A stretch of DNA of 64,000 nt from Acidobacteriota bacterium (GTDB lineage: Bacteria > Acidobacteriota > Terriglobia > Acidiferrales > UBA7541): assembly GCA_003225315.1 (NCBI GenBank), contig QHZD01000028.1, positions 62,001 through 126,000 of the forward strand, read 5' to 3'. Position 1 is the stretch's first letter. Each line of letters starts with the position of its first letter. The position numbers and the translations under genes were made by a program. The notes under the pieces were generated by a model. That model ran no database searches. It worked only from the letters and a program-made list of their open reading frames with translations, and had not been told where the DNA came from. Shown here in pieces: positions 1 through 64,000 of the stretch.

Positions 1-171
1 GCGCAAAATGACGCCAGGACCGCATCCCACTGAGAGGATCTCTGCGCCCGGGCAGACCCGGTGCGCCAGGTACTTTTGCACCCAGGCGTCGGGATCAACC
101 TTGAGCTCGAGGCGCAATGCCTCGCGCGGATCCTCCATGATGTATTCCGCAGTGGCAGTGCCTTTTTGCAT
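1..171 (-). CDS. SAM-dependent methyltransferase, N-terminal fragment cut by the window edge
   Basis: Only the first 57 codons are inside the window. The translation begins MQKGTATAEYIMEDPREA and reaches a motif I loop, AEILSVGCGPG, which is the glycine-rich SAM-binding signature of class I methyltransferases. The ATG overlaps the stop of the upstream gene by one base (TGATG), so the two genes should be translated together. The substrate cannot be told, because the C-terminal part lies outside the window. The family assignment is good; the role is unknown. Confidence 0.75.
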   Translation of the reverse strand, partial: MQKGTATAEYIMEDPREALRLELKVDPDAWVQKYLAHRVCPGAEILSVGCGPGVILR

Positions 172-1292
172 CACCGTTCCTGACCTATGAGCGTTGGCTG
201 CATGCTGTGTTTCTCAACCCGCGCCTGCAATCTCGAATAAAATCCATCCACGTGCCGGTAGAAGCGGAGCTGCCCTTCCTGTAGCCACGTTCCTTGGCAG
301 TAATGGCGGAGGAACTCGGCCCCCAGTCGAAACAGGGCCGGCGCGGCCAATTCCTCGGCGATCACTGGAATCACGTCAAGCTCAAAGTCCTCATAAGCGG
401 AAGACGATGCTTTAAGGAGCGCAGACACAACGTCCACTGCGTCAGCATCGGGGAGCGTGGGGTGAAGCAGCAGGTCACAGCGATTTTCGATATAGCTGAA
501 GTTCAGTCCCAAAGGGCCGCGATACGCTATAACTGCACCGATTGGTTCATCCTTATACTCGCGGTATGCCAGCCATACGCGACGAGTCCGCCGGAGCCCC
601 ACCTCGCTATACATGTGGTTTACCTGGGTTAGTTCAGGATCGGTTGTGAGCTGCTCCGCCGTGACGTAAATGCTCCCGCGCGCGACAGAGGCGATAAGGG
701 TTAAGGCGTCTTCATGAGAAGCGTCATAAGGGACGATGCGAACTCTTCCCCCGGATGGTAGTGACGAATTTCTCGGCAGCGCGAAATACATATGCCGCTG
801 AACAGAAGAAAGCGATTGCCCAATCGTCTGCACCATGGATCCGAACACTCTTGACGGAAAGCGGTTCTCTGGCCGGAACCAATTCTGATGCGACTCATCA
901 ATGCCCTTCAGAATGCTTGCGGCCGTTCCCGCGAGCATTACCGCGCGAGAGGCTATCGGGTTATTCTCGGAAACTAGGTGTTGAGAGGTCCAACCATGAT
1001 GAGTAGTACGCCAAACTGCAATTGACGCGCGGCCTCTCTTTTTGTCACCGGCGGTCAGGACGTAAAGGAGCGAATCGCCACCGCGTAACATCCGGCGCCA
1101 ATTTTCCCGGACTTGTCCAAGGTGTGGCAAAAGGCGGGCAGCTTTATCGGGATAAAGAAAACCCGTGCGTTCATAGAGCGCGAAGATCTCGTTCACGGAC
1201 AAAGCATTGACCTGAACGCCGTAAGCGTCATAGACCTCTGACAGCCGCGGCAGGCCGCTCAGTGTCCTCTGATCTAGCGCATCTAGGGGCAT
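171..1292 (-). CDS. GNAT-like protein of unknown substrate
   Basis: A soluble protein of about 373 residues. I chose the ATG at 1292 (MPLDALDQRT) because GGAGG lies four to five bases upstream; an in-frame start about 27 codons earlier has no such site. The C-terminal half (from VRIVPYDASHEDA) alternates strands and helices in a way that recalls an acetyltransferase fold, and it includes a stretch, PIGAVIAYRGPLGLNFSYIENRCDLLLHP, written here in part only as a fold hint (key elements are the GAVIAYR strand and the following hydrophobic strand). I see no clear acetyl-CoA P-loop, so GNAT-like is tentative. Its stop overlaps the start of a methyltransferase, which suggests the two modify the same target. 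Confidence 0.6.
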   Translation of the reverse strand: MPLDALDQRTLSGLPRLSEVYDAYGVQVNALSVNEIFALYERTGFLYPDKAARLLPHLGQVRENWRRMLRGGDSLLYVLTAGDKKRGRASIAVWRTTHHGWTSQHLVSENNPIASRAVMLAGTAASILKGIDESHQNWFRPENRFPSRVFGSMVQTIGQSLSSVQRHMYFALPRNSSLPSGGRVRIVPYDASHEDALTLIASVARGSIYVTAEQLTTDPELTQVNHMYSEVGLRRTRRVWLAYREYKDEPIGAVIAYRGPLGLNFSYIENRCDLLLHPTLPDADAVDVVSALLKASSSAYEDFELDVIPVIAEELAAPALFRLGAEFLRHYCQGTWLQEGQLRFYRHVDGFYSRLQARVEKHSMQPTLIGQER

Positions 1293-1806
1293 ACCGCCTC
1301 CGCGACCTTCGTCGCTACTGCGAGTCGTACCCGGACCCGGAGTCCAGATTCTCGACGTCCGCCCGAGAACCAAAGTCGGCTTGTCCGCATCTGCCGCGAG
1401 AGCCAGTCACGTCGGCACGAATCTCGGTAACACCTATCGCAAACACCAGGATTGCTGTGGACATAGCTTTAGTACTACTGGTACCTTACTAAGTCCCTTT
1501 GACGGCGAGAATGGGCCTTTCGTACCGTTTTGGGCAGTACAACTGGGGAGGGTAATAACGTCTTGGATACATCGGGGGGATCGATCAAGATTCTCGGACT
1601 TAGTTATCTTTTTCAGGACGTCGCAGTGTTCACCGAAGACCGCTGTGCTGTAAGTGACTGTCCAGAAAAGATTTAGGAACGTTTCATAGGGGTGAGTTCA
1701 GTGCTGTTCAGTACATCTTCCACCCTAGGCACAGATCGGGATCATACAGCCGTTTGGGAAACGGGTGCGAAAACCGCGTTCCGGGAGCGCCCACTGCCCC
1801 GTGCTT
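1293..1806. other. Intergenic region without a convincing gene
   Basis: About 510 bases lie between the GNAT-like gene and the PilZ gene, both on the minus strand. Reading frames here lack a ribosome binding site and have unlikely composition. The region should hold the promoter of the GNAT-like/methyltransferase pair and the end of the PilZ transcript. I could not identify a specific element. Confidence 0.4.
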
Positions 1807-2193
1807 TCACCCTCTGATTTGAGAGACGGTGTTGTCTCCCACGTCTTTCTTGGCCTGTGCTGCGAGTCCCCGCAGCCACGCCTCAATTGCGGAGCGTTGC
1901 TCGGCGTCCATTTCTTCAAACAGCACGCCCATGCCGAAGATTCCAAAGCCTCCGCCAGAATGCATATAGATCACTTTGCCTTGCAGCTCGCAAGTGCTCG
2001 TGCCATCGGATATTCGGAGACGCAATTTCGTGCGAACGGGAACGGGTTCGAGCGCATCGACATAACAGCCACGCGAACTTAATTCGTCAAGTTGTCCTAA
2101 GACCGAAGTCCCGTCGCGAAGCGTAACTTCGGCATTCGCGAAAAATGCGAACCGCGGATTGGCCCGCCTTGTTGAGTAAGGACCTTCAGCCAT
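1807..2193 (-). CDS. PilZ domain protein
   Basis: A 128-residue protein that is essentially a single PilZ domain, the cyclic-di-GMP receptor fold. The two binding motifs are visible: RRANPRF near residue 9 (the RxxxR element) and the ELSSRGCYV segment (normally D/NxSxxG). The N-terminal Arg pair and Ser-x-x-Gly are kept, so ligand binding is plausible. The start at 2193 follows GGAGAGG with good spacing; longer in-frame starts upstream add an unlikely N-terminus. PilZ proteins usually control motility, envelope or polysaccharide output, which fits the exopolysaccharide locus later in the window, though no direct link is visible. Confidence 0.85.
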   Translation of the reverse strand: MAEGPYSTRRANPRFAFFANAEVTLRDGTSVLGQLDELSSRGCYVDALEPVPVRTKLRLRISDGTSTCELQGKVIYMHSGGGFGIFGMGVLFEEMDAEQRSAIEAWLRGLAAQAKKDVGDNTVSQIRG

Positions 2194-2467
2194 GGTGCCT
2201 CTCCATTGCGTGAACGCGGCAATTCCTTTCAATCCATTGTATAGAGTCGCAGCGCAGCGCATTGAGCCGTTTGTGCCCTGGCCCGCGAAAGAGATACCTG
2301 TCTCTTTGTACGGGGTGGCTACGCTTGGCCAATTGAGCCTGGAAGGCGCCTCGAGGACGTTCGTACCAGACTTTGGGGGCAGCCCGCGTGAGGTTGGCGG
2401 CTTCAGCAATGGGCGCGGATGCGAGTTGAATGGAAGTTCTCAAGGGGACGTGAAAAACCGCAGTTAA

Positions 2468-2544
2468 TGGCGCGCCCGGGGGGACTCGAACTCCCGACCT
2501 TCTGGTTCGTAGCCAGACGCTCTATCCAACTGAGCTACGGGCGC
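2468..2544 (-). tRNA. tRNA-Arg (anticodon ACG)
   Basis: The minus strand folds into a complete cloverleaf. The acceptor stem GCGCCCG pairs with CGGGCGC, the D arm reads GCTCAGTTGGATAGAGC, the anticodon stem TCTGG/CCAGA closes a CTACGAA loop giving anticodon ACG, and the T arm is GGGAG TTCGAAC TCCC. The discriminator is G and CCA is encoded (TGG on the plus strand at 2468-2470). The A at position 34 would be deaminated to inosine by TadA, whose gene lies at 17.4 kb in this window. Confidence 0.97.
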
Positions 2545-2667
2545 GCAGGAGAAGAATATTATCACAGGCTTGCGCTAGGCACATAGCCGCGGCTAGAAGT
2601 CGCGTTTTTTTGGTACCGGGACTGGTCGAGTAGCATTCCGATTTGTCCAGGAATGCGCATGGTCCAA

Positions 2668-3903
2668 TCAAGCCGAGGAGTGGCTGGAATCCGGTTGCGT
2701 CGCACGAACAAAACTCCTGCCGTGAGCCTCGGTGCCAATCCAGAGGAGCGTTGCCAGCGTAAGAATCGTCACGATTTCGAAGCCGGCGATCGCCCACTGA
2801 TAGCCGAAGCGAATGTGCAACGCGTATTGGAGAGAATTTGTCGGCGAAGCCAGCAAAATTCCGAGTTGATAGGCGAGTCCCGGCATCAACCCACGCGCGG
2901 CATCGGCGGAAAGCTCATTCAGGTGCACGGGGATAACGCCCCATGCCCCCTGAATTCCCGCCTGCATTAGGAAGGAAGCGACGATGATCGTCCCGAGCCC
3001 ACTGCCGAACGCCCAGAAAGGGATCAACAAGAGCGACAATCCCAAAGCTGCGATCATCCCCTTGCGCCGCCCCGCGACTTGCGAGAGGTGTCCAAAGATG
3101 ATCGCGCCCACGACTGCTCCGACGTTGTAAATCATCGCGATATTGGCGACCATCGCCGCAGAAATCTTGTGCACTTCCTTCAAGAAGTCCGGATAAAGAT
3201 CCTGCGTTCCGTGCGAGAGGAACATCATGAAGGTCATCAGCACGACGAGATAGGCGAAACGCTTCCACTCTTTTGCCACGATGCGCAGGACTTGGGCCGT
3301 GCTCGCAGCGCGGTGTTGCTTCCACGCTTCTGATTCCGGCACTTTTGTACGGATGTACAGCGCGAGCAGGGCGGGCAGAGCGCCGATCCAAAACATGGGG
3401 CGCCATCCCCACACGGGCAAGAGAAATCTCGCGGCAATCGCCGCAAGCAAATAACCGATGGAATAACCGCTCTGCAAGATTCCGCTGAGGATTCCGCGCC
3501 AGCGCACCGGCGCCGCTTCCATAGCGAGCGAGGCGCCCACTCCCCATTCGCCGCCCATGCCTACGCCAAACAGAGCGCGCAGGATGAGGAACACCGTGAA
3601 GTTGGGCGAAAAACCGCATAAAAGCTCGATGATCGAAAAGTAGATTACGTTGGCCATGAGCGGAATGCGGCGGCCGTAGCGGTCCGCGAGCAACCCGAAA
3701 AGGAGTGCGCCGGCGGGGCGCATGGCCAGCGTCGCGGTAGTGGTCCAAACGATTTCTTTTTTGGTTACGCCAAACTGATGCGCCAGCGTGTCAAAGAGAA
3801 AAACGACGATAAAGAAATCGAATGCGTCGAGCGTCCAGCCGAGGAATCCCGCGAGGACCGCATGATGCGTCCCGGAACGCTTCGGCTGAACGATATCAGC
3901 CAT
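2668..3903 (-). CDS. MFS transporter, sialate/lactate-type proton symporter
   Basis: A 411-residue integral inner-membrane protein with about 12 hydrophobic segments. The loop after helix 2 carries the MFS signature GLLADRYGRR, and the LRALFGVGMGGEWGVGAS segment in helices 4-5 is typical of the sialate:H+ symporter (SHS) subgroup, which carries organic anions such as sialic acid or lactate. Substrate within the subgroup is not readable. The ATG lies one base after the stop of the SSS transporter gene, so the two are coupled and probably cotranscribed with the amidohydrolase further upstream. Together they suggest uptake of an organic acid or acylated amino acid. Confidence 0.88.
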   Translation of the reverse strand: MADIVQPKRSGTHHAVLAGFLGWTLDAFDFFIVVFLFDTLAHQFGVTKKEIVWTTTATLAMRPAGALLFGLLADRYGRRIPLMANVIYFSIIELLCGFSPNFTVFLILRALFGVGMGGEWGVGASLAMEAAPVRWRGILSGILQSGYSIGYLLAAIAARFLLPVWGWRPMFWIGALPALLALYIRTKVPESEAWKQHRAASTAQVLRIVAKEWKRFAYLVVLMTFMMFLSHGTQDLYPDFLKEVHKISAAMVANIAMIYNVGAVVGAIIFGHLSQVAGRRKGMIAALGLSLLLIPFWAFGSGLGTIIVASFLMQAGIQGAWGVIPVHLNELSADAARGLMPGLAYQLGILLASPTNSLQYALHIRFGYQWAIAGFEIVTILTLATLLWIGTEAHGRSFVRATQPDSSHSSA

Positions 3904-3904
3904 T

Positions 3905-5728
3905 TTAGTTGGCTTGCCACTCCGCGGGCTTGGGCATCAGGCGAGAGAGCGCCAGAGCGCTGGCGACGGCCAGAATCGCAAGAAGCAACCCTTCCTGGTA
4001 GAGGCCAAAACAAAGCTTGCCGATGCTGAAAAGCGCGGAATAAATGAGCACGCAGCCGAGAATCCAACTGAGAAGGTTGCGCCCCAAGTCGCGCGTGACC
4101 GGAACGTCGCCGGCCAGCTTGGCTACCGGCCGCCAGCCGGTGATTTGCGGACGAACCTTCGTATAAAACTTGATGAGCGTGTCTTGAGGTACGGCCGAAG
4201 TGAGGAGAGTAACCGCAATCCACACGAGGGTGGTGACCCCGGTCGTGCACAGCGTAGTTTTTGCAAAGATGACCGGGGCAGAGCCAGTGAAAGGCTGAGA
4301 GTGGCCAATGAGAGCGTTCCACAGAGCATCGGAATGAAGAGCGAGAGTCGTCACCATGGCCGCAAACATGGCGGAAATCTCGCTCCACGCGTTGACGCGC
4401 CACCAATACCAACGGAGGAGATACACGCCGCCAGTGCCGGCGCCTAGCTCAAGAACAATTTTCCAGCCATCGGAGACGGACTTCAGTTCCCAGGCAACCG
4501 CAGCGGCCGCGACCACGAGGAGGGCCGTGGCCAGCCGCGAAGCGTTCACAAAATGCGCTTCACTTCCCTCTTTCTTCAGAAAGCGCCGGTAGAAATCTTC
4601 GATCAAGTAGGAGCTGCCCCAGTTGAGTTGCGTGGCGACCGTTGACATGAAGGCGGCCATGAAACCCGCGAGAAGAATTCCAAGGAGCGCGTGAGGCGTC
4701 TGGCGCGTGGCTACCAGCATGAAACCGCGCTCGGGCTGCGCCAGATTCGGGTAGAGAATAACCGCGACAAGAGCCGTCAGAATCCAAGGCCAGGGACGCA
4801 GAGCGTAGTGCGCGAGGTTAAACCACAGCACGGAAAGCAATCCATTGCGTTCATCTTTCGCGCTGAAAATCCGCTGCGCGATGTATCCTCCGCCGCCCGG
4901 TTCCGCACCCGGATACCAGAACGCCCACCACTGCACGGCCAGGTGAACGACGAACGTAATGACAGGCAGCGTCCAAAGAGCTTCGCCAGTGAGCCCGCGC
5001 GAAAAATCAGGCAGCAGCGAGGTGATGTCACTCGCGCCGGAGCCAACAGCTGCACGTCGCTCCGCGAGCTTCGCAAGGAGTTGCGGCATCCCTCCGACCG
5101 CTCGGACGCCATACCAGGCTACGCCAATCACGATGGCCATTTTCAAGACAAATTGGAACAGATCGGTCCAGAGAACGCCCCACAGACCGCCCAGCGAGAC
5201 ATAGATGCCGGTAAACGGCATCAGAAAAAACACGCAAATCATCAGGGCCCTAAAATCGCTGATGCCCATGGAAGTGCTGATGATGTTGACCATTGCCTTG
5301 GTGACCCAGCCGAGTATCAAGCAATTCATGAGCAGGCCGAGGTAAACCGCGCGGAAGCCGCGGAGGAACGCGGCGGACTTGCCGGCGTAACGCATCTCCG
5401 CGAATTGCACGTCGGTGATGAGTCCCGATCGGCGCCATAGCCGCGCGAACAAAAAGACGGTCATCATTCCAGATGGCAGAAAACTCCACCACAGCCAATT
5501 CCCTGCGACTCCGTTCGCGTAAACAAGTCCGGTAACCGCAAGCGGCGTGTCGGCGGCAAACGTTGTCGCCACCATGGAAGTCCCCGCTAACCACCAGGAA
5601 ACGTTGCGGCCCGAGACGAAATAATCTTCCGTGCTCTTCCCGGAACGGCCCCGGAAGTACAAGCCGAGAAATAAGGTGATGAGCAGATATCCAGCGATGG
5701 CAGCCCAGTCCGCGGCGGCGAGTGTCAA
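3905..5728 (-). CDS. Sodium:solute symporter family transporter
   Basis: An SSS-family carrier of about 607 residues with roughly 13-14 membrane segments. The N-terminus shows the family hallmark: a first helix GYLLITLFLGLYFRGR, then a DYFVSGRNVSWWLAGTSMVATTFAADTPL-type region whose key residues are the GR-x-x-x-WW and the small-residue sodium-site helix. I prefer the TTG at 5728, which follows AGAAAGGA by six bases; a GTG at 5776 is possible but its upstream purine tract abuts the start codon. It sits between an amidohydrolase and an MFS carrier on the same strand. The transported solute is not evident; amino acid or organic acid is likely from the context. Confidence 0.87.
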   Translation of the reverse strand: MTLAAADWAAIAGYLLITLFLGLYFRGRSGKSTEDYFVSGRNVSWWLAGTSMVATTFAADTPLAVTGLVYANGVAGNWLWWSFLPSGMMTVFLFARLWRRSGLITDVQFAEMRYAGKSAAFLRGFRAVYLGLLMNCLILGWVTKAMVNIISTSMGISDFRALMICVFFLMPFTGIYVSLGGLWGVLWTDLFQFVLKMAIVIGVAWYGVRAVGGMPQLLAKLAERRAAVGSGASDITSLLPDFSRGLTGEALWTLPVITFVVHLAVQWWAFWYPGAEPGGGGYIAQRIFSAKDERNGLLSVLWFNLAHYALRPWPWILTALVAVILYPNLAQPERGFMLVATRQTPHALLGILLAGFMAAFMSTVATQLNWGSSYLIEDFYRRFLKKEGSEAHFVNASRLATALLVVAAAAVAWELKSVSDGWKIVLELGAGTGGVYLLRWYWWRVNAWSEISAMFAAMVTTLALHSDALWNALIGHSQPFTGSAPVIFAKTTLCTTGVTTLVWIAVTLLTSAVPQDTLIKFYTKVRPQITGWRPVAKLAGDVPVTRDLGRNLLSWILGCVLIYSALFSIGKLCFGLYQEGLLLAILAVASALALSRLMPKPAEWQAN

Positions 5729-5852
5729 AGTGAATCCTTTCTGGAGAAGGCGATTGTGCGCAGTACTATATAGCACTTCCTCACGATTGGCAGCATGGTC
5801 TTTTCTGACCTACCGCGCAGTACCTTGGGAGTGCGGAACGCGATGCATGCGG

Positions 5853-7334
5853 TCACTGTGAAACCGGAGCCCGTGCTGCCCGGCCAGGAAAAACGCCGTC
5901 AACGAGTTGCCCGTCCTTGACGACCGCAACTCCATTCACGAGCACAAATTGAATCCCTTCCGAATACTGCAACGGTTCTTCGTATGTGGCTTTGTCAATC
6001 ACGCGATTGGCGTCGAAGACCGTGATGTCCGCGTCGGCGCCCACGCGAATGCGTCCTTTATCCTTGAACATCGGCGCGCGCTTCTCCAGCCGCTGCGCGG
6101 GCATCAGCGTCATTTTTTTCAGCGCGGTCATCAAATCCAGCGTCTTCTCTTCTCTGACGTAATGCCCCAAAACCCGCGAAAACGTCGCTTGACCCCGTGG
6201 ATGAATTTTGGCTCCCGTAAGAGGCATGCCGTCACTGGCGATCATAACCAGCGGGTCGGCAACTGCCGCGCGCGCGGCCTCTTCCGGAATCGAGAAAATA
6301 ACGACGGTGCCTCCTTCCTTGCGATACTTCTCGAAAGTTTCTGCCGACAATCGTTCGCCGGTTTTCGTCCACTGGATGTCTTTGAATGTGATGCCCTGGC
6401 GGTCTTGCCATCCGGGGTCGAATATGGCTGACTCCAACTGAGTGCTTCCGGCCGTGTATGGATAGCACTCCGTCGTGACGTCGAGTCCACGGTCGCGCGC
6501 GCCCTTCACCATGGCGATCAGCCGCGGCGTGTTCTTTAGTCCCATGCTGGTGATGTGGACAACATGAAGCGGCGCCCCCGTAGCCGCTGCGGCGGCAATC
6601 ACTTCTTCGATCCCCACTAGGCCGGTTGTCGGCTCTTGCAATCCGGCATGCCGAAGGTGCACGTGTACCGGCGCGCCGTGTTTGGCGGCTAACCGAAATA
6701 CATCCACGATCTCGTCGTGTGTGGCGGCGGCCGTGTAGTTGATGCCCATGCCTACAGCCAATGCGCCGCGCCGCAGGCCCTTCTCGATCTCATCGTCGAT
6801 TTGCTGCAACTGCCCAGCGGTGGCCTCGCGGTGGGCTGCGTCCCCCACGGGCAGAAAAGTACCCGGGTCATTCATGACTTTCATCCGCACGGGGATGTGT
6901 CCGATCGACACGCCGAAATTGATTAACGAGCTTCCTTCTCGCCGCGCGTACCACTGGTCGACGTCGGCGGTACCCGCTTCCAGTTCGAGCGAGGTTGTTA
7001 CGCCGTCGTGCGCCTGAAATTCATAGTTTCTGGGCTCTTGGCCGTGCTCATGGAGATCGATAAAACCGGGCGCGACGACGAGTCCCTTCGCCTCAATCGT
7101 ATGCTTCCCTTCAAGATGACTGTTTGAAATCGCGGCGATTTTACCGCCGCGAATCCCCACGTTTCGAATCGCGTCCAGCCCCGACTCTGGATCCATCACG
7201 CGGCCGTTGGCGATGACGAGGTCATAGGTTTCGTTTCTGTTGCTCGCGCCGCTTCCGCCAGTTAGTACCACCGTTGCAAGCAACACGAGCGCCGCTACGC
7301 AGTTCGACCACTCGCGAACGATAAGACGTGACAT
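5853..7334 (-). CDS. Amidohydrolase, N-acyl-D-amino-acid deacylase type
   Basis: A metal-dependent amidohydrolase of about 493 residues with an N-terminal hydrophobic export signal (residues about 12-32), so it probably acts in the periplasm. Metal ligands typical of the D-aminoacylase branch are visible: HEH in GFIDLHEHGQ, the later His in HVHLRHAG and LHVVHITS, and the Asp in MIASDGMP. The position that is Cys in classical D-aminoacylase is within GVTTSLELEAG and appears to be Glu. I chose the ATG at 7334 because GGGAGGGG lies upstream and the longer form adds a charged extension before the signal. Expected reaction: release of a free amino acid from an N-acyl form, feeding the two downstream transporters. 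Confidence 0.85.
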   Translation of the reverse strand: MSRLIVREWSNCVAALVLLATVVLTGGSGASNRNETYDLVIANGRVMDPESGLDAIRNVGIRGGKIAAISNSHLEGKHTIEAKGLVVAPGFIDLHEHGQEPRNYEFQAHDGVTTSLELEAGTADVDQWYARREGSSLINFGVSIGHIPVRMKVMNDPGTFLPVGDAAHREATAGQLQQIDDEIEKGLRRGALAVGMGINYTAAATHDEIVDVFRLAAKHGAPVHVHLRHAGLQEPTTGLVGIEEVIAAAAATGAPLHVVHITSMGLKNTPRLIAMVKGARDRGLDVTTECYPYTAGSTQLESAIFDPGWQDRQGITFKDIQWTKTGERLSAETFEKYRKEGGTVVIFSIPEEAARAAVADPLVMIASDGMPLTGAKIHPRGQATFSRVLGHYVREEKTLDLMTALKKMTLMPAQRLEKRAPMFKDKGRIRVGADADITVFDANRVIDKATYEEPLQYSEGIQFVLVNGVAVVKDGQLVDGVFPGRAARAPVSQ

Positions 7335-7448
7335 TAGAGCGCGCCCCTCCCGTGAGGCGCTAAGTCTTATCGCGCGGACTCCGTCTGTCAAAGGTTTTCT
7401 AAACCGAGTCAACGATCGCTTGCTTGAGACCTTCAGCGAAAAGTAAAG

Positions 7449-7478
7449 CCCCGGATCGCTGGGGGGAGCGACCCGGGG
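7449..7478 (-). terminator. Strong GC hairpin, probable terminator of the small-protein operon
   Basis: CCCCGGATCGCT (7449-7460) pairs with AGCGACCCGGGG (7467-7478) with one mismatch and a six-G loop. On the minus strand it is followed by CTTTACTTTT, which is a moderate U-tract. It lies just downstream of the two small genes at 7.5-7.9 kb and upstream of the amidohydrolase, so it separates the two transcripts. Confidence 0.6.
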
Positions 7479-7520
7479 TGGGGGTGTTGCTGAGGGGGGG
7501 CCGGAGGAAACTCGTTTTGT

Positions 7521-7733
7521 CTAGTGCACTTGGTGCACAGCCAGCATGCAGATCTGGCGCAGTTCTTCGTACGTGAAATACGTCTCTTCCTGTTCGCCTG
7601 CGACTTCTTTGTGTCCGAATCCCGATTCGCTCGAGATGCGGTTCAATTCCATCTCCGACAGACCCAGAAGCACCGCCGCGCGGCGCCGGGTTACGTATTT
7701 GAGCTCTTGTGTTTTCATGGCTGTGTCCCTCAT
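7521..7733 (-). CDS. Small helix-turn-helix protein
   Basis: A 70-residue protein (65 if the second Met at 7718 is used). The segment RRRAAVLLGLSEMELNRI followed later by YFTYEELRQI resembles the compact MerR/excisionase winged helix-turn-helix, where helix one selects the operator and a short wing follows. The ATG at 7733 overlaps the upstream stop as ATGA, which favours coupling; the ATG at 7718 has GAGGG at a workable distance and is the alternative. Its partner gene encodes a small beta-rich protein of unknown function. It may be a local regulator; target unknown. Confidence 0.6.
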   Translation of the reverse strand: MRDTAMKTQELKYVTRRRAAVLLGLSEMELNRISSESGFGHKEVAGEQEETYFTYEELRQICMLAVHQVH

Positions 7734-7936
7734 GCAGGAAGTAGAACCATGGAGTCTTCTTCAACCGCCAGGATCATGGTCTTGTAGATGTCCACGTCCC
7801 AGCCGTCACCGATGCGCATCCTTACGGTGTCGTCGCCATCCTTCAACAGCTTCCCGCGCAGCGGCACTTTTATGTCTCCTAGCGCCACTTGCAGGACCAC
7901 CGGCTGCCCGACCCAAGCCTTGAACGCACTGTCCAT
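7730..7936 (-). CDS. Small beta-rich protein of unknown function
   Basis: A 68-residue soluble protein (MDSAFKAWVGQPVVLQVALG...) that I do not recognise. Its pattern of short hydrophobic strands (VVLQVALG, IKVPLRGKL, VRMRIGDG, VDIYKTMILAV) suggests a small barrel such as an SH3 or Sm-like fold. AGGGGG stands six bases before the ATG. The stop overlaps the start of the helix-turn-helix gene as ATGA, so the pair forms a tight two-gene unit. Proteins of this kind sometimes bind RNA or ligand, but nothing here proves that. Confidence 0.6.
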   Translation of the reverse strand: MDSAFKAWVGQPVVLQVALGDIKVPLRGKLLKDGDDTVRMRIGDGWDVDIYKTMILAVEEDSMVLLPA

Positions 7937-8151
7937 TCACAACCCCCTGAGTGATTCAGCCTGACGTAGAGAGAATCGCGTGGCGCGCAGCTTGTCACAA
8001 TGGTACAGAGAGGGTACGGGACTAGTAAGAAGGTACTGTCGTGATCTCGAACATTAATCTATGGTTGTTTTCCCTTGAAGTACAAAAGTACTGCCCTTTC
8101 AGGACGCCCGAACCATAGGTCTGAGGACCTCGTCCCTGCGATCCTCTAGAC

Positions 8152-9051
8152 ATGACGAAGCACGCGCAAAGTCCGCGCACGACCTCCGCCGCTACCCCCA
8201 GGCAGGCGGGCGTCGGCCTTGCTCTCGGTGGCGGTTTCGCGCGCGGCTTCGCGCATCTCGGCGTTCTGCAAGTCTTCGAACAGAACAACGTGCCCATTTC
8301 GCATATCGCGGGAACGAGCGTAGGCAGCATCCTGGGCGCTGCATACGCCAGCGGCGCCCCCCTGGAGCGCATTATTGAGACCTGCCGGACACTCCGTTTC
8401 CGGGATATCGCGCGTTGGCGCGTCTCCCGGCTCGGGCTGGCAAGCAATCACCGCCTTGAGAATTTGATCGAGCGCGTTTTTGATTCGCGCCACTTTGAAG
8501 ACCTCCGCATTCCTCTTGCAGTGGTGGCCACGGACTTGAGCTCTGGCGACCCTGTTGTGTTCACACAAGGCAATCTTGCCGACGCCATCCGCGCGAGTTG
8601 CGCCTTCCCCGGATTGTTCGAACCGGTCGAGATTGGCACGCGGTGTCTGGCAGACGGTGGGCTGGTCGCACCGGTTCCGACGCGCGCCGCTCGCGACCTC
8701 GGTGCAGCCACAGTAATTGGGATTTTCGTCGGCCTCCAAGACGGCCACTGCGGCGCCCCCACAAACATCTTTCAGGTCGTGAGTCGCGCCGTAAGCGCAG
8801 CACAAAAGCACCAGCTTGAAATCTGGGAAAGCCATGCCGACCTCGTCCTTCGGCCCGACGTGCAATCATTGGCTTGGGACGACTTCCAGCGTGCCGAAGA
8901 AGCCATCGCTGCTGGCGCCGCTGCCGCCCGCCGAGCCCTTCCGCGCGTTCAAAAATTGCTTGGACAAAGGGAAAACGCCGCTCGAAGTCTCCAGGCTCGC
9001 CTTGATGCTGAAGACAAAGGCTATGTATGGCTCGCGGAGGTGCTCGGATGA
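8152..9051 (+). CDS. Patatin-like phospholipase (RssA/NTE type)
   Basis: A 299-residue serine lipase. The oxyanion loop GGGFARG is at about residue 26, the nucleophile elbow GTSVG at about 53-57 (Ser 55), and the catalytic Asp in DGG at about 168, so the Ser-Asp dyad is complete. There is no signal peptide, as in other bacterial patatins of the RssA group. The family hydrolyses acyl esters of phospholipids or lysophospholipids. It stands alone on the plus strand, divergent from the small-protein operon, with a DedA membrane protein downstream, which fits a role in membrane lipid turnover. Confidence 0.92.
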   Translation: MTKHAQSPRTTSAATPRQAGVGLALGGGFARGFAHLGVLQVFEQNNVPISHIAGTSVGSILGAAYASGAPLERIIETCRTLRFRDIARWRVSRLGLASNHRLENLIERVFDSRHFEDLRIPLAVVATDLSSGDPVVFTQGNLADAIRASCAFPGLFEPVEIGTRCLADGGLVAPVPTRAARDLGAATVIGIFVGLQDGHCGAPTNIFQVVSRAVSAAQKHQLEIWESHADLVLRPDVQSLAWDDFQRAEEAIAAGAAAARRALPRVQKLLGQRENAARSLQARLDAEDKGYVWLAEVLG

Positions 9052-9238
9052 ATCGCCTCAGCATCTGGCTCGCGCCTCTTACTGCCCCGCTTCTTCTATG
9101 GCATGAATGTGGAGAGGATGTCGGAGTTTTCTGCTACCGTATAGGTATGGGTGCCTTCACGAGCTTGCGCTCGCGCGTTCTCGTTTCTGTACCCCTAAGC
9201 GCTTCACTTCATTCATCCGCTGTGAGGAACAACATCGA

Positions 9239-9922
9239 GTGCTCGACGCCATCCTTCACTTTTTCCACTCGCTTTTCAACCCCGACGGACTCCGAGAACT
9301 AATTCGCGCCGGTGGCGCTCCGCTCATATGCACCATCGTTTTTATTGAGACCGGTTTCTTCGTCGGCTTCTTCCTTCCTGGAGATTCCCTTCTAGTCACG
9401 GCGGGCATCCTTTCCGCTGGCGGAGTCATCCCCCTGAGATGGCTGCTTATCCCGGTGATGCTGTGTGCCATCGTCGGAGACCAGATAGGTTACTGGATCG
9501 GCCGGTCCGCGGGCGCGGCATTATACCGCCGCGAAGATTCGCACTTCTTCCGGAGAAGTCACCTTCAGCGCGCCCATGACTTCTATGAAAAGTATGGCGG
9601 GCGCGCCGTTATACTTGCTCGTTTTGTTCCCATTGTTCGAACCTTCTGCCCTCCCGTCGCCGGGGCCGCAAAGATGTCCTACGCCAGTTATCTGGCATTC
9701 GACATTTTTGGCGGGATTTTTTGGGTCGGCGCCATGATTCTCGGCGGATTTTCCCTGGGGCGCTCTGTGCCGAATATCGGTGAGCGCATTCATTACGTCA
9801 TCGCCGTTGTCATCGTCGTTTCCGTGCTTCCCGCGGTCATCAGCATCTATCGCAGTAGGCATAAATTCAGCGCCGCCAATGATCAAGGCGCCGTTACAAC
9901 TCCCCGAGCAGAGGGCAAATAG
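9239..9922 (+). CDS. DedA family membrane protein
   Basis: A 228-residue integral membrane protein of the DedA/SNARE-associated superfamily, now linked to lipid carrier flipping and envelope homeostasis. The hallmark segment FVGFFLPGDSLLVTAG is present, followed by GDQIGYWIGR and the conserved FVPIVRTFCPPVAGAAKM loop with the Arg and Pro residues typical of the family. I chose the GTG at 9239 because the family starts about there and GAGGAA lies upstream; an ATG at 9107 would add 44 residues of unlikely sequence. It is three bases from the next gene. Confidence 0.88.
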   Translation: MLDAILHFFHSLFNPDGLRELIRAGGAPLICTIVFIETGFFVGFFLPGDSLLVTAGILSAGGVIPLRWLLIPVMLCAIVGDQIGYWIGRSAGAALYRREDSHFFRRSHLQRAHDFYEKYGGRAVILARFVPIVRTFCPPVAGAAKMSYASYLAFDIFGGIFWVGAMILGGFSLGRSVPNIGERIHYVIAVVIVVSVLPAVISIYRSRHKFSAANDQGAVTTPRAEGK

Positions 9923-9925
9923 GCA

Positions 9926-10546
9926 GTGGCGCCCGCCAAGTTTCGCGCCATCATCTTCGACATTGGCCGCGTGCTGATTCGCGTGGACATCTCTCGCGCT
10001 ATGGACGGCCTGGCTTCCGGACTCTCGCTAACCCCTCAAGAAGTGTGGTCCGCCATCCAAAACGATCCCCACTGGCTCGACTGGCAGGAAGGACGGATTT
10101 CTCCGCGGGACTGGCACTTACATCTCACCAAGCGTCTGGGTGCTTCTCTTACTTTCGAGCAGTTCAGCGAAGTCTGGAATCGCGCCCTGGACCCCGTCCC
10201 CATCCATTCCGAAGTTTTCCTGGAGAGTCTTTCCAAGAACTACCGGCTCGCATTGCTTTCGAATACCGATCCTATCCACATGTCCCATGAGGAAGCCCGT
10301 TTCCCCTTTTTCCGCTTCTTTCCAATCCGCATCTATTCTTACCAGGTCGGCGCAAGCAAACCTGACCCGATCATCTACCGCAAGACTCTCCAGGCTTGCG
10401 CGGTCCGGGCGGAGGAAGCCGTTTATATTGACGATATTGCGGAGTATGCGGCGGCCGCCGCCCGCCTGGGGATGACCGGGATCATCTTCCAATCCCCCGA
10501 ACAGCTCCGATCTGAGTTCCGAGGCCTAGGGATTCAAATCGGCTAA
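9926..10546 (+). CDS. HAD-superfamily hydrolase
   Basis: A 206-residue HAD-IA type protein. Motif I is IIFDIGRVLI with the nucleophilic Asp at residue 12; the second motif I position is Gly, as in many HAD proteins of the haloacid dehalogenase/YihX group. Motif II is LLSNTDP, motif III Lys is in GASKPDPIIY, and motif IV is VYIDDIAEY with both acidic residues. All catalytic positions are therefore present. The substrate may be a sugar or other small phosphate. It starts with GTG three bases after the DedA stop, so cotranscription is likely. Confidence 0.87.
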   Translation: MAPAKFRAIIFDIGRVLIRVDISRAMDGLASGLSLTPQEVWSAIQNDPHWLDWQEGRISPRDWHLHLTKRLGASLTFEQFSEVWNRALDPVPIHSEVFLESLSKNYRLALLSNTDPIHMSHEEARFPFFRFFPIRIYSYQVGASKPDPIIYRKTLQACAVRAEEAVYIDDIAEYAAAAARLGMTGIIFQSPEQLRSEFRGLGIQIG

Positions 10547-10758
10547 ACTTTCGTCAAGCAAAAAATCCGCTGTTCCTTCTTTCTTCGCGTAAACTTTGCT
10601 AGGACTAGTACCGCATCTTCGTTTTTTCGCCGCCCACAACCTGCCATCCCTCTATCACTTACCGTAATCATCGCCTTTTCTACTTTGGCTTCTTGCATGC
10701 AATCACTCGGTTACAGGCCGATTAATCGGCGGTTCCCCTAACGGGGTGAGGAGAAAGA

Positions 10759-11622
10759 TTGACTATGTCAGACGATAGAATTTCGGATGGGCGCACAGAA
10801 TCACCAGCTTGGACGTTACCGGCGATGGTCGTTCTGGGCTTGATAGCTATTGGCGGACTGGCAGTTGGGTGGAGTGCATCTTCGAAGCTCGATGGCACGC
10901 AGCAAGCAGTTGCAGCTCAGTTGAAGACCGCAGAGCAGACCATGCAGCAGGATATGGCTTCCTTGAAGGATCGTCTTGCTCAAGACGAAAAGACCAACAC
11001 GGATATCCAGGGCGACCTGAAGGTTGTTACCGGTAAGCTGAAGATTACGCAGGGCCAGCTCAAGAAAGCGCGCGAGGAAGCGTCAAAACTCAACGACGCG
11101 ACGACTGAGAAGCTGACAGCTCTGGATACTTCGGTCCACTCGGAACTCGCTACCAAGGCTACCAGCGATGATGTCAAGACCGTGGACACCAAGGTTGTCG
11201 GCGTCAAGACCGACTTGGACGCTACCAGGGAAGACCTGAAAATGGCTCGCAGCGAGATGGGCACGCTCATCGCGCGCAACCATGATGAAATTGACCAGCT
11301 CCGCCGCCTCGGTGAACGGGATTACGTGGAATTCACCATCGTCGGCAGGAACAAGCCTCAAAAGGTAGGCAATGTTACCGTCGAACTGAAGGGTGTCAAC
11401 GAAAAGCGCAGCCAGTTCAACGCCGCCGTGACGATCGAAGACAGGCAATTCGAAAAGAAGAATCGCGCCATGAACGAGCCGATCTTCTTCTACCTCTCTG
11501 GAACGCACATTCCAGAAGAGATCGTTGTCAACAAGGTAGGCAAGAACACGATCAGCGGCTATCTGAGCATCCCGAAGGCGAATTCGCAGACCGCCGCCGC
11601 AGCCACCAAGTCTGGCAGCTAA
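10759..11622 (+). CDS. Membrane-anchored coiled-coil protein of unknown function
   Basis: A 287-residue protein with one N-terminal membrane helix (about residues 18-40, TLPAMVVLGLIAIGGLAVGW) followed by a long Lys/Glu/Asp-rich coiled coil to about residue 180, then a beta-rich C-terminal domain starting at DYVEFTIVGRNKPQKV. The topology puts the coiled coil and the C-domain outside the cytoplasm. TTG at 10759 follows GAGGAG at six bases; ATG at 10765 is the alternative. No enzyme motif is visible. A clear terminator follows, so it forms its own transcript. A structural or envelope-spacing role is possible. Confidence 0.75.
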   Translation: MTMSDDRISDGRTESPAWTLPAMVVLGLIAIGGLAVGWSASSKLDGTQQAVAAQLKTAEQTMQQDMASLKDRLAQDEKTNTDIQGDLKVVTGKLKITQGQLKKAREEASKLNDATTEKLTALDTSVHSELATKATSDDVKTVDTKVVGVKTDLDATREDLKMARSEMGTLIARNHDEIDQLRRLGERDYVEFTIVGRNKPQKVGNVTVELKGVNEKRSQFNAAVTIEDRQFEKKNRAMNEPIFFYLSGTHIPEEIVVNKVGKNTISGYLSIPKANSQTAAAATKSGS

Positions 11623-11668
11623 TTTCTTAAGGCAGCATGTCCGGTGGCGTTTGCCGGACAAAGTTTGA

Positions 11669-11702
11669 GGCGGGCTGATCATTCTGCCCGCCTTTTTCTT
11701 TT
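11669..11702 (+). terminator. Rho-independent terminator
   Basis: GGCGGGC (11669-11675) pairs with GCCCGCC (11686-11692) around a ten-base loop and is followed by TTTTTCTTTT. It ends the coiled-coil gene transcript. Confidence 0.9.
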
Positions 11703-11762
11703 CTAGGGCACGGCTCCCTTCCAGAATTCCGATAGAATGGCTTCGCTGGTTCGGAGCCTCGT

Positions 11763-12617
11763 TTGCGCCAGACGTCCAGTGTCCTCTACATCGCCGTCGA
11801 TACACTAATCCCGTTCCGAGGAAGCAGCCTCCGCGGCTTGGATGAGTTCACCGCGGCGCTCGACCACCAAGGCATACCTGCTGTCTGGCTGACCAGCCGC
11901 TCGCGGCTCCAATTCGACGACCCTCGCCGCAAGCATGGTCACACGCATCCCTTCATCGCGGAGGACGGTTGTGCTGTGTACTTGCCGGAAGGCTACTTCC
12001 ACCTGCGGCCCTCATCCGACGGCTCGCGGATTAAGAAGGCCGCGACCGTGCGTCTTGGTCGTTTTACCTGCATTCCCATTGCGGAAGCGCTGCCTGCAGC
12101 CGCCGAAGCCCTGCAAGCCCTCTCCCAAGACACTAGCGTTCCCGTTGTCACTCTCCGTTCACTTTCTCCCCGCGAGTTGGCGCACAACACCGGCCTTCCC
12201 CAAAGAGAGGCCGAGCTTGCGCGGCAGCGCGATTTTGATGACATCTTTTTCTTTGCTGGCGCTTCTGACGCAGAGGTCGAAAGATTTCTGACCGAGGGGC
12301 GCGCACGCAACATCCAGTTCTGTCAGCATGGTGTGCTCTGGTCCGCCGCCATCGGCCGCAGCGTCCAGCGCTGCGTACGAGAGCTTGCAAAGCTGTACGA
12401 TCGGGCCCTCCGCTACCACGCTCACACTATCGGCCTCGCAACGGCCGATTTAGCCGCCGGACTCTTCCCCTTTTGCGAGCGCACGATCTTGTTGACCGGC
12501 GGCCAGTCCGAGCAAGCCTCTTACGAACCGCCGGACATTCCTCGCGCGCGACACCTGCCCCTCCACGCACCCGACCTTTGGGAGCAACTTCTTGCAGCTA
12601 TAGCTACAAAAACCTAG
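11763..12617 (+). CDS. Mannosyl-3-phosphoglycerate phosphatase-like protein, probably catalytically degenerate
   Basis: A 284-residue HAD-IIB protein. The family signature FIAEDGCAVYLPEGYF and the REAELARQRDFDDIF segment closely resemble mannosyl-3-phosphoglycerate phosphatase, which makes the compatible solute mannosylglycerate. Two catalytic elements are changed. Motif I reads YIAVDTLIPF, so the usual second Asp of DxDxT is missing, and motif IV, normally GLGDSxND, reads TIGLATADLAAG with no acidic pair. Activity is therefore doubtful. The start is a TTG at 11763. No mannosylphosphoglycerate synthase is seen nearby. Confidence 0.7.
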   Translation: MRQTSSVLYIAVDTLIPFRGSSLRGLDEFTAALDHQGIPAVWLTSRSRLQFDDPRRKHGHTHPFIAEDGCAVYLPEGYFHLRPSSDGSRIKKAATVRLGRFTCIPIAEALPAAAEALQALSQDTSVPVVTLRSLSPRELAHNTGLPQREAELARQRDFDDIFFFAGASDAEVERFLTEGRARNIQFCQHGVLWSAAIGRSVQRCVRELAKLYDRALRYHAHTIGLATADLAAGLFPFCERTILLTGGQSEQASYEPPDIPRARHLPLHAPDLWEQLLAAIATKT

Positions 12618-12864
12618 CCGGCTCGGAAAGAATATCGCGCAAATGCCCGCCGATTTGCACATTGCCAATTGCAATCAAGAACTGGATCATCATGCGCCTT
12701 CTCACAAACCATCTATTTTCCGTGGGATAAGAGTTTGACCCCTCTAGGAGCCTTGGTCCCCCGATTGCCTTACTCTTATCGGCAAACGCTGCACGCGGAG
12801 TTGCCGACTCAGCTTCGCGGATCCAAATGTGGGCAGATTTACCAGTACTAGGAGGCCCCTTACC

Positions 12865-13044
12865 ATGACTTGGCTTCGCGACATCTTCCGCCTTCCTGTT
12901 CAAGAGTCCAATGTTGTTGTCGTTCTCGTCTTTTCCGTCTTTCTTATGAGCTTCATGTCCGTTGCCCTGGTATGGCAGGCACAGATCATTGCCAATCAGC
13001 GCGAAGCCATTCAGTGGCTTGTGCGGCTCAAGTTCGGCGGCTAG
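12865..13044 (+). CDS. 59-residue single-pass membrane protein
   Basis: A small protein starting MTWLRDIFRLPVQ with one strong membrane segment (about residues 16-40, VVVVLVFSVFLMSFMSVALVW) and a basic C-terminal tail ending VRLKFGG. A consensus AGGAGG lies nine bases before the ATG, which is strong evidence of translation. The amphipathic N-terminus and short tail recall small regulatory membrane peptides. I do not recognise the family. Confidence 0.7.
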   Translation: MTWLRDIFRLPVQESNVVVVLVFSVFLMSFMSVALVWQAQIIANQREAIQWLVRLKFGG

Positions 13045-13169
13045 CCGCCCCCATTCAACGACTTTTGCATCTGTTGAAGCCTCGTTTAGCTTGGAAAGTG
13101 ATTCCGGCAGACTTTCTCTACGATTTGTGATTCAATAGTTTTTACAGGGGATCTCTTGGGAGAATTGCC

Positions 13170-13382
13170 GTGAAAAGTATCGTTCGACTCCTCTTGTTGG
13201 CTACAACGCCGGTTTTTTTTGTGTCCGCGCAGCAAAGCTCAGCCGGGCAATCGGCTGCACAGGAAAGCGCGTCTCCTGCCCAGCCGCAGGCGTCCAACCA
13301 GGCATCCTCACATGATCGGCACCATCGCAAACACAGCAGTGTTAAGCGCCGTCATCATCGCAGAGCTTCGACTCAACACTAA
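13170..13382 (+). CDS. Small secreted His/Arg-rich protein
   Basis: A 70-residue protein beginning with GTG. Residues 1-20 (MKSIVRLLLLATTPVFFVSA) form a Sec signal peptide ending in the SAQ cleavage pattern. The mature part is Ser/Ala/Gln-rich, then ends in a run of His, Arg and Lys (HDRHHRKHSSVKRRHHRR). Such tails can bind metal or acidic polymers, but function is unknown. A perfect terminator follows at 13411. Confidence 0.65.
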   Translation: MKSIVRLLLLATTPVFFVSAQQSSAGQSAAQESASPAQPQASNQASSHDRHHRKHSSVKRRHHRRASTQH

Positions 13383-13410
13383 TTGGAATTGGAAGGCATC
13401 AACGCGGTAA

Positions 13411-13448
13411 GCAAAAAGGGGAGCACATGGCTCCCCTTTTTGCTTTTT
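13411..13448 (+). terminator. Bidirectional Rho-independent terminator
   Basis: GCAAAAAGGGGAGC (13411-13424) pairs perfectly with GCTCCCCTTTTTGC (13430-13443) over a five-base loop, followed by TTTTT. A-runs on the left arm give a U-tract on the other strand too, so it can also stop transcripts coming from the right. Confidence 0.92.
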
Positions 13449-13680
13449 AACTGTGTCGTCTCGGAAGCGCGCTAAAAGCACGTATGTTTCGCGAGCGACG
13501 CGCACCGCAAAAGCGGTGTGATCAGCTGTAGTGCAGCTCTAAGCCCGGTGGAGTCATGGTCCCTCCGGAGCTCGGTGAGCTCACGTCCCGCTTGTACTCC
13601 TTCGATTCGTTGAACGCAAGCGAAGAGAGGGTGAACGCGCTATTTCCACGGTGCTGCGTAGTTCGATAGCCAAGGGGTGT
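13449..13680. other. Short intergenic region between convergent units
   Basis: About 230 bases between the terminator and the minus-strand methyltransferase stop. I see no gene or recognisable RNA in it. Confidence 0.4.
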
Positions 13681-14430
13681 TTACTTGATGAAAAGCGTTT
13701 CGCGCAGTTGATCGCGGCCCACAAACGATTTCATAGTCCTGAAGCGGGTAAAGAGGTCCTGGATCTCGCGGTTTTGATAGACCTTTTGCGCCGGGCAGAT
13801 GACCGGCGACGAAATCACTTGCAGCGAATTCGAATCCGCCACTCGATAACGCTGAAAGTCCTCCGGCTTCTTGCTGTGGAACATCGCTAGAATCACACCG
13901 CCGGGCCGCAGGAGTTCCGTCAGGTTTGCAACCGTCTGCTTCGCCAACATGGGATCTAGGTAGTCCAGTAAATCCCACAGGAGCACGGCATCGAACGATG
14001 CGCGAGGGTATTGTAGATTCTCCGCCAGAAAGCGGGTTGCGCGCCCGTTCGGCGTCATGTCCAGCTTGTCACGCGCGTCGGCATCCTCGCGCAGCCGCTT
14101 CTCTTCGTCGGTCAAAAACGCTTTCCATGCGCGAAGGAAGTCCTCCGATGAGACGCGGAAGCCGCGCTCTATAAAAAAGCTTAGAGTCGTCTGCCATGCG
14201 GGCCCTAGGTCCAACAAGGTGCCTCGCCCAAGGCCGTCAAGATTCCATAGGAATTCTTTCAGCCCATTCGAGACGCGCGTCGGTTCCGCGGATTCCGGGG
14301 CGCGCGTGGCGCCTACGGCGGAAACCGGCCCTCCCGGAGTTCGCGAGCGTGAACTCGAATGCACCGGAAGTGACCCGCTGCGGCTCGTTCCATTTGCCAT
14401 TCCAAGGCCCAATTTGTTCAGGAAGCTCAT
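13681..14430 (-). CDS. Class I SAM-dependent methyltransferase
   Basis: A 249-residue protein with a Ser/Pro-rich N-terminal tail of about 50 residues and then a class I methyltransferase fold. Motif I is TLLDLGPAWQTTLSFF, in which the usual DxGxGxG is reduced to DLGPAW, so SAM binding is less typical; FDAVLLWDLLDYL is motif post-II/IV, and LLRPGGVILAMFH is the strand-4/5 region common to methyltransferases. The ATG is two bases after the bactofilin stop, so the two are coupled. The target could be a cell-surface or cytoskeletal component, by context only. Confidence 0.8.
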   Translation of the reverse strand: MSFLNKLGLGMANGTSRSGSLPVHSSSRSRTPGGPVSAVGATRAPESAEPTRVSNGLKEFLWNLDGLGRGTLLDLGPAWQTTLSFFIERGFRVSSEDFLRAWKAFLTDEEKRLREDADARDKLDMTPNGRATRFLAENLQYPRASFDAVLLWDLLDYLDPMLAKQTVANLTELLRPGGVILAMFHSKKPEDFQRYRVADSNSLQVISSPVICPAQKVYQNREIQDLFTRFRTMKSFVGRDQLRETLFIK

Positions 14431-14432
14431 CG

Positions 14433-15005
14433 TCAGTTAGCCGCCGTTCCAGGGCTCAAGGACGCCGTCTCTGCCGCCTTGCCGGTTGCAGTTGCCGTCG
14501 TTGACGTGGATCCTGACGCCGTGGCAGCGGACGCCTTGACCTCAGCAGCCTTGTTCGGCTGTTTGCCCGCTTCCACTCTTCCGCGCAGCAGCGCTCCGTC
14601 TTCAATCGTCAGGCGATCTGTTTGCACTTCGCCGGTGACGTGCCCCGTGCTCCACAGCTGAACCTTGTCCAGCCCTGTGACTTTTCCTTCGATTTTTCCC
14701 CGAACGATTACTTCACGGGCAAGCACGTCCGCCTTCACATGCCCGTTTGGTCCAACGGTCAAGCAGCTGTTTGTGGTGAGGCTGAGTTTTCCCTCTACCA
14801 TGCCGTCAACAAAAAGATCTTCGCTGCCCGTTACTTCACCCTTGATTCGAATTCCCTGGCTAATACATGCAGCCGCGCGCGACGAAGTGGCGAGAGAACT
14901 TGAGGGCGTACTAGCAGTAGCTGGGCTCGATGAAGTCGCAGAGTTTACTGGAATTGCGGAATTGCCGGTAACTTCTTCAGGCTTCGCATCTTCTTTTTTC
15001 CACAT
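14433..15005 (-). CDS. Bactofilin (polymer-forming cytoskeletal protein)
   Basis: A 190-residue protein with a disordered Ser/Thr/Ala-rich N-terminus (about 50 residues), a central bactofilin domain and a disordered Ala/Thr/Ser-rich C-terminus. The domain is recognisable by regular beta-helical turns: ISQGIRIKGEVTGSEDLFVDG, EGKLSLTTNSCLTVG (read as pattern: G at turn positions every 8-18 residues), VIVRGKIEGKVTGLDKVQL, HVTGEVQTDRLTIEDGALLRGRV. Bactofilins form filaments on the inner membrane. I chose ATG at 15005 because GAGG is five to nine bases ahead of it; 15020 has no such site. Operon with the methyltransferase. Confidence 0.9.
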   Translation of the reverse strand: MWKKEDAKPEEVTGNSAIPVNSATSSSPATASTPSSSLATSSRAAACISQGIRIKGEVTGSEDLFVDGMVEGKLSLTTNSCLTVGPNGHVKADVLAREVIVRGKIEGKVTGLDKVQLWSTGHVTGEVQTDRLTIEDGALLRGRVEAGKQPNKAAEVKASAATASGSTSTTATATGKAAETASLSPGTAAN

Positions 15006-15154
15006 CTCACACCTCGACATCGAAAATTGGATTTTCGAAGCCGCTTATCGCAGGGCTGGTTGGAGCTGCGACTCGGAAGAGTGAACATAGTACACGACTT
15101 AGCGGGTGTAAACAAGGAATGGCAGGTAGCAAATCTAGGGTGTTTCCTGAAAGG

Positions 15155-15865
15155 CTACACCAGTAATAGCGGATTCAGTCCTCCCAACTCCACTACAGAT
15201 TGCGTCGTTTCCTTCTTCTCGTTTTTCCCTCGCAGCTCCCACCAGTTCGCCATCATCCCGGCAAATTCCTGCGTTAACTCTTTCAGTGATTTACCCTTCT
15301 CCCACCAATGCTGCGGATCGAAATCCCCATCGCTCGCGCTGGCGACGCGCACCTCAACAGTCTCGGGAAAAACGTGCTCGAATACATAGCGCGTCCGCCG
15401 CGTGTGAAAATTCGATGTCACCACGATCACGCTGTGCCATTTTCTTTCTTTCACCAGCCGCGTAAGCGCTTGCGCTACTTCTATCGTGTTATCCCCATCG
15501 TGGACAAACCGCACGATTCTATCTCTTGGGACTCCGCGCTCGATCAGGTCGTGTTCCATCAGCTCCGCGATCCCCGCATTGGGCCGCAGGCGCCTTCCGC
15601 TCGCGACAATCACAGGCGCTTTCCCTTCCCTGAACAATTGCGCTGCGCGCGTTGACCGGTCGGCATAAAAATTATCGTCGCCCAGTACGATCAGGGCGTC
15701 GGCTTTGTCGAGAGGATCTTCGACTATCCACATCTCCGCTGCAAAGCGAAGGATGGGGCGTCTCACCAGGTACAAGAAGGCGCAAAAGATCATAAGACAC
15801 AGCAATATGATCAAGTTGAGGAAGATTCCGCCTGACTCGCCTCCATTCGCTTGGCCATGCTTCAT
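15155..15865 (-). CDS. YdcF/DUF218 family protein
   Basis: A 236-residue membrane-anchored protein: one N-terminal membrane helix (about residues 16-34) and a Rossmann-like DUF218 domain. Hallmarks are DALIVLGDD near the start of the domain, VIVASGRRL, the ERGVPRDRI segment and IVVTSNFHTRRTRYVFE. Members are linked to envelope polysaccharide or siderophore transit (SanA/YdcF) without a proven reaction. Its ATG overlaps the stop of the GalT-like gene as ATGA, so it is the last gene of the nuoI-galT-ydcF unit. Confidence 0.87.
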   Translation of the reverse strand: MKHGQANGGESGGIFLNLIILLCLMIFCAFLYLVRRPILRFAAEMWIVEDPLDKADALIVLGDDNFYADRSTRAAQLFREGKAPVIVASGRRLRPNAGIAELMEHDLIERGVPRDRIVRFVHDGDNTIEVAQALTRLVKERKWHSVIVVTSNFHTRRTRYVFEHVFPETVEVRVASASDGDFDPQHWWEKGKSLKELTQEFAGMMANWWELRGKNEKKETTQSVVELGGLNPLLLV

Positions 15866-16842
15866 GAATTGGGGTCCAGCGCTCGCAGGTTTGCGGCTGC
15901 TTGCTCCGGCAGCTCTGAATTGAAATATACTTCTTTGATGCTGTAAGACTTGCTGGTCTTTTCCACGATCGGCAGGATCTCAATGTGCCAGTGGTAATCG
16001 TCCGGCAGTGTCTTCCAATACCCTGCCAATTCACCCTTCTTATTCTTCGTATTGGGTGATGTATGCACCACCAGGTGATATGCCGGCGCCACCTTCTCCA
16101 GACGGCGCAATACCCGCCCTAGTAGCGCCGCCAATTGTCTGCGATTCGAACCCGGCCTAGGCTGCTCGAACAAATGGTTGTGCCGCCGGTGCATTAACCA
16201 GACTTCATACGGAACGCGCGACGCATACGGACACAACGCATAATAATCTCCCTGCACGTCAACGATGCGTTTCCCCTGCTTCTCTTCCTGACGCACCGTG
16301 TCGCAAAATATGCAGCGCTCTTTGTCCTTGAACCATTCGTGCGCGGAGTTGAGTTCGTACTTGATTCGGCGCGGAACAAAGATGGTGGCCGTCACCTGCG
16401 AATGCGCATGCGGCCACTCTTCTCCGGCCAGCGCACCCTGATTCTTGAATACGCTGACGTACTTGAAACGCGAGTCCTTCTTCAAATCCGCAATGCGCGC
16501 CCCCCACGCCCACAACACTCGATCAATCTCTTCGTCGTTGAACTGCGACATCCGCCTGTCGTGCTGCGGAGTCTCCACCACGATTTCGTGGGCGCCGAGC
16601 GCCACCATCTTGTCGTACATGCCTTCAGCGACACGCCCGGGCTCTCCCTCAATGTGATAGAGCGGCTCCGGGTGCGGCAACACACGCACCTGCCATGCCC
16701 CTTCCGCCGGCCACGTCATAATAGAACGCAGCTTCTCAAGCTTGGCCGGCTCCAGCGGGCATTCCTGCGGCGCATCGCCGCGAACTTCTTTCTGCCCCAG
16801 AATGACCCAGCTTTGAGTGATGGGATCTTTGCGAAGTTCCAT
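15862..16842 (-). CDS. galT: Galactose-1-phosphate uridylyltransferase-like protein
   Basis: A 326-residue protein of the GalT branch of the HIT superfamily. The N-terminal strand reads LRKDPITQSWVILG, as in GalT. The active site is HAHSQV at residues 145-150, in the position of the canonical HPHxQ; the first-to-second His spacing is kept but Pro is Ala. A second His pair is HWHIE at 284-288, also typical. CIFC at about 177-180 may bind zinc. Expected reaction: transfer of UMP between UDP-glucose and a sugar 1-phosphate; exact sugar is uncertain. It starts nine bases after nuoI and overlaps ydcF. Confidence 0.82.
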   Translation of the reverse strand: MELRKDPITQSWVILGQKEVRGDAPQECPLEPAKLEKLRSIMTWPAEGAWQVRVLPHPEPLYHIEGEPGRVAEGMYDKMVALGAHEIVVETPQHDRRMSQFNDEEIDRVLWAWGARIADLKKDSRFKYVSVFKNQGALAGEEWPHAHSQVTATIFVPRRIKYELNSAHEWFKDKERCIFCDTVRQEEKQGKRIVDVQGDYYALCPYASRVPYEVWLMHRRHNHLFEQPRPGSNRRQLAALLGRVLRRLEKVAPAYHLVVHTSPNTKNKKGELAGYWKTLPDDYHWHIEILPIVEKTSKSYSIKEVYFNSELPEQAAANLRALDPNS

Positions 16843-16851
16843 TCGGTGTCT

Positions 16852-17307
16852 TTAGCGGGTGTAACGTGCAGGCGTGGGCCCTTGTTCAAGGCGGTGACGA
16901 TCCCAGATCGCGCCTTCGCGAGTGAAGTAAGCCATTTCGAAATCTTGCGTCAGCTCCAAAGCGTCCACGGGGCACGCATCTTCGCAGAGTCCACAGAACA
17001 TGCACCGCGAAGTATCGTAGGTGAAGTTCGTTAACACTTTCCTTCGCGTGGCATCGTCGCGTTGCCAGCCCACCACAATCAGGTTCTCCGGACACGCCAG
17101 GGCGCACAAATTGCAGCCAATACAGAGCGTCTCGCCCGTCTCCGGGTTATTGTTGAGCCGCGGCGCGCCGCGATACCGCTCCGCCACCATCGGCCGCTCC
17201 AGCGGATATTGCTCTGTCACAATATTCTTGGGATGCTGCGCTCGGAAGGTGACCGCGAGGCCCTTCAAGAAATCGACTTGAAACAATCGCCCCAGGAGTT
17301 CGCGCAT
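16852..17307 (-). CDS. nuoI: NADH-quinone oxidoreductase subunit I (ferredoxin-type)
   Basis: A 151-residue NuoI-like protein. Two [4Fe-4S] motifs are intact: C62-x2-C65-x2-C68-x3-C72 followed by Pro, and C102-x2-C105-x2-C108-x3-C112 followed by Pro. The N-terminal GLAVTFRAQHPKNIVTEQYP segment matches NuoI, which anchors the peripheral arm of complex I near the quinone site. I chose the ATG at 17307; a GTG at 17365-17367 would add 20 basic residues. It is alone: no other nuo gene flanks it; the neighbours are galT and ydcF on one side and divergent tadA on the other. Confidence 0.88.
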   Translation of the reverse strand: MRELLGRLFQVDFLKGLAVTFRAQHPKNIVTEQYPLERPMVAERYRGAPRLNNNPETGETLCIGCNLCALACPENLIVVGWQRDDATRRKVLTNFTYDTSRCMFCGLCEDACPVDALELTQDFEMAYFTREGAIWDRHRLEQGPTPARYTR

Positions 17308-17398
17308 GCGCTTAGTTTGTTTCCCCCCTCCCCAATTGTCAAGCAACGCCTTCTCTCTTTTTTTCACCTTGTTTCAGCGTGTTATTCTCTCTCCGGCA

Positions 17399-17824
17399 AT
17401 GGAAATTGACATCCAATTCATGCAGGAGGCCTTGGGTGAAGCGCGCGCCGCAGCCGCAGGCGGCGAAGTTCCTATCGGCGCGGTGCTCGTTCATGACGGC
17501 AAGATTCTCGCTCGATCTGGCAACCGCACAATTCGCGATAATGATCCCACGGCCCACGCGGAAATGGTTGTCCTTCGCGAAGCCGCCCGCCTTCTCGGAA
17601 ACTATCGTCTTGCTGATACTACGCTCTACGTCACCATCGAGCCTTGCAGCATGTGTGCAGGCGCCATCATCCAGGCCCGTGTGCCGCGCCTCGTCTACGG
17701 GGCCGATGACCCAAAAGGCGGTGCCGTCCGCTCCTGCTTCGAAATCCTTTCCAATCCTCGCCTCAACCATCAGGTGGAAGTCACCGCCGGAATCCTCGCC
17801 GCCGCCTGCGCTGCTATCCTCTAG
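17399..17824 (+). CDS. tadA: tRNA-specific adenosine deaminase
   Basis: A 141-residue zinc deaminase. The catalytic motif HAE is at residues 53-55, and the zinc cysteines are in PCSMC at 82-86 (C83, C86), all intact. The length is close to the usual TadA size. The ATG at 17399 follows the natural N-terminus MEIDIQFMQEALGEA; a start 31 codons earlier would add an odd hydrophobic peptide. TadA converts A34 of tRNA-Arg(ACG) to inosine, and that very tRNA gene is at 2.5 kb here. Guanine or cytosine deaminase is the less likely alternative. Confidence 0.93.
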   Translation: MEIDIQFMQEALGEARAAAAGGEVPIGAVLVHDGKILARSGNRTIRDNDPTAHAEMVVLREAARLLGNYRLADTTLYVTIEPCSMCAGAIIQARVPRLVYGADDPKGGAVRSCFEILSNPRLNHQVEVTAGILAAACAAIL

Positions 17825-17984
17825 TCCTTCTTCGCGGAACGTCGCTAGCTCGCCAGTCCGTTGGGCCTAGTTTTGAGTTTGTGTAGGCGCGGGCCTTGGC
17901 CTGCTTGCTCCTCCTCGGCACAAATCGAGGGCTTGATTGCCGAAAAACGTAGCGCTCTGCTACGATTAAACCTACAACGACCGC

Positions 17985-18074
<90 letters not shown>

Positions 18075-18108
18075 TTTTCCATCGCGACTATTCGAGTTTC
18101 CGAATGAA

Positions 18109-18136
18109 AAAGGCCGGGCACGAGTGCTCGGCCTTT
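18109..18136. terminator. Bidirectional terminator between tRNA-Ser and msrA
   Basis: AAAGGCCGGGCAC and GTGCTCGGCCTTT form a 13-base stem with one mismatch. On the minus strand the hairpin is followed by TTTTTCATT, which fits the end of the msrA transcript; on the plus strand ACTGTTTT follows and would end the tRNA transcript. Confidence 0.8.
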
Positions 18137-18159
18137 ACTGTTTTGGAATTCTGAGTTAA

Positions 18160-18633
18160 TCAGAAATGGCAGGAGGCCACGCCGCGCTTTTGCAGGTACT
18201 TCTGGTGATACTCTTCGGCCCGATAGAATGTGCTTGCCGGAGTAATCTCCGTCGCGATGGGCCGTTTGAATTTGCCGGTGGCTTCGAGCGCCGCCCTCGA
18301 CTTCTTGGCAGCTATTTCCTGTTCCGCCGAATGGAAGAAAATCGCCGTGCGGTATTGCGTGCCGAAGTCTGGTCCTTGGCGGTTTGCCTGCGTGGGATCG
18401 TGAGCCTGCCAAAAAACGTCGAGCAATTGTTCGTAACTCACTTTCGCCGGATCGAACGTCACCTGCACGACTTCCGCATGCCCGGTTTCATCCGTGCAGA
18501 CGTCTTTGTAGGTCGGATTTTGCGTCTCCCCGCCGCTGTACCCCACTGCCGTATCAATCACTCCTGGCACCCGCTGAAACGCCGCTTCGACGCCCCAGAA
18601 GCACCCCGCCCCAAATGTCGCTATTTCTGTCAT
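18160..18633 (-). CDS. msrA: Peptide methionine (S)-sulfoxide reductase
   Basis: A 157-residue MsrA. The catalytic motif GCFWG is at about residues 10-14 with the nucleophilic Cys; the [27 protein letters not shown] and [12 protein letters not shown] segments are family hallmarks. A C-terminal Cys is present (VASCHF), which may serve as a resolving Cys. I chose the ATG at 18633 because GAGGAG is eight bases ahead; the ATG at 18639 has only two bases. It repairs oxidised methionine in the cytoplasm. Confidence 0.95.
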
Positions 18634-18719
18634 GGCCATCGCTCCTCGTTACAGTCTCTTCCCTCATCCTGTTTCGGCAGTTGGATGCGCGAACTCTTGC
18701 CCGCGATTCTCAATCGCCA

Positions 18720-19880
18720 CTAGGGCGACTTTCGCCTCGCTGTCGCTGGCCCTGCGCTGGCCTTCAACTTGTCCTGCGCCAGTGATTTGTAGGGACCGCT
18801 CACCGAAGCCGCCTGCGTGAACGCGTCCTTGGCCTCGGCAGTTCTTTTCAAATTCAGCAACGCATACCCCAAGCGATATTGATTTCGCCCGTAGCTGCCG
18901 TCATCCGCCTTCAACAACGGCGCCGCTGCTTTCAGGTTTTCCACGGCTTGGGCGTTGTCCTTCTTTTCGATGTTCACCTGTCCCAGCGAACTCAGCGCCA
19001 GACCCTTTTGCAGGCTTTTCTGCCGATCCCACTGGTCGTCCGCCACACCTTCCGGCTTTGGGGCCGTGCCCAGCACCGAAATTGCTTTTTTCGCATACGT
19101 TTCGGCTTTGGCAAGCTGGTCGGCCTTATCGCAATAATAGTCGGAGAGCAGCAGCAACATCCCGACGTTGTTCGGATCCTTCGCCAGAAGCCCGTTGGCC
19201 ACTTCCAGCATCTTGGGCGTGTTTTGCGCTTGCAGGTAAGACGTTGCGGCCACTCCGAGCGCCTGATTCGCGTACGGTGAATCCGGAAAGGCCTGCGCGA
19301 ACCGCGTCAGGTATCCCGCGCGCTTCCCTGTGTCCTTCGCCTGAATGGCCCCGTTGTAGACTACCTGCTGAATGTAAATGATGCTGTCCTTGTTATTCTC
19401 CAGCACCTGCGACTTCTGATGCTCCCATTGAGAAGCGTCAGTCCCCGCGGGAGCAGGGGCTTCCTTGTAGCGTTTGAGAATTCCTCCTGTTTTATCTGCA
19501 TACGCGATGATCCGCTCGGAGTCTCCTTTTTCGGAAGCAGCACGGATCATATTCATGGCGTTCTGAAAATTGTCGGGGTCGGCTGCGAAAAGTTTGTCGC
19601 CATATTCAAACGCCTTGTCGTAATTCTTCAGCGCAATGTAGTAGTCCACGTACAGACCATCGGCCAGGATGGGATTGTCTCCCTCGTTGCCGGGTCCCGC
19701 TGCGAACTTGTCGATGAGCGCAAGCTTCTGTGCCGGATCGGTCGCCGCGTTGATCTCCGTCAACGCGTGGTCCACCTCCGACCCCGCCTGGACGGGAACG
19801 TACTTGCCAATCTGTTGTGCAGGAGCGGAGCGGACTCCGAAGAAAACCAGTATGCCGATGAGCCATATTTTTCGTCGCAT
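18720..19880 (-). CDS. Secreted TPR-repeat protein
   Basis: A protein of about 386 residues with a Sec signal peptide (MRRKIWLIGILVFFGVRSAPA, cleavage about residue 21) and then tetratricopeptide-like helices. TPR-type hallmarks (LLLLSDYYCDKADQLAKAETYAKKAI, VENLKAAAPLLKADDGSYGRNQYRLGYALLNLK as repeat pairs) run through the whole mature part; the end is basic (ATARRKSP). It is likely a periplasmic scaffold. ATG at 19880 follows GGAGG. The transcript probably starts at the strong promoter near 20.47 kb, giving a leader of more than 500 bases. Confidence 0.8.
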   Translation of the reverse strand: MRRKIWLIGILVFFGVRSAPAQQIGKYVPVQAGSEVDHALTEINAATDPAQKLALIDKFAAGPGNEGDNPILADGLYVDYYIALKNYDKAFEYGDKLFAADPDNFQNAMNMIRAASEKGDSERIIAYADKTGGILKRYKEAPAPAGTDASQWEHQKSQVLENNKDSIIYIQQVVYNGAIQAKDTGKRAGYLTRFAQAFPDSPYANQALGVAATSYLQAQNTPKMLEVANGLLAKDPNNVGMLLLLSDYYCDKADQLAKAETYAKKAISVLGTAPKPEGVADDQWDRQKSLQKGLALSSLGQVNIEKKDNAQAVENLKAAAPLLKADDGSYGRNQYRLGYALLNLKRTAEAKDAFTQAASVSGPYKSLAQDKLKASAGPATARRKSP

Positions 19881-20465
19881 GGAAACCTCCAAGGGGAGGA
19901 AATTGGGTGCATCTTAGTGCTGCAGTGGGCTCTGCGCAAACAAAATTCATTAGGGCAACCGGACTCTGGGGAGAGCACCCCCCACCCGGGTGGTTTTGGG
20001 CAAAGAGTGCGGAAGCACATGAAAACAAGAGAGTTGAGTTTTTGATGAATGCAAAAGAGTGCGCAAGGGTGTGAAAAGAAAGAACTTGAGTAAGAAGGCG
20101 AGTCCTCATGGCCGATTCGCGCAAGTCTTCCAAGACTTGCGAGGGCACCCCCCACCCCTGGTTTTTTGTAAGTGTTGCATCTAAAGGGCTTAGCTCGACC
20201 GTAAGTTTTGTGTTTGCAGCAACTTGCGGAGAAATCCATAAATGTTGCAGGTAAAGAGGTTAGGGGAGCGAAGTGTTGGCAAGAACAGAGCGGCGAGAAA
20301 TGCGAAGAGTTTGTAGCAGTAGGAAGGACCGTGTGAGGGGCGGGCATGATTTGCAGGCCACCATCCTTTCCAGAGGGTTGGAATCTACGACCCCGACAGG
20401 ATCGAGATCTACAATCACAAGGGTAGGTCGGGCAGGCGGAGGAAATGTTCCGACTTAACACGACT
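19881..20465. other. Long repeat-bearing leader or non-coding region
   Basis: Around 580 bases without a believable gene. It holds two copies of GCACCCCCCACCC (19975-19987 and 20145-20157), a perfect hairpin GCAAGTCTT/AAGACTTGC (20121-20140), and two related 21-base sequences TGTTGCATCTAAAGGGCTTAG (20173-20193) and TGTTGCAGGTAAAGAGGTTAG (20243-20263). Transcription from the promoter at 20466-20493 would read through all of it toward the TPR gene. It may be a leader RNA or an independent small RNA, or just repeat debris. Confidence 0.5.
20121..20140. repeat. Short palindrome in leader
   Basis: GCAAGTCTT and AAGACTTGC are perfect inverted copies separated by CC. It looks like a small REP-type palindrome within the repeat-rich leader. 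Confidence 0.6.
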
Positions 20466-20493
20466 ATTATAGCATATTGGTAACGTATGTCAA
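20466..20493 (-). promoter_or_regulatory. Consensus sigma-70 type promoter
   Basis: On the minus strand the sequence reads TTGACA (20488-20493), a 16-base spacer, then TATAAT (20466-20471). Both hexamers are exact consensus. Transcription would start near 20459 and run left through the repeat-bearing leader to the TPR gene. Confidence 0.75.
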
Positions 20494-20496
20494 GGA

Positions 20497-21865
20497 TTAC
20501 TTTAAGTCGTTTAGATGCTGTGGGATAGCCCAGTGTCTGTTGGAAACGAATCCCGCAGTCTTTGAAAAATCCAATCCCAAAGAGATTCGCCACGCGACGC
20601 CCTCGCGTGGCGAATCAGGGGTACTCCAGCCGCTGGAAAAATCCGAAGACCCGCGTGCATTCAAGGTTGATCGCTTGTGCGGAGCGCAATTCCTTGTCCG
20701 CGCATGCGCCGCCGAGGTCTCCGTTTGGGCAGTCTTTCGCAATCCAACAAAAAAAACGTCGAAGGCAAGCGTGCGGTAGGCTGCCCCATCTTTAGCATGC
20801 CCGTACACGACCGAGCGGTAGCGGAAATAGTTTCCGTATCGGTCCTGGCGGGCTTCCTCGTGGTAGTCGAGTGAGATAGCGTCTATCCCCAGGCTGTAAA
20901 GGGAGTGCAGCTCTTGGGTCTGTGAAATGCCGTCATGATTGCTGTCTATCCAAATCAAGAGCTGCGGCAATATGCGGTCCCTCGAATCAATAATTCCATC
21001 GCGATTCCCGCCGCTTTCTGGACGGTCAAAAGCCGCGAGGGCATCCCAGCCATTTGACGCGACGTTCCCGTCAGGAAGCGGGGTGCTGTTGCCGAAAAGC
21101 TCGCGCCCATTGTCGATCATTCCGTTCTCATTTCTGTCCAGCGCCAGGAAACCGTCGTCGGAATTTAGCACTGTCCATGCGGTCAGCCCGGCACGCCCAT
21201 CATTGTCCAGATCGAATCGGACGCCGCCTTCCAAATCGGTCAACTCATACCCGTCCCGGCCAAGATCGAAGATGATGGGGCTGTGAGGATTGATTCCCGT
21301 ACATTGGCAATTCTCGTCGCAACCCAAGCATGCTTCAACGCTCATACATTCCGAATCTATGCCGCATGAACCACCGGACGGAGGTGGTGGGGGTGGGTAC
21401 TGGGGATCGCTGCTGGTGATACTGTCATTGTCGCACGTTGTGACAAAAGTCGGCATATTGTCAAAGGAGCCATTACAAACTTGGTTCATGGTCGAGCCAT
21501 TTTGCACCAAGCCGCAATTTGGCGAGACCTGAGCCAGCACAGCCCGCCGTATTACAGAGGACAATCAAGATTTGCGTGGGCCCAGAGTTGTTGCCAAAGT
21601 TGAAGAAGGAGACGGTCGAATTGTTCGCACCATTGGCGTTCGTCCAGTTATCGAATGCCTCTTGAATTTGGGTCGTCTGATCGCCGCTTGCGCCAGAAGG
21701 CATTCGGAAGCTTACTGTGGCACCTTGCGCCCATCCTCCGTGTGTGGCACTCAGTGGCGGGTCCACACAACCGCTCTGGGCGAAAACGTCAGAATGCCTC
21801 AAGAGCACGTAGATGACGGGAAACAAGACCGCTACTATGAGAGTAACCGCCCGTATGCGCCTCAT
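20497..21865 (-). pseudogene. Secreted calcium-binding repeat protein split by a frameshift
   Basis: Two minus-strand frames read as one protein. The first (to about 21530) has a signal-anchor and a segment QTTQIQEAFDNWTNANG that recalls the start of a matrixin-type protease domain. The second continues naturally with LAQVSPNCGLVQNGS, a Cys-rich stretch, and a long Ca-binding part: DLGRDGYELTD, DLDNDGRAG, DRNENGMIDNGRELFG and DSNHDGISQ, which are EF-hand/dockerin-like loops. The frame changes near 21525-21545. The end of the second frame (after AFDVFFVGL) is low-quality, as if it reads past a natural end. Either a sequencing or assembly slip, or a decayed gene. Confidence 0.65.
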
Positions 21866-21913
21866 CTTATTCCCCTCCTCCTGAGCGCAATGGAGAGCCT
21901 CTGAACAAGTCGG

Positions 21914-22600
21914 CTATCGACACGACGAGGCAGCGGCTGCTCGCGCATCGGCGAGGGCTGACGCTCCATCTAAGTCCAACGCATCCTGGTTGTGCGCCTG
22001 CTGCTGTCCGTGCCAGAGCCCCAGGGGCGTCAAGTTAAGAACCATGCCGTCTTTAAGCTCGAAGCTTCTGTTCCAGAGCGCCTGGTAGTCTTGCGTCGTT
22101 GGAAGAAACTTCAAAAACAGAAGGTATTGCCCGCCGGTGGAAAAATCTCGAAAGTGCCTGAGCGCCACTTTGACTTGCTTGCCATTCAGCACTAGAGCGC
22201 CGCCTGGGCGCGTCACCGTTATGGTTTGAAGGGCGTGCAATTCAGAAAGGGAATTGTTCTTGAGAATCTCCGTGGCAGAGACTTCGGCATCTGTGAAAAT
22301 GAACGATTCGTCTGGGGAAAGTACCGCGGTTTGGCTAGCTACCTTGCCGACAATGACCGCGTCTGACTGACAGGCCATCTTCGTAAGAGCGGTTAATCGA
22401 GTCGGAAGAGCGCTCTCAAGTGGCACATCCTCATCGATGCTATAGCCGCCCTTGGTTTCCGTTACCTTGAACCCCGACTTTCCATAATGCTGAAAAAGCT
22501 TGCTGTGCTCCAACTGCCTCTGCGTCTGCGCCACTTGTGCCAGCGGTACCGAGGGAAGGAGGAGAAGTCCTAGTAGTCCAAATGCTATGGTGGCTTTCAT
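21914..22600 (-). CDS. Secreted protein of unknown function
   Basis: A 228-residue protein with a signal peptide (MKATIAFGLLGLLLLPSVPLAQ) and a mature part rich in beta segments, including DAVIVGKVASQTAVLS and ILKNNSLSELHALQTITVTRPGG. The paired pattern resembles the secreted immunoglobulin- or carboxypeptidase-like domains common in Acidobacteria, but I do not recognise a family. The C-terminus has a DALDLDGASALADARAAAASSC tail with a final Cys. It precedes the frameshifted calcium-binding gene on the same strand. Confidence 0.65.
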   Translation of the reverse strand: MKATIAFGLLGLLLLPSVPLAQVAQTQRQLEHSKLFQHYGKSGFKVTETKGGYSIDEDVPLESALPTRLTALTKMACQSDAVIVGKVASQTAVLSPDESFIFTDAEVSATEILKNNSLSELHALQTITVTRPGGALVLNGKQVKVALRHFRDFSTGGQYLLFLKFLPTTQDYQALWNRSFELKDGMVLNLTPLGLWHGQQQAHNQDALDLDGASALADARAAAASSCR

Positions 22601-22907
22601 GGGCCATTACCTCACAAGGACGAAACAGGTCTGGTTGGGCTTTGACATATCGCCAAAAAATATACTCGCAATGTTCTGTCAAGTGTGCGAGTGGCATAGC
22701 TGCTCGCCCTTTACCGCGGCGCAGAATAAATTTTTGCTTGGAGTTTTGTCAATCCGATAATGACCTCAAAAAAAGTACTACCTGAAATTAGTACTAAATC
22801 TTTTTGGCAATGCTGGACATGTTTCTGATCAACTTTGGAACGACGGCGGGACATTTGACGGCGCTCCTGATTCGCGAGACGATTGAAGTTTTGATTGAGG
22901 TGCCGGA
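22601..22907. other. Intergenic region, promoter side of the secreted protein
   Basis: About 300 AT-richer bases between the minus-strand secreted protein and the plus-strand SDR remnant. It must hold promoters for the divergent units. I could not make out a well-formed promoter; a TTGACA at about 22645 has only 13 bases before TATACT, which is too short. Confidence 0.4.
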
Positions 22908-23363
22908 ATGGATCTGAGGCTCGTGGGACGCGTGGCCATCGTCGGGGCCTGCCAGCAAGGGACTGAGACGTGCCGTCGCGGAGGAGCTTGCCCGCGAAGG
23001 CGCCCGTGTCTGTATCTGCGCGCGTACAGCGAGCACGCTTGCGAAAACCGCAGCGCACATTCAGAAAACGACAGGCGGCGAAGTCCTCTACCAAGCACTG
23101 GATGTGATTGATTTTGCGACAGTTGCGCTGTTTGTGGCGGCAGTTAATGCTCGCTTTAGCCGCGTGTACGTCTATGTTACCAATTCAGGTGGTCCTTCGT
23201 CTAACATGTCTAGGAACACCTGCCGGAAGCGTGGCGCGCTGGCATCGACCAACTTCTGATGAGCGCCGTTTATTTGGCCAGGGAAACTCCTTCGCAAATG
23301 CCAAAGAGAAAGTGGAGACGTCTTATTACGATTACTTCTTCGGCGGTCTGCTCCAGCCCTCAA
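22908..23363 (+). pseudogene. Broken short-chain dehydrogenase/reductase gene
   Basis: The remnant is an SDR that changes frame at least twice. It opens with MDLRLVGRVAIVGA, the NAD(P)-binding strand and Gly loop. Around 22957 the frame shifts and continues GLRRAVAEELAREGARVCICAR, then VLYQALDVIDFATVALFVAAV and VYVTNSGGPSSNM. Near 23210 it shifts again to WRAGIDQLLMSAVYLARE and RLITITSSAVCSSPQ followed by stop. The catalytic Tyr-Lys region and the rest of the C-terminus (about 120 residues) are absent. This is a true decayed gene, not a single base error. Confidence 0.85.
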
Positions 23364-23770
23364 TGACCGCTGAGACCCGTCATCTTGAGCTCAGTCTGCT
23401 GCCTGAACGCTTCGCCATTTCCCGGCTCGCGGCGGATTCGCCGATCCCCGATTGGGCGACGCAAGGTCCGTTCTTCTCCATTACGCGCACTGGTGATGAA
23501 CTTTCTGTCGTCACCGAACTTTCTCGCGTTCCCGTCGGCGTTCAGTCCCAGCCCGGCTGGCGCGTCTTGAAAGTTCATGGGCCTTTCGTTTTGTCCGAAG
23601 TCGGCGTGCTGGCCGCGCTCGCCAAGCCGCTAGCTGATGCAAAAATCAGTTTGTTTGCCGTCTCGACGTTTGATACAGATTACCTGCTCGTCGCTTCCGA
23701 AACTCTGTCGGCCGCTGTCGCTGCCCTGGAGCGTGCAGGACACACCATTTACAGGAGCAAAGCTGAATGA
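23363..23770 (+). CDS. ACT-domain-type ligand-binding protein
   Basis: A 135-residue protein made of two small ACT-like folds (MTAETRHLELSLLPERFAI..., then GPFVLSEVGVLAALAKPLADAKISLFAVSTFDTDYLLV). It resembles the amino-acid-sensing COG3603/CASTOR-type proteins, which bind a free amino acid. I start at the ATG 23363, since the upstream frame is the SDR remnant. Its stop overlaps the next gene's ATG as ATGA, so it is coupled to the M1 aminopeptidase, a sensible partner for an amino-acid sensor. Function by context only. Confidence 0.7.
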   Translation: MTAETRHLELSLLPERFAISRLAADSPIPDWATQGPFFSITRTGDELSVVTELSRVPVGVQSQPGWRVLKVHGPFVLSEVGVLAALAKPLADAKISLFAVSTFDTDYLLVASETLSAAVAALERAGHTIYRSKAE

Positions 23771-26406
23771 TCAGGGAGTCCCTTCACGTCACCAATCTAC
23801 TTCGCAGAGATTCCGCTTTTCTTGCACTCGCCGTACTCTTGACATGTTTCCTTGCTGCGCCAAAACTTTTAGCCGATGAGCCGTACGCGCGCAGCCGCGA
23901 CTATGATTTACAGCATTCCAAGATTTCCCTGCGCTTCGACCTCGAGCAGAAAAAAGTTCTCGGCGAGGTTACGCACTCACTCTCGATTCTTCGCGACGGC
24001 ACAGCGAAAATCGTTTTCGACTCGGCCGGGCTCACCATTCAGAAAGTGACGGTTAACAAAGCCGCCGCAAAATTTGAAACCACCGCGGAGAAATTGATCA
24101 TTCCGCTGGCCTCCGAGGCCAAGGCTGGAGACAAATTCGACGTCACCATTCGGTATGAAGGCAAGCCGACAAAGGGAATGTACTTCATCCTGCCGGACAA
24201 GGATTATCCAGACCGTCCCAGCCAGATTTGGACGCAAGGCGAATCGGAAGACACGCATTACTATTTGCCGACCTACGATTATCCAAACGACCGGCTGACA
24301 ACGGAAACGATCTTGACGGTGCCAGCAGCGTGGATCACCGTTTCAAACGGCAAGCTCGTTAGCGTCAGCGACGCCGGCAAAGGCTTGAAGGTCTGGTATT
24401 GGAAAGAGTCCGTTCCCAGCTCCACCTACCTGATCACGGTTGTCGCCGGCGAATTCGACGAGGTGAAGGATACATGGCACGGTATCCCTGTCACCTATTA
24501 CGCGCCAAAGGGCCGCGGCGATCGTCTCCCGATCAACTACGGTCGCACTCCGGCCATGATGGAGCTGTTCAGCAAGAAAATTGGCGTCGACTATCCATGG
24601 GAAAAATATGCGCAGGTCATGGTCGATGATTTCGTCGCGGGCGGCATGGAAAATTCCAGCGCCACGACCAATACCAGCTCTTCCCTCGTTCATCCCAAGC
24701 TCGCTCCCGAATATTTCACCGGCGAGGACGACTTGATCTCTCACGAGCTCGGCCACCAGTGGTTCGGCGATCTCGTCACCTGCAAAGATTGGGGCGACGT
24801 CTGGCTGAATGAGGGCTTCGCCACTTTCCTGGAGGCCGTTTGGACCGAGGCGCATTTCGGCAAGGACCAAGCCGATTACGAGCGCTGGAACAGCGCCCGC
24901 GAGTGGTTCGCAAGCAGCAACCTCTGGAACAAGCCGATCGTTCGCCACGATTTCGACGATTCCAATGAATTCGACGGCAACGCTTACGGCAAGGGCGGGT
25001 GGGTTCTTTACATGCTTCGCCACCAACTCGGCGAAGACGCGTTTTACCGCGGCCTGAAGCACTATCTCGAGGTAAATCGTGGCAAGAATGTTGTCACCGC
25101 TGATCTTGCCAAAGCCGTCGAAGAAGCCACGCACACGAACGTGGACCAGTTCTTCAGCCAATGGCTCTACGGCGCGGGAGCGCCGAAATTCGACTTGAGT
25201 TACGCCTACGACGCCGAAAAACACCAGGTGACCCTTACCGTCAAGCAAACGCAAACGGTCGAAGGCCGCGTGGGTCTCTTCCGCGTCCCTATCGAAGTGG
25301 AAATCACCACCGCGTCAGGACCCAAGCTCTACAACGTTACCGTTTCGAAAGAGAAGCAGACTCTTACACTGCCCGCGGAGTCTGCTCCGTTGATGGTCCT
25401 CTTCGATAAAGGTGGGCATATCCTCAAGTCCGCTGAATTCCACAAAGAAAAGAAAGAATGGCTTTATCAATTGAAGAATGCCGCGGATCTCTCCGATCGC
25501 GCCGACGCGGTTGTGGCGCTGGGCAAAGTCAAGAGCGACGAAGAAGTTGTCGCTGCGCTCGGCGACGCGCTTCGCAATGACAAGGCGTGGGGAGTTCGCG
25601 CCACTGCTGCCGACACGCTCGGCCAGTTGGGCAGCGCCTCGGCGTCCAAGCTGCTCGTCGCCGCGCTGGATTCAAACGATAAGCCCTGGTTACGCAATCG
25701 CGTCGTTAGCGCGCTGGGCAATTTCAAGGACGATGCGGCGATTGTCGCGAAGCTCAATTCGGTCGCCAAACAGGACGATTCGTATCGCGCCCGCGCCGCT
25801 GCGTTGCAAGCGCTGGGCCAGCTTAAGACATCAACGGCCTTCGCCACGCTCGAGGCCGCCGTCAATGCCGATTCGCCGGACGGCTTCCTCCGCAACGCCG
25901 CTCTTCGCGCGCTCGGTTCGCTGGGCGACGAAAAGGCCGTGCCGCTTCTGTTGCAATGGTCTACGCCAGGCAAACCCATCGATTCGCGCAGGGCAGCCAT
26001 CAGCAACCTCGCGCGGCTTCAGAAAGACAACCAGGACATCACCAAACAGATTGCCGCCTATCTCTCTGAGCCGCACTTCCCCATTCGCATGGCCGCTATC
26101 TACGCGCTTGGTACGCGGGGCGACGCCACCGCCATCCCCGCGCTTGAAGCCCTGCTGAAGAGCGACGACCTGAGCATCGAAATGGCGCCCATGATCAAAG
26201 GACAGATCGCGCGGCTGAAGAAACCTGCGGATGGAAAAACACGCGCCAATCCCGGCTCGGGGGATGGCGACGAGGAATCCGCCGAAAATGCCGGCAATGA
26301 GAAGATCACTACCGAACAACGGCTCGAAAAGCTCGAACGCCTGCTTCAGGAAATGAGCGAGCGCCTCAAGTCCATGGAGAAGCGCCTCCCGCCCGCTAAG
26401 CCATAA
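23767..26406 (+). CDS. M1 family aminopeptidase with C-terminal HEAT repeats
   Basis: An 879-residue exported enzyme. A signal peptide lies around residues 18-38. The gluzincin domain has the exopeptidase motif GGMENSSA near residue 292, the zinc site HELGH at about 326-330, and the third ligand Glu in NEGFATFLE near 349, so it should hydrolyse N-terminal residues of peptides. From about residue 570 to 810 it carries at least six HEAT/armadillo-like repeats (for example AVVALGKVKSDEEVVAALGDALRN), then an acidic linker and a C-terminal coiled coil (EQRLEKLERLLQEMSERLKSMEKRL). M1 enzymes normally end after the gluzincin and C-terminal helical domain, so this fusion is unusual. It starts with ATGA overlap with the ACT-protein gene. 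Confidence 0.92.
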   Translation: MIRESLHVTNLLRRDSAFLALAVLLTCFLAAPKLLADEPYARSRDYDLQHSKISLRFDLEQKKVLGEVTHSLSILRDGTAKIVFDSAGLTIQKVTVNKAAAKFETTAEKLIIPLASEAKAGDKFDVTIRYEGKPTKGMYFILPDKDYPDRPSQIWTQGESEDTHYYLPTYDYPNDRLTTETILTVPAAWITVSNGKLVSVSDAGKGLKVWYWKESVPSSTYLITVVAGEFDEVKDTWHGIPVTYYAPKGRGDRLPINYGRTPAMMELFSKKIGVDYPWEKYAQVMVDDFVAGGMENSSATTNTSSSLVHPKLAPEYFTGEDDLISHELGHQWFGDLVTCKDWGDVWLNEGFATFLEAVWTEAHFGKDQADYERWNSAREWFASSNLWNKPIVRHDFDDSNEFDGNAYGKGGWVLYMLRHQLGEDAFYRGLKHYLEVNRGKNVVTADLAKAVEEATHTNVDQFFSQWLYGAGAPKFDLSYAYDAEKHQVTLTVKQTQTVEGRVGLFRVPIEVEITTASGPKLYNVTVSKEKQTLTLPAESAPLMVLFDKGGHILKSAEFHKEKKEWLYQLKNAADLSDRADAVVALGKVKSDEEVVAALGDALRNDKAWGVRATAADTLGQLGSASASKLLVAALDSNDKPWLRNRVVSALGNFKDDAAIVAKLNSVAKQDDSYRARAAALQALGQLKTSTAFATLEAAVNADSPDGFLRNAALRALGSLGDEKAVPLLLQWSTPGKPIDSRRAAISNLARLQKDNQDITKQIAAYLSEPHFPIRMAAIYALGTRGDATAIPALEALLKSDDLSIEMAPMIKGQIARLKKPADGKTRANPGSGDGDEESAENAGNEKITTEQRLEKLERLLQEMSERLKSMEKRLPPAKP

Positions 26407-26527
26407 CAAGCTGAGTTGCCGCGCCCGTATCTTGCGTATGGACAGGATGCGGTCCGCCCCCTCTTCTCTGTGAACTCTGTGTTCTCAGGGCCCTCTGTGT
26501 TAAATTCTTTCTTTTGAATTATCTTTT
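26407..26527. repeat. Short region with repeated CTCTGTG words
   Basis: The plus strand reads TCTCTGTGAACTCTGTGTTCTC and then CCCTCTGTGTTAAATTC, a phrase repeated with slight changes. Such CTCTGTG runs recur between genes in many soil bacteria. No gene is seen here. Confidence 0.45.
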
Positions 26528-27841
26528 CTACGGCTCCGCCAGCAATATCCGCAAATCGCGCAGATTGTTTCCGATCGGCCCCGTGACAATTGCATCATCC
26601 AGCCTAGAAAAAAACGTGAACGCATCGCTCCGCCGGAACGCATCCGCACGGTCGAGTCCCACCGCCTGCGCCCGGGCCAAAGTTTCCCCATCCGCCACCG
26701 CTCCCGCCGCGGGACTGTTTCCATCGATTCCATCGGTGCCGGCGCTAAGCACGGCAATCTTCTTTCCTGCGATTCTCTCCACACACGCCAGCACAAAAGC
26801 AGAATTTCTTCCTCCGATTCCATTGCCCGTGACCGGTGAACTCACCTCCCCATCCGCAATCAGCGCGACGCGATGCCCTGCGTGTGTTTTCCGCAATGCC
26901 TCCAACTGTTCCAGCAGGAATACTGCGGCTTCCTCCACCGGCCAGTCATCGCTCGTGTTGTCGCAACAGGCGACGAATCCTTTGGCTTCCGCGGCGTGAT
27001 GCGCCGGATGAAACAAATCATCCATTCCCAGCAGCAGGAAGAAATGCGAGTTTCGAAATGCGGCGGCGTCTGCTTTCGGCGTCTCCGGCATTTTCCCTTC
27101 GTCAAACCAGCGTCGCAGCGCGAGCGGGAACTTGTCGTACAGGGAATGCTCAGCGATGATGCGCTTCGCGTCTCCAACCGTGGCTGGGTCGGGAAGGGTC
27201 GGTCCGGACGCCAGCGCCGATTCCTTTTCCACTGGTACGTCGCTCACGGCCAGCGTGACCTTCGTGGCGTTTTGCGCCGCAGCCGCGAGCCGGCCGCCTT
27301 TTACCGCTGAAATGTGTTTGCGCACGGTGTTGATAGCCTCGATTGGCGCGCCACACGTCACTAGCGCGCGGTACGTTTGCTGAACATCATCCAAGGTCAG
27401 CGCTGAGCCCAGCGGCAGTTCCACGAGCGCCGATCCTCCGCCTGAAAGGAGAAAGAAAACTAAGGTTTTCTCGTCGCATTTTTTCAGCAGCGCCAGTATG
27501 GTCTCGGCCGCCTTCCAACTCTCGGCATTTGGCACGGGATGCCCCGCCACAAAATACTTCATTCCCGGCAATGGCTTTTGCGCCGCCGTAGGCGCGGAAA
27601 CTATGCCTTCGATTCTTAAAAATGGTGCTAGCACCAGCCTTAGCCCCTCTACCATTGCGTGCGCCGCTTTCCCAATCGCCACCACCCGCAGTTTCTCGAA
27701 ATTCCGCAGATCGATTTTCGTTCCGCCGCACAGCAGCACCGTTCCCTTGCGCTGCAGCTTTCGCTGCATGGTCGCGGGAATATCGATGGCCGCCAGGGTT
27801 TCGTGGAAAATTTGCCGGGCCTGTTCCTTCAATTGCGGCAT
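26528..27841 (-). CDS. Glycerate 2-kinase (MOFRL/DUF4147 type)
   Basis: A 437-residue enzyme of the class II glycerate kinase family. The N-terminal domain ends before a nucleotide segment VAIGKAAHAMVEG, and the hallmarks AGHPVPNAESWKAAE, FLLSGGGSALVELP and the C-terminal MOFRL-like part (LIADGEVSSPVTGNGIGGRNSAFVLA, then VLSAGTDGIDGNSPAAGA) are present. It phosphorylates glycerate to 2-phosphoglycerate in the cytoplasm. It follows the hydroxyacid dehydrogenase gene by 22 bases, and the two give glyoxylate/hydroxypyruvate to glycerate to glycolysis. Confidence 0.92.
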   Translation of the reverse strand: MPQLKEQARQIFHETLAAIDIPATMQRKLQRKGTVLLCGGTKIDLRNFEKLRVVAIGKAAHAMVEGLRLVLAPFLRIEGIVSAPTAAQKPLPGMKYFVAGHPVPNAESWKAAETILALLKKCDEKTLVFFLLSGGGSALVELPLGSALTLDDVQQTYRALVTCGAPIEAINTVRKHISAVKGGRLAAAAQNATKVTLAVSDVPVEKESALASGPTLPDPATVGDAKRIIAEHSLYDKFPLALRRWFDEGKMPETPKADAAAFRNSHFFLLLGMDDLFHPAHHAAEAKGFVACCDNTSDDWPVEEAAVFLLEQLEALRKTHAGHRVALIADGEVSSPVTGNGIGGRNSAFVLACVERIAGKKIAVLSAGTDGIDGNSPAAGAVADGETLARAQAVGLDRADAFRRSDAFTFFSRLDDAIVTGPIGNNLRDLRILLAEP

Positions 27842-27863
27842 GAGAGGTTTGCCTGGAGATTCG

Positions 27864-28844
27864 TTACGTTGACTTCAGCACTTCCGGGTTCAAAATGTTC
27901 GGCGGCCGCTTCCCCGCGAACAGCGCAACCACGTTTTCCGCCGCGATGCATGCCATTTTTGTCCGTGTTTCTAATGACGCGGACGCAACGTGCGGCGCCA
28001 GCACCACATTCGCGCGCTTCAGCCCGGGATGAATGAACGGCTCGTTCTCATAAACATCCAGTCCCGCGCCCGCGATCTTTCCGCCCTCCAACGCCGCCAC
28101 CAGCGCGGCTTCATCCACCACCGGCCCGCGCGACGTGTTGATCAAGAACGCCGTCGGTTTCATCCGGTGAAATTTCGGCGCATTAAATAATCCCCGCGTC
28201 TCTGGCAGCAACGGAACGTGCACGCTGATAAAGTCAGACTCGCTGAGAAGCGTATTCATGTCCCGGAACTCTGCTTTCAACTCTTTCTCCACCGCTTCTG
28301 GGGCGCGCACCGCATCTGTGTAAATCACTTTCATCTGAAAACCGCTCGCGCGGCGCGCCATTGCCCGTCCAATCCGCCCAAATCCCACGATCCCCAGCGT
28401 CTTCCCCCACACATCTGTCCCCACCAGTTGATCCAGGTCCCAATGTTTCCATTTTCCAGAACGCGCCAGCGCCTCGGCTTCGCCCAGCCGCCGCGCCACT
28501 GCCATCATCAGCGTCCACGCAAAATCCGCCGTCGTTTCGTCCAGAACGCCAGGAGTGTTTGTCGCCGCCACGCCTCGCTTCGTGCACGCTGCTACGTCGA
28601 TGTTGTCGAATCCCACCGCCACGTTCGCCGCGATGCGGAGTTTCGATGCCGCGTTCAACAATTCCTCGTTGACTTTTTCGGTGAGCAGGCACACCAACCC
28701 CTCTTTGTCTTTCACGCGCTGCAAAACTTCTTCTCGCGGCGGACGTTCCGGCTTGGCCCAGTATTCCATCTCGCAGCTTTCGTTCAGAATTTTCCGCGCG
28801 GCATCGAACAAGCTGTGGGTCGCAAACACTTTCGGTTTCGACAT
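27864..28844 (-). CDS. D-2-hydroxyacid dehydrogenase, glyoxylate/hydroxypyruvate reductase type
   Basis: A 326-residue NAD(P)-linked dehydrogenase. The Rossmann loop GIVGFGRIGRAMARRA, the catalytic Arg in NTSRGPVVDE, Glu in DVYENEP and His in LAPHVASAS are all in place. The N-terminal half has the typical VGFDNIDVAACTKRGVAATNTPG substrate segment. I start at the ATG 28844, which has GAGG seven bases ahead, not at the longer in-frame start. Its partner is the glycerate kinase downstream, so hydroxypyruvate or glyoxylate reduction is the likely role. Confidence 0.92.
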   Translation of the reverse strand: MSKPKVFATHSLFDAARKILNESCEMEYWAKPERPPREEVLQRVKDKEGLVCLLTEKVNEELLNAASKLRIAANVAVGFDNIDVAACTKRGVAATNTPGVLDETTADFAWTLMMAVARRLGEAEALARSGKWKHWDLDQLVGTDVWGKTLGIVGFGRIGRAMARRASGFQMKVIYTDAVRAPEAVEKELKAEFRDMNTLLSESDFISVHVPLLPETRGLFNAPKFHRMKPTAFLINTSRGPVVDEAALVAALEGGKIAGAGLDVYENEPFIHPGLKRANVVLAPHVASASLETRTKMACIAAENVVALFAGKRPPNILNPEVLKST

Positions 28845-28978
28845 CAGAATCCTCGCACGCAATTTTGGAAAATTTACACTAACACACCGTCCCCCTCCCG
28901 GCATAACTCAGCACTGTTCGCCTCAGGAACTCTCTCCGCCTTTCTTTTCTCTGCATCCGGCACGTCATCACCGGCACC

Positions 28979-29434
28979 GTGGAAAAAGTCGATGCCGGAG
29001 CAAAAACGATTGCCGTGAAGACCGCCGACGGCACAGTGGAAACGGCCAAGTTCACCGAGAAAACCGTTGTCCATGGCCTGAAGGATGGCGCTAAGGGCGC
29101 CGACCTTGTCGGCAAGGAAGGCGGGCACGTCATCGTCCATTCCACCGCCGAAGGCGCGGAAAAGACCGCCCATTCCGTTGAGTGGTTCGGCGAAAAAACG
29201 GTCCACACCACGGAAGGCACCGTCGAAGACGTCGGCAAGGGTACGAAAGTCGTCGCGGTAAAGACCGCGGATGGCACCAAGGAAGCCTTCGAAGTTTCCG
29301 GGCATGCCACCGTGCACACCGGCAAAGCCGTGGGCCGCTATTCCGCCATTGGGGCCAAGAAGGGCGAGCACGTCACCGTCTATTACACCGAAGAAGCCGG
29401 CAAGAAAATCGCCCATCTCTTCAAGCACTTGTAG
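28979..29434 (+). CDS. Repeat protein of two ~65-residue units, N-terminus uncertain
   Basis: The 151-residue reading frame is an internal duplication: TVEKVDAGAKTIAVKTADGT ... KTAH and TVEDVGKGTKVVAVKTADGT ... KKIAH align over about 65 residues each. I do not recognise the family; the units have beta-strand rhythm with many Lys, Glu and His. No ATG exists upstream and the GTG lacks a ribosome site. A neighbouring frame just upstream reads SALFASGTLSAFLFSASGT, like the end of a signal peptide, and one lost base would join it to VITGTVEKV. So the gene may be an exported protein whose start has been frameshifted. Confidence 0.55.
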   Translation: MEKVDAGAKTIAVKTADGTVETAKFTEKTVVHGLKDGAKGADLVGKEGGHVIVHSTAEGAEKTAHSVEWFGEKTVHTTEGTVEDVGKGTKVVAVKTADGTKEAFEVSGHATVHTGKAVGRYSAIGAKKGEHVTVYYTEEAGKKIAHLFKHL

Positions 29435-29607
29435 TGTCTCCCCCATCATTTCGAATGCAGCAAGTCGATTTCTTCTTTCCCTTTTGCTCCTGTGCGCTTT
29501 TTGCATCCCGGATGGTTTTGCGGGACAAAAGGGTCGGCTTGCGCGGAGAAACCTCCGCCCCTCCGAACGTTACTTGCGAGGAGAAATCTCTCGGCATCTT
29601 AGCCTTT

Positions 29608-29636
29608 TGTGGCACAGCCACTCCTGGCTGTGCGCT
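29608..29636. repeat. REP-like hairpin element, copy 1
   Basis: TGTGGCACAGCCACTCCTGGCTGTGCGCT; the core GCACAGCCA/TGGCTGTGC is an inverted repeat. An identical 29-base copy lies at 29827-29855. Confidence 0.75.
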
Positions 29637-29665
29637 GCCTGTATCCTCGAATTTGCATTCGTAGC

Positions 29666-29683
29666 GCCGGGCTTCAGCCCGGC
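29666..29683. repeat. GC palindrome
   Basis: GCCGGGCT TC AGCCCGGC is a perfect inverted repeat with a two-base loop, a common form of short palindromic element. Confidence 0.7.
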
Positions 29684-29713
29684 ATCTTAGTCTTTTCCCC
29701 CTTCTTCCGCCTT

Positions 29714-29777
29714 CTACCTTCTAGTTTTCCGCCGCCCTTCTACTTTCTGCCTCCTACCTTCTAGTTTTCCGCCGCCC
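29714..29777. repeat. 24-base direct repeat, two copies
   Basis: CTACCTTCTAGTTTTCCGCC followed by GCCC occurs at 29714-29737 and again at 29754-29777. The spacing is 40 bases start to start. Confidence 0.7.
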
Positions 29778-29795
29778 CCCATCCCCTCTTTGTAG

Positions 29796-29815
29796 GGGCA
29801 CGATACATCGTGCCC
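29796..29815. repeat. GGGCACGAT palindrome
   Basis: GGGCACGAT and ATCGTGCCC are inverted copies separated by two bases. Confidence 0.7.
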
Positions 29816-29826
29816 TTCTTCGGTTC

Positions 29827-29855
29827 TGTGGCACAGCCACTCCTGGCTGTGCGCT
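29827..29855. repeat. REP-like hairpin element, copy 2
   Basis: Identical to 29608-29636 over 29 bases. Confidence 0.75.
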
Positions 29856-29927
29856 TTTACACAGCGCTCAATAGCACGCCACGATACATTTCTTCTGCCC
29901 GCTCGCGTTATAGTCGCACTTCCCATC

Positions 29928-30014
29928 ATGCCCAAACCCGAGGCATTCTCCCGCGTCCTGATCGACCAAGCGCTCAAAGACAGCGGCTGGGACCTCTTGG
30001 ACGTCTGCCCTTAA
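29928..30014 (+). pseudogene. Stump of a restriction-type helicase gene N-terminus
   Basis: The 28 codons read MPKPEAFSRVLIDQALKDSG then WDLLDVCP and stop. This opening (EAxxRxLIDxxLxxSGWxLxD) is the usual start of type I restriction R subunits and related DEAD-box nucleases. The rest of that gene is gone. It lies just before the MmeI-like enzyme, so a restriction locus was probably replaced here. Confidence 0.6.
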
Positions 30015-30077
30015 CTTTCTTGCAAATTTCAGGGACCGCGACCTTTGGTCACGTCGCTCGCCTGCTATCATCGACCG

Positions 30078-32873
30078 ATGCCTCTTTCCTGGAACGAAAT
30101 CCGGCACCGCGCGATCGCCTTTTCCAAGGAATGGACAGGCGTCAAGAGCGAGCAAGCAGAGAAGCAAACGTTCTGGAACGAATTCTTCGATGTCTTCGGT
30201 ATTCGCCGTCGCGTCGTAGCGAGCTTTGAAGAGCCTGTTAAGAAAATCTCTGGTGACTACGGTTATATTGATCTGTTCTGGCCCGGCATCGTGCTCATTG
30301 AGCATAAGAGTCTTGGCAAGGACCTAGACAAGGCGGAATCCCAGGCCTTCCGATACATTCAAGACCTGGCACGCCAAGGACGCACAAACGAAATTCCTCG
30401 CTACGTCATCGTTTCGGACTTTGCCCGTATCGCCCTCCACAATCTTGAACCTGAAGACCAGCGCAACTTGCCGCTCTTTGAAAGCCGCCGCGTGGAGACC
30501 ATCGAATTTCCACTGGCCGACTTTCACAAGCAAATTCGTGAGTTTGCATTCATCCCAGGCTACAAGCAGCACAAGTTCGCCGAACAAGACCCGATCAACA
30601 TCGAAGCGGTTGAGATCATGGGGCGTCTGCACGATGCCCTTGAAGCAGGCGGTTATTCGGGGCATCAACTTGAACGCTTCCTTGTCCGCATCCTCTTTTG
30701 TTTGTTCGCCGAAGACACTGGCATCTTCGAACGCGAATCCTTCAAGCTATATCTGGTGAACCGCACTGCCGAAGACGGCTCCGACCTCGGTCAGCATCTC
30801 GCACATCTTTTCGACGTGCTGAATACACCACGCGAGAAACGCCAGAAGAACCTCGACGAAACTCTTGCTGCCTTCGCTTACGTCAACGGCGAGTTATTTG
30901 CCGAAAATCTTGGCTTTGCCGATTTTAACCGTGAAATGCGTAGCGTTCTTCTTGCGTGTACGGCGTTCGATTGGTCGCGCATCTCGCCCGCTATTTTCGG
31001 TTCGCTTTTCCAGGCAGTCATGGAGCCAAGGGAACGCCGTCAGATCGGCGGGCATTACACCAACGAGCGCGACATTCTCAAAGTTATCCGCTCGCTTTTC
31101 CTTGACGACCTGCATGCGGAATTCGAGCGCGTCAAGAGCAGCAGAGCCGACCTGAAACGCTTCCACGAAAAGCTCGCGGCGCTTCGATTCCTCGACCCCG
31201 CTTGCGGCTGTGGAAATTTTCTCGTCATCACATACCGCGAGCTGCGTGAACTGGAAATTGAAATCCTCAAGTTAATCCACAGGGCGGACCAACCGAAATT
31301 AAACATTCAGGAGTTGTCGCTCGTGGATGTCGATGCGTTCTACGGCATCGAGATCAGCGAATGGCCAGTCCGCATCGCCGAGGTCGCAATGTGGCTGATG
31401 GACCACCAGATGAACATTCGCCTGTCGGAAGCATTTGGGCAATATTTTGTCCGCCTGCCACTCAAGAAGTCACCTACGATAGTCTGCGACAACGCGCTCC
31501 GACTCGACTGGACGAAAGTTCTGCCACCCGACCAATGTAGCTACGTCCTCGGTAATCCGCCGTTTGTCGGCCAAAGCTTTCAGACCACAGAACAGAAGGC
31601 GGACCAGCAATTCGTCCTCTCCAACATCCAAGCCCGCGGCGTGCTCGACTATGTCTGCAACTGGTACGTGAAAGCGGCGGAATACATCCAAAGTACGGGT
31701 GTCATCGTTGGCCTCGTCTCGACAAACTCCATTACCCAAGGCGAACAAGTTGGAATTCTTTGGAGCGAATTGTTTAGACGCTACCGGCTGAAAATTTCCT
31801 TTGCGCACCGTTCTTTTGCCTGGGCGAGCGAGGCGCGCGGCAAGGCTCACGTCCACGTTGTCATTATTGGCTTCGCTGCCCTTAATGTAACCAACAAACG
31901 GATTTACGACTACGACGGTGGAGGAGAACAGGTAACTGTTAGTGTCGTTAAAAATATCAGCCCCTATTTGATTGAAAGCTCAGACCTCGTCGTCACCAAT
32001 CGGACAAGTCCCCTCGGTGACGTTCCTAAGATGTCTTGGGGCAACAAGCCAACGGATGGAGGACATTTCCTTCTGTCGCCGGAAGAGCGCAGTCAGCTAC
32101 TCGAAGCTGAGCCCGGAGCCGAGGTATTCATCCGTCCGTACATGGGCGGCTTCGATTTCATCAATGGCGAGCGGCGCTATTGCCTTTGGCTTGCCGGGGC
32201 TGACGCCGATCAACTTCGCAAACTACCAAAGGTGATGGAAAGAGTGGAACAAGTTCGTGAGTTTCGGGCTCGCAGCAAGGCTGAATCGACTCGTCGTTAC
32301 GCAAAGTTTCCTACGCTCTTTAGGCAGATCGCCCAACCGGAATCGGACTACTTGGCCGTGCCCGAAGTCTCTTCAGAGAATCGGCCATACATCCCCATTG
32401 CCTTCGTGTCCAAGAACGTGATCTGCAGTAATACAGTCCAATTTGTGCCAGACGCCACACTCTACCAATTCGGTGTGCTCACATCAGTCATGCACATGGC
32501 GTGGGTCAGACAAGTTTGTGGGCGCTTAGAATCACGCTATCGCTATTCAAATAGCCTCGTATACAACAACTATCCCTGGCCAGAAGCACCTAATACAAAG
32601 CAGCGCGTTGCAGTCGAAGTGGCTGCGCAGGGGGTACTAGATAGTCGCAAGAAATTCCCCAAAGCAACGCTTGCCGACATCTACGACCCCCTGGCAATGC
32701 CACCTACACTTGTGAAAGCCCACGCCGAACTGGACCGCGCCGTAGAGCTCTGTTACCGCCCGCAACCTTTTCAGAATGACCGCCAACGCGTCGAACATCT
32801 TTTTGCCCTCTACGACAAGCTCACCGCGCCACTGATCGCCCCTGCCAAGAAAAGCCGACGAAAGAAGGCTTGA
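30078..32873 (+). CDS. MmeI-like single-polypeptide restriction-modification enzyme (type IIG/IIL)
   Basis: A 931-residue enzyme that should both cut and methylate DNA. The N-terminal nuclease motif is D65 ... E75-H-K77 (in IDLFWPGIVLIEHK), a PD-(D/E)xK site. A helical linker follows. The adenine methyltransferase core has motif I LDPACGCGNF at about 372-381 and motif IV NPPF at about 493-496, both complete, and the C-terminal 300 residues would be the target-recognition domain. The start is the ATG at 30078; an upstream in-frame start adds a poor leader. No separate methylase or specificity gene is needed. The target sequence is not readable. Confidence 0.92.
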   Translation: MPLSWNEIRHRAIAFSKEWTGVKSEQAEKQTFWNEFFDVFGIRRRVVASFEEPVKKISGDYGYIDLFWPGIVLIEHKSLGKDLDKAESQAFRYIQDLARQGRTNEIPRYVIVSDFARIALHNLEPEDQRNLPLFESRRVETIEFPLADFHKQIREFAFIPGYKQHKFAEQDPINIEAVEIMGRLHDALEAGGYSGHQLERFLVRILFCLFAEDTGIFERESFKLYLVNRTAEDGSDLGQHLAHLFDVLNTPREKRQKNLDETLAAFAYVNGELFAENLGFADFNREMRSVLLACTAFDWSRISPAIFGSLFQAVMEPRERRQIGGHYTNERDILKVIRSLFLDDLHAEFERVKSSRADLKRFHEKLAALRFLDPACGCGNFLVITYRELRELEIEILKLIHRADQPKLNIQELSLVDVDAFYGIEISEWPVRIAEVAMWLMDHQMNIRLSEAFGQYFVRLPLKKSPTIVCDNALRLDWTKVLPPDQCSYVLGNPPFVGQSFQTTEQKADQQFVLSNIQARGVLDYVCNWYVKAAEYIQSTGVIVGLVSTNSITQGEQVGILWSELFRRYRLKISFAHRSFAWASEARGKAHVHVVIIGFAALNVTNKRIYDYDGGGEQVTVSVVKNISPYLIESSDLVVTNRTSPLGDVPKMSWGNKPTDGGHFLLSPEERSQLLEAEPGAEVFIRPYMGGFDFINGERRYCLWLAGADADQLRKLPKVMERVEQVREFRARSKAESTRRYAKFPTLFRQIAQPESDYLAVPEVSSENRPYIPIAFVSKNVICSNTVQFVPDATLYQFGVLTSVMHMAWVRQVCGRLESRYRYSNSLVYNNYPWPEAPNTKQRVAVEVAAQGVLDSRKKFPKATLADIYDPLAMPPTLVKAHAELDRAVELCYRPQPFQNDRQRVEHLFALYDKLTAPLIAPAKKSRRKKA

Positions 32874-33206
32874 GGATCGAAATTGGCGCGGCAGACTTTC
32901 ACCCGCCATCTGCACTTCCAAACCCTAAGTAGCCGCATCTTCTTCAACTTGCCGCTCCATTCGAATGATACACAACAAATAACTTGACAACCCGTGACCT
33001 TCGTGATACATTTCTTTGTGTATCTCGCATCCCACTTTCGCCGACCGCCTGTCTTCCTTCTTGGCCTAACCCCTATTCCTCTGCCTCCATCTCCTAAGTC
33101 CTTTCCTCTCAATCCTTTTGCCGACCCCCACACCCTAAACCCATACGCTGCAATCCTTTACAAAAAGATGGCGGGGGAGGGGCCCTCCCAACATACCGTA
33201 TCCCTT

Positions 33207-33311
33207 AAGTTCTTTCCTTGCCACAGATCCGAAAATTCGCCCGTAAGTCCCGCCGTTGCCACACTTCCGAAAACGCCCTATCGCAAGTCCTTTCTTGCCA
33301 CACTTCCGAGT
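33207..33311. repeat. Degenerate tandem repeat, period about 39 bases
   Basis: Three units begin with AAGTtCTTTCCTTGCCACA-like, AAGTCCCGCCGTTGCCACA and AAGTCCTTTCTTGCCACA, each followed by (C)TTCCGA or ATCCGA. Unit starts are 33207, 33245 and 33285. No spacers of uniform size, so not a CRISPR array. Confidence 0.55.
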
Positions 33312-33420
33312 CCTGCGGACCTGTGGCTCCAACTTACTTCCAGAAACGGCTACGCCCTTCCCGCAGCGATGGGGGTAGCCGCGAAAAGGGCGCGCCGTCT
33401 TCAGGAGAGAAGATCGAGTC

Positions 33421-33491
33421 GACTGCCTTGCAGTCGCCTAAAGCGATTGACTGCCTTGCAGTCGCCTAAAGCGATTGACTGCCTTGCAGTC
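33421..33491. repeat. 28-base tandem repeat, 2.5 copies
   Basis: GACTGCCTTGCAGTCGCCTA followed by AAGCGATT is repeated exactly at 33421-33448 and 33449-33476, then a partial copy to 33491. GACTGC and GCAGTC form a small hairpin inside each unit. Confidence 0.85.
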
Positions 33492-33499
33492 AAAGGAAT

Positions 33500-34402
33500 T
33501 CAGTTGTCCGCAGGTGGCGGAGGAGGAGGTGCGCCCGGCCCGCCTTTGAAGTTCTGGATGAACCTTCTGTTTTTGCCGGCCGTTACCGTGTAGTCCGATG
33601 GCACGGCAAAGAGCGAAGCAGCCGGCTCCGTCCGCTGAATGTTCGTCAGCGTGTATGTCGATTCGCCGCTCCACGGATTCGCCCGCTTGCTCATAACCAC
33701 CATCTGCAAATCGTTGGAGAACCACGTCTCTCGCACGATGACGATCGGCTTTTCGTTTCCGATTTGTCCGGCGGGAATCGTGCGCGTCAGCCGCGTTCCT
33801 TGCGCGCTGACTCCCGCAATCGTCTGCGTGCCGAGATCTTCTTTCTTGAGATTGCCGGAAGCTATTTCCTCTTGCTCGCGAGCCGCCATTTTCCCCTTGA
33901 TGTCGCCTTTCATCGGTCCCTTCATTCCGTGAACCGGGCGGCCCATTTTCTCCGCAGCTTTGGTTTCGGGATGCAGCACGAAACTCGCGTTCGCAACGGG
34001 ATCATTGATTACCACGAACGACTTCGGCTGCCCGGACGCCGCCAGCGGGCCAAATCCCGACAGCGTGACTTCCTTGCGAAATCGTCCCTGGCCGTCGCGG
34101 AACAGGTTCACCTGCGACTTGCGAGAAATGTGATTCCCGTCCGCGAGAGTCTGGTTCGTTTCTTGCACGGCTACCGCGCTGAAGGGCGCGCCGGTCACCA
34201 CTTGGCCGCCGTGCAATCCTTCAAATCCCAGCAATTCAACGCCGTCGCCCATCTGCATGAATACGCCGGGACCTTCTCCGTGCACCACCACGCCCACACC
34301 CGCGCCCGGAGGAGGCGGTGGGCCCTCCTGCGCCCACAAGGAGCCAGCGGTTCCTGCCAGCGTTCCAGCGAGAAGCAGGTTTGTGAATACTCTTCGATTC
34401 AT
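33500..34402 (-). CDS. Secreted proline-rich protein of unknown function, sigma-operon member
   Basis: A 300-residue protein with a signal peptide (MNRRVFTNLLLAGTLAGTAGSLWAQ), then a proline run (GPPPPPGAG), and a mature domain with segments FFSAVAVQETNQTL, LFRDGQGRFRKEVTLSG and SFVVINDPVANASFVL. The C-terminus ends with another proline run (GAPPPPPPADN). I do not recognise the domain. Its ATG overlaps the stop of the 55-residue gene (TAATG), and the unit continues upstream to the anti-sigma and sigma factors. So the regulator pair probably controls this exported protein. Confidence 0.75.
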   Translation of the reverse strand: MNRRVFTNLLLAGTLAGTAGSLWAQEGPPPPPGAGVGVVVHGEGPGVFMQMGDGVELLGFEGLHGGQVVTGAPFSAVAVQETNQTLADGNHISRKSQVNLFRDGQGRFRKEVTLSGFGPLAASGQPKSFVVINDPVANASFVLHPETKAAEKMGRPVHGMKGPMKGDIKGKMAAREQEEIASGNLKKEDLGTQTIAGVSAQGTRLTRTIPAGQIGNEKPIVIVRETWFSNDLQMVVMSKRANPWSGESTYTLTNIQRTEPAASLFAVPSDYTVTAGKNRRFIQNFKGGPGAPPPPPPADN

Positions 34403-34569
34403 TATTTCGTCTCCTCTTCTCTCCCGAACTGTTGCGAACTCTTTGCCATGGCAATCGCGGCCAATCCCTTTTTCAACTGCGCGACCCACACTGTAACCAG
34501 CTTCCCGCGCTCTTTCAGGTCCGTTTCAGCTGCGCGCCTTACTCTTTTCCAAAAAGCCGATGCCACCAT
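34402..34569 (-). CDS. 55-residue basic protein in the sigma-factor operon
   Basis: A small, highly charged protein starting MVASAFWKRVRRAAETDLKE and ending AMAKSSQQFGREEETK. GGAAGGAG stands eight bases before the ATG, and the stop overlaps the next ATG as TAATG. It fills the gap between the anti-sigma gene and the secreted protein exactly, which argues for a real gene. No domain is recognised. Because it is short it is easy to overlook. Confidence 0.7.
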   Translation of the reverse strand: MVASAFWKRVRRAAETDLKERGKLVTVWVAQLKKGLAAIAMAKSSQQFGREEETK

Positions 34570-34621
34570 TTGCGTGCTCCTTCCCGAGGCGCCCTTAAAG
34601 CGCCCCGCACCCCACGAAGAT

Positions 34622-35329
34622 TCATTGCGGCAGCCGCACCGCTTGCGGCAATCCATCATCCCCAACGAGCAAATCCACCTGGATCCATTCATTGGCTCGC
34701 TCTTCATTGACTGGCAGGCCCAGCGCACCCAGCGCGCCGCGCTGCATGCGCACGCGCAGAATGGCGGCGTCATCGGCATCCAGGGCAAGGGTTCCGGGCA
34801 GAAACGTAAAGCCGGTCAATTCATTGTCAGCCACAAGTATCTCGGAACTGTCGGCTCCCGCAGAATTCTGCGGCGGCATTCCATTCGTAAGCTGCGCAGT
34901 GTTTTCATGATTCGCTCCGGCACTGGAATTGTTCTCCGGAGAAATTCTTGCCGGCGCGGAATCCAGATGCTTCGCAGCCACTTCCTGCCGGCCGTGGAGC
35001 CAATTGCGCCAGCCTATGACTCCGGCGAAGACAGCCGCAGCGGCCAGCGCCCACGCCGCCACCACGGCGGCGCGCCGAACCTTGAATGTTACGTGCTGCG
35101 TGCGAAACTCCTGGCGCAAACGCATCTCCACGCGCGCAGGCGCTTGAGCCATCGCCGTATCTTCCGCGAACGCCCGCAGATCAACTCCCGCCGCCTGCCA
35201 CGACTCCTGCAATGCGGCGCATCGCGAGCAGGTATTCGCGTGCTCACGCGCGGCCACGCGCTCCACTTCGCTCAAGGTGGAGTCGCGCTCCGCGTCCAAC
35301 CCGATCACTTCAAATTCTTCGCAGTTCAT
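34622..35329 (-). CDS. Zinc-finger (zf-HC2) anti-sigma factor with one membrane helix
   Basis: About 235 residues. The N-terminus holds the anti-sigma zinc-binding helix: Cys in MNCEEFEV, then His and two Cys in REHANTCSRCAAL (HxxxCxxC). A single membrane segment (AVVAAWALAAAAVFAGVIGW) separates a cytoplasmic sigma-binding part from a Ser/Asn-rich extracytoplasmic domain. I use the ATG at 35329; ATG 35338 and a TTG at 35368 are in-frame alternatives. It lies just downstream of its cognate ECF sigma gene, in the usual order. Confidence 0.85.
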   Translation of the reverse strand: MNCEEFEVIGLDAERDSTLSEVERVAAREHANTCSRCAALQESWQAAGVDLRAFAEDTAMAQAPARVEMRLRQEFRTQHVTFKVRRAAVVAAWALAAAAVFAGVIGWRNWLHGRQEVAAKHLDSAPARISPENNSSAGANHENTAQLTNGMPPQNSAGADSSEILVADNELTGFTFLPGTLALDADDAAILRVRMQRGALGALGLPVNEERANEWIQVDLLVGDDGLPQAVRLPQ

Positions 35330-35387
35330 CTCGCACATCCGTTGCTCATTGAAGCTATAAAGCGGCAACCGAATCTCAAAGCCTTCT

Positions 35388-36029
35388 TCATCGCGCCGCG
35401 CTCGCGCGACGCGGCACGTCGCGAAACATTTCCAGCTTGGCCATCAGCAAAGCTCGCCCGCGATGCAACCGCGAACGAATCGTCCCGATCGGGCATCCGG
35501 CCATTTGCGCGGCTTCCTCATAACTCATTTCTTCCAATTCGCACAGCACCACGGCTTCGCGAAAGTCCACCGGCAAATCCAGCACAGCAGCCCGCACCTG
35601 CTGCATGCGTTCGCGCTTTTCCGCCCACATTGCTGGAGTGGACGCGTCTTGCAAAACGATTCCGCTGCCCGTGCCGTCTTCGTTTTTCTCTTCCAGCGGA
35701 ATTTCCCGCGGCAAACGTTCCCGGTGTTTCATCACGCGGTTACGAGCCACTCCATACAGGAAGGCTCCGAGCGCTCCACGCGTGGCGTCGTACTTTTTCG
35801 GATCGCGCATCAAGGTCATGAACACGTCCTGCACAATCTCTTCCGCGGCCCAGGTGTTGCCTGTCATGCGCAGCGCAAAGCGGTACATGGCCGCCTGGTG
35901 CCGCCGGTATAGGAGCGTGAAAGCCTCCTCATCGCCCCTGGCGGCCCGCCGCAACAGAACGTCGTCTCTGTCTTGCTCGGCGATCCTCATCTCTCCTGGT
36001 AAGACGTTCTGGCGGCTCTCAACTATCAC
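35388..36029 (-). CDS. ECF-type RNA polymerase sigma factor
   Basis: A 213-residue sigma-70-like factor. Region 2 is DEEAFTLLYRRHQAAMYRFALRMTG and EEIVQDVFMTLMRDP, region 4 is LPVDFREAVVLCELEEMSYEEAAQMAGCPIGTIRSRLHRGR, the helix-turn-helix that reads the -35 box. No region 3 or 1.1, as expected for an ECF factor. The start is uncertain: GTG at 36029 (shown) or ATG at 35990. It drives its own operon with an anti-sigma, a 55-residue protein and a secreted protein. Confidence 0.93.
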   Translation of the reverse strand: MIVESRQNVLPGEMRIAEQDRDDVLLRRAARGDEEAFTLLYRRHQAAMYRFALRMTGNTWAAEEIVQDVFMTLMRDPKKYDATRGALGAFLYGVARNRVMKHRERLPREIPLEEKNEDGTGSGIVLQDASTPAMWAEKRERMQQVRAAVLDLPVDFREAVVLCELEEMSYEEAAQMAGCPIGTIRSRLHRGRALLMAKLEMFRDVPRRASAAR

Positions 36030-36368
36030 TTCCTGTCGCGCCAGGGAAAAGTTCCCACCTGAAGCAGGTACTCCCGGCGAATGCCTGAAAGTCCCTGTTT
36101 TCCCAGTGGGTTAGACGCGAGCGGGGGCTTCCGGGTGTCGCGGCAATCACGCCGCTATGGATGACCTGAGAATACCCAATCGCAACTATTAGATGGTCCG
36201 GGAAAGGGCTCTTATTGGGTCTCGGGCTTGAACATGCTGGCGGCGATTTTGGTCACAAGATGGCGGGGGACCAGGCGTTGGGTTTGCGCGCCAAGATAAC
36301 TCCCAAGACCAGAAATGACGCAACTTGGCAGGCGACACCGATTTGGCCGCAAGTCTCGACCAGCAAAT
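36030..36368. other. Intergenic region ahead of the sigma operon
   Basis: About 340 bases between the sigma gene start and the carbamoyltransferase stop. It must hold the sigma operon promoter. No gene or clear hairpin seen. Confidence 0.4.
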
Positions 36369-38104
36369 TTACGGACACCCGCACCGGCGACGTACCAAGG
36401 TATTTTCCAGAAACAAGAATTCGATCCCAGTGTTGAGGAACGTGGCAAGCGCTTCCTGGGGTGTGTTCACGATCGGCTGTCCTTTCACATTAAAGCTAGT
36501 GTTCAGGACCATCTCGCGGCCAGTGGTTTTGCCGACGGCTTCGAGCAGAGTGTGAAATTCCCCGTTGTCAGATGAGGAGACGGTTTGGAGTCTGGCCGAG
36601 CCATTAACGTGAGTTACCGCTGGCAACTTGGCGCGATGCTCTTCGCGGACGTTCACGGTAGTAATCATGTAGGGAAATTCCGCCCCGGGAGCGACCTCAA
36701 ACCACCGGTGGGCCTGGCGGAGAGTCACAGCGGGCGCGAAGGGCCGAAAGGCCTCGCGCATCTTCACCATTGAGTTGATGCGATTGCGCATTTCATGATG
36801 GCCAGGATCGGCGAGAATGCTGCGGTGACCGAGAGCGCGGGGGCCGAATTCCATTCGCCCGCGATACCACGCCAGGACGCGTCCATCGGCAATCAGGCGG
36901 GCAGCTTCATCGCTCGCGCAAGCGAGACTGCTGTAACGGACAACGTCGATGCGATCGGAGAACTCACACAACGCCTCTTCGATCTTGCCCTGAGAGTATG
37001 ACGGACCATAGAAAGGGACGGGCATGCGAACATTGCGAATGGCGCCTCGCTGGGCCGAACGGAAAATGGCTGCGCCAAGCGCCGAGCCGTCATCGGCAGC
37101 CGCAGGCTGGACAAAAATGCCATCAAAAATGCCGGATTCGACAAGCTTTCCATTGGCGGTGCAGTTGAGGGCCACTCCTCCGGCCAGGGCAAGCCGCCGC
37201 AAACCAGTGCGCCTTCCGAACGTTCCACAGATATGGAGCATGACCCGATCGAGACAATCCTGAAGGGCGGCAGCCACATCTCGATGGTCGCCGGCAATTT
37301 CAGCATCGGGATCGCGAGGCTTTATCAAATGGTTGGCGAGATACTTGCGAGTGGCCAGGTAATTCTCGCGCTCATCCCGTGACTTGTTCATGCGAAGAGG
37401 CGGGATGCGAATCGTCCCGTCCGGCAGCAATTCAACGGCCTTCTCGAAGAAGGAACGGAAGCGTTCAGCGTCGCCATAAGGGGCAAGGCCCATGATTTTG
37501 TATTCGTCAGCATTGAAGTCAAAACCGAGATGCAGAGTCACGACCGAATAGAGAATACCGACGGAATCCTTCGCGGAGATCTCGCAAAGCTTCTCAAGCT
37601 TGCCCTGACGGGCGTGGTAGACAGAAGCGCTTTGGGCCTCTCCCATGCCATCCACGACCAGGACCAGGCATTCTTCCCATCCGGAGCAAAAATAGGCAGT
37701 CGCAGCATGCGCCAGATGATGGTTGACCTGCTTCACGCGGTCAACGGGGAACGCATTCAAATGGCCATGCACTTGCGCCAGAATTGATTCGCGCGAGAAG
37801 ACCTCGCGGTAGAGCTGGTAAGAAATGGGGTCGAGCGAGTAGGCGGTGCGGATGGGCTCATAGTCAAAGCTGTGAGCGATTTCATCGATGTCTCCCAGCG
37901 AAAGGCCCGCTTCAGAAAGGCAGTAGGCGATCGCGCCGGAAGGAAAACTGCCAGTATGTTTTTTCCTGCTGAACCGCTCTTCCAAAGGACGGCCGCCGAG
38001 TCGTGCCCCTGAGAAATACGGTATTCGCGTTCCTCAAGATTCGGCCAGTGCTTTTTCTTGAAAGGCACTGCATTTTCAAACCCGCTGATGCCCAGTATTT
38101 TCAC
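36369..38104 (-). pseudogene. NodU/CmcH-type carbamoyltransferase, disrupted near its N-terminus
   Basis: The gene starts at 38104 with MKILGISGFENAVPF and reaches GHDSAAVL, the first ASKHA loop. The next frame begins at about 37985 with EERFSRKKHTG, which normally follows after about ten more residues. The missing strand and the frame change show a small non-triplet deletion at 37985-37995. From there to 36369 the protein is intact for 538 residues: NHHLAHAA (metal ligands), DGMGEAQSAS, LALAGGVALNCTANGKL, GPRALGHRSILADP. The family carbamoylates small molecules with carbamoyl phosphate and ATP. It sits at the edge of the carrier-protein gene group. Confidence 0.75.
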
Positions 38105-38463
38105 AATGATGGTCCTTATGCATAGGCAAGCCGCAGTGAACTATTCAGTGGAAAAATGCATCTCCTTGTCACTCTGACGGGCCGAAATTTGTGATTCAAC
38201 AGCGCCAATACCGGAACGGAAGAACCTTCTCAAAGCGCCAACGCTCCCACACTCTGCTTTCGGCGAGCCAAAGGAACAATACGGTGTTCCCCTTCGCGAT
38301 GCGTCGAGTGTTTTACTTAGCTTGGTTTCCGGTCTTCACCTAGTAGCTCGACTTCTGAAAGTCCATATAGGATTCCCGCGAAATCGTTCGTTGGGCCTCT
38401 TAGATCTAGGAGCCAGTCGTCCCCCGGCCACGGCATCTGAGTTCTGCGCAAGAGGTAACTCAA
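38105..38463. other. Divergent promoter region
   Basis: About 360 bases between the minus-strand carbamoyltransferase and the plus-strand flavin monooxygenase. No gene is visible; promoters for both directions should be here, but none is clear. Confidence 0.4.
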
Positions 38464-39552
38464 ATGGCTCGCTCTGATAGCAAGATCTCTGTTGAACTCT
38501 TCGCGACGTGCCCCCAATCAAAAGATATCTCCAGCGATTGCTACGCGAGGAGCGTGGCGGATGTGGCGCGCTGGAGTGAGCAATGCGGCTGCAAAGGGAT
38601 TTTGGTCTATACGGACAACAGCATCGTCGATCCCTGGCTAGTAGCGCAGATCATCATTGAGAACACCAAGAACCTTTGTCCGCTTGTGGCTATCCAGCCA
38701 GTGTATATGCACCCTTATTCGGTGGCGAAGATGGTTGCGTCGTTCGGATTTCTTTACCGGCGGCGTATCTACCTTAACCTGGTTGCCGGCGGGTTCAAGA
38801 ACGATCTGGCCGCGCTGAATGACACGACCGCGCATGACAAGCGCTATGCGAGGATCATCGAGTACACAAGTATTATCAAACAGCTTCTCGCCGGACGCGA
38901 ACCCGTCACGATGGAAGGGGAGTTCTATAACGTCGACAAGCTGAGAATGACGCCTCCCCTCGCGCCCGAGCTTTTTCCAGGAATCTTCATTTCCGGATCC
39001 TCTGAGGCAGGGCTGGAGGCCGCCAAGGCAATTGGCGCAACGGCGGTGAAGTATCCGAAACCGGCGAGGGAATACGAGGGGCTGGACCCGGAGAACGAAC
39101 TCAATTGCGGAGTGCGCGTGGGGATAATTGCGCGGAGCACGGAATCAGAAGCGTGGGAAGTCGCCGAGGAGCGTTTCCCGGAAGACAGGAAGGGTGAGCT
39201 GACCCATCAGGTGGCGATGAAAGTTTCGGATTCGCTGTGGCACAAACAATTGTCTGAGCTCGCAGAGGAATCAAAGAACGGCAGAAGTCCGTACTGGCTC
39301 CGGCCGTTTGAAACATACAAAACGTTTTGTCCCTATCTAGTGGGTAGTTACGAGGCCGTGGCAGAAGAATTGTCGCGATACATCAGCGCCGGGTACTCGA
39401 CGTTCATTCTGGATATACCGCCCACCAAAGAGGAGTTGCATCATACGCAAATCGCGTTTGAGACAGCGACTCAGACATCGTCGGTCGCTGTGAAAAGCGA
39501 TGCTGTGTGGAGACCCGTTCAGGCAGTCGCCAGGCCGAGCGGTATCACTTAG
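38464..39552 (+). CDS. Luciferase-like (LLM) flavin-dependent monooxygenase
   Basis: A 362-residue TIM-barrel flavin enzyme of the luciferase-like superfamily. The usual elements are visible: the N-terminal strand KISVELFATCP, the substrate/flavin strand CKGILVYTDNSIVDPW, LVAIQPVYMHP, RRRIYLNLVAGGFKNDL (flavin-phosphate region) and ELFPGIFISGSSEAGLEAAKAIG. Such enzymes use FMNH2 and oxygen to hydroxylate or cleave substrates, often on carrier-bound intermediates in natural-product clusters. The start ATG follows AGAGGTAACTCAA. The gene is 57 bases from the adenylation gene. Confidence 0.85.
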   Translation: MARSDSKISVELFATCPQSKDISSDCYARSVADVARWSEQCGCKGILVYTDNSIVDPWLVAQIIIENTKNLCPLVAIQPVYMHPYSVAKMVASFGFLYRRRIYLNLVAGGFKNDLAALNDTTAHDKRYARIIEYTSIIKQLLAGREPVTMEGEFYNVDKLRMTPPLAPELFPGIFISGSSEAGLEAAKAIGATAVKYPKPAREYEGLDPENELNCGVRVGIIARSTESEAWEVAEERFPEDRKGELTHQVAMKVSDSLWHKQLSELAEESKNGRSPYWLRPFETYKTFCPYLVGSYEAVAEELSRYISAGYSTFILDIPPTKEELHHTQIAFETATQTSSVAVKSDAVWRPVQAVARPSGIT

Positions 39553-39609
39553 ACAGGAAGCCAGGCTCCGATCCGAAAATAGTTGGGATCGATCTTGCAG
39601 ATAGGCACC

Positions 39610-41241
39610 ATGGTCCGAAACCTTGCATCAGGTTTTTTCGAATCGGCGCAGCGGTTCCCTGAGCGTCCGGCGCTGGCCGTCGGCAACGAGAACATTTCGT
39701 ACCAATCGTTGCGCCAGGAAGTTGCTCGTATTGGCGCAACCATCCAATCAGTGGGAGACCATCAGTCCGGAGTCATTGCTCTATTAGCCCATCGCAGCAA
39801 AACTGCCTACGCATGTGTCCTTGGCATTCTAGCCGCGGGAAAGGGCTACGCGCCTTTAAATCCAAAGTTCCCGCTAGACCGGACACTGAGAATGCTGACT
39901 CTTTCCGGTTGTTCAATTCTGATAGCGGGAGCGGAGAGCTTTGCTAACTTACCGAACCTCTTGGCCAAGGTGAGCGGTCCTCTGGTTGTCATTTTGCCGG
40001 ATTGCGACGTTGCGCCGGCCTGGTCAAAAGAACTCCCGAAGCATCGATTTCTGCCCGCGGGACAAATGAGCAGCGGGAGGAATCTTTCGTTCAACCCCGA
40101 ACTTGCTAGCGCGGCGATTGCCTACTTGCTGTTTACGTCCGGGAGCACGGGCCAGCCCAAGGGCGTCGCGATTCATCATTCGAATGTCCAGCCCTATGTC
40201 AAGTATGTATCTGACCGCTACTCCGTCAACGAGGAAGATCGGTTTTCGCAAGAATTCGACCTTACGTTCGACCTGAGTGTCCACGACATGTTTGTCTGCT
40301 GGGAACGCGGGGCGTGTCTTTTTTCCGTTCCGGAAAAGTCCGTAATGATGCCGGCTAAGTTTATCCGCGATCATCAGCTGACGATGTGGTTTTCCGTGCC
40401 TTCTGTGGTCGGAGTTCTGGAAAAAATGAGGCTGTTGAATCCCGGAAGCTTCCCGAGCTTACGGCACAGCCTCTTCTGCGGTGAACCCTTGCCCGCCAAA
40501 TATGCGGCGCTCTGGCAAAAGGCGGCGGTTAACTCAACGGTGGAGAATCTGTACGGACCGACAGAAGCGACGATCGCCATCACTCACTTGCACTGGGATC
40601 CCGGTAGACACGAAAAAGAATATTTGAACGGTGTCGTCCCGATTGGCTGGCCTTTCGCTGGACAAATGTGCCGGATCGTTGATGATGAAAAAAGAACAGT
40701 CGCAACCGGAAAAAGCGGAGAACTCTGCCTGTCCGGTTCTCAGGTTACGAATGGCTATTGGAACGACCCCGACAAAACGAGGGAGCGATTTGTTCAATTG
40801 CCGGGTTGTGATGGAACGACCTGGTACCGGACGGGAGACCTTGTGAAGCAGGATGCCGAGGGTTGCATTCATTATCTGGGCAGAATCGACCACCAAGTCA
40901 AAGTGCGCGGGTACCGCATTGAACTACAAGAGATCGAGGCCGTGCTGCGACGCGTTTGCGGAACAGAACAGGTGGTGGCAGTCGGATGGCCAGTCAGGAA
41001 CGGACTGGCGGAGGGAATTATCGCCTTCGTCTCGCGGAACGAGGCCGTGGACGAAAATGTCGTGCTAGCCGAGTGCCGAGAGTCGCTTCCGGAATACATG
41101 ATTCCACGAAGGATTTATCTGCGGAGTGAATTCCCGCTGAATGCGAATGGAAAGATCGATCGCCAAGCTTTGATACAGCAACTTGATGCAGAAGAAGGAC
41201 AACCGCAAGAAACGGCCGTCCTGCGAGGAAGTGTGCGCTGA
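39610..41241 (+). CDS. Free-standing amino-acid adenylation enzyme (DltA-like)
   Basis: About 543 residues, one adenylation domain and nothing else. Core A3 is LLFTSGSTGQPKG at about 173-185, A4 is FDLTFDLSVHDMF (the conserved Asp that binds the amino group is kept), A5 is NLYGPTEAT near 312, A7/A8 is YRTGDLV ... GRIDHQVKVRGYRIE near 405-440, and A10 NGKIDRQAL near 513 with its Lys. FCGEPLPAKYA and the FDLSV signature resemble D-alanine-ligase DltA more than typical NRPS modules. It should load an amino acid onto a carrier protein; the free ACP at 42.9 kb is the likely partner. Confidence 0.9.
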   Translation: MVRNLASGFFESAQRFPERPALAVGNENISYQSLRQEVARIGATIQSVGDHQSGVIALLAHRSKTAYACVLGILAAGKGYAPLNPKFPLDRTLRMLTLSGCSILIAGAESFANLPNLLAKVSGPLVVILPDCDVAPAWSKELPKHRFLPAGQMSSGRNLSFNPELASAAIAYLLFTSGSTGQPKGVAIHHSNVQPYVKYVSDRYSVNEEDRFSQEFDLTFDLSVHDMFVCWERGACLFSVPEKSVMMPAKFIRDHQLTMWFSVPSVVGVLEKMRLLNPGSFPSLRHSLFCGEPLPAKYAALWQKAAVNSTVENLYGPTEATIAITHLHWDPGRHEKEYLNGVVPIGWPFAGQMCRIVDDEKRTVATGKSGELCLSGSQVTNGYWNDPDKTRERFVQLPGCDGTTWYRTGDLVKQDAEGCIHYLGRIDHQVKVRGYRIELQEIEAVLRRVCGTEQVVAVGWPVRNGLAEGIIAFVSRNEAVDENVVLAECRESLPEYMIPRRIYLRSEFPLNANGKIDRQALIQQLDAEEGQPQETAVLRGSVR

Positions 41242-41265
41242 CGAAAGAGGGAGCTTGAATTTTGG

Positions 41266-42132
41266 TTATACGCGGCCGAGTCTCTGAAGGGTGTTACGAG
41301 CAACACGCCTCAAGACTGCCTCAACGCGACCACGCTGACGGTAGCGGATTTTCTTGTTCAAGAGCGCAATCTGTTCTTGTGTCAGGCGCCAATCCGACGC
41401 GCAGCAATTTTCTTCGATATGTTCGACAGAATCTGCCTTTGGAATGGCCACGACGGAGTCTCTAGCGATGCACCAATTGAGCGCCACTTGAGCCTCAGTT
41501 CTGCCTGTCTCCGCAGCAACTGTTCTGAGGACACCGGCCGGATCATTCTTTCTCATGGCATGCATCCCCCGTGCAAGCGGACTATAAGCAATTAAAGTTA
41601 CCTTGTTTTGTTGGCAGTATTCCAAGAGACCGACTTCCGCGCTTCGATCCACAAGGTTGTAACGGACCTGATTGGAGACAATTCGGGATCGATGCGAAGC
41701 GGCCTGCGCCCTTTGAAGCTCTCCGAGCGAGAAATTGCTAACGCCGATGAAGCGAACCTTGCCTTGATTCACCAGCTCTTCCATGGCACCCATCGTTTCC
41801 TCGATGGGAATGGTCGAGTTCGGCCAGTGAAGCTGGTAAAGATCGATATAATCCGTTTTGAGTGCCTGAAGACTACGATCGGCGGCTTGGAAAAGATCCT
41901 TGCGTCGAAAATTCCAAGGGGAAGCTTTAGTTGCCAGGAAGACTTGATTGCGAATATCCCGAATGACTTCGCCCACGAAACTCTCGGTTCCGTAAGCTTC
42001 CGCCGTATCAATGAAGCGGGCGCCGAGTTCGATTCCCTTTCTCAGGGCTTGCACGCTGCCTCGATATTGCCAGGTTCCAAGTCCGATTTCGGGAATTGTC
42101 AACTCTGCGGCGCCAAGTCTCTTGTGGAGCAT
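41266..42132 (-). CDS. Aldo/keto reductase
   Basis: A 288-residue NADPH-dependent AKR. The catalytic tetrad is complete: D42 in FIDTAEAYG, Y47, K69 in LATKASPW and H102 in LHWPN. The family signature GKVRFIGVSNFS and the NADPH-binding VVAIPKADSVEHIEENC are present. It ends at 41266, close to the adenylation gene, and lies 17 bases from the hexapeptide acyltransferase gene on the same strand. It may reduce a carbonyl in the product of the neighbouring carrier-protein enzymes. Confidence 0.9.
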   Translation of the reverse strand: MLHKRLGAAELTIPEIGLGTWQYRGSVQALRKGIELGARFIDTAEAYGTESFVGEVIRDIRNQVFLATKASPWNFRRKDLFQAADRSLQALKTDYIDLYQLHWPNSTIPIEETMGAMEELVNQGKVRFIGVSNFSLGELQRAQAASHRSRIVSNQVRYNLVDRSAEVGLLEYCQQNKVTLIAYSPLARGMHAMRKNDPAGVLRTVAAETGRTEAQVALNWCIARDSVVAIPKADSVEHIEENCCASDWRLTQEQIALLNKKIRYRQRGRVEAVLRRVARNTLQRLGRV

Positions 42133-42149
42133 GAACGGCAGGAAAATCC

Positions 42150-42866
42150 TTATCTCTCGATCGGCTCAAGCTTGCTAAAGAATTCCTTCAGTGTCGTATC
42201 CCAAGTCAGGGGGATGCCACACTTAGCGATCGGCCTGGCGGGATTTCCCTGAACCATGTGAAGCGGTGCGACCGACCGTGATACGACACTTCCCGCAGTG
42301 ACTACTGCGCCGTGGCCAATCGTGACGTTGGGAAGAATAATTACTCCGGCGCCGATATTCGCATCATCCTCAATCCGGACGGACACATGTCCACCATGCT
42401 CCGTTTTCCTCGGGGCCAGTCCATGGAGGTGGGCGATGATAGTGCATCGCAAGCCGATCTGAACGCGATTGCCAATTGAGACCCACTGGGGATAAGCGGT
42501 TTCAAGCAAAACGTCGGTTCCAATATGCACTTCCTGCCCGATCTTCACGCCACGCCATCGATGAAGCCTCACTCGCATGGCGCCCGAGCCAGGACCGAAA
42601 CGGGCGCCCAGATGAAGTATCCGGTTCAGTAAACCGCGGAAAAAAGGATCGGGCGGAAGCTCCCTAACATCTGGAATTGCCTGATTCTCTTCGGTGCTCT
42701 GTGTCACGTTCCCTCGAGCCGAGAAGTGATGGAGGAATCGATGGGCCCGCATTTCCAACTTGCGGAATTCTTCTACCACGAATCCCCCCAATATGAGAAC
42801 TAGATCTACGTCGACCGTCAGAGAGCAGCTAAGACGAGTTCGGTACCGGGAAGGGCCGCAATTCAA
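42150..42866 (-). CDS. Left-handed beta-helix (hexapeptide) acyltransferase
   Basis: A 238-residue acyltransferase. The C-terminal 150 residues show hexapeptide repeats ([LIV]-G-x-x-x-x): VKIGQEVHIGTDVLLE, VSIGNRVQIGLRC, ANIGAGVIILPNVTIGHGAVVTAGSVVSRSV, and an ending typical of sugar/serine O-acetyltransferases (GNPARPIAKCG). The N-terminus of about 60 residues is poorly conserved. The TTG start overlaps the ACP gene's stop (TTGA), so it is coupled to the carrier protein. The acceptor is unknown; a role in the carrier-protein pathway or in polysaccharide acetylation is possible. Confidence 0.87.
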   Translation of the reverse strand: MNCGPSRYRTRLSCSLTVDVDLVLILGGFVVEEFRKLEMRAHRFLHHFSARGNVTQSTEENQAIPDVRELPPDPFFRGLLNRILHLGARFGPGSGAMRVRLHRWRGVKIGQEVHIGTDVLLETAYPQWVSIGNRVQIGLRCTIIAHLHGLAPRKTEHGGHVSVRIEDDANIGAGVIILPNVTIGHGAVVTAGSVVSRSVAPLHMVQGNPARPIAKCGIPLTWDTTLKEFFSKLEPIER

Positions 42867-43150
42867 GTGGACCGCGAGCTAGCGACCCTACTTTTCTCCG
42901 CAATATACTGTGAAATTGGCCCCAGAACAGTCAGGCTTTCAGGATCCAAGCCGCCAAAGTCTACTTTAATGTCAAAATACCGCTCCAGAGCCATCACTAA
43001 GTCAACGAATCCTAGGGAATCAATAATGCCCTCGGTCAAAAGATCGAAGTTGTCTGGAAGGTTTTCCGGAATCAGCCCCTTAGCAGCGATTGGATGAGCG
43101 AGCTGGGCAACCACGAAGCGTTTCGCTTCGTCAGCAGTTATGTGTTTCAT
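42863..43150 (-). CDS. Free-standing acyl/peptidyl carrier protein
   Basis: A 95-residue carrier protein. The phosphopantetheine attachment site is DSLGFVDL with Ser at about residue 45, preceded by the usual acidic helix NFDLLTEGII and followed by ALERYFDIKVDF. ATG at 43150 has GGAG just ahead of it; an in-frame GTG is 15 bases upstream. It shares a stop-start overlap with the acyltransferase. This is not the fatty-acid AcpP type (no acpP neighbours); the adenylation enzyme opposite it is the natural loader. Confidence 0.9.
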   Translation of the reverse strand: MKHITADEAKRFVVAQLAHPIAAKGLIPENLPDNFDLLTEGIIDSLGFVDLVMALERYFDIKVDFGGLDPESLTVLGPISQYIAEKSRVASSRST

Positions 43151-43857
43151 GTCTCCGCCTGCCACTTCGAGAAAGCTGGAACTCTACTCCCGCATAGCAC
43201 ATGGGATGCAAAAAAGACAGAGCTAGTTACTAAAGCACGAGTAATTCGCCAACTGAGCGCACGAGGCGCAGTCCCGTGACGGAAGGAGAGGCTAGCACAC
43301 ATACGAGAAAGAGCGGCGGACACGGACAAATTGTGGAATACCCGAGGAAGGTGCCCGCCAGATTGCTCGGTTGTCGGAATCCTTATCAAATAGCGATGCT
43401 GACATAAATTTGTTGACAAACCATTTTTTGCGATTGTCCACTGCGAGTTAGGGGTAGGCAATAGGATTTGACGGCAGTGGCTTCCCTATCCTTCTGAATT
43501 TAATGCAGTTCCCGGCCGACCTGCTAAATGCGTTCGATCTTCATCGAACGTTGGGCCGCAATCAATTTGACCTAAGAAGACCACATGCTCGGAGCCCTTG
43601 GACAGCGGGGCCCCGTCGTGAACCAGCCTCCATAGATTCCCCTATCTCGCCCTCCTGTATTCACCCTCCTGTCGATTGTGGGATGGACCGGATTGTGGAG
43701 GACGGTGTCTTTCACTAGATTTGCAAGCCGAGGAAGTTCCAGGGGCAATTTGCCGCGGAAGCAAGAGAGTCCAGGCGGTGAGGGCAGCCCGATGCAAATG
43801 CCCGAGAGCGTCGGCGCAGGCGGTTTCTGCAGGAGTGCCTGAAGAACTCCTCATGGG
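43151..43857. other. Long intergenic region between the carrier-protein genes and the exopolysaccharide locus
   Basis: About 700 bases without a believable gene. A perfect hairpin CGTTCGAT-CTTC-ATCGAACG is at 43531-43550, with the stable CUUC loop, and could be part of a leader RNA of the exopolysaccharide transcript. I did not recognise a riboswitch. The region must carry divergent promoters. Confidence 0.5.
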
Positions 43858-44670
43858 GTGCAGCCTATGTCCCACGAAGGTAATGTCTTAGAGCCGGATC
43901 GCACAGTACGGGAGAAAAAGGAAGACCTCATCCATGGGGATGTATCTTTCGGGCAAACGAGGCTCACAGCGGGCAAGTTCCATTCCACCTCCAAAGTGCT
44001 GGCATCTGCCAATCGCCAAACTGGAACAAGAAAATTGACTCATTTTTCGCTGGCCTTGGTGTTCTTCATGCTGCCCTCCCTGGCATTTACGCAACAAACT
44101 TCCTCCAAAACGCAACCCAGCGATAAGGCTTCGCTGGTCGGGAACGGAAATGGCAGCAAAGAACCGGACAGTCCAGTCTCGAGTGATCCCAACTATGTCA
44201 TAGGTCCGCAGGACACGCTGGATATCAGTGTTTGGAAGGAGCCAGACCTCACGCGGACGGTGCCTGTGCGGCCCGACGGAAAGATTTCTCTCCCTCTGTT
44301 GGATGACGTCCAGGCGGGAGGCTTAACCCCAGCGCAGCTTAGAGCGGACATCACACAGAGGTTAAAGAAATATTTTACGGATCCGCGAGTCACTGTGATC
44401 GTTACCACGATCGGCAGCCAGCGCATCTACCTCATGGGAGAAGTGACGCGGGCCGGCGCGTATCCTCTGCTTCCAGGGATGACCTTGCTACAGGCGCTCT
44501 CCAGCGCGGGCGGATTTACGCAATTCGCCAACACGAAAAATATATATCTCTTGCGCGTGGAAAACGGAAAGCAAGTGAAACACCCGTTTAACTACAAAGA
44601 TGTGGTCAATGGAAAGAACACCGCTCAAAACACCGTATTGAAGGCGGGAGATACGATTGTCGTGCCATAA
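43858..44670 (+). CDS. Polysaccharide export protein (Wza/GumB-type)
   Basis: About 270 residues; the first gene of the exopolysaccharide locus. The core is the poly-export domain: YVIGPQDTLDISVWKEPDLTRTVPVRPDGKISLPLL and a SLBB domain GSQRIYLMGEVTRAGAYPLLPGMTLLQALSSAGG. A signal-like segment (FSLALVFFMLPSLAFTQ) begins only at about residue 62, after a charged, Ser/Lys-rich leader, so the true start may be a TTG at about 44035 rather than the GTG at 43858 shown. It forms the outer-membrane pore for the polymer. Confidence 0.88.
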   Translation: MQPMSHEGNVLEPDRTVREKKEDLIHGDVSFGQTRLTAGKFHSTSKVLASANRQTGTRKLTHFSLALVFFMLPSLAFTQQTSSKTQPSDKASLVGNGNGSKEPDSPVSSDPNYVIGPQDTLDISVWKEPDLTRTVPVRPDGKISLPLLDDVQAGGLTPAQLRADITQRLKKYFTDPRVTVIVTTIGSQRIYLMGEVTRAGAYPLLPGMTLLQALSSAGGFTQFANTKNIYLLRVENGKQVKHPFNYKDVVNGKNTAQNTVLKAGDTIVVP

Positions 44671-44677
44671 GGGAGCC

Positions 44678-46129
44678 ATGAACGCCCTACGTTCAAATTT
44701 GTGGATAGCGATGCTGGCGATTCCACTCGTGTCGCCGACGACTCTTGCACAAGAACAATCCGGCACCCAGGCCAGTTCCGCGGATCGGCCCATCGACACG
44801 CGCATAGCTCCAGCTCAGAACAAAAACAAGTCTCAGGATGCTGATGGCGACACTCAGGGGCCTTCTCAGGACACACGCAGCCTGACTGGGGCAGAGGAAT
44901 TCTCGTTGGGTCCTGTGACCCAGCGACGCAGTTTTTGGCAGCCGCTCATCGGCGTGACTTCAACCGTCGATACGAATCCACTTGCGTCTGCGGCTACTCA
45001 AACGACTAACGTGACAACGTGGAGTTCTGCCTATGCGGGGATCGATGTAAACAAGATTTCGCGGCGGTCTGACCTGACCTTGAGTTACCTCGGAGGCGGC
45101 TTAATTTCCAACGATGGAACTGCAAAAAACTCAGTCGTCCAGCAATTCGGACTGGGCGAGAAGTTAGCCTGGGGCCGTTCCACGCTTTCGTTGTTTGACG
45201 TTGTAAACCAATTGCCGGAGACGTCGTTTGGCTTTAGCCTGCCGGGTTCATCCGTGCGCCTCCCTGGGGGCCAGGGCGTGTCGCTGGAACCGATCTTTAC
45301 TCCAAATCAATCCATTCTCACGAGCCGAGGACAACGAGTCGGCAACGCATCTGTGGTGGAGCTTGACACGGCGATGACTCCCAAATCGTCATTGACGTTT
45401 GTTGGAGGGTATTCACTGTTGCGTTTTCTTGACAACCCCGGCTTCCTCGATTACAGCGAGGTGACCGCCCAAGGCGGCTACGAGCATCAGGTGACTCGCC
45501 ACAACTCAATGGCGCTGCTCTATCGTTTCTCCGAGCTGCGGTTCAGCGGCACCGTTCAGCCGATTGACGCGCACACCGCGCAGCTTTCCTTTGGACGAAG
45601 GGACAGGCGGTTTGCGTTCAGGATGGCCGGGGGCCCAGGGGTCAGCTTCCTTCGAACAGTGTCTCCGGCGGGCTCGACGCCGGCAACCAGTTCGTCAAGA
45701 CAAGTCTACTGGACGCTTGATACTTCGATGACTTACCAAAGGGGGCGCTCGACGTTCGGACTTGCATACGATCGCTCGCTATCGGGCGGGGCAGGCATCC
45801 TGCCAGGCGCAATAACCGACCAGACGACCGGTTCCCTTAACAGCCAATTCTCGAAAGCATTTGCTGGTGGAATGACTGCGGGCTACGCACGGAACCAGGG
45901 ATTGAATTCTCCTCTAACACCGGCCGCGCAGATCTACAACTATTGGTTCGGCGGCGTGAATCTTAGTCATTCTTGGGGCCGCTGGACAAACCTGGACCTG
46001 AGCTATCAAGTGCAAGTCCAGGATGCAAATACGAATTTCTGCATAGGAACATCCTGCGGCCGGAATTTGCTGCGGCAAACTGGTTCGATTGGCTTCAATT
46101 GGCGTTCGCGACCGATCCCAATCGAATGA
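44678..46129 (+). CDS. Outer-membrane beta-barrel protein of the exopolysaccharide locus
   Basis: About 483 residues with a signal peptide (MNALRSNLWIAMLAIPLVSPTTLAQ) and a mature part rich in alternating aromatic and Gly/Ser strands (for example LTLSYLGGGLIS, TLSLFDVVNQLP, SLTFVGGYSLLR), as in EpsL-type barrels. The C-terminus ends in an amphipathic strand (TGSIGFNWRSRPIPIE). Such barrels pair with the Wza pore in envelope export. AAGGGAG stands two bases before the ATG at 44678. It is the second gene in the operon. Confidence 0.8.
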   Translation: MNALRSNLWIAMLAIPLVSPTTLAQEQSGTQASSADRPIDTRIAPAQNKNKSQDADGDTQGPSQDTRSLTGAEEFSLGPVTQRRSFWQPLIGVTSTVDTNPLASAATQTTNVTTWSSAYAGIDVNKISRRSDLTLSYLGGGLISNDGTAKNSVVQQFGLGEKLAWGRSTLSLFDVVNQLPETSFGFSLPGSSVRLPGGQGVSLEPIFTPNQSILTSRGQRVGNASVVELDTAMTPKSSLTFVGGYSLLRFLDNPGFLDYSEVTAQGGYEHQVTRHNSMALLYRFSELRFSGTVQPIDAHTAQLSFGRRDRRFAFRMAGGPGVSFLRTVSPAGSTPATSSSRQVYWTLDTSMTYQRGRSTFGLAYDRSLSGGAGILPGAITDQTTGSLNSQFSKAFAGGMTAGYARNQGLNSPLTPAAQIYNYWFGGVNLSHSWGRWTNLDLSYQVQVQDANTNFCIGTSCGRNLLRQTGSIGFNWRSRPIPIE

Positions 46130-46169
46130 GTGAATGGCAGATCGACCAGTTCGAGGAAAACGAATAGCG

Positions 46170-47693
46170 ATGGCCACGAATCGAGAGTTCACCTTCGAAG
46201 ACTACTGGGCGATTCTTCGCCGACGGCGCTGGTTACTGGTCCTCCCGGTGGCCGCGGGAGTGATAGGGGGTTTTCTGTTGAGCCTGGTTCTGCCTGAAAA
46301 GTATACGTCGCACACAATTGTCCTAGTCGAACGCCCGGTAGTGGGAGATACGTACGTCAAGCCGGTCATGACCGAGGATCTCAACCAGCGCCTGGCAAGC
46401 ATGAAAGAACAGATCCTGAGCCGCACGCAGTTACAGCACCTCGTGGAAAAATTCGGTCTGTACAAGAAAGACGCCGGCACCTTACCTATGGAAGCGTTAG
46501 TCGAGCGGCTGCAGCAGTCTATCGCAGTGACACCGCTGAACCCCATGCAGGGCACACAATCTGCGGGGCTGCCCGGCTTCAATGTGGACGTCACGTTCCG
46601 GGAGGCGCGGGTCGCCCAACAGATTTGTTCTGAAATCACCTCGATGTTCATCAAGCAGAATTTGCACCTCCACGAGCAACAGGCCGAAGACACGACGCAA
46701 TTCATGGCCAAACAATTGGAGGATGCCAAGGCCAAGCTCGACGACCAAGACGCCAAGCTGGCCGCGTTTCAATCCCACTATGTGGGTGCGCTTCCCGATG
46801 ATGAAAAGACCACCCTTACGTTGCTCACGGGAACGACGCAGCAACTCGAGGCCGTTACACAGTCCCTCAACCAGGCCCTGCAAGACAAGGCATTTACGGA
46901 GTCTATGTTAAACCAACAAGTAGCAGCCAGGAAATCCTCGGCGGAAGGCCAAAATCCGCAGACTCTAGAACAACAAGTCGGCAAGCTGCAGGATCAGCTG
47001 CTTTCGCTGCAAGGGCACTACACGGAAGAGCATCCGGACGTGGTGAAACTCAAGAACGAGATCGCAGATCTGCAGAGGAAGATTCAGGAAGCTCCTACGG
47101 CGCGACCGGGCCAACCCATCGACCAGAAGGCAAGAGCAACCGTGATTGAGTCACCGGAAATCCAACAGCTGAGGGCGCAGTTGCACCAAAATGAGGTAGC
47201 CATCCGCCTGAAGACAGCGGAGCAGGAAGGCCTCCAAAAGCAAATTAGGGTATTGCAGGCCCGGATTCAGTTGAGCCCAACGATTCAGCAGGAGTTCAAA
47301 GCCTTAACGCGGGACCATCAAACCGCGCAGGATTTCTACAACGATCTGTTGAAGAAACGAAACGAATCGCAGATGGCCACAGAGCTGGAGCACCGTCAAC
47401 AAGGCGAACAGTTCCGCGTGTTGGATCCGCCCAGTTTGCCGGAGCGGCCCTCCTTTCCCAATCGACCCCTCTTTGGCATAGGAGGCCTGGGGTTAGGTTT
47501 CGTTTTGGGTTTGGGCTTGGTGCAAGTAGCTGAGTGGCGGGACACATCGATGAGGAATAAGCAGGATATTGATATGCATCTCGGAGTGCCCACTTTGGCG
47601 CTGATTCCTTGGGCCAATCGGACGTCCGTCAGCAAGAACGGCAGGAGCAGTCACATTCCTGCGAAGCGAAGTGAGCTCGGTTTGCGCGCTTAA
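46170..47693 (+). CDS. Wzz/GumC-type chain-length and export protein
   Basis: About 507 residues. A Wzz domain opens the protein (FTFEDYWAILRRRRWLLVLPVAAGVIGGFLLSLVLPEKYTS), with the first membrane helix at about 24-44, a long periplasmic coiled coil (GNVR-type) with many Gln/Glu heptads (QLEDAKAKLDDQDAKLAAFQ), and a second membrane helix about 445-467 (GIGGLGLGFVLGLGLVQVAEW) with a Pro-rich site before it (LPERPSFPNRP). It spans the inner membrane and sets polymer length. ATG at 46170 is preferred over 46134. Confidence 0.9.
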   Translation: MATNREFTFEDYWAILRRRRWLLVLPVAAGVIGGFLLSLVLPEKYTSHTIVLVERPVVGDTYVKPVMTEDLNQRLASMKEQILSRTQLQHLVEKFGLYKKDAGTLPMEALVERLQQSIAVTPLNPMQGTQSAGLPGFNVDVTFREARVAQQICSEITSMFIKQNLHLHEQQAEDTTQFMAKQLEDAKAKLDDQDAKLAAFQSHYVGALPDDEKTTLTLLTGTTQQLEAVTQSLNQALQDKAFTESMLNQQVAARKSSAEGQNPQTLEQQVGKLQDQLLSLQGHYTEEHPDVVKLKNEIADLQRKIQEAPTARPGQPIDQKARATVIESPEIQQLRAQLHQNEVAIRLKTAEQEGLQKQIRVLQARIQLSPTIQQEFKALTRDHQTAQDFYNDLLKKRNESQMATELEHRQQGEQFRVLDPPSLPERPSFPNRPLFGIGGLGLGFVLGLGLVQVAEWRDTSMRNKQDIDMHLGVPTLALIPWANRTSVSKNGRSSHIPAKRSELGLRA

Positions 47694-47711
47694 AGCTTGA
47701 GAGCGGAGAGT

Positions 47712-48668
47712 ATGTACGAAAAGTTCTTCGGTTTGAACGAAAGCCCGTTCCGGATCAATCCCGACCCGCGCTATGCATTCTTGACCTTGAGCGCACGAGA
47801 AGCGCTGGCCGGCATGACGTACGGGATTCAGACTCGGAAAGGCATCATTCTGCTTACAGGCGAGGCAGGAACGGGAAAGACGACGCTGCTTAACATGCTG
47901 ATGAAATGGCTCCACCATCAGCGAGCCGCAACCGCCTTTGTATTCAACACCCAGCTAAACGTAAATGACTTGTTCGAGTATTTGATGGCGGATTTCGGGA
48001 TCTACTCTGAATCGCGCTCCAAGGCCGAGATGCTTATGAAGCTTAACCGCTGGCTGCTGGATCGTCAGCAGGCGGGGGAGCCGGCAGTTCTAGTCGTGGA
48101 CGAGGCACAGAACCTCACACCGCAACTCCTCGAAGAAATCCGCCTTCTCACCAATTTAGAGACTTCGACGGAGAAGTTGCTCCAAATTGTACTGTCGGGA
48201 CAGCCAGAGCTGGAGACGAAACTCAGACATCCCCAACTGCGACAACTTCGGCAAAGGATTACGTTGTGCTGCAGAACCAGCCGGCTTTCGCTGGAAGAAA
48301 CGCGTGGCTACATCGCACAACGCCTTCATATCGCCGGAGCGAACGGCAGAGCGATCTTTACCGCGGAAGCCATCGAACGGCTCCACAAATACGCCTGTGG
48401 GATTCCCCGCGTGATTAACGTTCTTTCGGACCATGCTTTGATCAATGCCTTCGTGGATGACCGAAAATTTGTTACCCCCCAAATGGTAGATGATGCAGCA
48501 CGTGAATTCGAGCTCTTCGCCGGTGCGCCCGATGATCAGGCTGCCAATTCAATGTCTCAAGATAACTCGCGAGAGAGTGGCTCACTGCTCCAGGAATTCG
48601 CCAAGCGGCAGGATCGCATTCGTCAGCGTCCTTCCGTGTTTGTCGAATCAAAGGAACGAATTCTATGA
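47712..48668 (+). CDS. ExeA-like AAA ATPase of exopolysaccharide loci
   Basis: About 318 residues. The Walker A is GEAGTGKTT near residue 52, Walker B LVVDEAQN near 127, and the arginine-sensor and lid segments (LRQLRQRITLCCRTSRL, IPRVINVLSDHAL) match the ExeA/XrtA-associated ATPases found next to polymer kinases. MYEKFFGLNESPFRINPDPRY is the typical start. GGAG lies four bases before ATG 47712. Its stop overlaps the kinase gene start as ATGA. It probably powers or controls export assembly. Confidence 0.9.
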   Translation: MYEKFFGLNESPFRINPDPRYAFLTLSAREALAGMTYGIQTRKGIILLTGEAGTGKTTLLNMLMKWLHHQRAATAFVFNTQLNVNDLFEYLMADFGIYSESRSKAEMLMKLNRWLLDRQQAGEPAVLVVDEAQNLTPQLLEEIRLLTNLETSTEKLLQIVLSGQPELETKLRHPQLRQLRQRITLCCRTSRLSLEETRGYIAQRLHIAGANGRAIFTAEAIERLHKYACGIPRVINVLSDHALINAFVDDRKFVTPQMVDDAAREFELFAGAPDDQAANSMSQDNSRESGSLLQEFAKRQDRIRQRPSVFVESKERIL

Positions 48669-49585
48669 GTCGCATCTTTGAGGCTCTCCAAAAGATTCAA
48701 TCGCAGCAAACGCCAGTAGTACCAGGTGCAGAGACAATACCGCCCGAACCTGTGGCTTTTTGGACTGAGCAACGCGAAGAGGAGTTGCGCCCGACCTCAA
48801 GTTTCGCACCTTCCGAACCTTCCCCTCGTCCATCGTTGACCTCGTTCGCTCCCGGGCTAAATGCGTTGCGACAACGCTGCGCAAAGCCTGCCTGGAAGCT
48901 CCACAAGGATTCCCTCGTTTTGTTCAATGAGCAATCTTTCGACCGATGCGCCGAACAATTCCGCATTTTGCGTGCGCGCCTGTATCGCCTGCGTGAAAAG
49001 AAACCCTTTCGCACTTTGCTGGTTACAAGCGCCCAGGCTGGTGAAGGAAAGTCGTTCGTAAGCCTGAATCTTGCGCGCGCGATCGTGCATCAGCACGAAC
49101 GGCATGCCTTGCTCATTGACGCTGATCTTCGCGCCCCCAAACTGCATGTGAGTTTGGGAACCCCCTCCTCTCCAGGGCTCAGCGACTACCTTCGTGGCGA
49201 CGCCGACGAGTTTTCCATCATTCAGTCGGGCACCGGCGAGAATCTCTTCTTCATTCCCGCTGGGAGACCAGTCTCAAATCCGACGGAATTGCTTGGCAGC
49301 ACGAGGGCGAAGAGTTTGTTCGAGCGGCTGAACACTCTGTTCGATTGGGTGATCGTGGACACGTCGCCAGTATTGCCGGTGTCGGACGCTACTGTGTTGG
49401 CGCCAATGTGTGATGGAGTAATCCTCGTCGTTGGCGCGGGCAGGACTTCCTCCGATCTGGCTCGGACGGCCTGTCAGGAGCTTCGGGAGAGCAGATTGCT
49501 GGGTGTAGTCCTAAACGGCGTTGAAGATGACGCCGTTGGCAGCCCTTACGCGTACTACGGGAGAAGCGAACACGTAAGGAGTTAA
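48665..49585 (+). CDS. Bacterial tyrosine kinase (CpsD/CapB type)
   Basis: A 306-residue P-loop kinase. A disordered N-terminus (EPSPRPSLTSF) precedes Walker A SAQAGEGKSFVSLN near 120, Walker A' ALLIDADLRAPKLH near 141, and Walker B DWVIVDTSPVLPVSDA. The C-terminus has a small tyrosine cluster (SPYAYYGRSEHVRS), which is where such enzymes autophosphorylate. It works with the Wzz protein to control polymer length and export. The ATG overlaps the ATPase gene's stop. Confidence 0.92.
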   Translation: MSRIFEALQKIQSQQTPVVPGAETIPPEPVAFWTEQREEELRPTSSFAPSEPSPRPSLTSFAPGLNALRQRCAKPAWKLHKDSLVLFNEQSFDRCAEQFRILRARLYRLREKKPFRTLLVTSAQAGEGKSFVSLNLARAIVHQHERHALLIDADLRAPKLHVSLGTPSSPGLSDYLRGDADEFSIIQSGTGENLFFIPAGRPVSNPTELLGSTRAKSLFERLNTLFDWVIVDTSPVLPVSDATVLAPMCDGVILVVGAGRTSSDLARTACQELRESRLLGVVLNGVEDDAVGSPYAYYGRSEHVRS

Positions 49586-49904
49586 GCGTTGTTTCGCCGG
49601 TTTCGTTACTGAAAGAAACCGGTGAATGTGTTCTTGGAGAGGGTGTCCCCATCTCAGGTTAAGGGATTTGGGACTCTTAGGGCGGTAGCTTGTCTAAAAT
49701 CGAGTTCTTTGTAGACCTTCGGCCTTCAAGGGACCTCGTTAACTTCAGAAGACACCATCGAGTTTTTCGCCGGTTCGTCCTACTCCACCTTTGCACTGCT
49801 CGAGAATCACAACAGCTGGATTAAGTTTGTTCCTCTTGAGCGTTTGGCGGATTTTCCAGCACTAACAACTGTCCTAGTGAAAGGATTCTCGGAGGTTCCA
49901 CATC
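49586..49904. other. Intergenic gap inside the exopolysaccharide locus
   Basis: About 320 bases. CCGGTTTC (near 49606) and GAAACCGG (near 49624) form a hairpin just after the kinase stop but without a T-run, so it is a weak terminator candidate at best. The rest is likely the promoter region of the sugar transferase gene. No gene seen. Confidence 0.4.
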
Positions 49905-51119
49905 ATGAAGCCAATTGCACATGCTCGAAGCACCAAAGCACTTGCTCTCAGCTCCGGTTTCTTGAAAGAGACGGCCGGCCCCAGGGAAGGATGTGAAACT
50001 CCTCTCCGGTATAGCCGTTCGTCCGACTTGCAGACTCGCGAGATCCTTTCCGAAGGAATGTTTCGAAGGGTTCTCCGCTGGGAACGCAAACGGGCGGAAC
50101 GGTATCAAAAGTCCTTCATGCTAATGCTCCTGGATGCCTCGCAACCTCTCCTAACGGATCGAGGTCAAAGGACCTTGCCGGCAATTCTCGCGGCACTTTC
50201 ACGCTCTACAAGAGAAACAGACATGGCCGGCTGGTATCAGGAGGAAGCTATTCTAGGCGTACTATTCACCGAAGTCTGCGAAGCTGACCGCCGTTCGCTT
50301 GAGAATCTGTTGCGGGCCAGCATTACCGAATCGCTCCGGGCAAAGCTGGGTGCAGAGCTGGCCGACTGGATTCGCATTTCATTCCATTTCTTTCCAGAGG
50401 GCTGGAACGAGCCGAATCGCGACAATGGGGCGGACGTCACGCTGTATCCAGACTTGCTCAATCAAGATGATACCAAGAAGCTTCCTCGAATTCTGAAGAG
50501 AGCGATGGATATTACAGGGAGCATTTTGGCTCTCCTGCTTTTCTCTCCTGTGTTTGCGATTATTTCCACCATCATCAAACTGACGTCGAAAGGGCCGATC
50601 TTCTATCGTCAAGAAAGAGTGGGTCAGTACGGACGGGAATTTACGTTCCTGAAATTCAGGTCCATGACGTGCGCGAACGACCCGGGCATCCATCGGGATT
50701 ATGTGAGGCGATTCATCGCCGGAGAGATCGGTTCGAAAGCAACCGGCTCTGACAAGAATCCAGTTTTCAAAATTACGGCGGATCCGCGGGTCACGCGCGT
50801 GGGAAAGTTTCTGCGTAAGACGAGCCTGGATGAGCTACCCCAATTCATCAACGTCCTTAAAGGGGAAATGTCTCTGGTCGGGCCGCGGCCTCCGATTCCC
50901 TATGAACTGGAATCGTATAGGACCTGGCACCGGCGCCGCGTGTTGGACGTAAAGCCTGGAATCACCGGATTGTGGCAGGTCAAAGGCCGAAGCAGGACTT
51001 CGTTTGACGACATGGTTCGGCTGGACCTTCGTTACGCGGGCACATGGTCGCCCTGGCTGGACATCAAAATCCTGCTGCAAACTCCACGGGCCGCCTTTTT
51101 TGGCGAAGGCGCCTACTGA
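49905..51119 (+). CDS. Priming sugar-phosphate transferase with degenerate GGDEF-like N-domain
   Basis: A 404-residue protein. Residues about 205-404 are the bacterial sugar transferase domain: [20 protein letters not shown] (membrane helix), [44 protein letters not shown] and [13 protein letters not shown], all typical of enzymes that put sugar phosphate on undecaprenyl phosphate. Residues about 40-180 look like a GGDEF fold: [25 protein letters not shown], then a long helix, [22 protein letters not shown] in the place of the GGDEF hairpin. GWYQEE replaces GGDEF, so it is not a working cyclase but may bind a nucleotide. This start begins with GGTTCCACATC before ATG. Confidence 0.85.
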
Positions 51120-51163
51120 GATATGCAAGTGGAGCATGATGCTGATTTTTTCAAAGGATGCCT

Positions 51164-52267
51164 ATGACAACGCAAGCTGACTCTGGGCGCAATAACTACG
51201 CTCCAGGAATCTCCATTCCTATTTCGGAAAGCCTGAAGTATCAGGCCCACAAGTCCCCCTCTGACCTGGTGCGCGTAGGCATATTTGGTTACGGTTATTG
51301 GGGTCCGAATGTGGTGAGGAACCTCCACGCTCTGGAAAACTGCCAGGTCGTGACCATCTGCGACAAGAATCCTGCCGCACTCAAGCGTGCAAACAGGGTC
51401 TACCCGGGTGTGCACCTGACTACGGACTTTTCCGAGATTATGACATCCCCACGGATTGACACGGTTGCCATCGTCACTCCGGTCTGGACGCACTTCGAAC
51501 TTGCGAAAACCGCCTTGCTGAATGGCAAGCATGTTTTCGTCGAAAAGCCTTTTACATCGACTCCGCAACAAGCGGAGGAGCTCATCGAATTGGCGGAGCG
51601 GACACGGCTCAAGATCATGGTGGATCACACGTTTCTGTTCAGCGGCGCGGTGCGGAAAATCCGCGAGCTCGTTGACAACGGAACGCTGGGGAACCTTTAT
51701 TACTTCGATTCCACTCGCGTAAACCTCGGCCTCTTCCAGCATGACGTGAACGTAATTTGGGACCTCGCTCCTCACGATATGTCCATCATGGATTACATCA
51801 TTCAGGAGAAACCCGAGGCCGTCGTCGCCACGGGTGGAACGCATTTGAATTGCCTGGCAGACCTGGCCTTCATCACCGTGTATTTTCCAAATAAAGTAGT
51901 GGCGCACATCAACGTCAACTGGCTCTCGCCTGTAAAAGTTCGGACGACCTTGATCGGCGGTGAGAAAAAGATGCTGGTATGGAATGACCTGGAGGCCGAC
52001 GAGAAGATCAAGGTCTACGACAAAGGCGTGCAAATCACGAATGGCCAGAGCGTCTATGAATTGCTGGTGAGTTACCGTTCCGGGGATGTATGGGCGCCAC
52101 GAGTGGAACAAGCGGAGGCTTTGAAGCTCGAGCTCGAGTATTTCATGGACTGTATCAGGAACGATCGAACGCCCTTCAATGACGGTCTTGCAGGATTGCG
52201 CGTGGTCAAGCTCCTCGAAGCGGCTGACCAATCACTAAAGGAGAGAGGGAAAATCGTCCGGCTATGA
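51164..52267 (+). CDS. Gfo/Idh/MocA oxidoreductase (UDP-sugar 3-dehydrogenase type)
   Basis: About 367 residues. The NAD-binding loop is VGIFGYGYWGPNVVRNL, followed by KHVFVEKPF with the catalytic Lys (EKP) and the second conserved HDMSIMDYI region in APHDMSIMDY. Genes of this class (WlbA) oxidise the 3-position of UDP-N-acetylglucosaminuronate as the first step of 2,3-diamino-sugar synthesis; the fused WlbB/WlbC-like gene that overlaps its stop supports this. I start at ATG 51164 because AAGG is six bases ahead; ATG 51158 has none. Confidence 0.9.
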   Translation: MTTQADSGRNNYAPGISIPISESLKYQAHKSPSDLVRVGIFGYGYWGPNVVRNLHALENCQVVTICDKNPAALKRANRVYPGVHLTTDFSEIMTSPRIDTVAIVTPVWTHFELAKTALLNGKHVFVEKPFTSTPQQAEELIELAERTRLKIMVDHTFLFSGAVRKIRELVDNGTLGNLYYFDSTRVNLGLFQHDVNVIWDLAPHDMSIMDYIIQEKPEAVVATGGTHLNCLADLAFITVYFPNKVVAHINVNWLSPVKVRTTLIGGEKKMLVWNDLEADEKIKVYDKGVQITNGQSVYELLVSYRSGDVWAPRVEQAEALKLELEYFMDCIRNDRTPFNDGLAGLRVVKLLEAADQSLKERGKIVRL

Positions 52268-53958
52268 ATCACTATCAGTGCGTTGCTGCTGATGTACTTT
52301 TCGGAAAAAACGTAAAACTCTCCGAGTTTATTAACCTGTATGGCTGCGAAATCGGAGACGAAACCAAGATCGGCGCATTCGTGGAGGTCCAGAAAAATGC
52401 CCGGATTGGCCGCCGCTGCAAGATCTCAAGCCATAGCTTTATCTGCGAAGGTGTGACGATTGAAGATAACGTCTTTGTCGGTCATGGAGTTACATTCATC
52501 AACGATTCGTATCCTCGCGCTACGGCACCCGAAGGAGGCCTTCAAACTGAGAAGGACTGGAGAATCGAGACAACCTTGGTGAAGCGGGGTGCTTCGATTG
52601 GCTCTGGAGCGACGATTCTGTCCAAGGTTGTTATCGGCGAGAATGCGATCGTCGGTGCAGGAAGCGTTGTAACTCGGGATGTGCCTCCAAATGTCATTGC
52701 TGCCGGAAATCCAGCGAAAGTTTTGCGCGCGATCCCTCGCCAAGATAACCGCTCGAATCGAAACGGACATATTCCCTTCTTGGATCTTGTAACGCCTCAC
52801 CAGGAGCTTGAAGAGGAGCTTGTCTCTGTTTTCCGTTCTGCGTTGCGTTCAGCCAGCTTTGTGGGAGGCTCAATGGTCGAGGAATTCGAACATGATTTCG
52901 CTCGTTTTTGCGACTCACAGTTTTGCATCGGTGTGGGTAGCGGAACCGACGCTCTTCGGTTTGCCCTGATCGCTGCCGGCATCCAGTCCGGAGATATTGT
53001 CCTTACGGTTCCTTTAACGTTCATCGCCACAACCGAAGCGATTTCGCAGGCGGGCGGACGCCCCGACTTTGTGGATATCGACCCTCGCAGCTACACAATG
53101 GATCCGCAGAAACTGTTGCACTATGCGGAGACGCAGTGCGTGGTTGACGCGGGCACGGGCCGATTGGTCCATAGAGTTTCTCGTAAGCCGGTTACGGCAG
53201 TCATCCCCGTGCACCTCTACGGCCGGCCCGTCGACATGGACCCCATCCTGGAAATTGCTACGCGATTCAACCTCATGGTCATTGAGGACGCATGCCAGGC
53301 ACATGGAGCGGAATATTTTTCAAAGAAAGAATGGCGTTGGAAGAAAGTCGGTTCGATGGGACGAGCCGCCGCTTTCAGTTTTTACCCAGGCAAGAACCTC
53401 GGAGCCTGTGGCGAAGCAGGTGCTGTTACCACGGATGACGAAGACGTTGCTCGGAAAATCCGCATGCTCAGGGACCATGGCCAATTGCGCAAGTATTATC
53501 ACGAGATGGAAGGATACAACGGCAGGCTCGACGCGTTGCAGGCGGCTATTCTCCATGCAAAGCTGCGCCGCCTTTCTGAATGGAACGAGGGACGGCGCGA
53601 AGCTGCCGCGCGCTATCGTGAGCTTTTTGATTCTGCCTCCGCCGCCCTTAAGGTACCCGAGGATCCCGATTGGGTCCGGTCCGTCTATCACCTTTATGTT
53701 GTTCGCGCGCTGGATAGGGATGGGCTTCAAAAACATTTAGCCGAAGCGGGCATTAGCACTGGCATCCACTATCCTATTCCGCTTCATCTGCAAAAAGCCT
53801 ACGAGTCTCTCGGCTATAAGAAAGGAGACTTCCCTGCTTCGGAGGAAGCAGCATCGGAAATTCTTTCTCTGCCATTGTTCCCGGGGATTTCCTTAGCCGA
53901 GCAGCAACGAGTCACGGAAGCCATATCGGAATTTGCTCCTGTTCAAACTGCCCAGTGA
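52264..53958 (+). CDS. Fusion of a WlbB-type N-acetyltransferase and a WlbC-type aminotransferase
   Basis: A 564-residue two-domain protein. Residues 1-160 form a left-handed beta-helix acetyltransferase: GDETKIGAFVEVQKNARIGRRCKISSHSF, VTIEDNVFVGHGVTF and GATILSKVVIGENAIVGAGSVVTRDVPPN. Residues about 170-560 are a DegT/DnrJ/EryC1 aminotransferase with the PLP Lys at 377 in FSFYPGKNLGACGEAG and the helix signature GVGSGTDALRFAL, IEDACQAHG. In known pathways these are separate enzymes, so this fusion may pass the amino-sugar directly from transamination to acetylation. The ATG overlaps the previous gene's stop (ATGA). Confidence 0.92.
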   Translation: MNHYQCVAADVLFGKNVKLSEFINLYGCEIGDETKIGAFVEVQKNARIGRRCKISSHSFICEGVTIEDNVFVGHGVTFINDSYPRATAPEGGLQTEKDWRIETTLVKRGASIGSGATILSKVVIGENAIVGAGSVVTRDVPPNVIAAGNPAKVLRAIPRQDNRSNRNGHIPFLDLVTPHQELEEELVSVFRSALRSASFVGGSMVEEFEHDFARFCDSQFCIGVGSGTDALRFALIAAGIQSGDIVLTVPLTFIATTEAISQAGGRPDFVDIDPRSYTMDPQKLLHYAETQCVVDAGTGRLVHRVSRKPVTAVIPVHLYGRPVDMDPILEIATRFNLMVIEDACQAHGAEYFSKKEWRWKKVGSMGRAAAFSFYPGKNLGACGEAGAVTTDDEDVARKIRMLRDHGQLRKYYHEMEGYNGRLDALQAAILHAKLRRLSEWNEGRREAAARYRELFDSASAALKVPEDPDWVRSVYHLYVVRALDRDGLQKHLAEAGISTGIHYPIPLHLQKAYESLGYKKGDFPASEEAASEILSLPLFPGISLAEQQRVTEAISEFAPVQTAQ

Positions 53959-53968
53959 GGTCTTCCAG

Positions 53969-55105
53969 ATGCAGACGACCATAACAAATCATACAAGCAC
54001 TTTGTCAGAGCCTTTCATCCTTCGGCCAGAACCATCCATAGGCACTCTCAGTGGCCGCAAGATATGGATCGATCTTGAAAATTCTCCGCACGTGCCGTTT
54101 TTCCGCCCGATTATCGAGGAGCTCGGAAAACTCGGCCTGCAAGTGTTTGTAACTGCTCGTGACTGCGCTCAGACCCGCGAACTCGCGGACTATTTTGGAC
54201 TCTCGTACAAGCTATTTGGACGACACAGCGGAAAGAACAAGGTGGCAAAGGCCGTGAGATTGGGCGTCCGGATGTGTCAATTGACACCTACGATCAGGAG
54301 TGAGAAGCCGGCCCTGGCACTCTCCCATGGGTCGCGGTCTTCGACGTTTCTCGCCTCAATCTTGCGTATTCCGTCGATCACGATCTTCGACTATGAGTAC
54401 GTGAACCAGATTACTCTCCCATCCCTGAACTGGGTGATGGTTCCGGAAGTTCTTCCGGACGAATCTGTTCACTTTAGAAGAGACAGGATACTCAAGTATC
54501 CCGGCATCAAGGAAGATGTTTACGTTCCGTTTTTCAGGCCCGATCCGTCCGCGATGGGCCAACTCGGAATCAACGGCAAGGATATCGTGGTCACTGTGCG
54601 GCCACCGGCAACCAACGCTCACTATCACAATCCAGAGAGCGAGCACTTGCTGGTTGCGGCAATCGAGTTCATCGCTCGAAATCCAGCCGTCAAGATTATC
54701 TTGCTGCCGCGCTATCCGGAACAAGCGCGTGCTCTGAGAAAGGCCTGGTCCGAGCTCTTCGGTAACGGCCGTATGTTGATTCCTGAACACGTCGTCGACG
54801 GACTCAACCTAATCTGGTATTCCGACCTCGTCATCAGTGGTGGCGGCACTATGAACCGCGAGGCAGCAGCATTGAATGTTCCAGTCTACAGCATCTTTCG
54901 AGGAAAAATAGGAGCTGTTGACCGTTATTTGTCCGGCTGCGGACGCCTCGTTTTATTGGAAAACACCGAGGACGTGCCAAAGCGAGTGATGATTACTCGG
55001 CGAACCCGTCCAGCCAACCCCAACTCTGGGACTACCATTACCCTGCAAGCAATTGTCAGCCACGTCTTAAAAGTGTTAGAGCTTACTGCCGGACTGGTTA
55101 ACTAA
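53969..55105 (+). CDS. DUF354-type glycosyltransferase-like protein
   Basis: A 378-residue protein of the DUF354 family, which has a GT-B (MurG-like) fold. KIWIDLENSPHVPFFRPIIEELGKLG is the family opening, followed by GLSYKLFGRHS, ALSHGSRSSTFLASILRIPSI and the C-terminal donor loop SDLVISGGGTMNREAAALNVP. It is likely a glycosyltransferase for the exopolysaccharide repeat. I start at ATG 53969 with GAGG eight bases ahead, just after the aminotransferase gene. Confidence 0.87.
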   Translation: MQTTITNHTSTLSEPFILRPEPSIGTLSGRKIWIDLENSPHVPFFRPIIEELGKLGLQVFVTARDCAQTRELADYFGLSYKLFGRHSGKNKVAKAVRLGVRMCQLTPTIRSEKPALALSHGSRSSTFLASILRIPSITIFDYEYVNQITLPSLNWVMVPEVLPDESVHFRRDRILKYPGIKEDVYVPFFRPDPSAMGQLGINGKDIVVTVRPPATNAHYHNPESEHLLVAAIEFIARNPAVKIILLPRYPEQARALRKAWSELFGNGRMLIPEHVVDGLNLIWYSDLVISGGGTMNREAAALNVPVYSIFRGKIGAVDRYLSGCGRLVLLENTEDVPKRVMITRRTRPANPNSGTTITLQAIVSHVLKVLELTAGLVN

Positions 55106-55185
55106 ACGGCGAGATGCGATTCAGATTTTCATCGGCATTTTTTATAAACAAGGTTCTCGTTGCCCTATGACTGAGAGACTGATTC

Positions 55186-56433
55186 ATGGCTGAGAATCAT
55201 TCGCGTGTCATGGACGACGATGAGGCCAAGACAGCGGTCCGGAAGCTTCTTGCCTACTGTCAGATCAACGATTGGGCTGGTTACGACCCTTACGATGCGC
55301 TAAACAGTAGGATTCTCACTGCAGTGCCTTTCCTGAGGACCAAACTTCCTCGGCTTGTATTCACCCAAGCCTTGAAGCGGAGTCCAGTTAACATCCGTCC
55401 GTTGTTGCTTATTAAGAAGACGCAGAACCCAAAAGCGATCGGCCTCTTTCTCTCGGCGTTGCTAAACCTTTCAAAGGTTGGACTGATTGACCAGGAAAGT
55501 CTCATCGAGAAGATGATCGAGCGGCTCATTGCCATTCGGTCGCAAGGCCTTCCCTACTGGTGCTGGGGGTACAGTTTTCCGTGGCAGACGCGCACGATCA
55601 TAGTGCCGGCTGGGGCGCCTAACCTGGTCTGCACCTGCTTCGTCGCCAGCGCGCTTTTGGATGCTTATGAGCAGCGCGGCGATGCGCGCTGTTTGAGTAT
55701 GGCGATGAGCGCCGCGGACTACGTCCTCGGCGAGCTTTACTGGGCTGAGGGCGATACTGTCGCAGGATTCAGCTATCCCTTGCGCTCCTTGCGGGTTCAA
55801 GTTCACAACGCCAACTTCCTGGGCGCCGCTCTTCTTTGCCGAGTGTACAAACATACGCGAGAGGAAAGATTCCTGGAGCCCGCCCTCAGGGTTGCACGCT
55901 ATTCAGCATCAAGGCAGCGTGCAGACGGCTCGTGGGATTATGGCGAGGCAACTCCACAACGATGGATCGACAACTTTCACACTGGCTTCAACCTCTGCGC
56001 ACTGAACTCCATTTCTCGGGATGTCGAGACGCCAGAATTCGAGTCTCACATTCGGCGCGGCTTCGATTTCTACCGCGCCCACTTTTTCTGTGCGGACGGG
56101 TCAGTCCGATATTTTCACAACCGTAAGTATCCTGTGGACATCCACTGCGTGGCCCAGAGCATTATCACGCTCATGACACTTAGAGATCTTGACCCTGAAA
56201 GCATTGCCACGGCTCGTTCGGTGCTTCGGTGGGCCATGAATCATATGTGGGACGAGCGTGGTTTCTTCTACTATCGGATCCTTCGTTCTTGCACCATCCG
56301 CACTTCATATATGCGCTGGTCACAGGCGTGGATGCTTCTCGCGATGTCCACACTGCAATTCGAATCAGGTGTTGAGGCGGAGAACAGGCACCCGAAAATG
56401 TCAGAAGCTTTCGCTAGGGCCTATAATCATTAA
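55186..56433 (+). CDS. Alpha/alpha-toroid protein of polysaccharide loci
   Basis: A 415-residue soluble protein made of repeating helix pairs: LVCTCFVASALLDAYEQRGDARCLSMAMSAADYVL, LGAALLCRVYKHTREERFLEPALRVARYS, and a conserved SWDYGEATPQRWIDNFHTGFNLCAL that looks like the substrate rim of a six-hairpin glycosidase. No catalytic pair is certain. Similar genes stand in many exopolysaccharide clusters, sometimes under wrong names. The mature fold may act on a polymer end. Start ATG at 55186 (MAENHSRVMDDDE). Confidence 0.7.
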   Translation: MAENHSRVMDDDEAKTAVRKLLAYCQINDWAGYDPYDALNSRILTAVPFLRTKLPRLVFTQALKRSPVNIRPLLLIKKTQNPKAIGLFLSALLNLSKVGLIDQESLIEKMIERLIAIRSQGLPYWCWGYSFPWQTRTIIVPAGAPNLVCTCFVASALLDAYEQRGDARCLSMAMSAADYVLGELYWAEGDTVAGFSYPLRSLRVQVHNANFLGAALLCRVYKHTREERFLEPALRVARYSASRQRADGSWDYGEATPQRWIDNFHTGFNLCALNSISRDVETPEFESHIRRGFDFYRAHFFCADGSVRYFHNRKYPVDIHCVAQSIITLMTLRDLDPESIATARSVLRWAMNHMWDERGFFYYRILRSCTIRTSYMRWSQAWMLLAMSTLQFESGVEAENRHPKMSEAFARAYNH

Positions 56434-56484
56434 ATGGATGCTTTGATTGCCCCAGCTCAGCAGTAGTCTCTCGAGACGCCTTCC

Positions 56485-57552
56485 ATGATTGAATTCATTT
56501 TCACCCTAGACTATGAGATTTACGGTGATGGGAGCGGGACGCTTAGAGAATTGGTATATGAGCCCACCGAACAGCTCCGGACAATTTTTCGAAAGTGGAA
56601 TGCGCAGTTTGTGGCTTTCATCGAAGTTGCGGAGTTGGAGAAGATTGAAGCGCACGAAACAGATGAAGCTATTCCTCTAGTTAAAAAGCAAATACAAGAT
56701 CTATGTCGGGACAATCATGAAATTGCGTTGCACCTGCATCCGCAGTGGTGCAACGCCCGACGCCAGCACGACAAGTGGGTTCTCGATTATGGAGAATATA
56801 ATCTTTGCATTTTGCCTAGAAGGAGGATTTCTGAGATTGTTGATCGCTCTCTCCAGTATTTGCGCAAGATTGTCGGACAACCAGAATTCATCCCGTTGTC
56901 GTTTCGTGCCGGAAATTGGCTGTTTCAACCGACTGGAACTGCGGCAAGCGTGCTAGCGGAAAAAGGGATCCAAATAGATTCTTCGGTTTTCAAAGGAGGA
57001 CTCCAGCACAACCATACGCTGGACTATCGCCGCGCCTCAAGAAATGGCTATTACTGGAAATTTAGCAGTGACGTGAATCTGCCCGATCCACGAGGGCCGT
57101 GGATGGAGGTGCCGATCTACACCGAAATGGTTCCGTTCTGGAGGATGCCGACCACGAAGCGCATGGGATTTGCTCGTGGGTTTGGGATCCATGGTCAAGG
57201 CTTCAGGCAGAAATTGAATAGCGGCCGTGATTTGTTACGTTTTTCATATCCCATGAAGCTTGATTTTTGTCGCATGAATCTTAGAGAGCTAACAGCAATA
57301 ATGAACCGGGTTATCCAGAACGATCGACAAGACCCCTCGTCGTACAAGCCAATAGTCGCGATTGGACACACGAAAGATCTGACCGACCCACGAACGGTCG
57401 ACAATTTCCTTGCGTTTTTGCGAACAAATGGCATAACGATCTCGACGTTCGCGATTATTTACTCAAAACTGTTAAACGAAATGAGCCAGGCCCCCTGTAT
57501 TACGGGCGGTTGTGAGACGCAAAGCAATCTCGTGCCCGTACTCAAAGGATAA
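56485..57552 (+). CDS. Polysaccharide deacetylase-like protein
   Basis: A 355-residue protein with a (beta/alpha)-barrel of the NodB/carbohydrate esterase-4 type. The first metal Asp is in FTLDYEIYGDG, the His pair is in HEIALHLHPQWC, and a C-terminal His is in IAIGHTKDLTDP. There is no signal peptide, so it would act on a lipid-linked intermediate or nucleotide sugar at the cytoplasmic face, or it is exported otherwise. It likely removes acetyl groups from the amino-sugars. It lies 50 bases after the toroid gene. Confidence 0.8.
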   Translation: MIEFIFTLDYEIYGDGSGTLRELVYEPTEQLRTIFRKWNAQFVAFIEVAELEKIEAHETDEAIPLVKKQIQDLCRDNHEIALHLHPQWCNARRQHDKWVLDYGEYNLCILPRRRISEIVDRSLQYLRKIVGQPEFIPLSFRAGNWLFQPTGTAASVLAEKGIQIDSSVFKGGLQHNHTLDYRRASRNGYYWKFSSDVNLPDPRGPWMEVPIYTEMVPFWRMPTTKRMGFARGFGIHGQGFRQKLNSGRDLLRFSYPMKLDFCRMNLRELTAIMNRVIQNDRQDPSSYKPIVAIGHTKDLTDPRTVDNFLAFLRTNGITISTFAIIYSKLLNEMSQAPCITGGCETQSNLVPVLKG

Positions 57553-57557
57553 TTCCG

Positions 57558-58538
57558 ATGACCGCTTTGGCGACGAGTAGTCACACAACAGCATCGGGAC
57601 CTGAACGTGCGAACAGTTTACGGTACGTGTTAATAACCCCTGCCCGAAACGAGGCTGCTTTCATTGAGCAGACGATGCAGGCGGTCGTTCGGCAAACAGT
57701 GCGCCCGACCAGATGGGTAATCGTAAGTGATGGCTCAACCGACGATACGGATCGAATCGTAAATAACTACGTTGCGAAACACAATTGGATCGAACTGCTG
57801 CGGATGCCCGAGCGGCAAGAGCGTCACTTCGCGGGCAAAGTTCATGCTTTCAACACAGGGTACGCCAAGCTTAAGGACCTTGAGTTCGACGTAATTGGCA
57901 ACTTGGACGCGGATATCACTTTCGATGAAGACTACTTCGGTTTTATTTTGAGTAAATTCGCTGAGAACCTCCGCCTGGGTGTAGCGGGGACGTCATTTCA
58001 CGAGGAATCCCGCCATTATGACTATCGCTTCACCAGCATCGAGCATGTCTCTGGGGCCTGCCAATTATTCCGCAGCGAATGCTTCGAAGAAATCGGCGGC
58101 TACACACCTATCAAAATTGGCGGAATCGACTTGGTCGCGGTGATTAGTGCCCGAATGAAGGGATGGCAGACGAAGTCGTTTCTTGAAAAGAGCTGCGTTC
58201 ATCACCGCAGCATGGGAACGGCAAAACAAAGCAGACTCATGGTCGCTTATAGAGGTGGCAAAGGCGATTACATGCTCGGTGGACACCCTTTGTGGGAGTT
58301 TGTGCGGTGCATCTATCAGATGACGCAACGGCCTTTTCTCCTAGGTGGCGGACTTCGCCTTGCGGGATTCTTTTGGGCAATGTTGAGCCGCCTCGACAAA
58401 GTAGTCCCTGACGATTTCGTGCGGTTCCGAAGGGGTGAGCAGATGCTCAGGCTACGCAGTTTCATTGACAAGCTTACTAGGTTGAACGTTCGAGCCGGTG
58501 ACCGCGACAAGGCTGCTCTTTCGATGCCGCGCTCCTAG
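57558..58538 (+). CDS. Family 2 glycosyltransferase
   Basis: A 326-residue GT-A enzyme. The N-terminal strand is LRYVLITPARNEAAFIEQTM, the nucleotide signature is VSDGSTDDTDRIV, and the metal site is NLDADITFDEDY (DxD). The C-terminal half has helices that likely meet the membrane (LLGGGLRLAGFFWAML). It starts six bases after the deacetylase gene and probably adds one sugar of the repeat unit. Confidence 0.9.
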   Translation: MTALATSSHTTASGPERANSLRYVLITPARNEAAFIEQTMQAVVRQTVRPTRWVIVSDGSTDDTDRIVNNYVAKHNWIELLRMPERQERHFAGKVHAFNTGYAKLKDLEFDVIGNLDADITFDEDYFGFILSKFAENLRLGVAGTSFHEESRHYDYRFTSIEHVSGACQLFRSECFEEIGGYTPIKIGGIDLVAVISARMKGWQTKSFLEKSCVHHRSMGTAKQSRLMVAYRGGKGDYMLGGHPLWEFVRCIYQMTQRPFLLGGGLRLAGFFWAMLSRLDKVVPDDFVRFRRGEQMLRLRSFIDKLTRLNVRAGDRDKAALSMPRS

Positions 58539-58583
58539 AGCGCTCCGCTGTTTTTCAAGAACCGGTTTACTCCGACAAGTTCT

Positions 58584-59171
58584 ATGTTGGCACTTCTGAA
58601 ACATACGATTACAAAGAACCTGCAGAGAATATTCTGGATCTATTGGACCGATAACTTTGTTATCGAGAGTGTCTCGGGAATGAAAGAGATTGAGCCTGCC
58701 ATCCCATGCACTCTTTTACCGATAACGTTAAACAACTACTTTCGCGTGAAAGACTTTCGAGAGGAGAGCCGAGTTCTGGAATATCGGGAAAAGCTAACTC
58801 GAAAGGAGCTAGGTTTTTTTTGTCAGTCCAATGGAAGGATGGTAGGTAGCATATGGGCGACCATGAACGATACGGACCAGCCGATCGTTGCACGGATGTA
58901 TATGCGACTCCTGCCCAAAGAGGCGTTGATTCACGATATCGTGACGGGACCGCAGTTTCGTGGAATGGGTGTCGGTCCGTTCATGGTGGAAAAAACAGCC
59001 TTACAATTGTTAACCGTCATCGGAGTAACTCGTATCATCGTGGACGTGAACGTGAGGAATCGCCCCTCGTTGCGTATGATGGGAAAAATGGGACTAGAGA
59101 TGAAAGAGCGAATGCTTTATGTTTCTGCGCTCGGCCGACTAGTACTGCAAAAACCCATAAGATCCGCATAG
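58584..59171 (+). CDS. GNAT family acetyltransferase
   Basis: A 195-residue GNAT. The acetyl-CoA loop is IVTGPQFRGMGVGPFMVEKTALQL (Q/RxxGxG/A), preceded by the strand ALIHDIV and followed by VTRIIVDVNVRNRPSLRMMGKMGLEM. The N-terminal 50 residues are less conserved. It probably acetylates an amino-sugar or a surface protein in this locus. Confidence 0.82.
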   Translation: MLALLKHTITKNLQRIFWIYWTDNFVIESVSGMKEIEPAIPCTLLPITLNNYFRVKDFREESRVLEYREKLTRKELGFFCQSNGRMVGSIWATMNDTDQPIVARMYMRLLPKEALIHDIVTGPQFRGMGVGPFMVEKTALQLLTVIGVTRIIVDVNVRNRPSLRMMGKMGLEMKERMLYVSALGRLVLQKPIRSA

Positions 59172-59286
59172 AATCATCGCGCGTTCACTTTTCTTATCAA
59201 CCGACGTTGACAGGTGCTGGACGGACACTTCTGAGTATTGTCCACCGTCCATAGAAGTTGGGGAGCAAGAGGACAAGGAAAAGAAA

Positions 59287-60291
59287 GTGCAGATTCTAAC
59301 AGTCACGCCGACCGAGATAAATTGGCATTCGGGGTTACCTGTTTTTGCCTCAGAGCCATTTCTGAAGTCCGTAAGTGACGAGTACGGATGGCTTGGTGGC
59401 CACGATAGCTCAGGTCAACTTCGGTGTGTGCTCCCTTACACGGTTATTCGAAAGCCTGGCTTCCATATCATTCGCTTCCGGACCGAGACGATTCCGCTAG
59501 CAGACCTCGCGGTCGAAGAAGAAATGTTCTTTCTGGACGATGTCGTGAGGTATTTTCGACGCAGCGGCGCCGATATGATTATTCCTGCAACCAATACTGC
59601 GCTTTTCCGGACTTACCCAAATGGCGCTGTTGCAGCTCCGTATGGCACATTCATTAAGAACTTGGACAAAGGTGAAGATATTTTATGGAGTGAATTGCAC
59701 GGCGATTGCCAGCAGAACATCCGTAAGGCGACTAAGGCTGGCTTGCGCATCAGGAGCGGCAAAGAACATCTCGAGACCGCCTATCATCTCATCGCCGATA
59801 CATTGCGCAGGTCCGGTGTCAAGTTTAGGAGTAGTGACGAGTTCGGGAAAATTCTGTTGAGTCTGGGCGATAAAGTCAGAATATTTCTCGTCGAGCAAGG
59901 AGGGATTGTCCAGGCCTGCATGGTCTCTCCTTTCAGCTTGCACAGCGCCTATGACTGGTATAGCGGTACGATTGGAAGACCGTCGAGAGGGGCAATGAAC
60001 TTGCTTCTATGGCAGGCCATGCTGGAGTTTCAGGCGTTGGGCGTCAAACAGTTCAACTTTACGGGTATACGAATCAATCCGGAAAAAGGATCAAAGCAAG
60101 AAGGAATATGGAATTTCAAGATGCGTTTCGGAGGTCGACAAGTTCAGGGCTATATGTGGAAGTACTCTCTTCGGCCCATAAAATTTGCAGCTTACTCCTT
60201 GGCAGTACGCCTGCTCAGAGGAGGCGATATTGTGGACGTCGAACGCCACAAACTTGAGAGAAAGGTTTCTCAAGTTGGAACGTCGTGCTAA
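59287..60291 (+). CDS. FemAB-like GNAT-fold transferase, copy 1
   Basis: A 334-residue protein of the FemAB/exopolysaccharide-linked GNAT type. Two linked GNAT-like halves are seen; ELHGDCQQNIRKATKAGLRIR and LSLGDKVRIFLVEQGGIVQACMV bracket the cofactor cleft, and LLWQAMLEFQALGVKQFNFTG plus NPEKGSKQEGIWNFKMRFGG are the family ending (a folded lid with KxxFG). FemAB enzymes move amino acids from aminoacyl-tRNA or attach acyl groups to cell-wall precursors. A GTG follows AAGGAAAAG. It is one of two such genes here. Confidence 0.85.
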   Translation: MQILTVTPTEINWHSGLPVFASEPFLKSVSDEYGWLGGHDSSGQLRCVLPYTVIRKPGFHIIRFRTETIPLADLAVEEEMFFLDDVVRYFRRSGADMIIPATNTALFRTYPNGAVAAPYGTFIKNLDKGEDILWSELHGDCQQNIRKATKAGLRIRSGKEHLETAYHLIADTLRRSGVKFRSSDEFGKILLSLGDKVRIFLVEQGGIVQACMVSPFSLHSAYDWYSGTIGRPSRGAMNLLLWQAMLEFQALGVKQFNFTGIRINPEKGSKQEGIWNFKMRFGGRQVQGYMWKYSLRPIKFAAYSLAVRLLRGGDIVDVERHKLERKVSQVGTSC

Positions 60292-60333
60292 AAAAAGTCG
60301 CCTATCGGGCACAGCCCAACCTAAAAGCCTAAC

Positions 60334-61374
60334 TTGACGGTATATGCTTTCAATCCGCTAGAAGACCTCCGGTGGGACGAGTTTGTACGAAAGAACCCGC
60401 AGGCTTCCATATACCACACGCGAGGCTGGCTGGAGGCCTTGCACCGAACGTACGCGTACGAACCACTAGTTTTTTCCACTTCGCCTCCGGCCGCTGATTT
60501 GACGAACGGTATCGTCTTTTGCCGCATCAGTAGTTGGCTGACGGGGTGTCGAATGGTTTCATTGCCTTTTGCTGACCACTGTGAACCACTTGTGGAAAGC
60601 GTGGACGATCGAAAAGAGATTATCAGTTCTCTGCTGTGTGCATTCAAAATAGAACGATGGAAATATGTCGAAATCCGGGCGTCGAGCCCAGATCTTGTGA
60701 GTGAAGATGCTGCGGAGAAGAGCCGCTCGTTTTTCTCTCACGTGATGGACCTACGCCCTAGTCTTGATCTCATCTTTCAAGGGTTTAACAAAGATTCGAT
60801 TCAGAGGGCGGTTCGGCGCGCGGAGCGTCAAGAACTCACCTATGAAGAGGGGCGATCCGAGGCTCTTTTGAGAGATTTCTATTACTTAATGTTGAAAACC
60901 CGCCGGCGTCATAGGTTGCCCCCTCAACCGATTGATTGGTTCCGTAATTTGATTTCGAGTCTGGGTAATCGACTGACAATTCGTCTAGCATCAAAGAACG
61001 GAAATCCTGTCGCCAGCATCCTGACACTGAACCATCGAGATGCCGTTGTTTACAAGTATGGTTGCTCTGACCGGAAATTTCACAATTTAGGAGGTGTGTC
61101 CTTTTTGTTCTGGAAGACCATTCAGGAAGCCAAAGCGCTGGGGCTCCGGGAATTTGATTTAGGTCGTTCTGAAATTGAGAACACGGGGTTGATCACTTTC
61201 AAAGATCGATTGGGCGCGAGGCGCTCAACTCTGACTTATTTGAGATTTTCCACTCGGCACTCTCGGCCGACAACTGAAGGCTATCGAATGAAATTGGCCA
61301 AGCGCCTTTTTGCCTGCATGCCCGACGGCCTGCTCGTTGCAACGGGAAGGATGTTATATCGCCACGTCGGCTGA
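60334..61374 (+). CDS. FemAB-like GNAT-fold transferase, copy 2
   Basis: A 346-residue paralogue of the previous gene with the same layout: WDEFVRKNPQASIYHTRGWLEAL opening, FNKDSIQRAVRRAERQELTYEEG in the middle, and LLFWKTIQEAKALGLREFDLGRSEIENTGLITFKDRLGARRS at the end. The TTG start is at 60334. The two copies differ much in sequence, so they may act on different acceptors or donors. Confidence 0.83.
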   Translation: MTVYAFNPLEDLRWDEFVRKNPQASIYHTRGWLEALHRTYAYEPLVFSTSPPAADLTNGIVFCRISSWLTGCRMVSLPFADHCEPLVESVDDRKEIISSLLCAFKIERWKYVEIRASSPDLVSEDAAEKSRSFFSHVMDLRPSLDLIFQGFNKDSIQRAVRRAERQELTYEEGRSEALLRDFYYLMLKTRRRHRLPPQPIDWFRNLISSLGNRLTIRLASKNGNPVASILTLNHRDAVVYKYGCSDRKFHNLGGVSFLFWKTIQEAKALGLREFDLGRSEIENTGLITFKDRLGARRSTLTYLRFSTRHSRPTTEGYRMKLAKRLFACMPDGLLVATGRMLYRHVG

Positions 61375-61449
61375 ATCCTGCTGCAGGCGCATTATCGAAG
61401 CGCGCCAGTCTAAATGGCAGACTGAAGAGCGCGAATCCAAGGGGAAGTC

Positions 61450-62817
61450 ATGAACGGGGCCTTTCTCGATTATTACCGGTGTCCGGAAAGTTTTGCCACT
61501 TTCGGTCTCAGCGGAGAATTGTCCAACAGCAACGGCTTTTTCCACTTTGGTTCTGACACAATTTGCTACGGACGGACCTGTGTCGGTTATTTGGCCAAGT
61601 CTGTCACTGATGGGCTTTACGATGTATCTGATCGGGTGACGGCTGATGGATCGACGCTCCAACTTCCGTTCAACCCGTCGGAAGTTGTCTCTAACCTGCG
61701 TTATGAGCGCTATGTCTCAGCCTTGAATGGTAATGGGAAACAGCTTACTTCTGCACCTGCCATCCGAAAAGCCTATTACAAAATGCGGCCGATGCTGTCC
61801 TTATCCGTGCGCAAGCATTTCCAAAGAATATGTTTGAGCGACTGGGAGCAAATTCCCTTCCCCCAATGGCCCGTGGATTTGAGCGTTGAGCTCACGTTCG
61901 AAAGGCTTCTGGCTCTGTTGCTGAAGGTTCATGGCGTCGACCAAATCCCGTTCATTTGGTTTTGGCCAAATGGATTCTCCAGTTGCGCCATCATGACTCA
62001 TGACGTGGAAGCATTATCTGGTTTTGAGTTTTGCTCAACCTTGATGGATTTGAACGAGGCTTATGGGATCAAAGCCTCATTCCAGTTGGTACCAGAAGGA
62101 CAGTATCCAGTGTCGGCGGACTTCCTCAGCAGCATTCGGGACCGCGGATTTGAAATCAACGTTCACGACCTGAACCACGATGGCCTTCTGTTCAGCAATC
62201 GGGAGGTATTCTTGCAGCGCGCCGAGCGAATCAATCGGTACGCAAGGGAATACCATGCGGCGGGGTTCCGGTCCGCTGTCCTCTACAGGAATCCGGAGTG
62301 GCTTGAATCCTTAGATTTCTCCTACGACATGTCTATTCCAAATATTGGCCACCTGGAAGGTCAAAGGGGTGGCTGTTGTTCCGTAATGCCATTTTTTGTT
62401 GGAAATATTCTGGAGCTCCCACTCACTACAACACAGGACTACTCTCTATTTCATATCCTGAAGCAGCATTCGATTGACTTGTGGGTACGCCAGATCACTC
62501 TGATCCTTGAAAAACACGGTTTGGCCAGCTTCATCCTTCACCCCGACTACCTTCGGGAGCCGCTCGCTCAAAAGACGTACAAAGCCTTGTTAACCTATCT
62601 TGGCGAGTTGCGTTCCGAGGGTAAGATCTGGATGGCTCTCCCACAAGAAGTGAATCAATGGTGGCGCCAAAGAAGCCAAATGAAATTGGTTCGCCGTGGA
62701 AATGGGTGGGAGATTGAGGGTGCAGGCAAAGATCGTGCCCGGATCGCCTATGCCAATCTTGAAGGAGAGCGTGTCGTCTACCACCTGGAATCGCCGTGCG
62801 TAGCGGCTGCAGGTTGA
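61450..62817 (+). CDS. Polysaccharide deacetylase-like protein, second copy
   Basis: A 455-residue protein with the metal Asp in AIMTHDVEALSGF, the His pair in FEINVHDLNHDGLLF and later conserved RSAVLYRNPEW. The N-terminal 150 residues are an extra domain without recognised motif. It has no signal peptide. Likely a deacetylase of the same class as 56.5 kb but on another position or sugar. Confidence 0.78.
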   Translation: MNGAFLDYYRCPESFATFGLSGELSNSNGFFHFGSDTICYGRTCVGYLAKSVTDGLYDVSDRVTADGSTLQLPFNPSEVVSNLRYERYVSALNGNGKQLTSAPAIRKAYYKMRPMLSLSVRKHFQRICLSDWEQIPFPQWPVDLSVELTFERLLALLLKVHGVDQIPFIWFWPNGFSSCAIMTHDVEALSGFEFCSTLMDLNEAYGIKASFQLVPEGQYPVSADFLSSIRDRGFEINVHDLNHDGLLFSNREVFLQRAERINRYAREYHAAGFRSAVLYRNPEWLESLDFSYDMSIPNIGHLEGQRGGCCSVMPFFVGNILELPLTTTQDYSLFHILKQHSIDLWVRQITLILEKHGLASFILHPDYLREPLAQKTYKALLTYLGELRSEGKIWMALPQEVNQWWRQRSQMKLVRRGNGWEIEGAGKDRARIAYANLEGERVVYHLESPCVAAAG

Positions 62818-62869
62818 CGCGTCGTTCCGTGCCGCTTTCTGATACATTTCCGATGCGTCAGGTGAACCA

Positions 62870-63739
62870 ATGAATCGCACAACAGAGCAGGTCCCCTTGT
62901 CTCCCGGTAGCCTTGCTGCTACAGTTCCGGCGGCATTTTCGGAAGACAGCGCCACCTCTACCAACGAATCACTCCCACAGAGGAAAGAGGCGCATAGAGC
63001 CGGCTTGCTCATCGTAAACGCGGACGATTGGGGAAGGGATGCCTACACCACTGACAGAATCCTCGATTGCTCCGCGCGAGGAGTTGTATCCTCGGTGAGT
63101 ACCATGGTTTTTATGGAAGATTCAGAACGCGCTGCGGCCATAGCACTCCAGCAGGAAATTGACGCCGGCCTCCACCTCAACCTCACAACACCGTTTTCGG
63201 CTCCTAACTGTCCCGTCCGACTCGTCGAACGCCAACACGAACTCAGTCGCTATCTTACGCGGCATCCCCTTGCCCGTGCCGTGTTTCATCCTGGTCTCGC
63301 CCGGTCTTTCGAGTATGTTGTGTCTGCCCAAGTCGATGAATTTTGCCGTCTTTACGAAAAGAGTCCAGCCCGTCTCGACGGCCATCACCATATGCACCTC
63401 TGTGCCAATGTGCTGCTCGGCGGATTGTTGCCGCGCCGAACGATCGTCCGGAGACACTTTTCCCACGAACCGGGTGAAAAAGTCCTGCGGAATGGAGCCT
63501 TCCGGGCGTTTACCGGTGCTTTCCTGTCTCGACGCCACCGTCTTGTCGACTTCTTCTTCTCGCTGCCGCCGCTCGAACGCCCCAATCGCTTGCAACGGAT
63601 CTTTTCCCTTGCACGCCAGAGCGTGGTCGAGATCGAAACTCATCCTGTCAATCCCAATGAGTATCGGTTCCTGGTGAGAGGCGACATTTTCCGTTGGGCC
63701 GGAGATTGCCCGATTGCCTCCAGTTTTGCCGTGGCATAG
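62870..63739 (+). CDS. ChbG/HpnK-type carbohydrate deacetylase
   Basis: A 289-residue YdjC-like deacetylase. The metal ligands are in LLIVNADDWGRDAY (DD at 52-53), then GLHLNLTTPF and DGHHHMHLCAN, the HHH motif, all intact. Enzymes of this family remove acetyl from N-acetylated sugars or from hopanoid sugars. Its presence next to two other deacetylase-like genes strongly suggests an amino-sugar polymer with partly free amino groups. The ATG at 62870 begins MNRTTEQVPL. Confidence 0.9.
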   Translation: MNRTTEQVPLSPGSLAATVPAAFSEDSATSTNESLPQRKEAHRAGLLIVNADDWGRDAYTTDRILDCSARGVVSSVSTMVFMEDSERAAAIALQQEIDAGLHLNLTTPFSAPNCPVRLVERQHELSRYLTRHPLARAVFHPGLARSFEYVVSAQVDEFCRLYEKSPARLDGHHHMHLCANVLLGGLLPRRTIVRRHFSHEPGEKVLRNGAFRAFTGAFLSRRHRLVDFFFSLPPLERPNRLQRIFSLARQSVVEIETHPVNPNEYRFLVRGDIFRWAGDCPIASSFAVA

Positions 63740-63832
63740 GGCAAGCGACCAAACAATGACATCGTCCCCGAAGAGATTGAACGAGCCAATAGCTATTCGT
63801 AAGCTCCTAAGTTGCGCCCTTGCTCTAACGCG

Positions 63833-64000
63833 ATGACCGAACAATTGAAGCACATCAGCGTTTGCGTCTGCAGTTATAAGCGGCCGGATTTTCTCAAGCA
63901 CCTGCTGAGTGAACTGGGCAGCCAAGAAACGAATGGCTTATTCAGTTACTCGATCGTTGTTGCCGACAACGATGGATTAGAGTCAGCCTGGCCAGTAGTT
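63833..64000 (+). CDS. Family 2 glycosyltransferase, N-terminal fragment cut by the window edge
   Basis: Only the first 56 codons are in the window. The opening HISVCVCSYKRPDFLKHLL and SYSIVVADNDG are the strand/turn and nucleotide-binding start of a GT-A glycosyltransferase. It is on the plus strand, 90 bases after the ChbG-like gene, and continues the exopolysaccharide locus. Confidence 0.85.
   Translation, partial: MTEQLKHISVCVCSYKRPDFLKHLLSELGSQETNGLFSYSIVVADNDGLESAWPVV

Follow-up and report, generated by a model that had tools for sequence, protein, structure and literature searches.

Consensus promoter and repeat element upstream of a TPR gene

The window (the whole 64-kb stretch of DNA that was analysed) carries on its minus strand a gene for a tetratricopeptide-repeat (TPR) protein, ahead of which lies a consensus promoter belonging to a dispersed repeat element (Table 1). 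The promoter, TTGACATACGTTACCAATATGCTATAAT (20493-20466, minus strand), had been reported in a first-pass annotation as TTGACA-16-TATAAT at 20.47 kb, and matches TTGACA-N16-TATAAT with 0 mismatches. It was the only match in the window when up to one mismatch was allowed, relative to a chance mean of 0.10 and at least one match in 9 of 100 shuffles. A looser promoter scan of positions 19700-20700 also returned this site alone (12/12 matches, with TG preceding the -10 box), shuffled versions of the region yielding a mean of 0.6 sites. Its recurrence in dispersed copies is a further reason to regard the promoter as more than a chance match. The next gene on the same strand starts at 19880, as had been stated, leaving 580 bases after the promoter without a gene; a long ORF (19760-20593) spans the stretch.

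The element runs from GCTATCCC, the start of conservation in most of 11 copies from the same genome, to the last G-tract, which is as far as similarity to a copy on contig C29 extends. Transcription is predicted from the promoter to start near 20459. The two G-tracts that had been noticed as GCACCCCCCACCC were both recovered, as GGGTGGGGGGTGC, and are surrounded by a 33-nt repeat. The hairpin at 20140-20121 is perfect, and the two related 21-base repeats that had been noted are taken to sit inside a direct repeat of 38 nt (20002-20039 and 20054-20091, 74% alike). No terminator-like site was found on the minus strand within 19700-20700.

Table 1. Features of the TPR locus and of a tentative second element in the window
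Feature	Position	Strand	Basis or remark
TPR protein gene	18720..19880	-	Pfam TPR_14, TPR_8, TPR_2
Promoter-like block of the TPR gene, TTGCGC-17-TAAGAT, outside the element	19911..19939	-	Conservation
Whole element	19975..20529	-	About 555 bp, GCTATCCC to last G-tract
Consensus promoter TTGACA-16-TATAAT with conserved spacer	20466..20493	-	Exact match and recurrence in copies
5' hairpin GATCTCGATCCTGTCGGGGTC	20389..20409	-	Sequence
Unit T1: G-tract preceded by two module cores (20231-20262, 20161-20192) and a partly paired arm pair	20149..20264	-	
First G-tract GGGTGGGGGGTGC	20145..20157	-	No shuffle with two copies
Perfect hairpin GCAAGTCTTGGAAGACTTGC, without T-run	20121..20140	-	Common to the C29 copy
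Unit T2: tandem CACTCTTT modules, second G-tract at end	19973..20097	-	R2 match, E 3.4e-32 (window copy itself included in the R2 model)
Second G-tract GGGTGGGGGGTGC	19975..19987	-	No shuffle with two copies
Tentative second, diverged member	32930..33320	+	Ends approximate; TTGACA (32984-32989)-17-TACATT; GGCGGGGGAGGGGC

Copy number and taxonomic spread

A search with the 631 bases of 19870-20500 gave many matches in the genome of the window and matches in 29 of the 61 genomes searched. The promoter region of 11 own-genome copies was modelled from sequence only (R1), and this model found 14 copies in that genome (E <= 0.001) and at least 139 places in at least 23 of the 61 genomes (E <= 0.01), all in one genus under strict filters: at least 23 of 36 genomes inside the genus were hit, and 0 of 25 outside it among the matches listed. 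From 8 of the 23 genomes, 67 of these copies were analysed further, and 37 of them carried an exact TTGACA-N16-TATAAT; as the search itself relied on the promoter region, the presence of that promoter in the copies follows by construction.

The 21-base and GCACCCCCCACCC repeats had been suggested for a search elsewhere in the genome; the T2 unit proved to be dispersed, a model of this unit (R2) producing 16 own-genome matches at 15 places (E <= 2.1e-8). Matches to R2 occurred in 19 of 200 genomes of the class, namely 16 of the same genus, 2 belonging to two further genera within the family, and a borderline case (E 5.2e-4) in a genome of another family. The T2 core was also present in genome G010 and in genome G036, the latter of another genus.

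Named records with the promoter pattern were mostly soil Acidobacteria metagenome-assembled genomes (MAGs; gp2 AA95, AA96, 13_2_20CM_57_17 and others), and R1 matched 17 of 18 promoter-pattern loci, the exception being a chance match. Locus L193, in an Alphaproteobacteria MAG, was rejected as a family member, with neither an R1 match nor a module and a pattern match ascribed to chance. The contig that carries the element at locus L203 was assigned to a Deltaproteobacteria bin and may be an acidobacterial contig binned in error. A phage origin was also rejected, the exact search pattern, which only 24 of the 67 copies meet, being absent from viral contigs. Several matches fell within about 250 bases of contig ends (C70, C13 and C168 in G013; C361 in G005; C56 and the weak matches on C34 and C50 in G000), which suggests that the repeat breaks metagenome assembly.

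Modular organization of the family

In most copies similarity begins at GCTATCCC, about 36 bases ahead of the -35 box. The common order of parts is CCACTTA(n)AGTAAT, the promoter and its spacer, a 5' segment (a hairpin is frequent here and in some other copies had, by eye, a different sequence at the same position), the modules, and a closing GGGGGTGGGG. The modules, from one to several per copy, are related sequences of about 30 nt in TAACTCCTTT-n-CAACACTTACnAAAAAC or tandem CACTCTTT forms. A 32-base core, TAACTCCTTTAGATGCAACACTTACAAAAAAC, scored at 19 or more identities (relative to a maximum of 18 for the reversed sequence elsewhere), occurred 127 times in 62 of the 67 leaders, at variable spacing. 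Two motifs, CAACACTTAC and GGGGTGGG, were present in 29 and 31 of the 67 leaders, where 0.0 and 0.4, respectively, were expected from Markov shuffles.

These parts are combined differently from locus to locus. T1 and T2 units were also found behind other promoters, and eight own-genome loci were fetched where T2 stood without an R1-type promoter; at six of these, judged by eye, TTGACA lay upstream at the usual spacing to a -10-like hexamer. Upstream of the fumarase C gene (fumC) the unit was, also by eye, T1 in some species and T2 in others. Two similar-looking genes of the window's genome (by eye; L136 at C9:150.7 kb and L138 at C33:15.6 kb) have a common upstream region consisting of GTGAGCTCTACCCCTTTGTTTTCTTCTCTTTG, ACTAGTACTATAATTATA and TTGACA followed by T2, a second promoter class.

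A tentative second, diverged member in the window lies between an MmeI-like restriction-modification gene (30045-32873) and an opposite-strand gene (33503-34489). It contains three module-like cores (at 33136, 33206 and 33244) scoring 20-21 out of 32, relative to 19 or less elsewhere in the window, and was matched by neither R1 nor R2. A weak match to the T2 model at 34404-34476 (plus strand, E 0.016), where a gene runs on the opposite strand, is probably due to chance.

RNA structure and coding potential

The predicted fold of the window copy was no better than that of shuffled sequences (z -0.33; 39 of 100 shuffles equally good), and 0 of 6 pairs in the T2 consensus were compensatory. In T1, RNAalifold predicted 3 pairs, 2 of them with doubly changed sequence, and the arm pair was 86.0% paired (83.6 +/- 0.7 when shuffled) with a covariation of 0.099 (0.062 when shuffled); for both measures none of 500 shuffles was as high, and five cells were doubly changed. 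Covariation, which the first-pass annotation had proposed as a check, was thus nil in T2 and slight in T1. A conserved RNA structure was rejected, T2 having none and the T1 signal being too small to claim a fold; the slight covariation means that T1 may have a structural role. Stable stem-loop RNA as in BOX-like repeats was seen neither in the window copy nor in the T2 consensus. Rfam gave 0 matches over 19860-20520, either at E <= 1 or at the gathering threshold.

Across 13 ungapped copies, of which one row (G013:C185) looks misaligned, pN/pS was 0.96, relative to a mean of 0.89 in 100 column shuffles, 78 of which did not exceed the observed value; on this result a coding frame was rejected. 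Differences at codon positions 1, 2 and 3 of the same copies numbered 1,494, 1,692 and 1,461, respectively. The ORF at 19760-20593 had no Pfam match at E <= 0.001.

The downstream TPR gene and its promoter-like block

Homologues of the TPR gene were present in 27 of 41 genomes (E <= 1e-20). The upstream regions of 14 of 21 loci (the window's included) were aligned, and in 14 of 14 a block of TTGC, about 17 bases and TAAGAT (TAAAAT in G024) lay directly upstream of the gene. The block was seen by eye in six of the seven unaligned loci, the locus in G009 being without it. The corresponding block in the window, upstream of which the element lies, has a low consensus score and was not listed by the promoter scan of 19700-20700, and so is identified as a promoter by its conservation and position only. 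Judged in this way, the TPR gene seems to keep its own promoter. Close to the gene, a CCTCC lies four bases ahead of GGAGG, the likely ribosome-binding site (19886-19899); the two are able to pair, which might mask the start site.

An R1 or R2 match upstream of the TPR gene was found in the genome of the window and in G013 only, the same searches detecting no element in 19 of the 20 other genomes. The module core was also absent at 17 of these 19 negative loci, where up to 900 bases of upstream sequence were checked, with less at some loci (for example, 411 bases in G018). Positions 22871-23348 of the window were 74-76% identical to DNA that in G011 and G015 adjoins the TPR gene on its upstream side, and nothing equivalent to positions 20594-23224 was present in the 8 kb of G013 examined at the locus; the displaced counterpart and the missing segment together indicate that the stretch upstream of the element has itself been rearranged. 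The interval 20594-22870, between the element and 22871-23348, seems to have been inserted or replaced.

Persistence, orientation and exchange at other loci

At several loci the element precedes the same gene across species (gene families named from their own-genome members): fumC in 7 genomes, the exonuclease VII large subunit gene (xseA) in 5, and the rRNA adenine dimethylase gene (rsmA) in 4. At a class-V aminotransferase (iscS-like) locus, an element or a remnant was present in 6 of 10 other genomes, with differing types of promoter and module, and no element was present in the remaining 4; G027 and G012 yielded no such locus.

The next gene was co-directional in 50 of the 67 copies and on the opposite strand in 17, and among copies flanked by co-directional neighbours 32 were sense and 5 antisense, all of these counts being approximate because of the home-made gene caller and the merging of some leader frames into the downstream gene. 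In G010 and G036, 13 of 18 T2 units were co-directional with a gene. Given these proportions, some copies and units may serve as gene promoters.

With ortholog groups assigned by hand, the nearest relative of the 41 copies at shared loci was an orthologue in 24 cases, a same-genome paralogue in 11, and another copy in 6; for the remaining 26 copies it was a same-genome paralogue in 17. The window copy was closest to the copy at a thiolase gene on contig C29 of its own genome. For some genome pairs synteny was lost at the 5' end of the element or close to it, although part of these breaks may be assembly artefacts, as some copies lie at the ends of MAG contigs. No clean pair of filled and empty sites was found that could reveal a target duplication, the empty TPR and iscS sites being too diverged. 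Persistence, presence/absence and homogenisation together form the pattern that a spreading or gene-converting repeat family would leave; the copies nearest to an orthologue (24 of 41) and the loci retained across species also fit an inherited function.

Interpretation and alternative explanations

By sequence, the stretch belongs to a repeat family with copies at many loci and is not a private leader. We consider it probable (roughly 60%) that this copy, about 555 bp in length, represents a modular, noncoding and multi-copy intergenic element specific to one lineage of soil Acidobacteriota, a promoter/RNA element with a putative role in added transcription. The element would have arrived at the TPR locus, or been rewritten through exchange with other copies, in an ancestor of the window's genome and G013. 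Its near-consensus promoter of the sigma-70 type would produce an untranslated RNA of about 485 nt starting near 20459, in which the mostly unstructured modules are putative binding sites for some trans factor. The G-tract may mark the end of the RNA, a proposal weakened by the missing terminator-like site on the minus strand. As with Correia and BOX elements, the net effect would be to supply a further transcript or promoter upstream, and the element would not act as a leader that senses a metabolite; at the TPR locus this would mean extra transcription upstream of a seemingly native promoter. The first-pass annotation had offered a noncoding RNA or a regulated leader of the 19880 gene. The former was a sound prediction, in that the promoter, a consensus sequence found again in other copies, is followed by a noncoding stretch repeated along with it; the latter was not supported, for the reasons given below.

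A possible, if doubtful, alternative is a family of free-standing small RNA genes; an RNA-binding protein would be titrated or recruited by the repeated unpaired modules of their transcripts, and proximity to genes would be incidental. Such a family would account for the opposite-strand gene next to 17 of the copies, and likewise next to the tentative second copy in the window, for the repetition of mostly unstructured modules, and for a T2 core common to another genus. It is harder to reconcile with the co-directional gene that follows most copies and with the absence of a terminator-like site, and the protein that it invokes is hypothetical.

Such RNAs could also be imagined as a genome-wide noncoding RNA system, with dozens of loci per genome, near-consensus exchangeable promoters, and transcripts in which one set of unpaired motifs recurs in arrays. 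A lineage-specific RNA- or DNA-binding protein would be sequestered or recruited by these transcripts, and housekeeping genes (fumarase, exonuclease VII, rRNA dimethylase and class-V aminotransferase) would in this way be linked in one network, module types being swapped by gene conversion. As a complete scheme we regard this as unlikely.

A miniature inverted-repeat element (MITE), that is, a non-autonomous relative of an insertion sequence, appears improbable. Multiple copies with sharp ends, same-genome nearest relatives for part of the copies, presence or absence at orthologous loci, and, in some pairs, loss of synteny at the 5' end or close to it would all be expected of one, but terminal inverted repeats were missing: in the 40 of 67 copies that were testable, the best complementarity of end 10-mers was 6.8, relative to 6.7 when shuffled, with p < 0.05 in 2 of the 40.

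A role for the element as an attenuator, riboswitch or other cis-regulatory leader of the 19880 gene seems quite improbable. Promoter and gene are co-directional, with 579 bases from the predicted RNA start to the ATG, similar elements precede the same gene in several species elsewhere, and the promoter-like block next to the gene has a low consensus score; against this, that conserved block adjoins the gene, the element was undetected there in nearly all other genomes searched, no Rfam family matched, and the fold was no better than shuffles.

An rRNA-type antitermination leader, built of boxA-like CTCTTT motifs on a C-rich, Rho-prone RNA, would suit the several CTCTTT motifs in T2 and the C/G ratio of 1.57 in the predicted transcript. 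This origin was rejected as very improbable, because the canonical boxA of the clade, GCTCTTTGACA, which was present in 5 of 5 16S leaders (four from genus members and one from a same-family genome), had no match in the element at up to 2 mismatches, and the T1 modules carry CTCCTTT instead. A small protein gene is scarcely credible, even with a frame that reads M-x4-AVLLTPS...PLDATLTKN in many copies and is open from an ATG in the first 70 or so bases in 19 of 38 T1 copies (26 of 38 for any ATG), given that codon positions vary about equally at the pN/pS above, that module spacings of 68, 69, 70 or 71 bases break the frame between copies, and that the window ORF has no Pfam match.

Comparison with known repeat systems

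What looked like a lone, lucky promoter is thus placed in a genus-wide family of uncultured soil bacteria in which promoters and modules are interchangeable. Near core genes, such elements would provide promoters and untranslated RNA from a source so far unrecorded, and would account for some open frames that lack a coding signal; those at several contig ends may break metagenome assemblies. Among open-access papers searched at the level of titles and opening abstracts, none clearly described the element, and within that scope neither the sequence family nor its way of joining a promoter to modules appears to have been recorded before. Noncoding RNA motifs predicted in Acidobacteria or soil DNA include Acido-1, Acido-Lenti-1, Soil-1 and Solibacter-1, as given in the part of PMC2864571 consulted here. 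Acido-1 and Acido-Lenti-1 have Rfam accessions there, yet the element matches no Rfam family; the comparison covered these two, and Soil-1 and Solibacter-1, without an accession in the table of that paper, may represent an earlier sighting.

In build, the element resembles the BOX elements of Streptococcus pneumoniae, which the excerpted account in PMC3049150 describes as dispersed composites of distinct modules with a variable number of the inner one, transcribed as 5' or 3' extensions of operons, with a mobility mechanism that is unproven; they can hold long open frames without clear translation, and stem-loops are predicted in their RNA. Like BOX, the element has many intergenic copies per genome (14 of the promoter type and 15 T2 places) and consists of modules in variable number and order. 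Unlike BOX, it is not notably folded, and its copies open with a near-consensus promoter and close with a G-tract; the likeness is one of build and not of compared sequence. Correia elements of Neisseria, according to the portion of PMC10969869 drawn on here, are small, dispersed MITEs with terminal inverted repeats and sigma-70-like promoters, often lie directly upstream of genes, and are known to supply promoters. The element shares with them a sequence-predicted sigma-70-like consensus promoter and a frequent position upstream of genes, and differs in having no terminal inverted repeats. Within the scope of these two accounts (PMC3049150, PMC10969869), the behaviour of BOX and Correia elements provides a precedent for that proposed here.

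Follow-up and report, generated by a model that had tools for sequence, protein, structure and literature searches.

Several described systems pair a deacetylase with a Fem-like acyltransferase. In the Caulobacter holdfast, the deacetylase HfsH and HfsK, a FemX-like tandem GNAT protein, are both thought to modify one polysaccharide, as is proposed below for the proteins studied here (PMC5362036, PMC8449245). HfsK, which resembles Fem aminoacyl transferases and has been proposed to acylate the amines exposed by HfsH (PMC5362036), is the best studied exopolysaccharide relative in terms of function. Deletion of hfsK in Hirschia baltica had no effect. The Pap cluster of Pseudomonas fluorescens F113 encodes a NodB-type protein (PapK), a GNAT-like protein (PapN), a FemX-like protein (PapO) and a YdjC-like protein (PapP) (PMC7716237). 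In the PEP-CTERM-type exopolysaccharide locus of Rubrivivax gelatinosus, nodB and femA adjoin, in the company of asparagine synthases (PMC3684757), and deacetylases were tied to exosortase loci as early as 2006 (PMC1569441). A literature search found neither a reaction for any FemAB protein of such exopolysaccharide loci nor a paper joining Acidobacteria, exosortase and exopolysaccharide.

The DNA analysed here (hereafter the window) is a stretch of 64,000 nucleotides from a soil bacterium of the Acidobacteriota. A first-pass annotation had pointed to six genes between positions 56485 and 63739 (two NodB-type, one ChbG-type, one GNAT and two FemAB-like), all of which proved to be long open reading frames on the same strand. 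They are part of one complete Wzx/Wzy-type exopolysaccharide operon, which runs from 43.9 kb to about 9.5 kb beyond the end of the window. The operon genes inside the window are:

43858-44670, + strand: Wza-like protein, export block
44657-46129, + strand: probable outer-membrane protein, no family match, export block
46134-47693, + strand: chain-length protein, export block
47697-48668, + strand: TIGR03015-like ATPase, export block
48665-49585, + strand: tyrosine autokinase, export block (whole block 43858-49585)
49905-51119, + strand: polyprenyl glycosylphosphotransferase, which starts the repeat unit (TIGR03025, above cut-off)
51158-52267, + strand: Gfo/Idh oxidoreductase, UDP-GlcNAc 3-dehydrogenase-like (NF040723, 176.6 bits, below the cut-off of 450)
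52264-53958, + strand: fused hexapeptide N-acetyltransferase/DegT aminotransferase, amino-sugar pathway (PF01041, E 1.4e-105; PF00132)
53933-55105, + strand: DUF354 protein with weak UDP-GlcNAc 2-epimerase similarity (PF04007, E 4.8e-41)
55186-56433, + strand: conserved protein with a sub-threshold match to the C-terminus of D-glucuronyl C5-epimerase (PF06662, E 0.0074, below cut-off)
56485-57552, + strand: DeacA, putative divergent CE4-like protein, rare (remote profile match, alignments)
57558-58538, + strand: family 2 glycosyltransferase (PF00535, E 4.1e-15)
58584-59171, + strand: GNAT-family N-acyltransferase (PF00583, E 3.7e-9)
59287-60291, + strand: FemA, second FemAB-like transferase (PF02388, E 9.1e-12)
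60334-61374, + strand: FemB, double-GNAT FemAB-like transferase, relative of TIGR03019 (PF13480, E 1.4e-17; PF02388, E 7.6e-11)
61450-62817, + strand: DeacB, predicted CE4/NodB-fold de-N-acetylase of 455 aa with N- and C-terminal extensions (AlphaFold2 model, Foldseek, residue counts)
62870-63739, + strand: ChbG/YdjC-type deacetylase-like protein with motifs NADDWG, LHLN and DGHHHMH, accessory (PF04794, alignment with 7vi8)

The remainder of the operon, beyond the window, encodes a glycosyltransferase, a protein resembling sugar epimerases, an oxidoreductase, another FemAB-like protein, the third of the operon (PF13480 score just under the cut-off), an asparagine-synthase-like protein, a Wzy-like protein and a Wzx-like protein. 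The third FemAB-like gene, followed by that of the asparagine-synthase-like amidotransferase, lies just past the window (L006:3180-6165). Additional to the genes listed in the first-pass annotation were this third FemAB-like and the AsnB-like gene, the family 2 glycosyltransferase gene within the run (57.6 kb), and the reading frame just upstream of the run with the C5-epimerase match (55.2 kb), homologues of which were present at a number of DeacB loci. In one relative (L060) the fused hexapeptide/DegT protein is encoded as two separate pieces. UDP-sugar dehydrogenases are encoded elsewhere in the genome. An amino-sugar route was found inside the operon, at 51.2-54.0 kb (the 3-dehydrogenase-like Gfo/Idh protein and the fused N-acetyltransferase/aminotransferase), so the case that the first-pass annotation had set against its own model, that of such genes occurring apart from amino-sugar pathways, does not arise here.

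At E 1e-3 the Pfam and NCBIfam models gave no match to either DeacA or DeacB, and sequence searches of the PDB likewise gave no identification (DeacB reached only 13.7 bits against PF01522, under the Pfam cut-off); other tests were therefore applied. An AlphaFold2 model of DeacB, obtained with an alignment of 45 homologues, had a pLDDT of 86 and a pTM of 0.87. Foldseek matched it to experimental structures of CE4 deacetylases, of which 3rxz came first (E 1.6e-8), superposition on a CE4 structure (VIA) gave a Z of 23.2 and an rmsd of 2.7 over 226 residues, and PuuE, ArnD and many further CE4 structures matched likewise. As modelled, DeacB has the NodB-homology (CE4) fold. It shares the fold and the metal-site-like and HPDY motifs with 3rxz, PuuE and ArnD, but is only about 13-17% identical to them and has extra regions at both ends, the N-terminal one spanning about 160 residues. 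The motifs conserved over 46 sequences were HD185VE187, [H/Q]239-D-L-N-H243-D(G), R274, R280 (YRN), QD330 and HPDY (H364). The candidate metal-site or catalytic residues D185, E187, H243, R280 and H364 were invariant in all 46; the first metal-site histidine, H239, was replaced by Gln in nine, so deacetylase activity is not certain for every member of the family. A GGCC segment was also conserved (C309 in 45/46, C310 in 46/46).

The other two deacetylase-like proteins are accessory. DeacA carries the motifs TLDYE, LHLHPQW, FRAGNW, DSSV and IGHTKD in a CE4-like order, and the alignment of its family (15 members) matched a CE4 profile with E 2.8e-5 and a score of 43.1; none of 30 column-shuffled controls scored above 16.1, and two unrelated families reached 16.9 and 18.7. 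Its profile found no match in the PDB, comparison with the DeacB profile gave no match, and its predicted model, for which only two sequences were used, had a pLDDT of 34; it may be called CE4-like, through the remote profile and the motifs only. It was found in 3/95 genomes of the order. ChbG passed the PF04794 cut-off (E 3.6e-21, 76.6 bits, cut-off 29.7) and recurs at three loci (L065, L069 and L070); no homologue of it was found in 20 related loci that were mapped, among them that of the closest sister, whose DeacB is 94% identical. The idea of the three deacetylases as one conserved set was rejected, as wide conservation was seen in DeacB only. The families assigned in the first-pass annotation to the GNAT, the two FemAB-like proteins and ChbG were recovered with Pfam models, that of DeacB was recovered through its predicted fold, and that of DeacA is left as a CE4-like resemblance.

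The best named family of FemB, by far, was TIGR03019, the XrtA-associated FemAB proteins (106.6 bits; FemA, 45.6 bits; both below the cut-off of 260.35). The lysine of its FK motif, K290, was present in 41/42 sequences. Among the 95 genomes of the order, clear homologues, counted as strong matches, were found for DeacB in 32, for FemB in 34 and for both in 28. In 25 of these 28 genomes the two genes share a strand and FemB ends within 300 bases of the start of DeacB, on its upstream side; the other three are incomplete or have the genes on separate contigs. Since the genomes are related to one another, the counts cannot be taken as independent events. A collection scan rendered 180 DeacB relatives; 79 loci were read, 62 of them with flanks on both sides. 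FemB lay within 1.2 kb of DeacB in 33 of the 62, upstream in 30 cases and downstream in three (contigs with FemB downstream include two labelled Rokubacteria and one Gp6 contig), and a good share of DeacB loci had no FemB within reach. Several of the hosts are MAGs under the labels Rokubacteria, Nitrospirae or Ignavibacteria and are possibly misbinned; the records named Granulicella, Edaphobacter and Bradyrhizobium bear no MAG label. That gene order varies but linkage persists favours a functional rather than a merely inherited linkage. When the co-occurrence of the genes was followed in this way, as the first-pass annotation had advised, FemB and DeacB were seen to be kept together across many otherwise different exopolysaccharide loci; the presence of ChbG varied between loci.

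The export and assembly genes of the operon were closest to families of XrtA loci, with scores amounting to 67 to 95% of the cut-offs (bits/cut-off: TIGR03027, 160.7/180; TIGR03007, 263.8/278.85; TIGR03015, 291.1/324.5; TIGR03018, 155.3/230.65). Wza, the chain-length protein, the kinase, the ATPase, a deacetylase beside a FemAB protein and asparagine-synthase-like genes are all shared with XrtA/PEP-CTERM (EpsH) loci. Unlike in those loci, the export scores lie below the cut-offs, the FemAB gene precedes that of the deacetylase, DeacB is larger, at 455 aa, and has no matching NCBIfam model, and no exosortase (PF09721) was found in this 97.6%-complete genome. Among the 62 flanked loci, an exosortase was located within 3 kb of DeacB in 14, all of which also had FemB near DeacB. 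Four of these neighbouring exosortases were scanned: all four passed TIGR04178 (signature) and two passed TIGR02602 (general), with the other two just short of it, but none reached the cut-off of any named class, a further difference from XrtA/PEP-CTERM loci. The architecture is best explained as exosortase-associated (XrtA-like), in a genome with no detected exosortase.

As families, CE4 enzymes are de-N-acetylases and the FemAB-like proteins of GNAT fold are amide-forming. From the operon content, the fold and motifs of DeacB, the family of FemB, the FemB-DeacB linkage and the exosortase neighbours seen in relatives, it seems probable that in this XrtA-like operon DeacB deacetylates an amino sugar and its partner FemB re-acylates the amine before export. 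As for the substrate, the order of the reactions, their location and the donor, which we infer, DeacB would work in the cytoplasm on an amino sugar within the growing and probably lipid-linked repeat unit and strip it of its N-acetyl group; FemB would then amidate the freed amine, capping it with a new acyl group, after which Wzx would flip the modified unit and Wzy would polymerise it. Neither DeacB nor FemB has an evident signal peptide, which would place both reactions ahead of the flipping step. FemA, the GNAT protein, DeacA and ChbG would be extra modifiers specific to this locus. Acyl-CoA or an acyl- or aminoacyl-ACP would be at least as likely a donor for FemB as aminoacyl-tRNA.

That last donor, put forward in the first-pass annotation, would mean that FemB (and FemA) load the freed amine with amino acids carried by tRNA, producing an aminoacylated, charged polymer. 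FemX transfers tRNA-derived amino acids onto peptidoglycan precursors; FemA and FemB score above the PF02388 cut-off of 24 bits (44.9 and 41.9 bits, each match covering part of the profile only) and weakly match the structure of an aminoacyl-tRNA-dependent peptide synthase, FemB also weakly matching FemX. However, their similarity to enzymes of known function is remote (E 1e-2 to 5e-4), and no acyl donor is known for HfsK (PMC5362036). A tRNA-dependent transfer is rather unlikely. It is likewise doubtful that the genes encode unrelated modifiers sharing one exopolysaccharide island, the deacetylases and the GNAT/FemAB proteins acting on different residues with no sequential chemistry. Such an arrangement would fit the variation of DeacA and ChbG between loci, and the closest sister locus, which keeps FemB-DeacB with no detected ChbG homologue, but it leaves unexplained the persistent adjacency of FemB and DeacB in loci of differing content and order.

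The first-pass annotation had also raised a possible link to the neighbouring amino-acid-activating genes (38-43 kb), as a new route to charge a surface polymer. These genes form a separate cassette:

36369-43165: carbamoyltransferase (- strand), LLM monooxygenase (+ strand), stand-alone adenylation enzyme (+ strand), aldo-keto reductase (- strand), hexapeptide acyltransferase (- strand) and carrier protein (- strand)

The adenylation enzyme gene lies at 39.6 kb, adjoined by the LLM gene, and the hexapeptide transferase gene at 42.2 kb. The LLM-adenylation pair recurs in six other genomes away from any DeacB match, with a recognisable carrier protein adjoining in five and a 74%-identical carbamoyltransferase in four. 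The relatives of the cassette (L158-L163 and L165) mostly have a carrier protein, often a carbamoyltransferase, and are in most cases independent of a DeacB locus. The adenylation enzyme would load an amino acid on the carrier, the LLM protein would oxidise it, and the hexapeptide transferase or FemAB would attach it to the polymer's amino sugar. The recurrence of LLM, adenylation and carrier genes as a cassette speaks for this, as does their distance to DeacB in a few genomes: 20 kb in this genome and its sister, 9 kb in G023, and 2.4 kb in G008, where FemB, DeacB, formyltransferase, LLM, adenylation, ACP and hexapeptide transferase genes stand in a row on one strand (L165:1826-9530). On a Verrucomicrobiota MAG contig (L093:8268-18636), an LLM-adenylation pair likewise occurs together with a FemB homologue and two copies of DeacB. 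Such proximity would be rare under random placement, yet genes for tailoring and for exopolysaccharides are found in shared islands, and it is therefore a lead, not proof. Because the cassette usually sits elsewhere, the adenylation genes were not taken into the exopolysaccharide operon; a close LLM-adenylation pair was found in the flanks of only 2/79 DeacB loci, and the carrier-protein gene of the window is on the strand opposite to the adenylation gene. With a carrier protein and a hexapeptide transferase of its own, the cassette need not feed FemAB; the genes of these two proteins overlap in the window, which suggests a FemAB-independent use of the carrier-bound group, although it also fits transfer to the polymer by the hexapeptide enzyme. 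Attachment of a carrier-bound amino acid to this polymer is quite unlikely. It appears highly improbable that the amines freed by DeacB receive, in some lineages, an (oxidised) amino acid that an NRPS-type adenylation enzyme and its carrier protein provide and that FemAB or the hexapeptide enzyme attaches; if true, the exopolysaccharide would be aminoacylated without the use of tRNA.

For the preferred reading, deacetylation by DeacB followed by acylation by FemB, there are published parallels. The phenotypes of HfsH/HfsK and the adjoining nodB and femA of an exopolysaccharide locus speak for it; the lack of effect of hfsK deletion in Hirschia baltica speaks against it. HfsH, which is cytosolic, and HfsK carry the same proposal of amine exposure followed by acylation, although hfsK lies outside the hfs locus while FemB and DeacB adjoin; what joins the latter two here is genetic linkage, and HfsH and DeacB are compared by enzyme type. 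The Pap cluster brings together the same four enzyme types in one exopolysaccharide cluster, a comparison by type with a cluster described in silico only. The core idea of the first-pass annotation, amines that are freed and then decorated, is therefore sound in that FemB and DeacB belong together, but it was anticipated by the closest known arrangements, HfsH/HfsK, Pap and the nodB-femA pair of XrtA/PEP-CTERM exopolysaccharide loci. The operon is a variant of a known arrangement, not a new kind of chemistry; what is new is the DeacB-FemB module, in which the deacetylase has no matching NCBIfam model, together with the exosortases of no named class that adjoin it and the retention of the module in a genome with no detected exosortase.

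These results define a two-gene FemAB-deacetylase module that is widespread in Acidobacteriota and occurs, too, in records bearing the names Granulicella, Edaphobacter and Bradyrhizobium; many relatives have an exosortase of an unnamed class beside it. It offers a compact system in which to ask whether FemAB proteins acylate amines exposed by deacetylation. If they do, the charge and stickiness of soil biofilm polymers would be affected.
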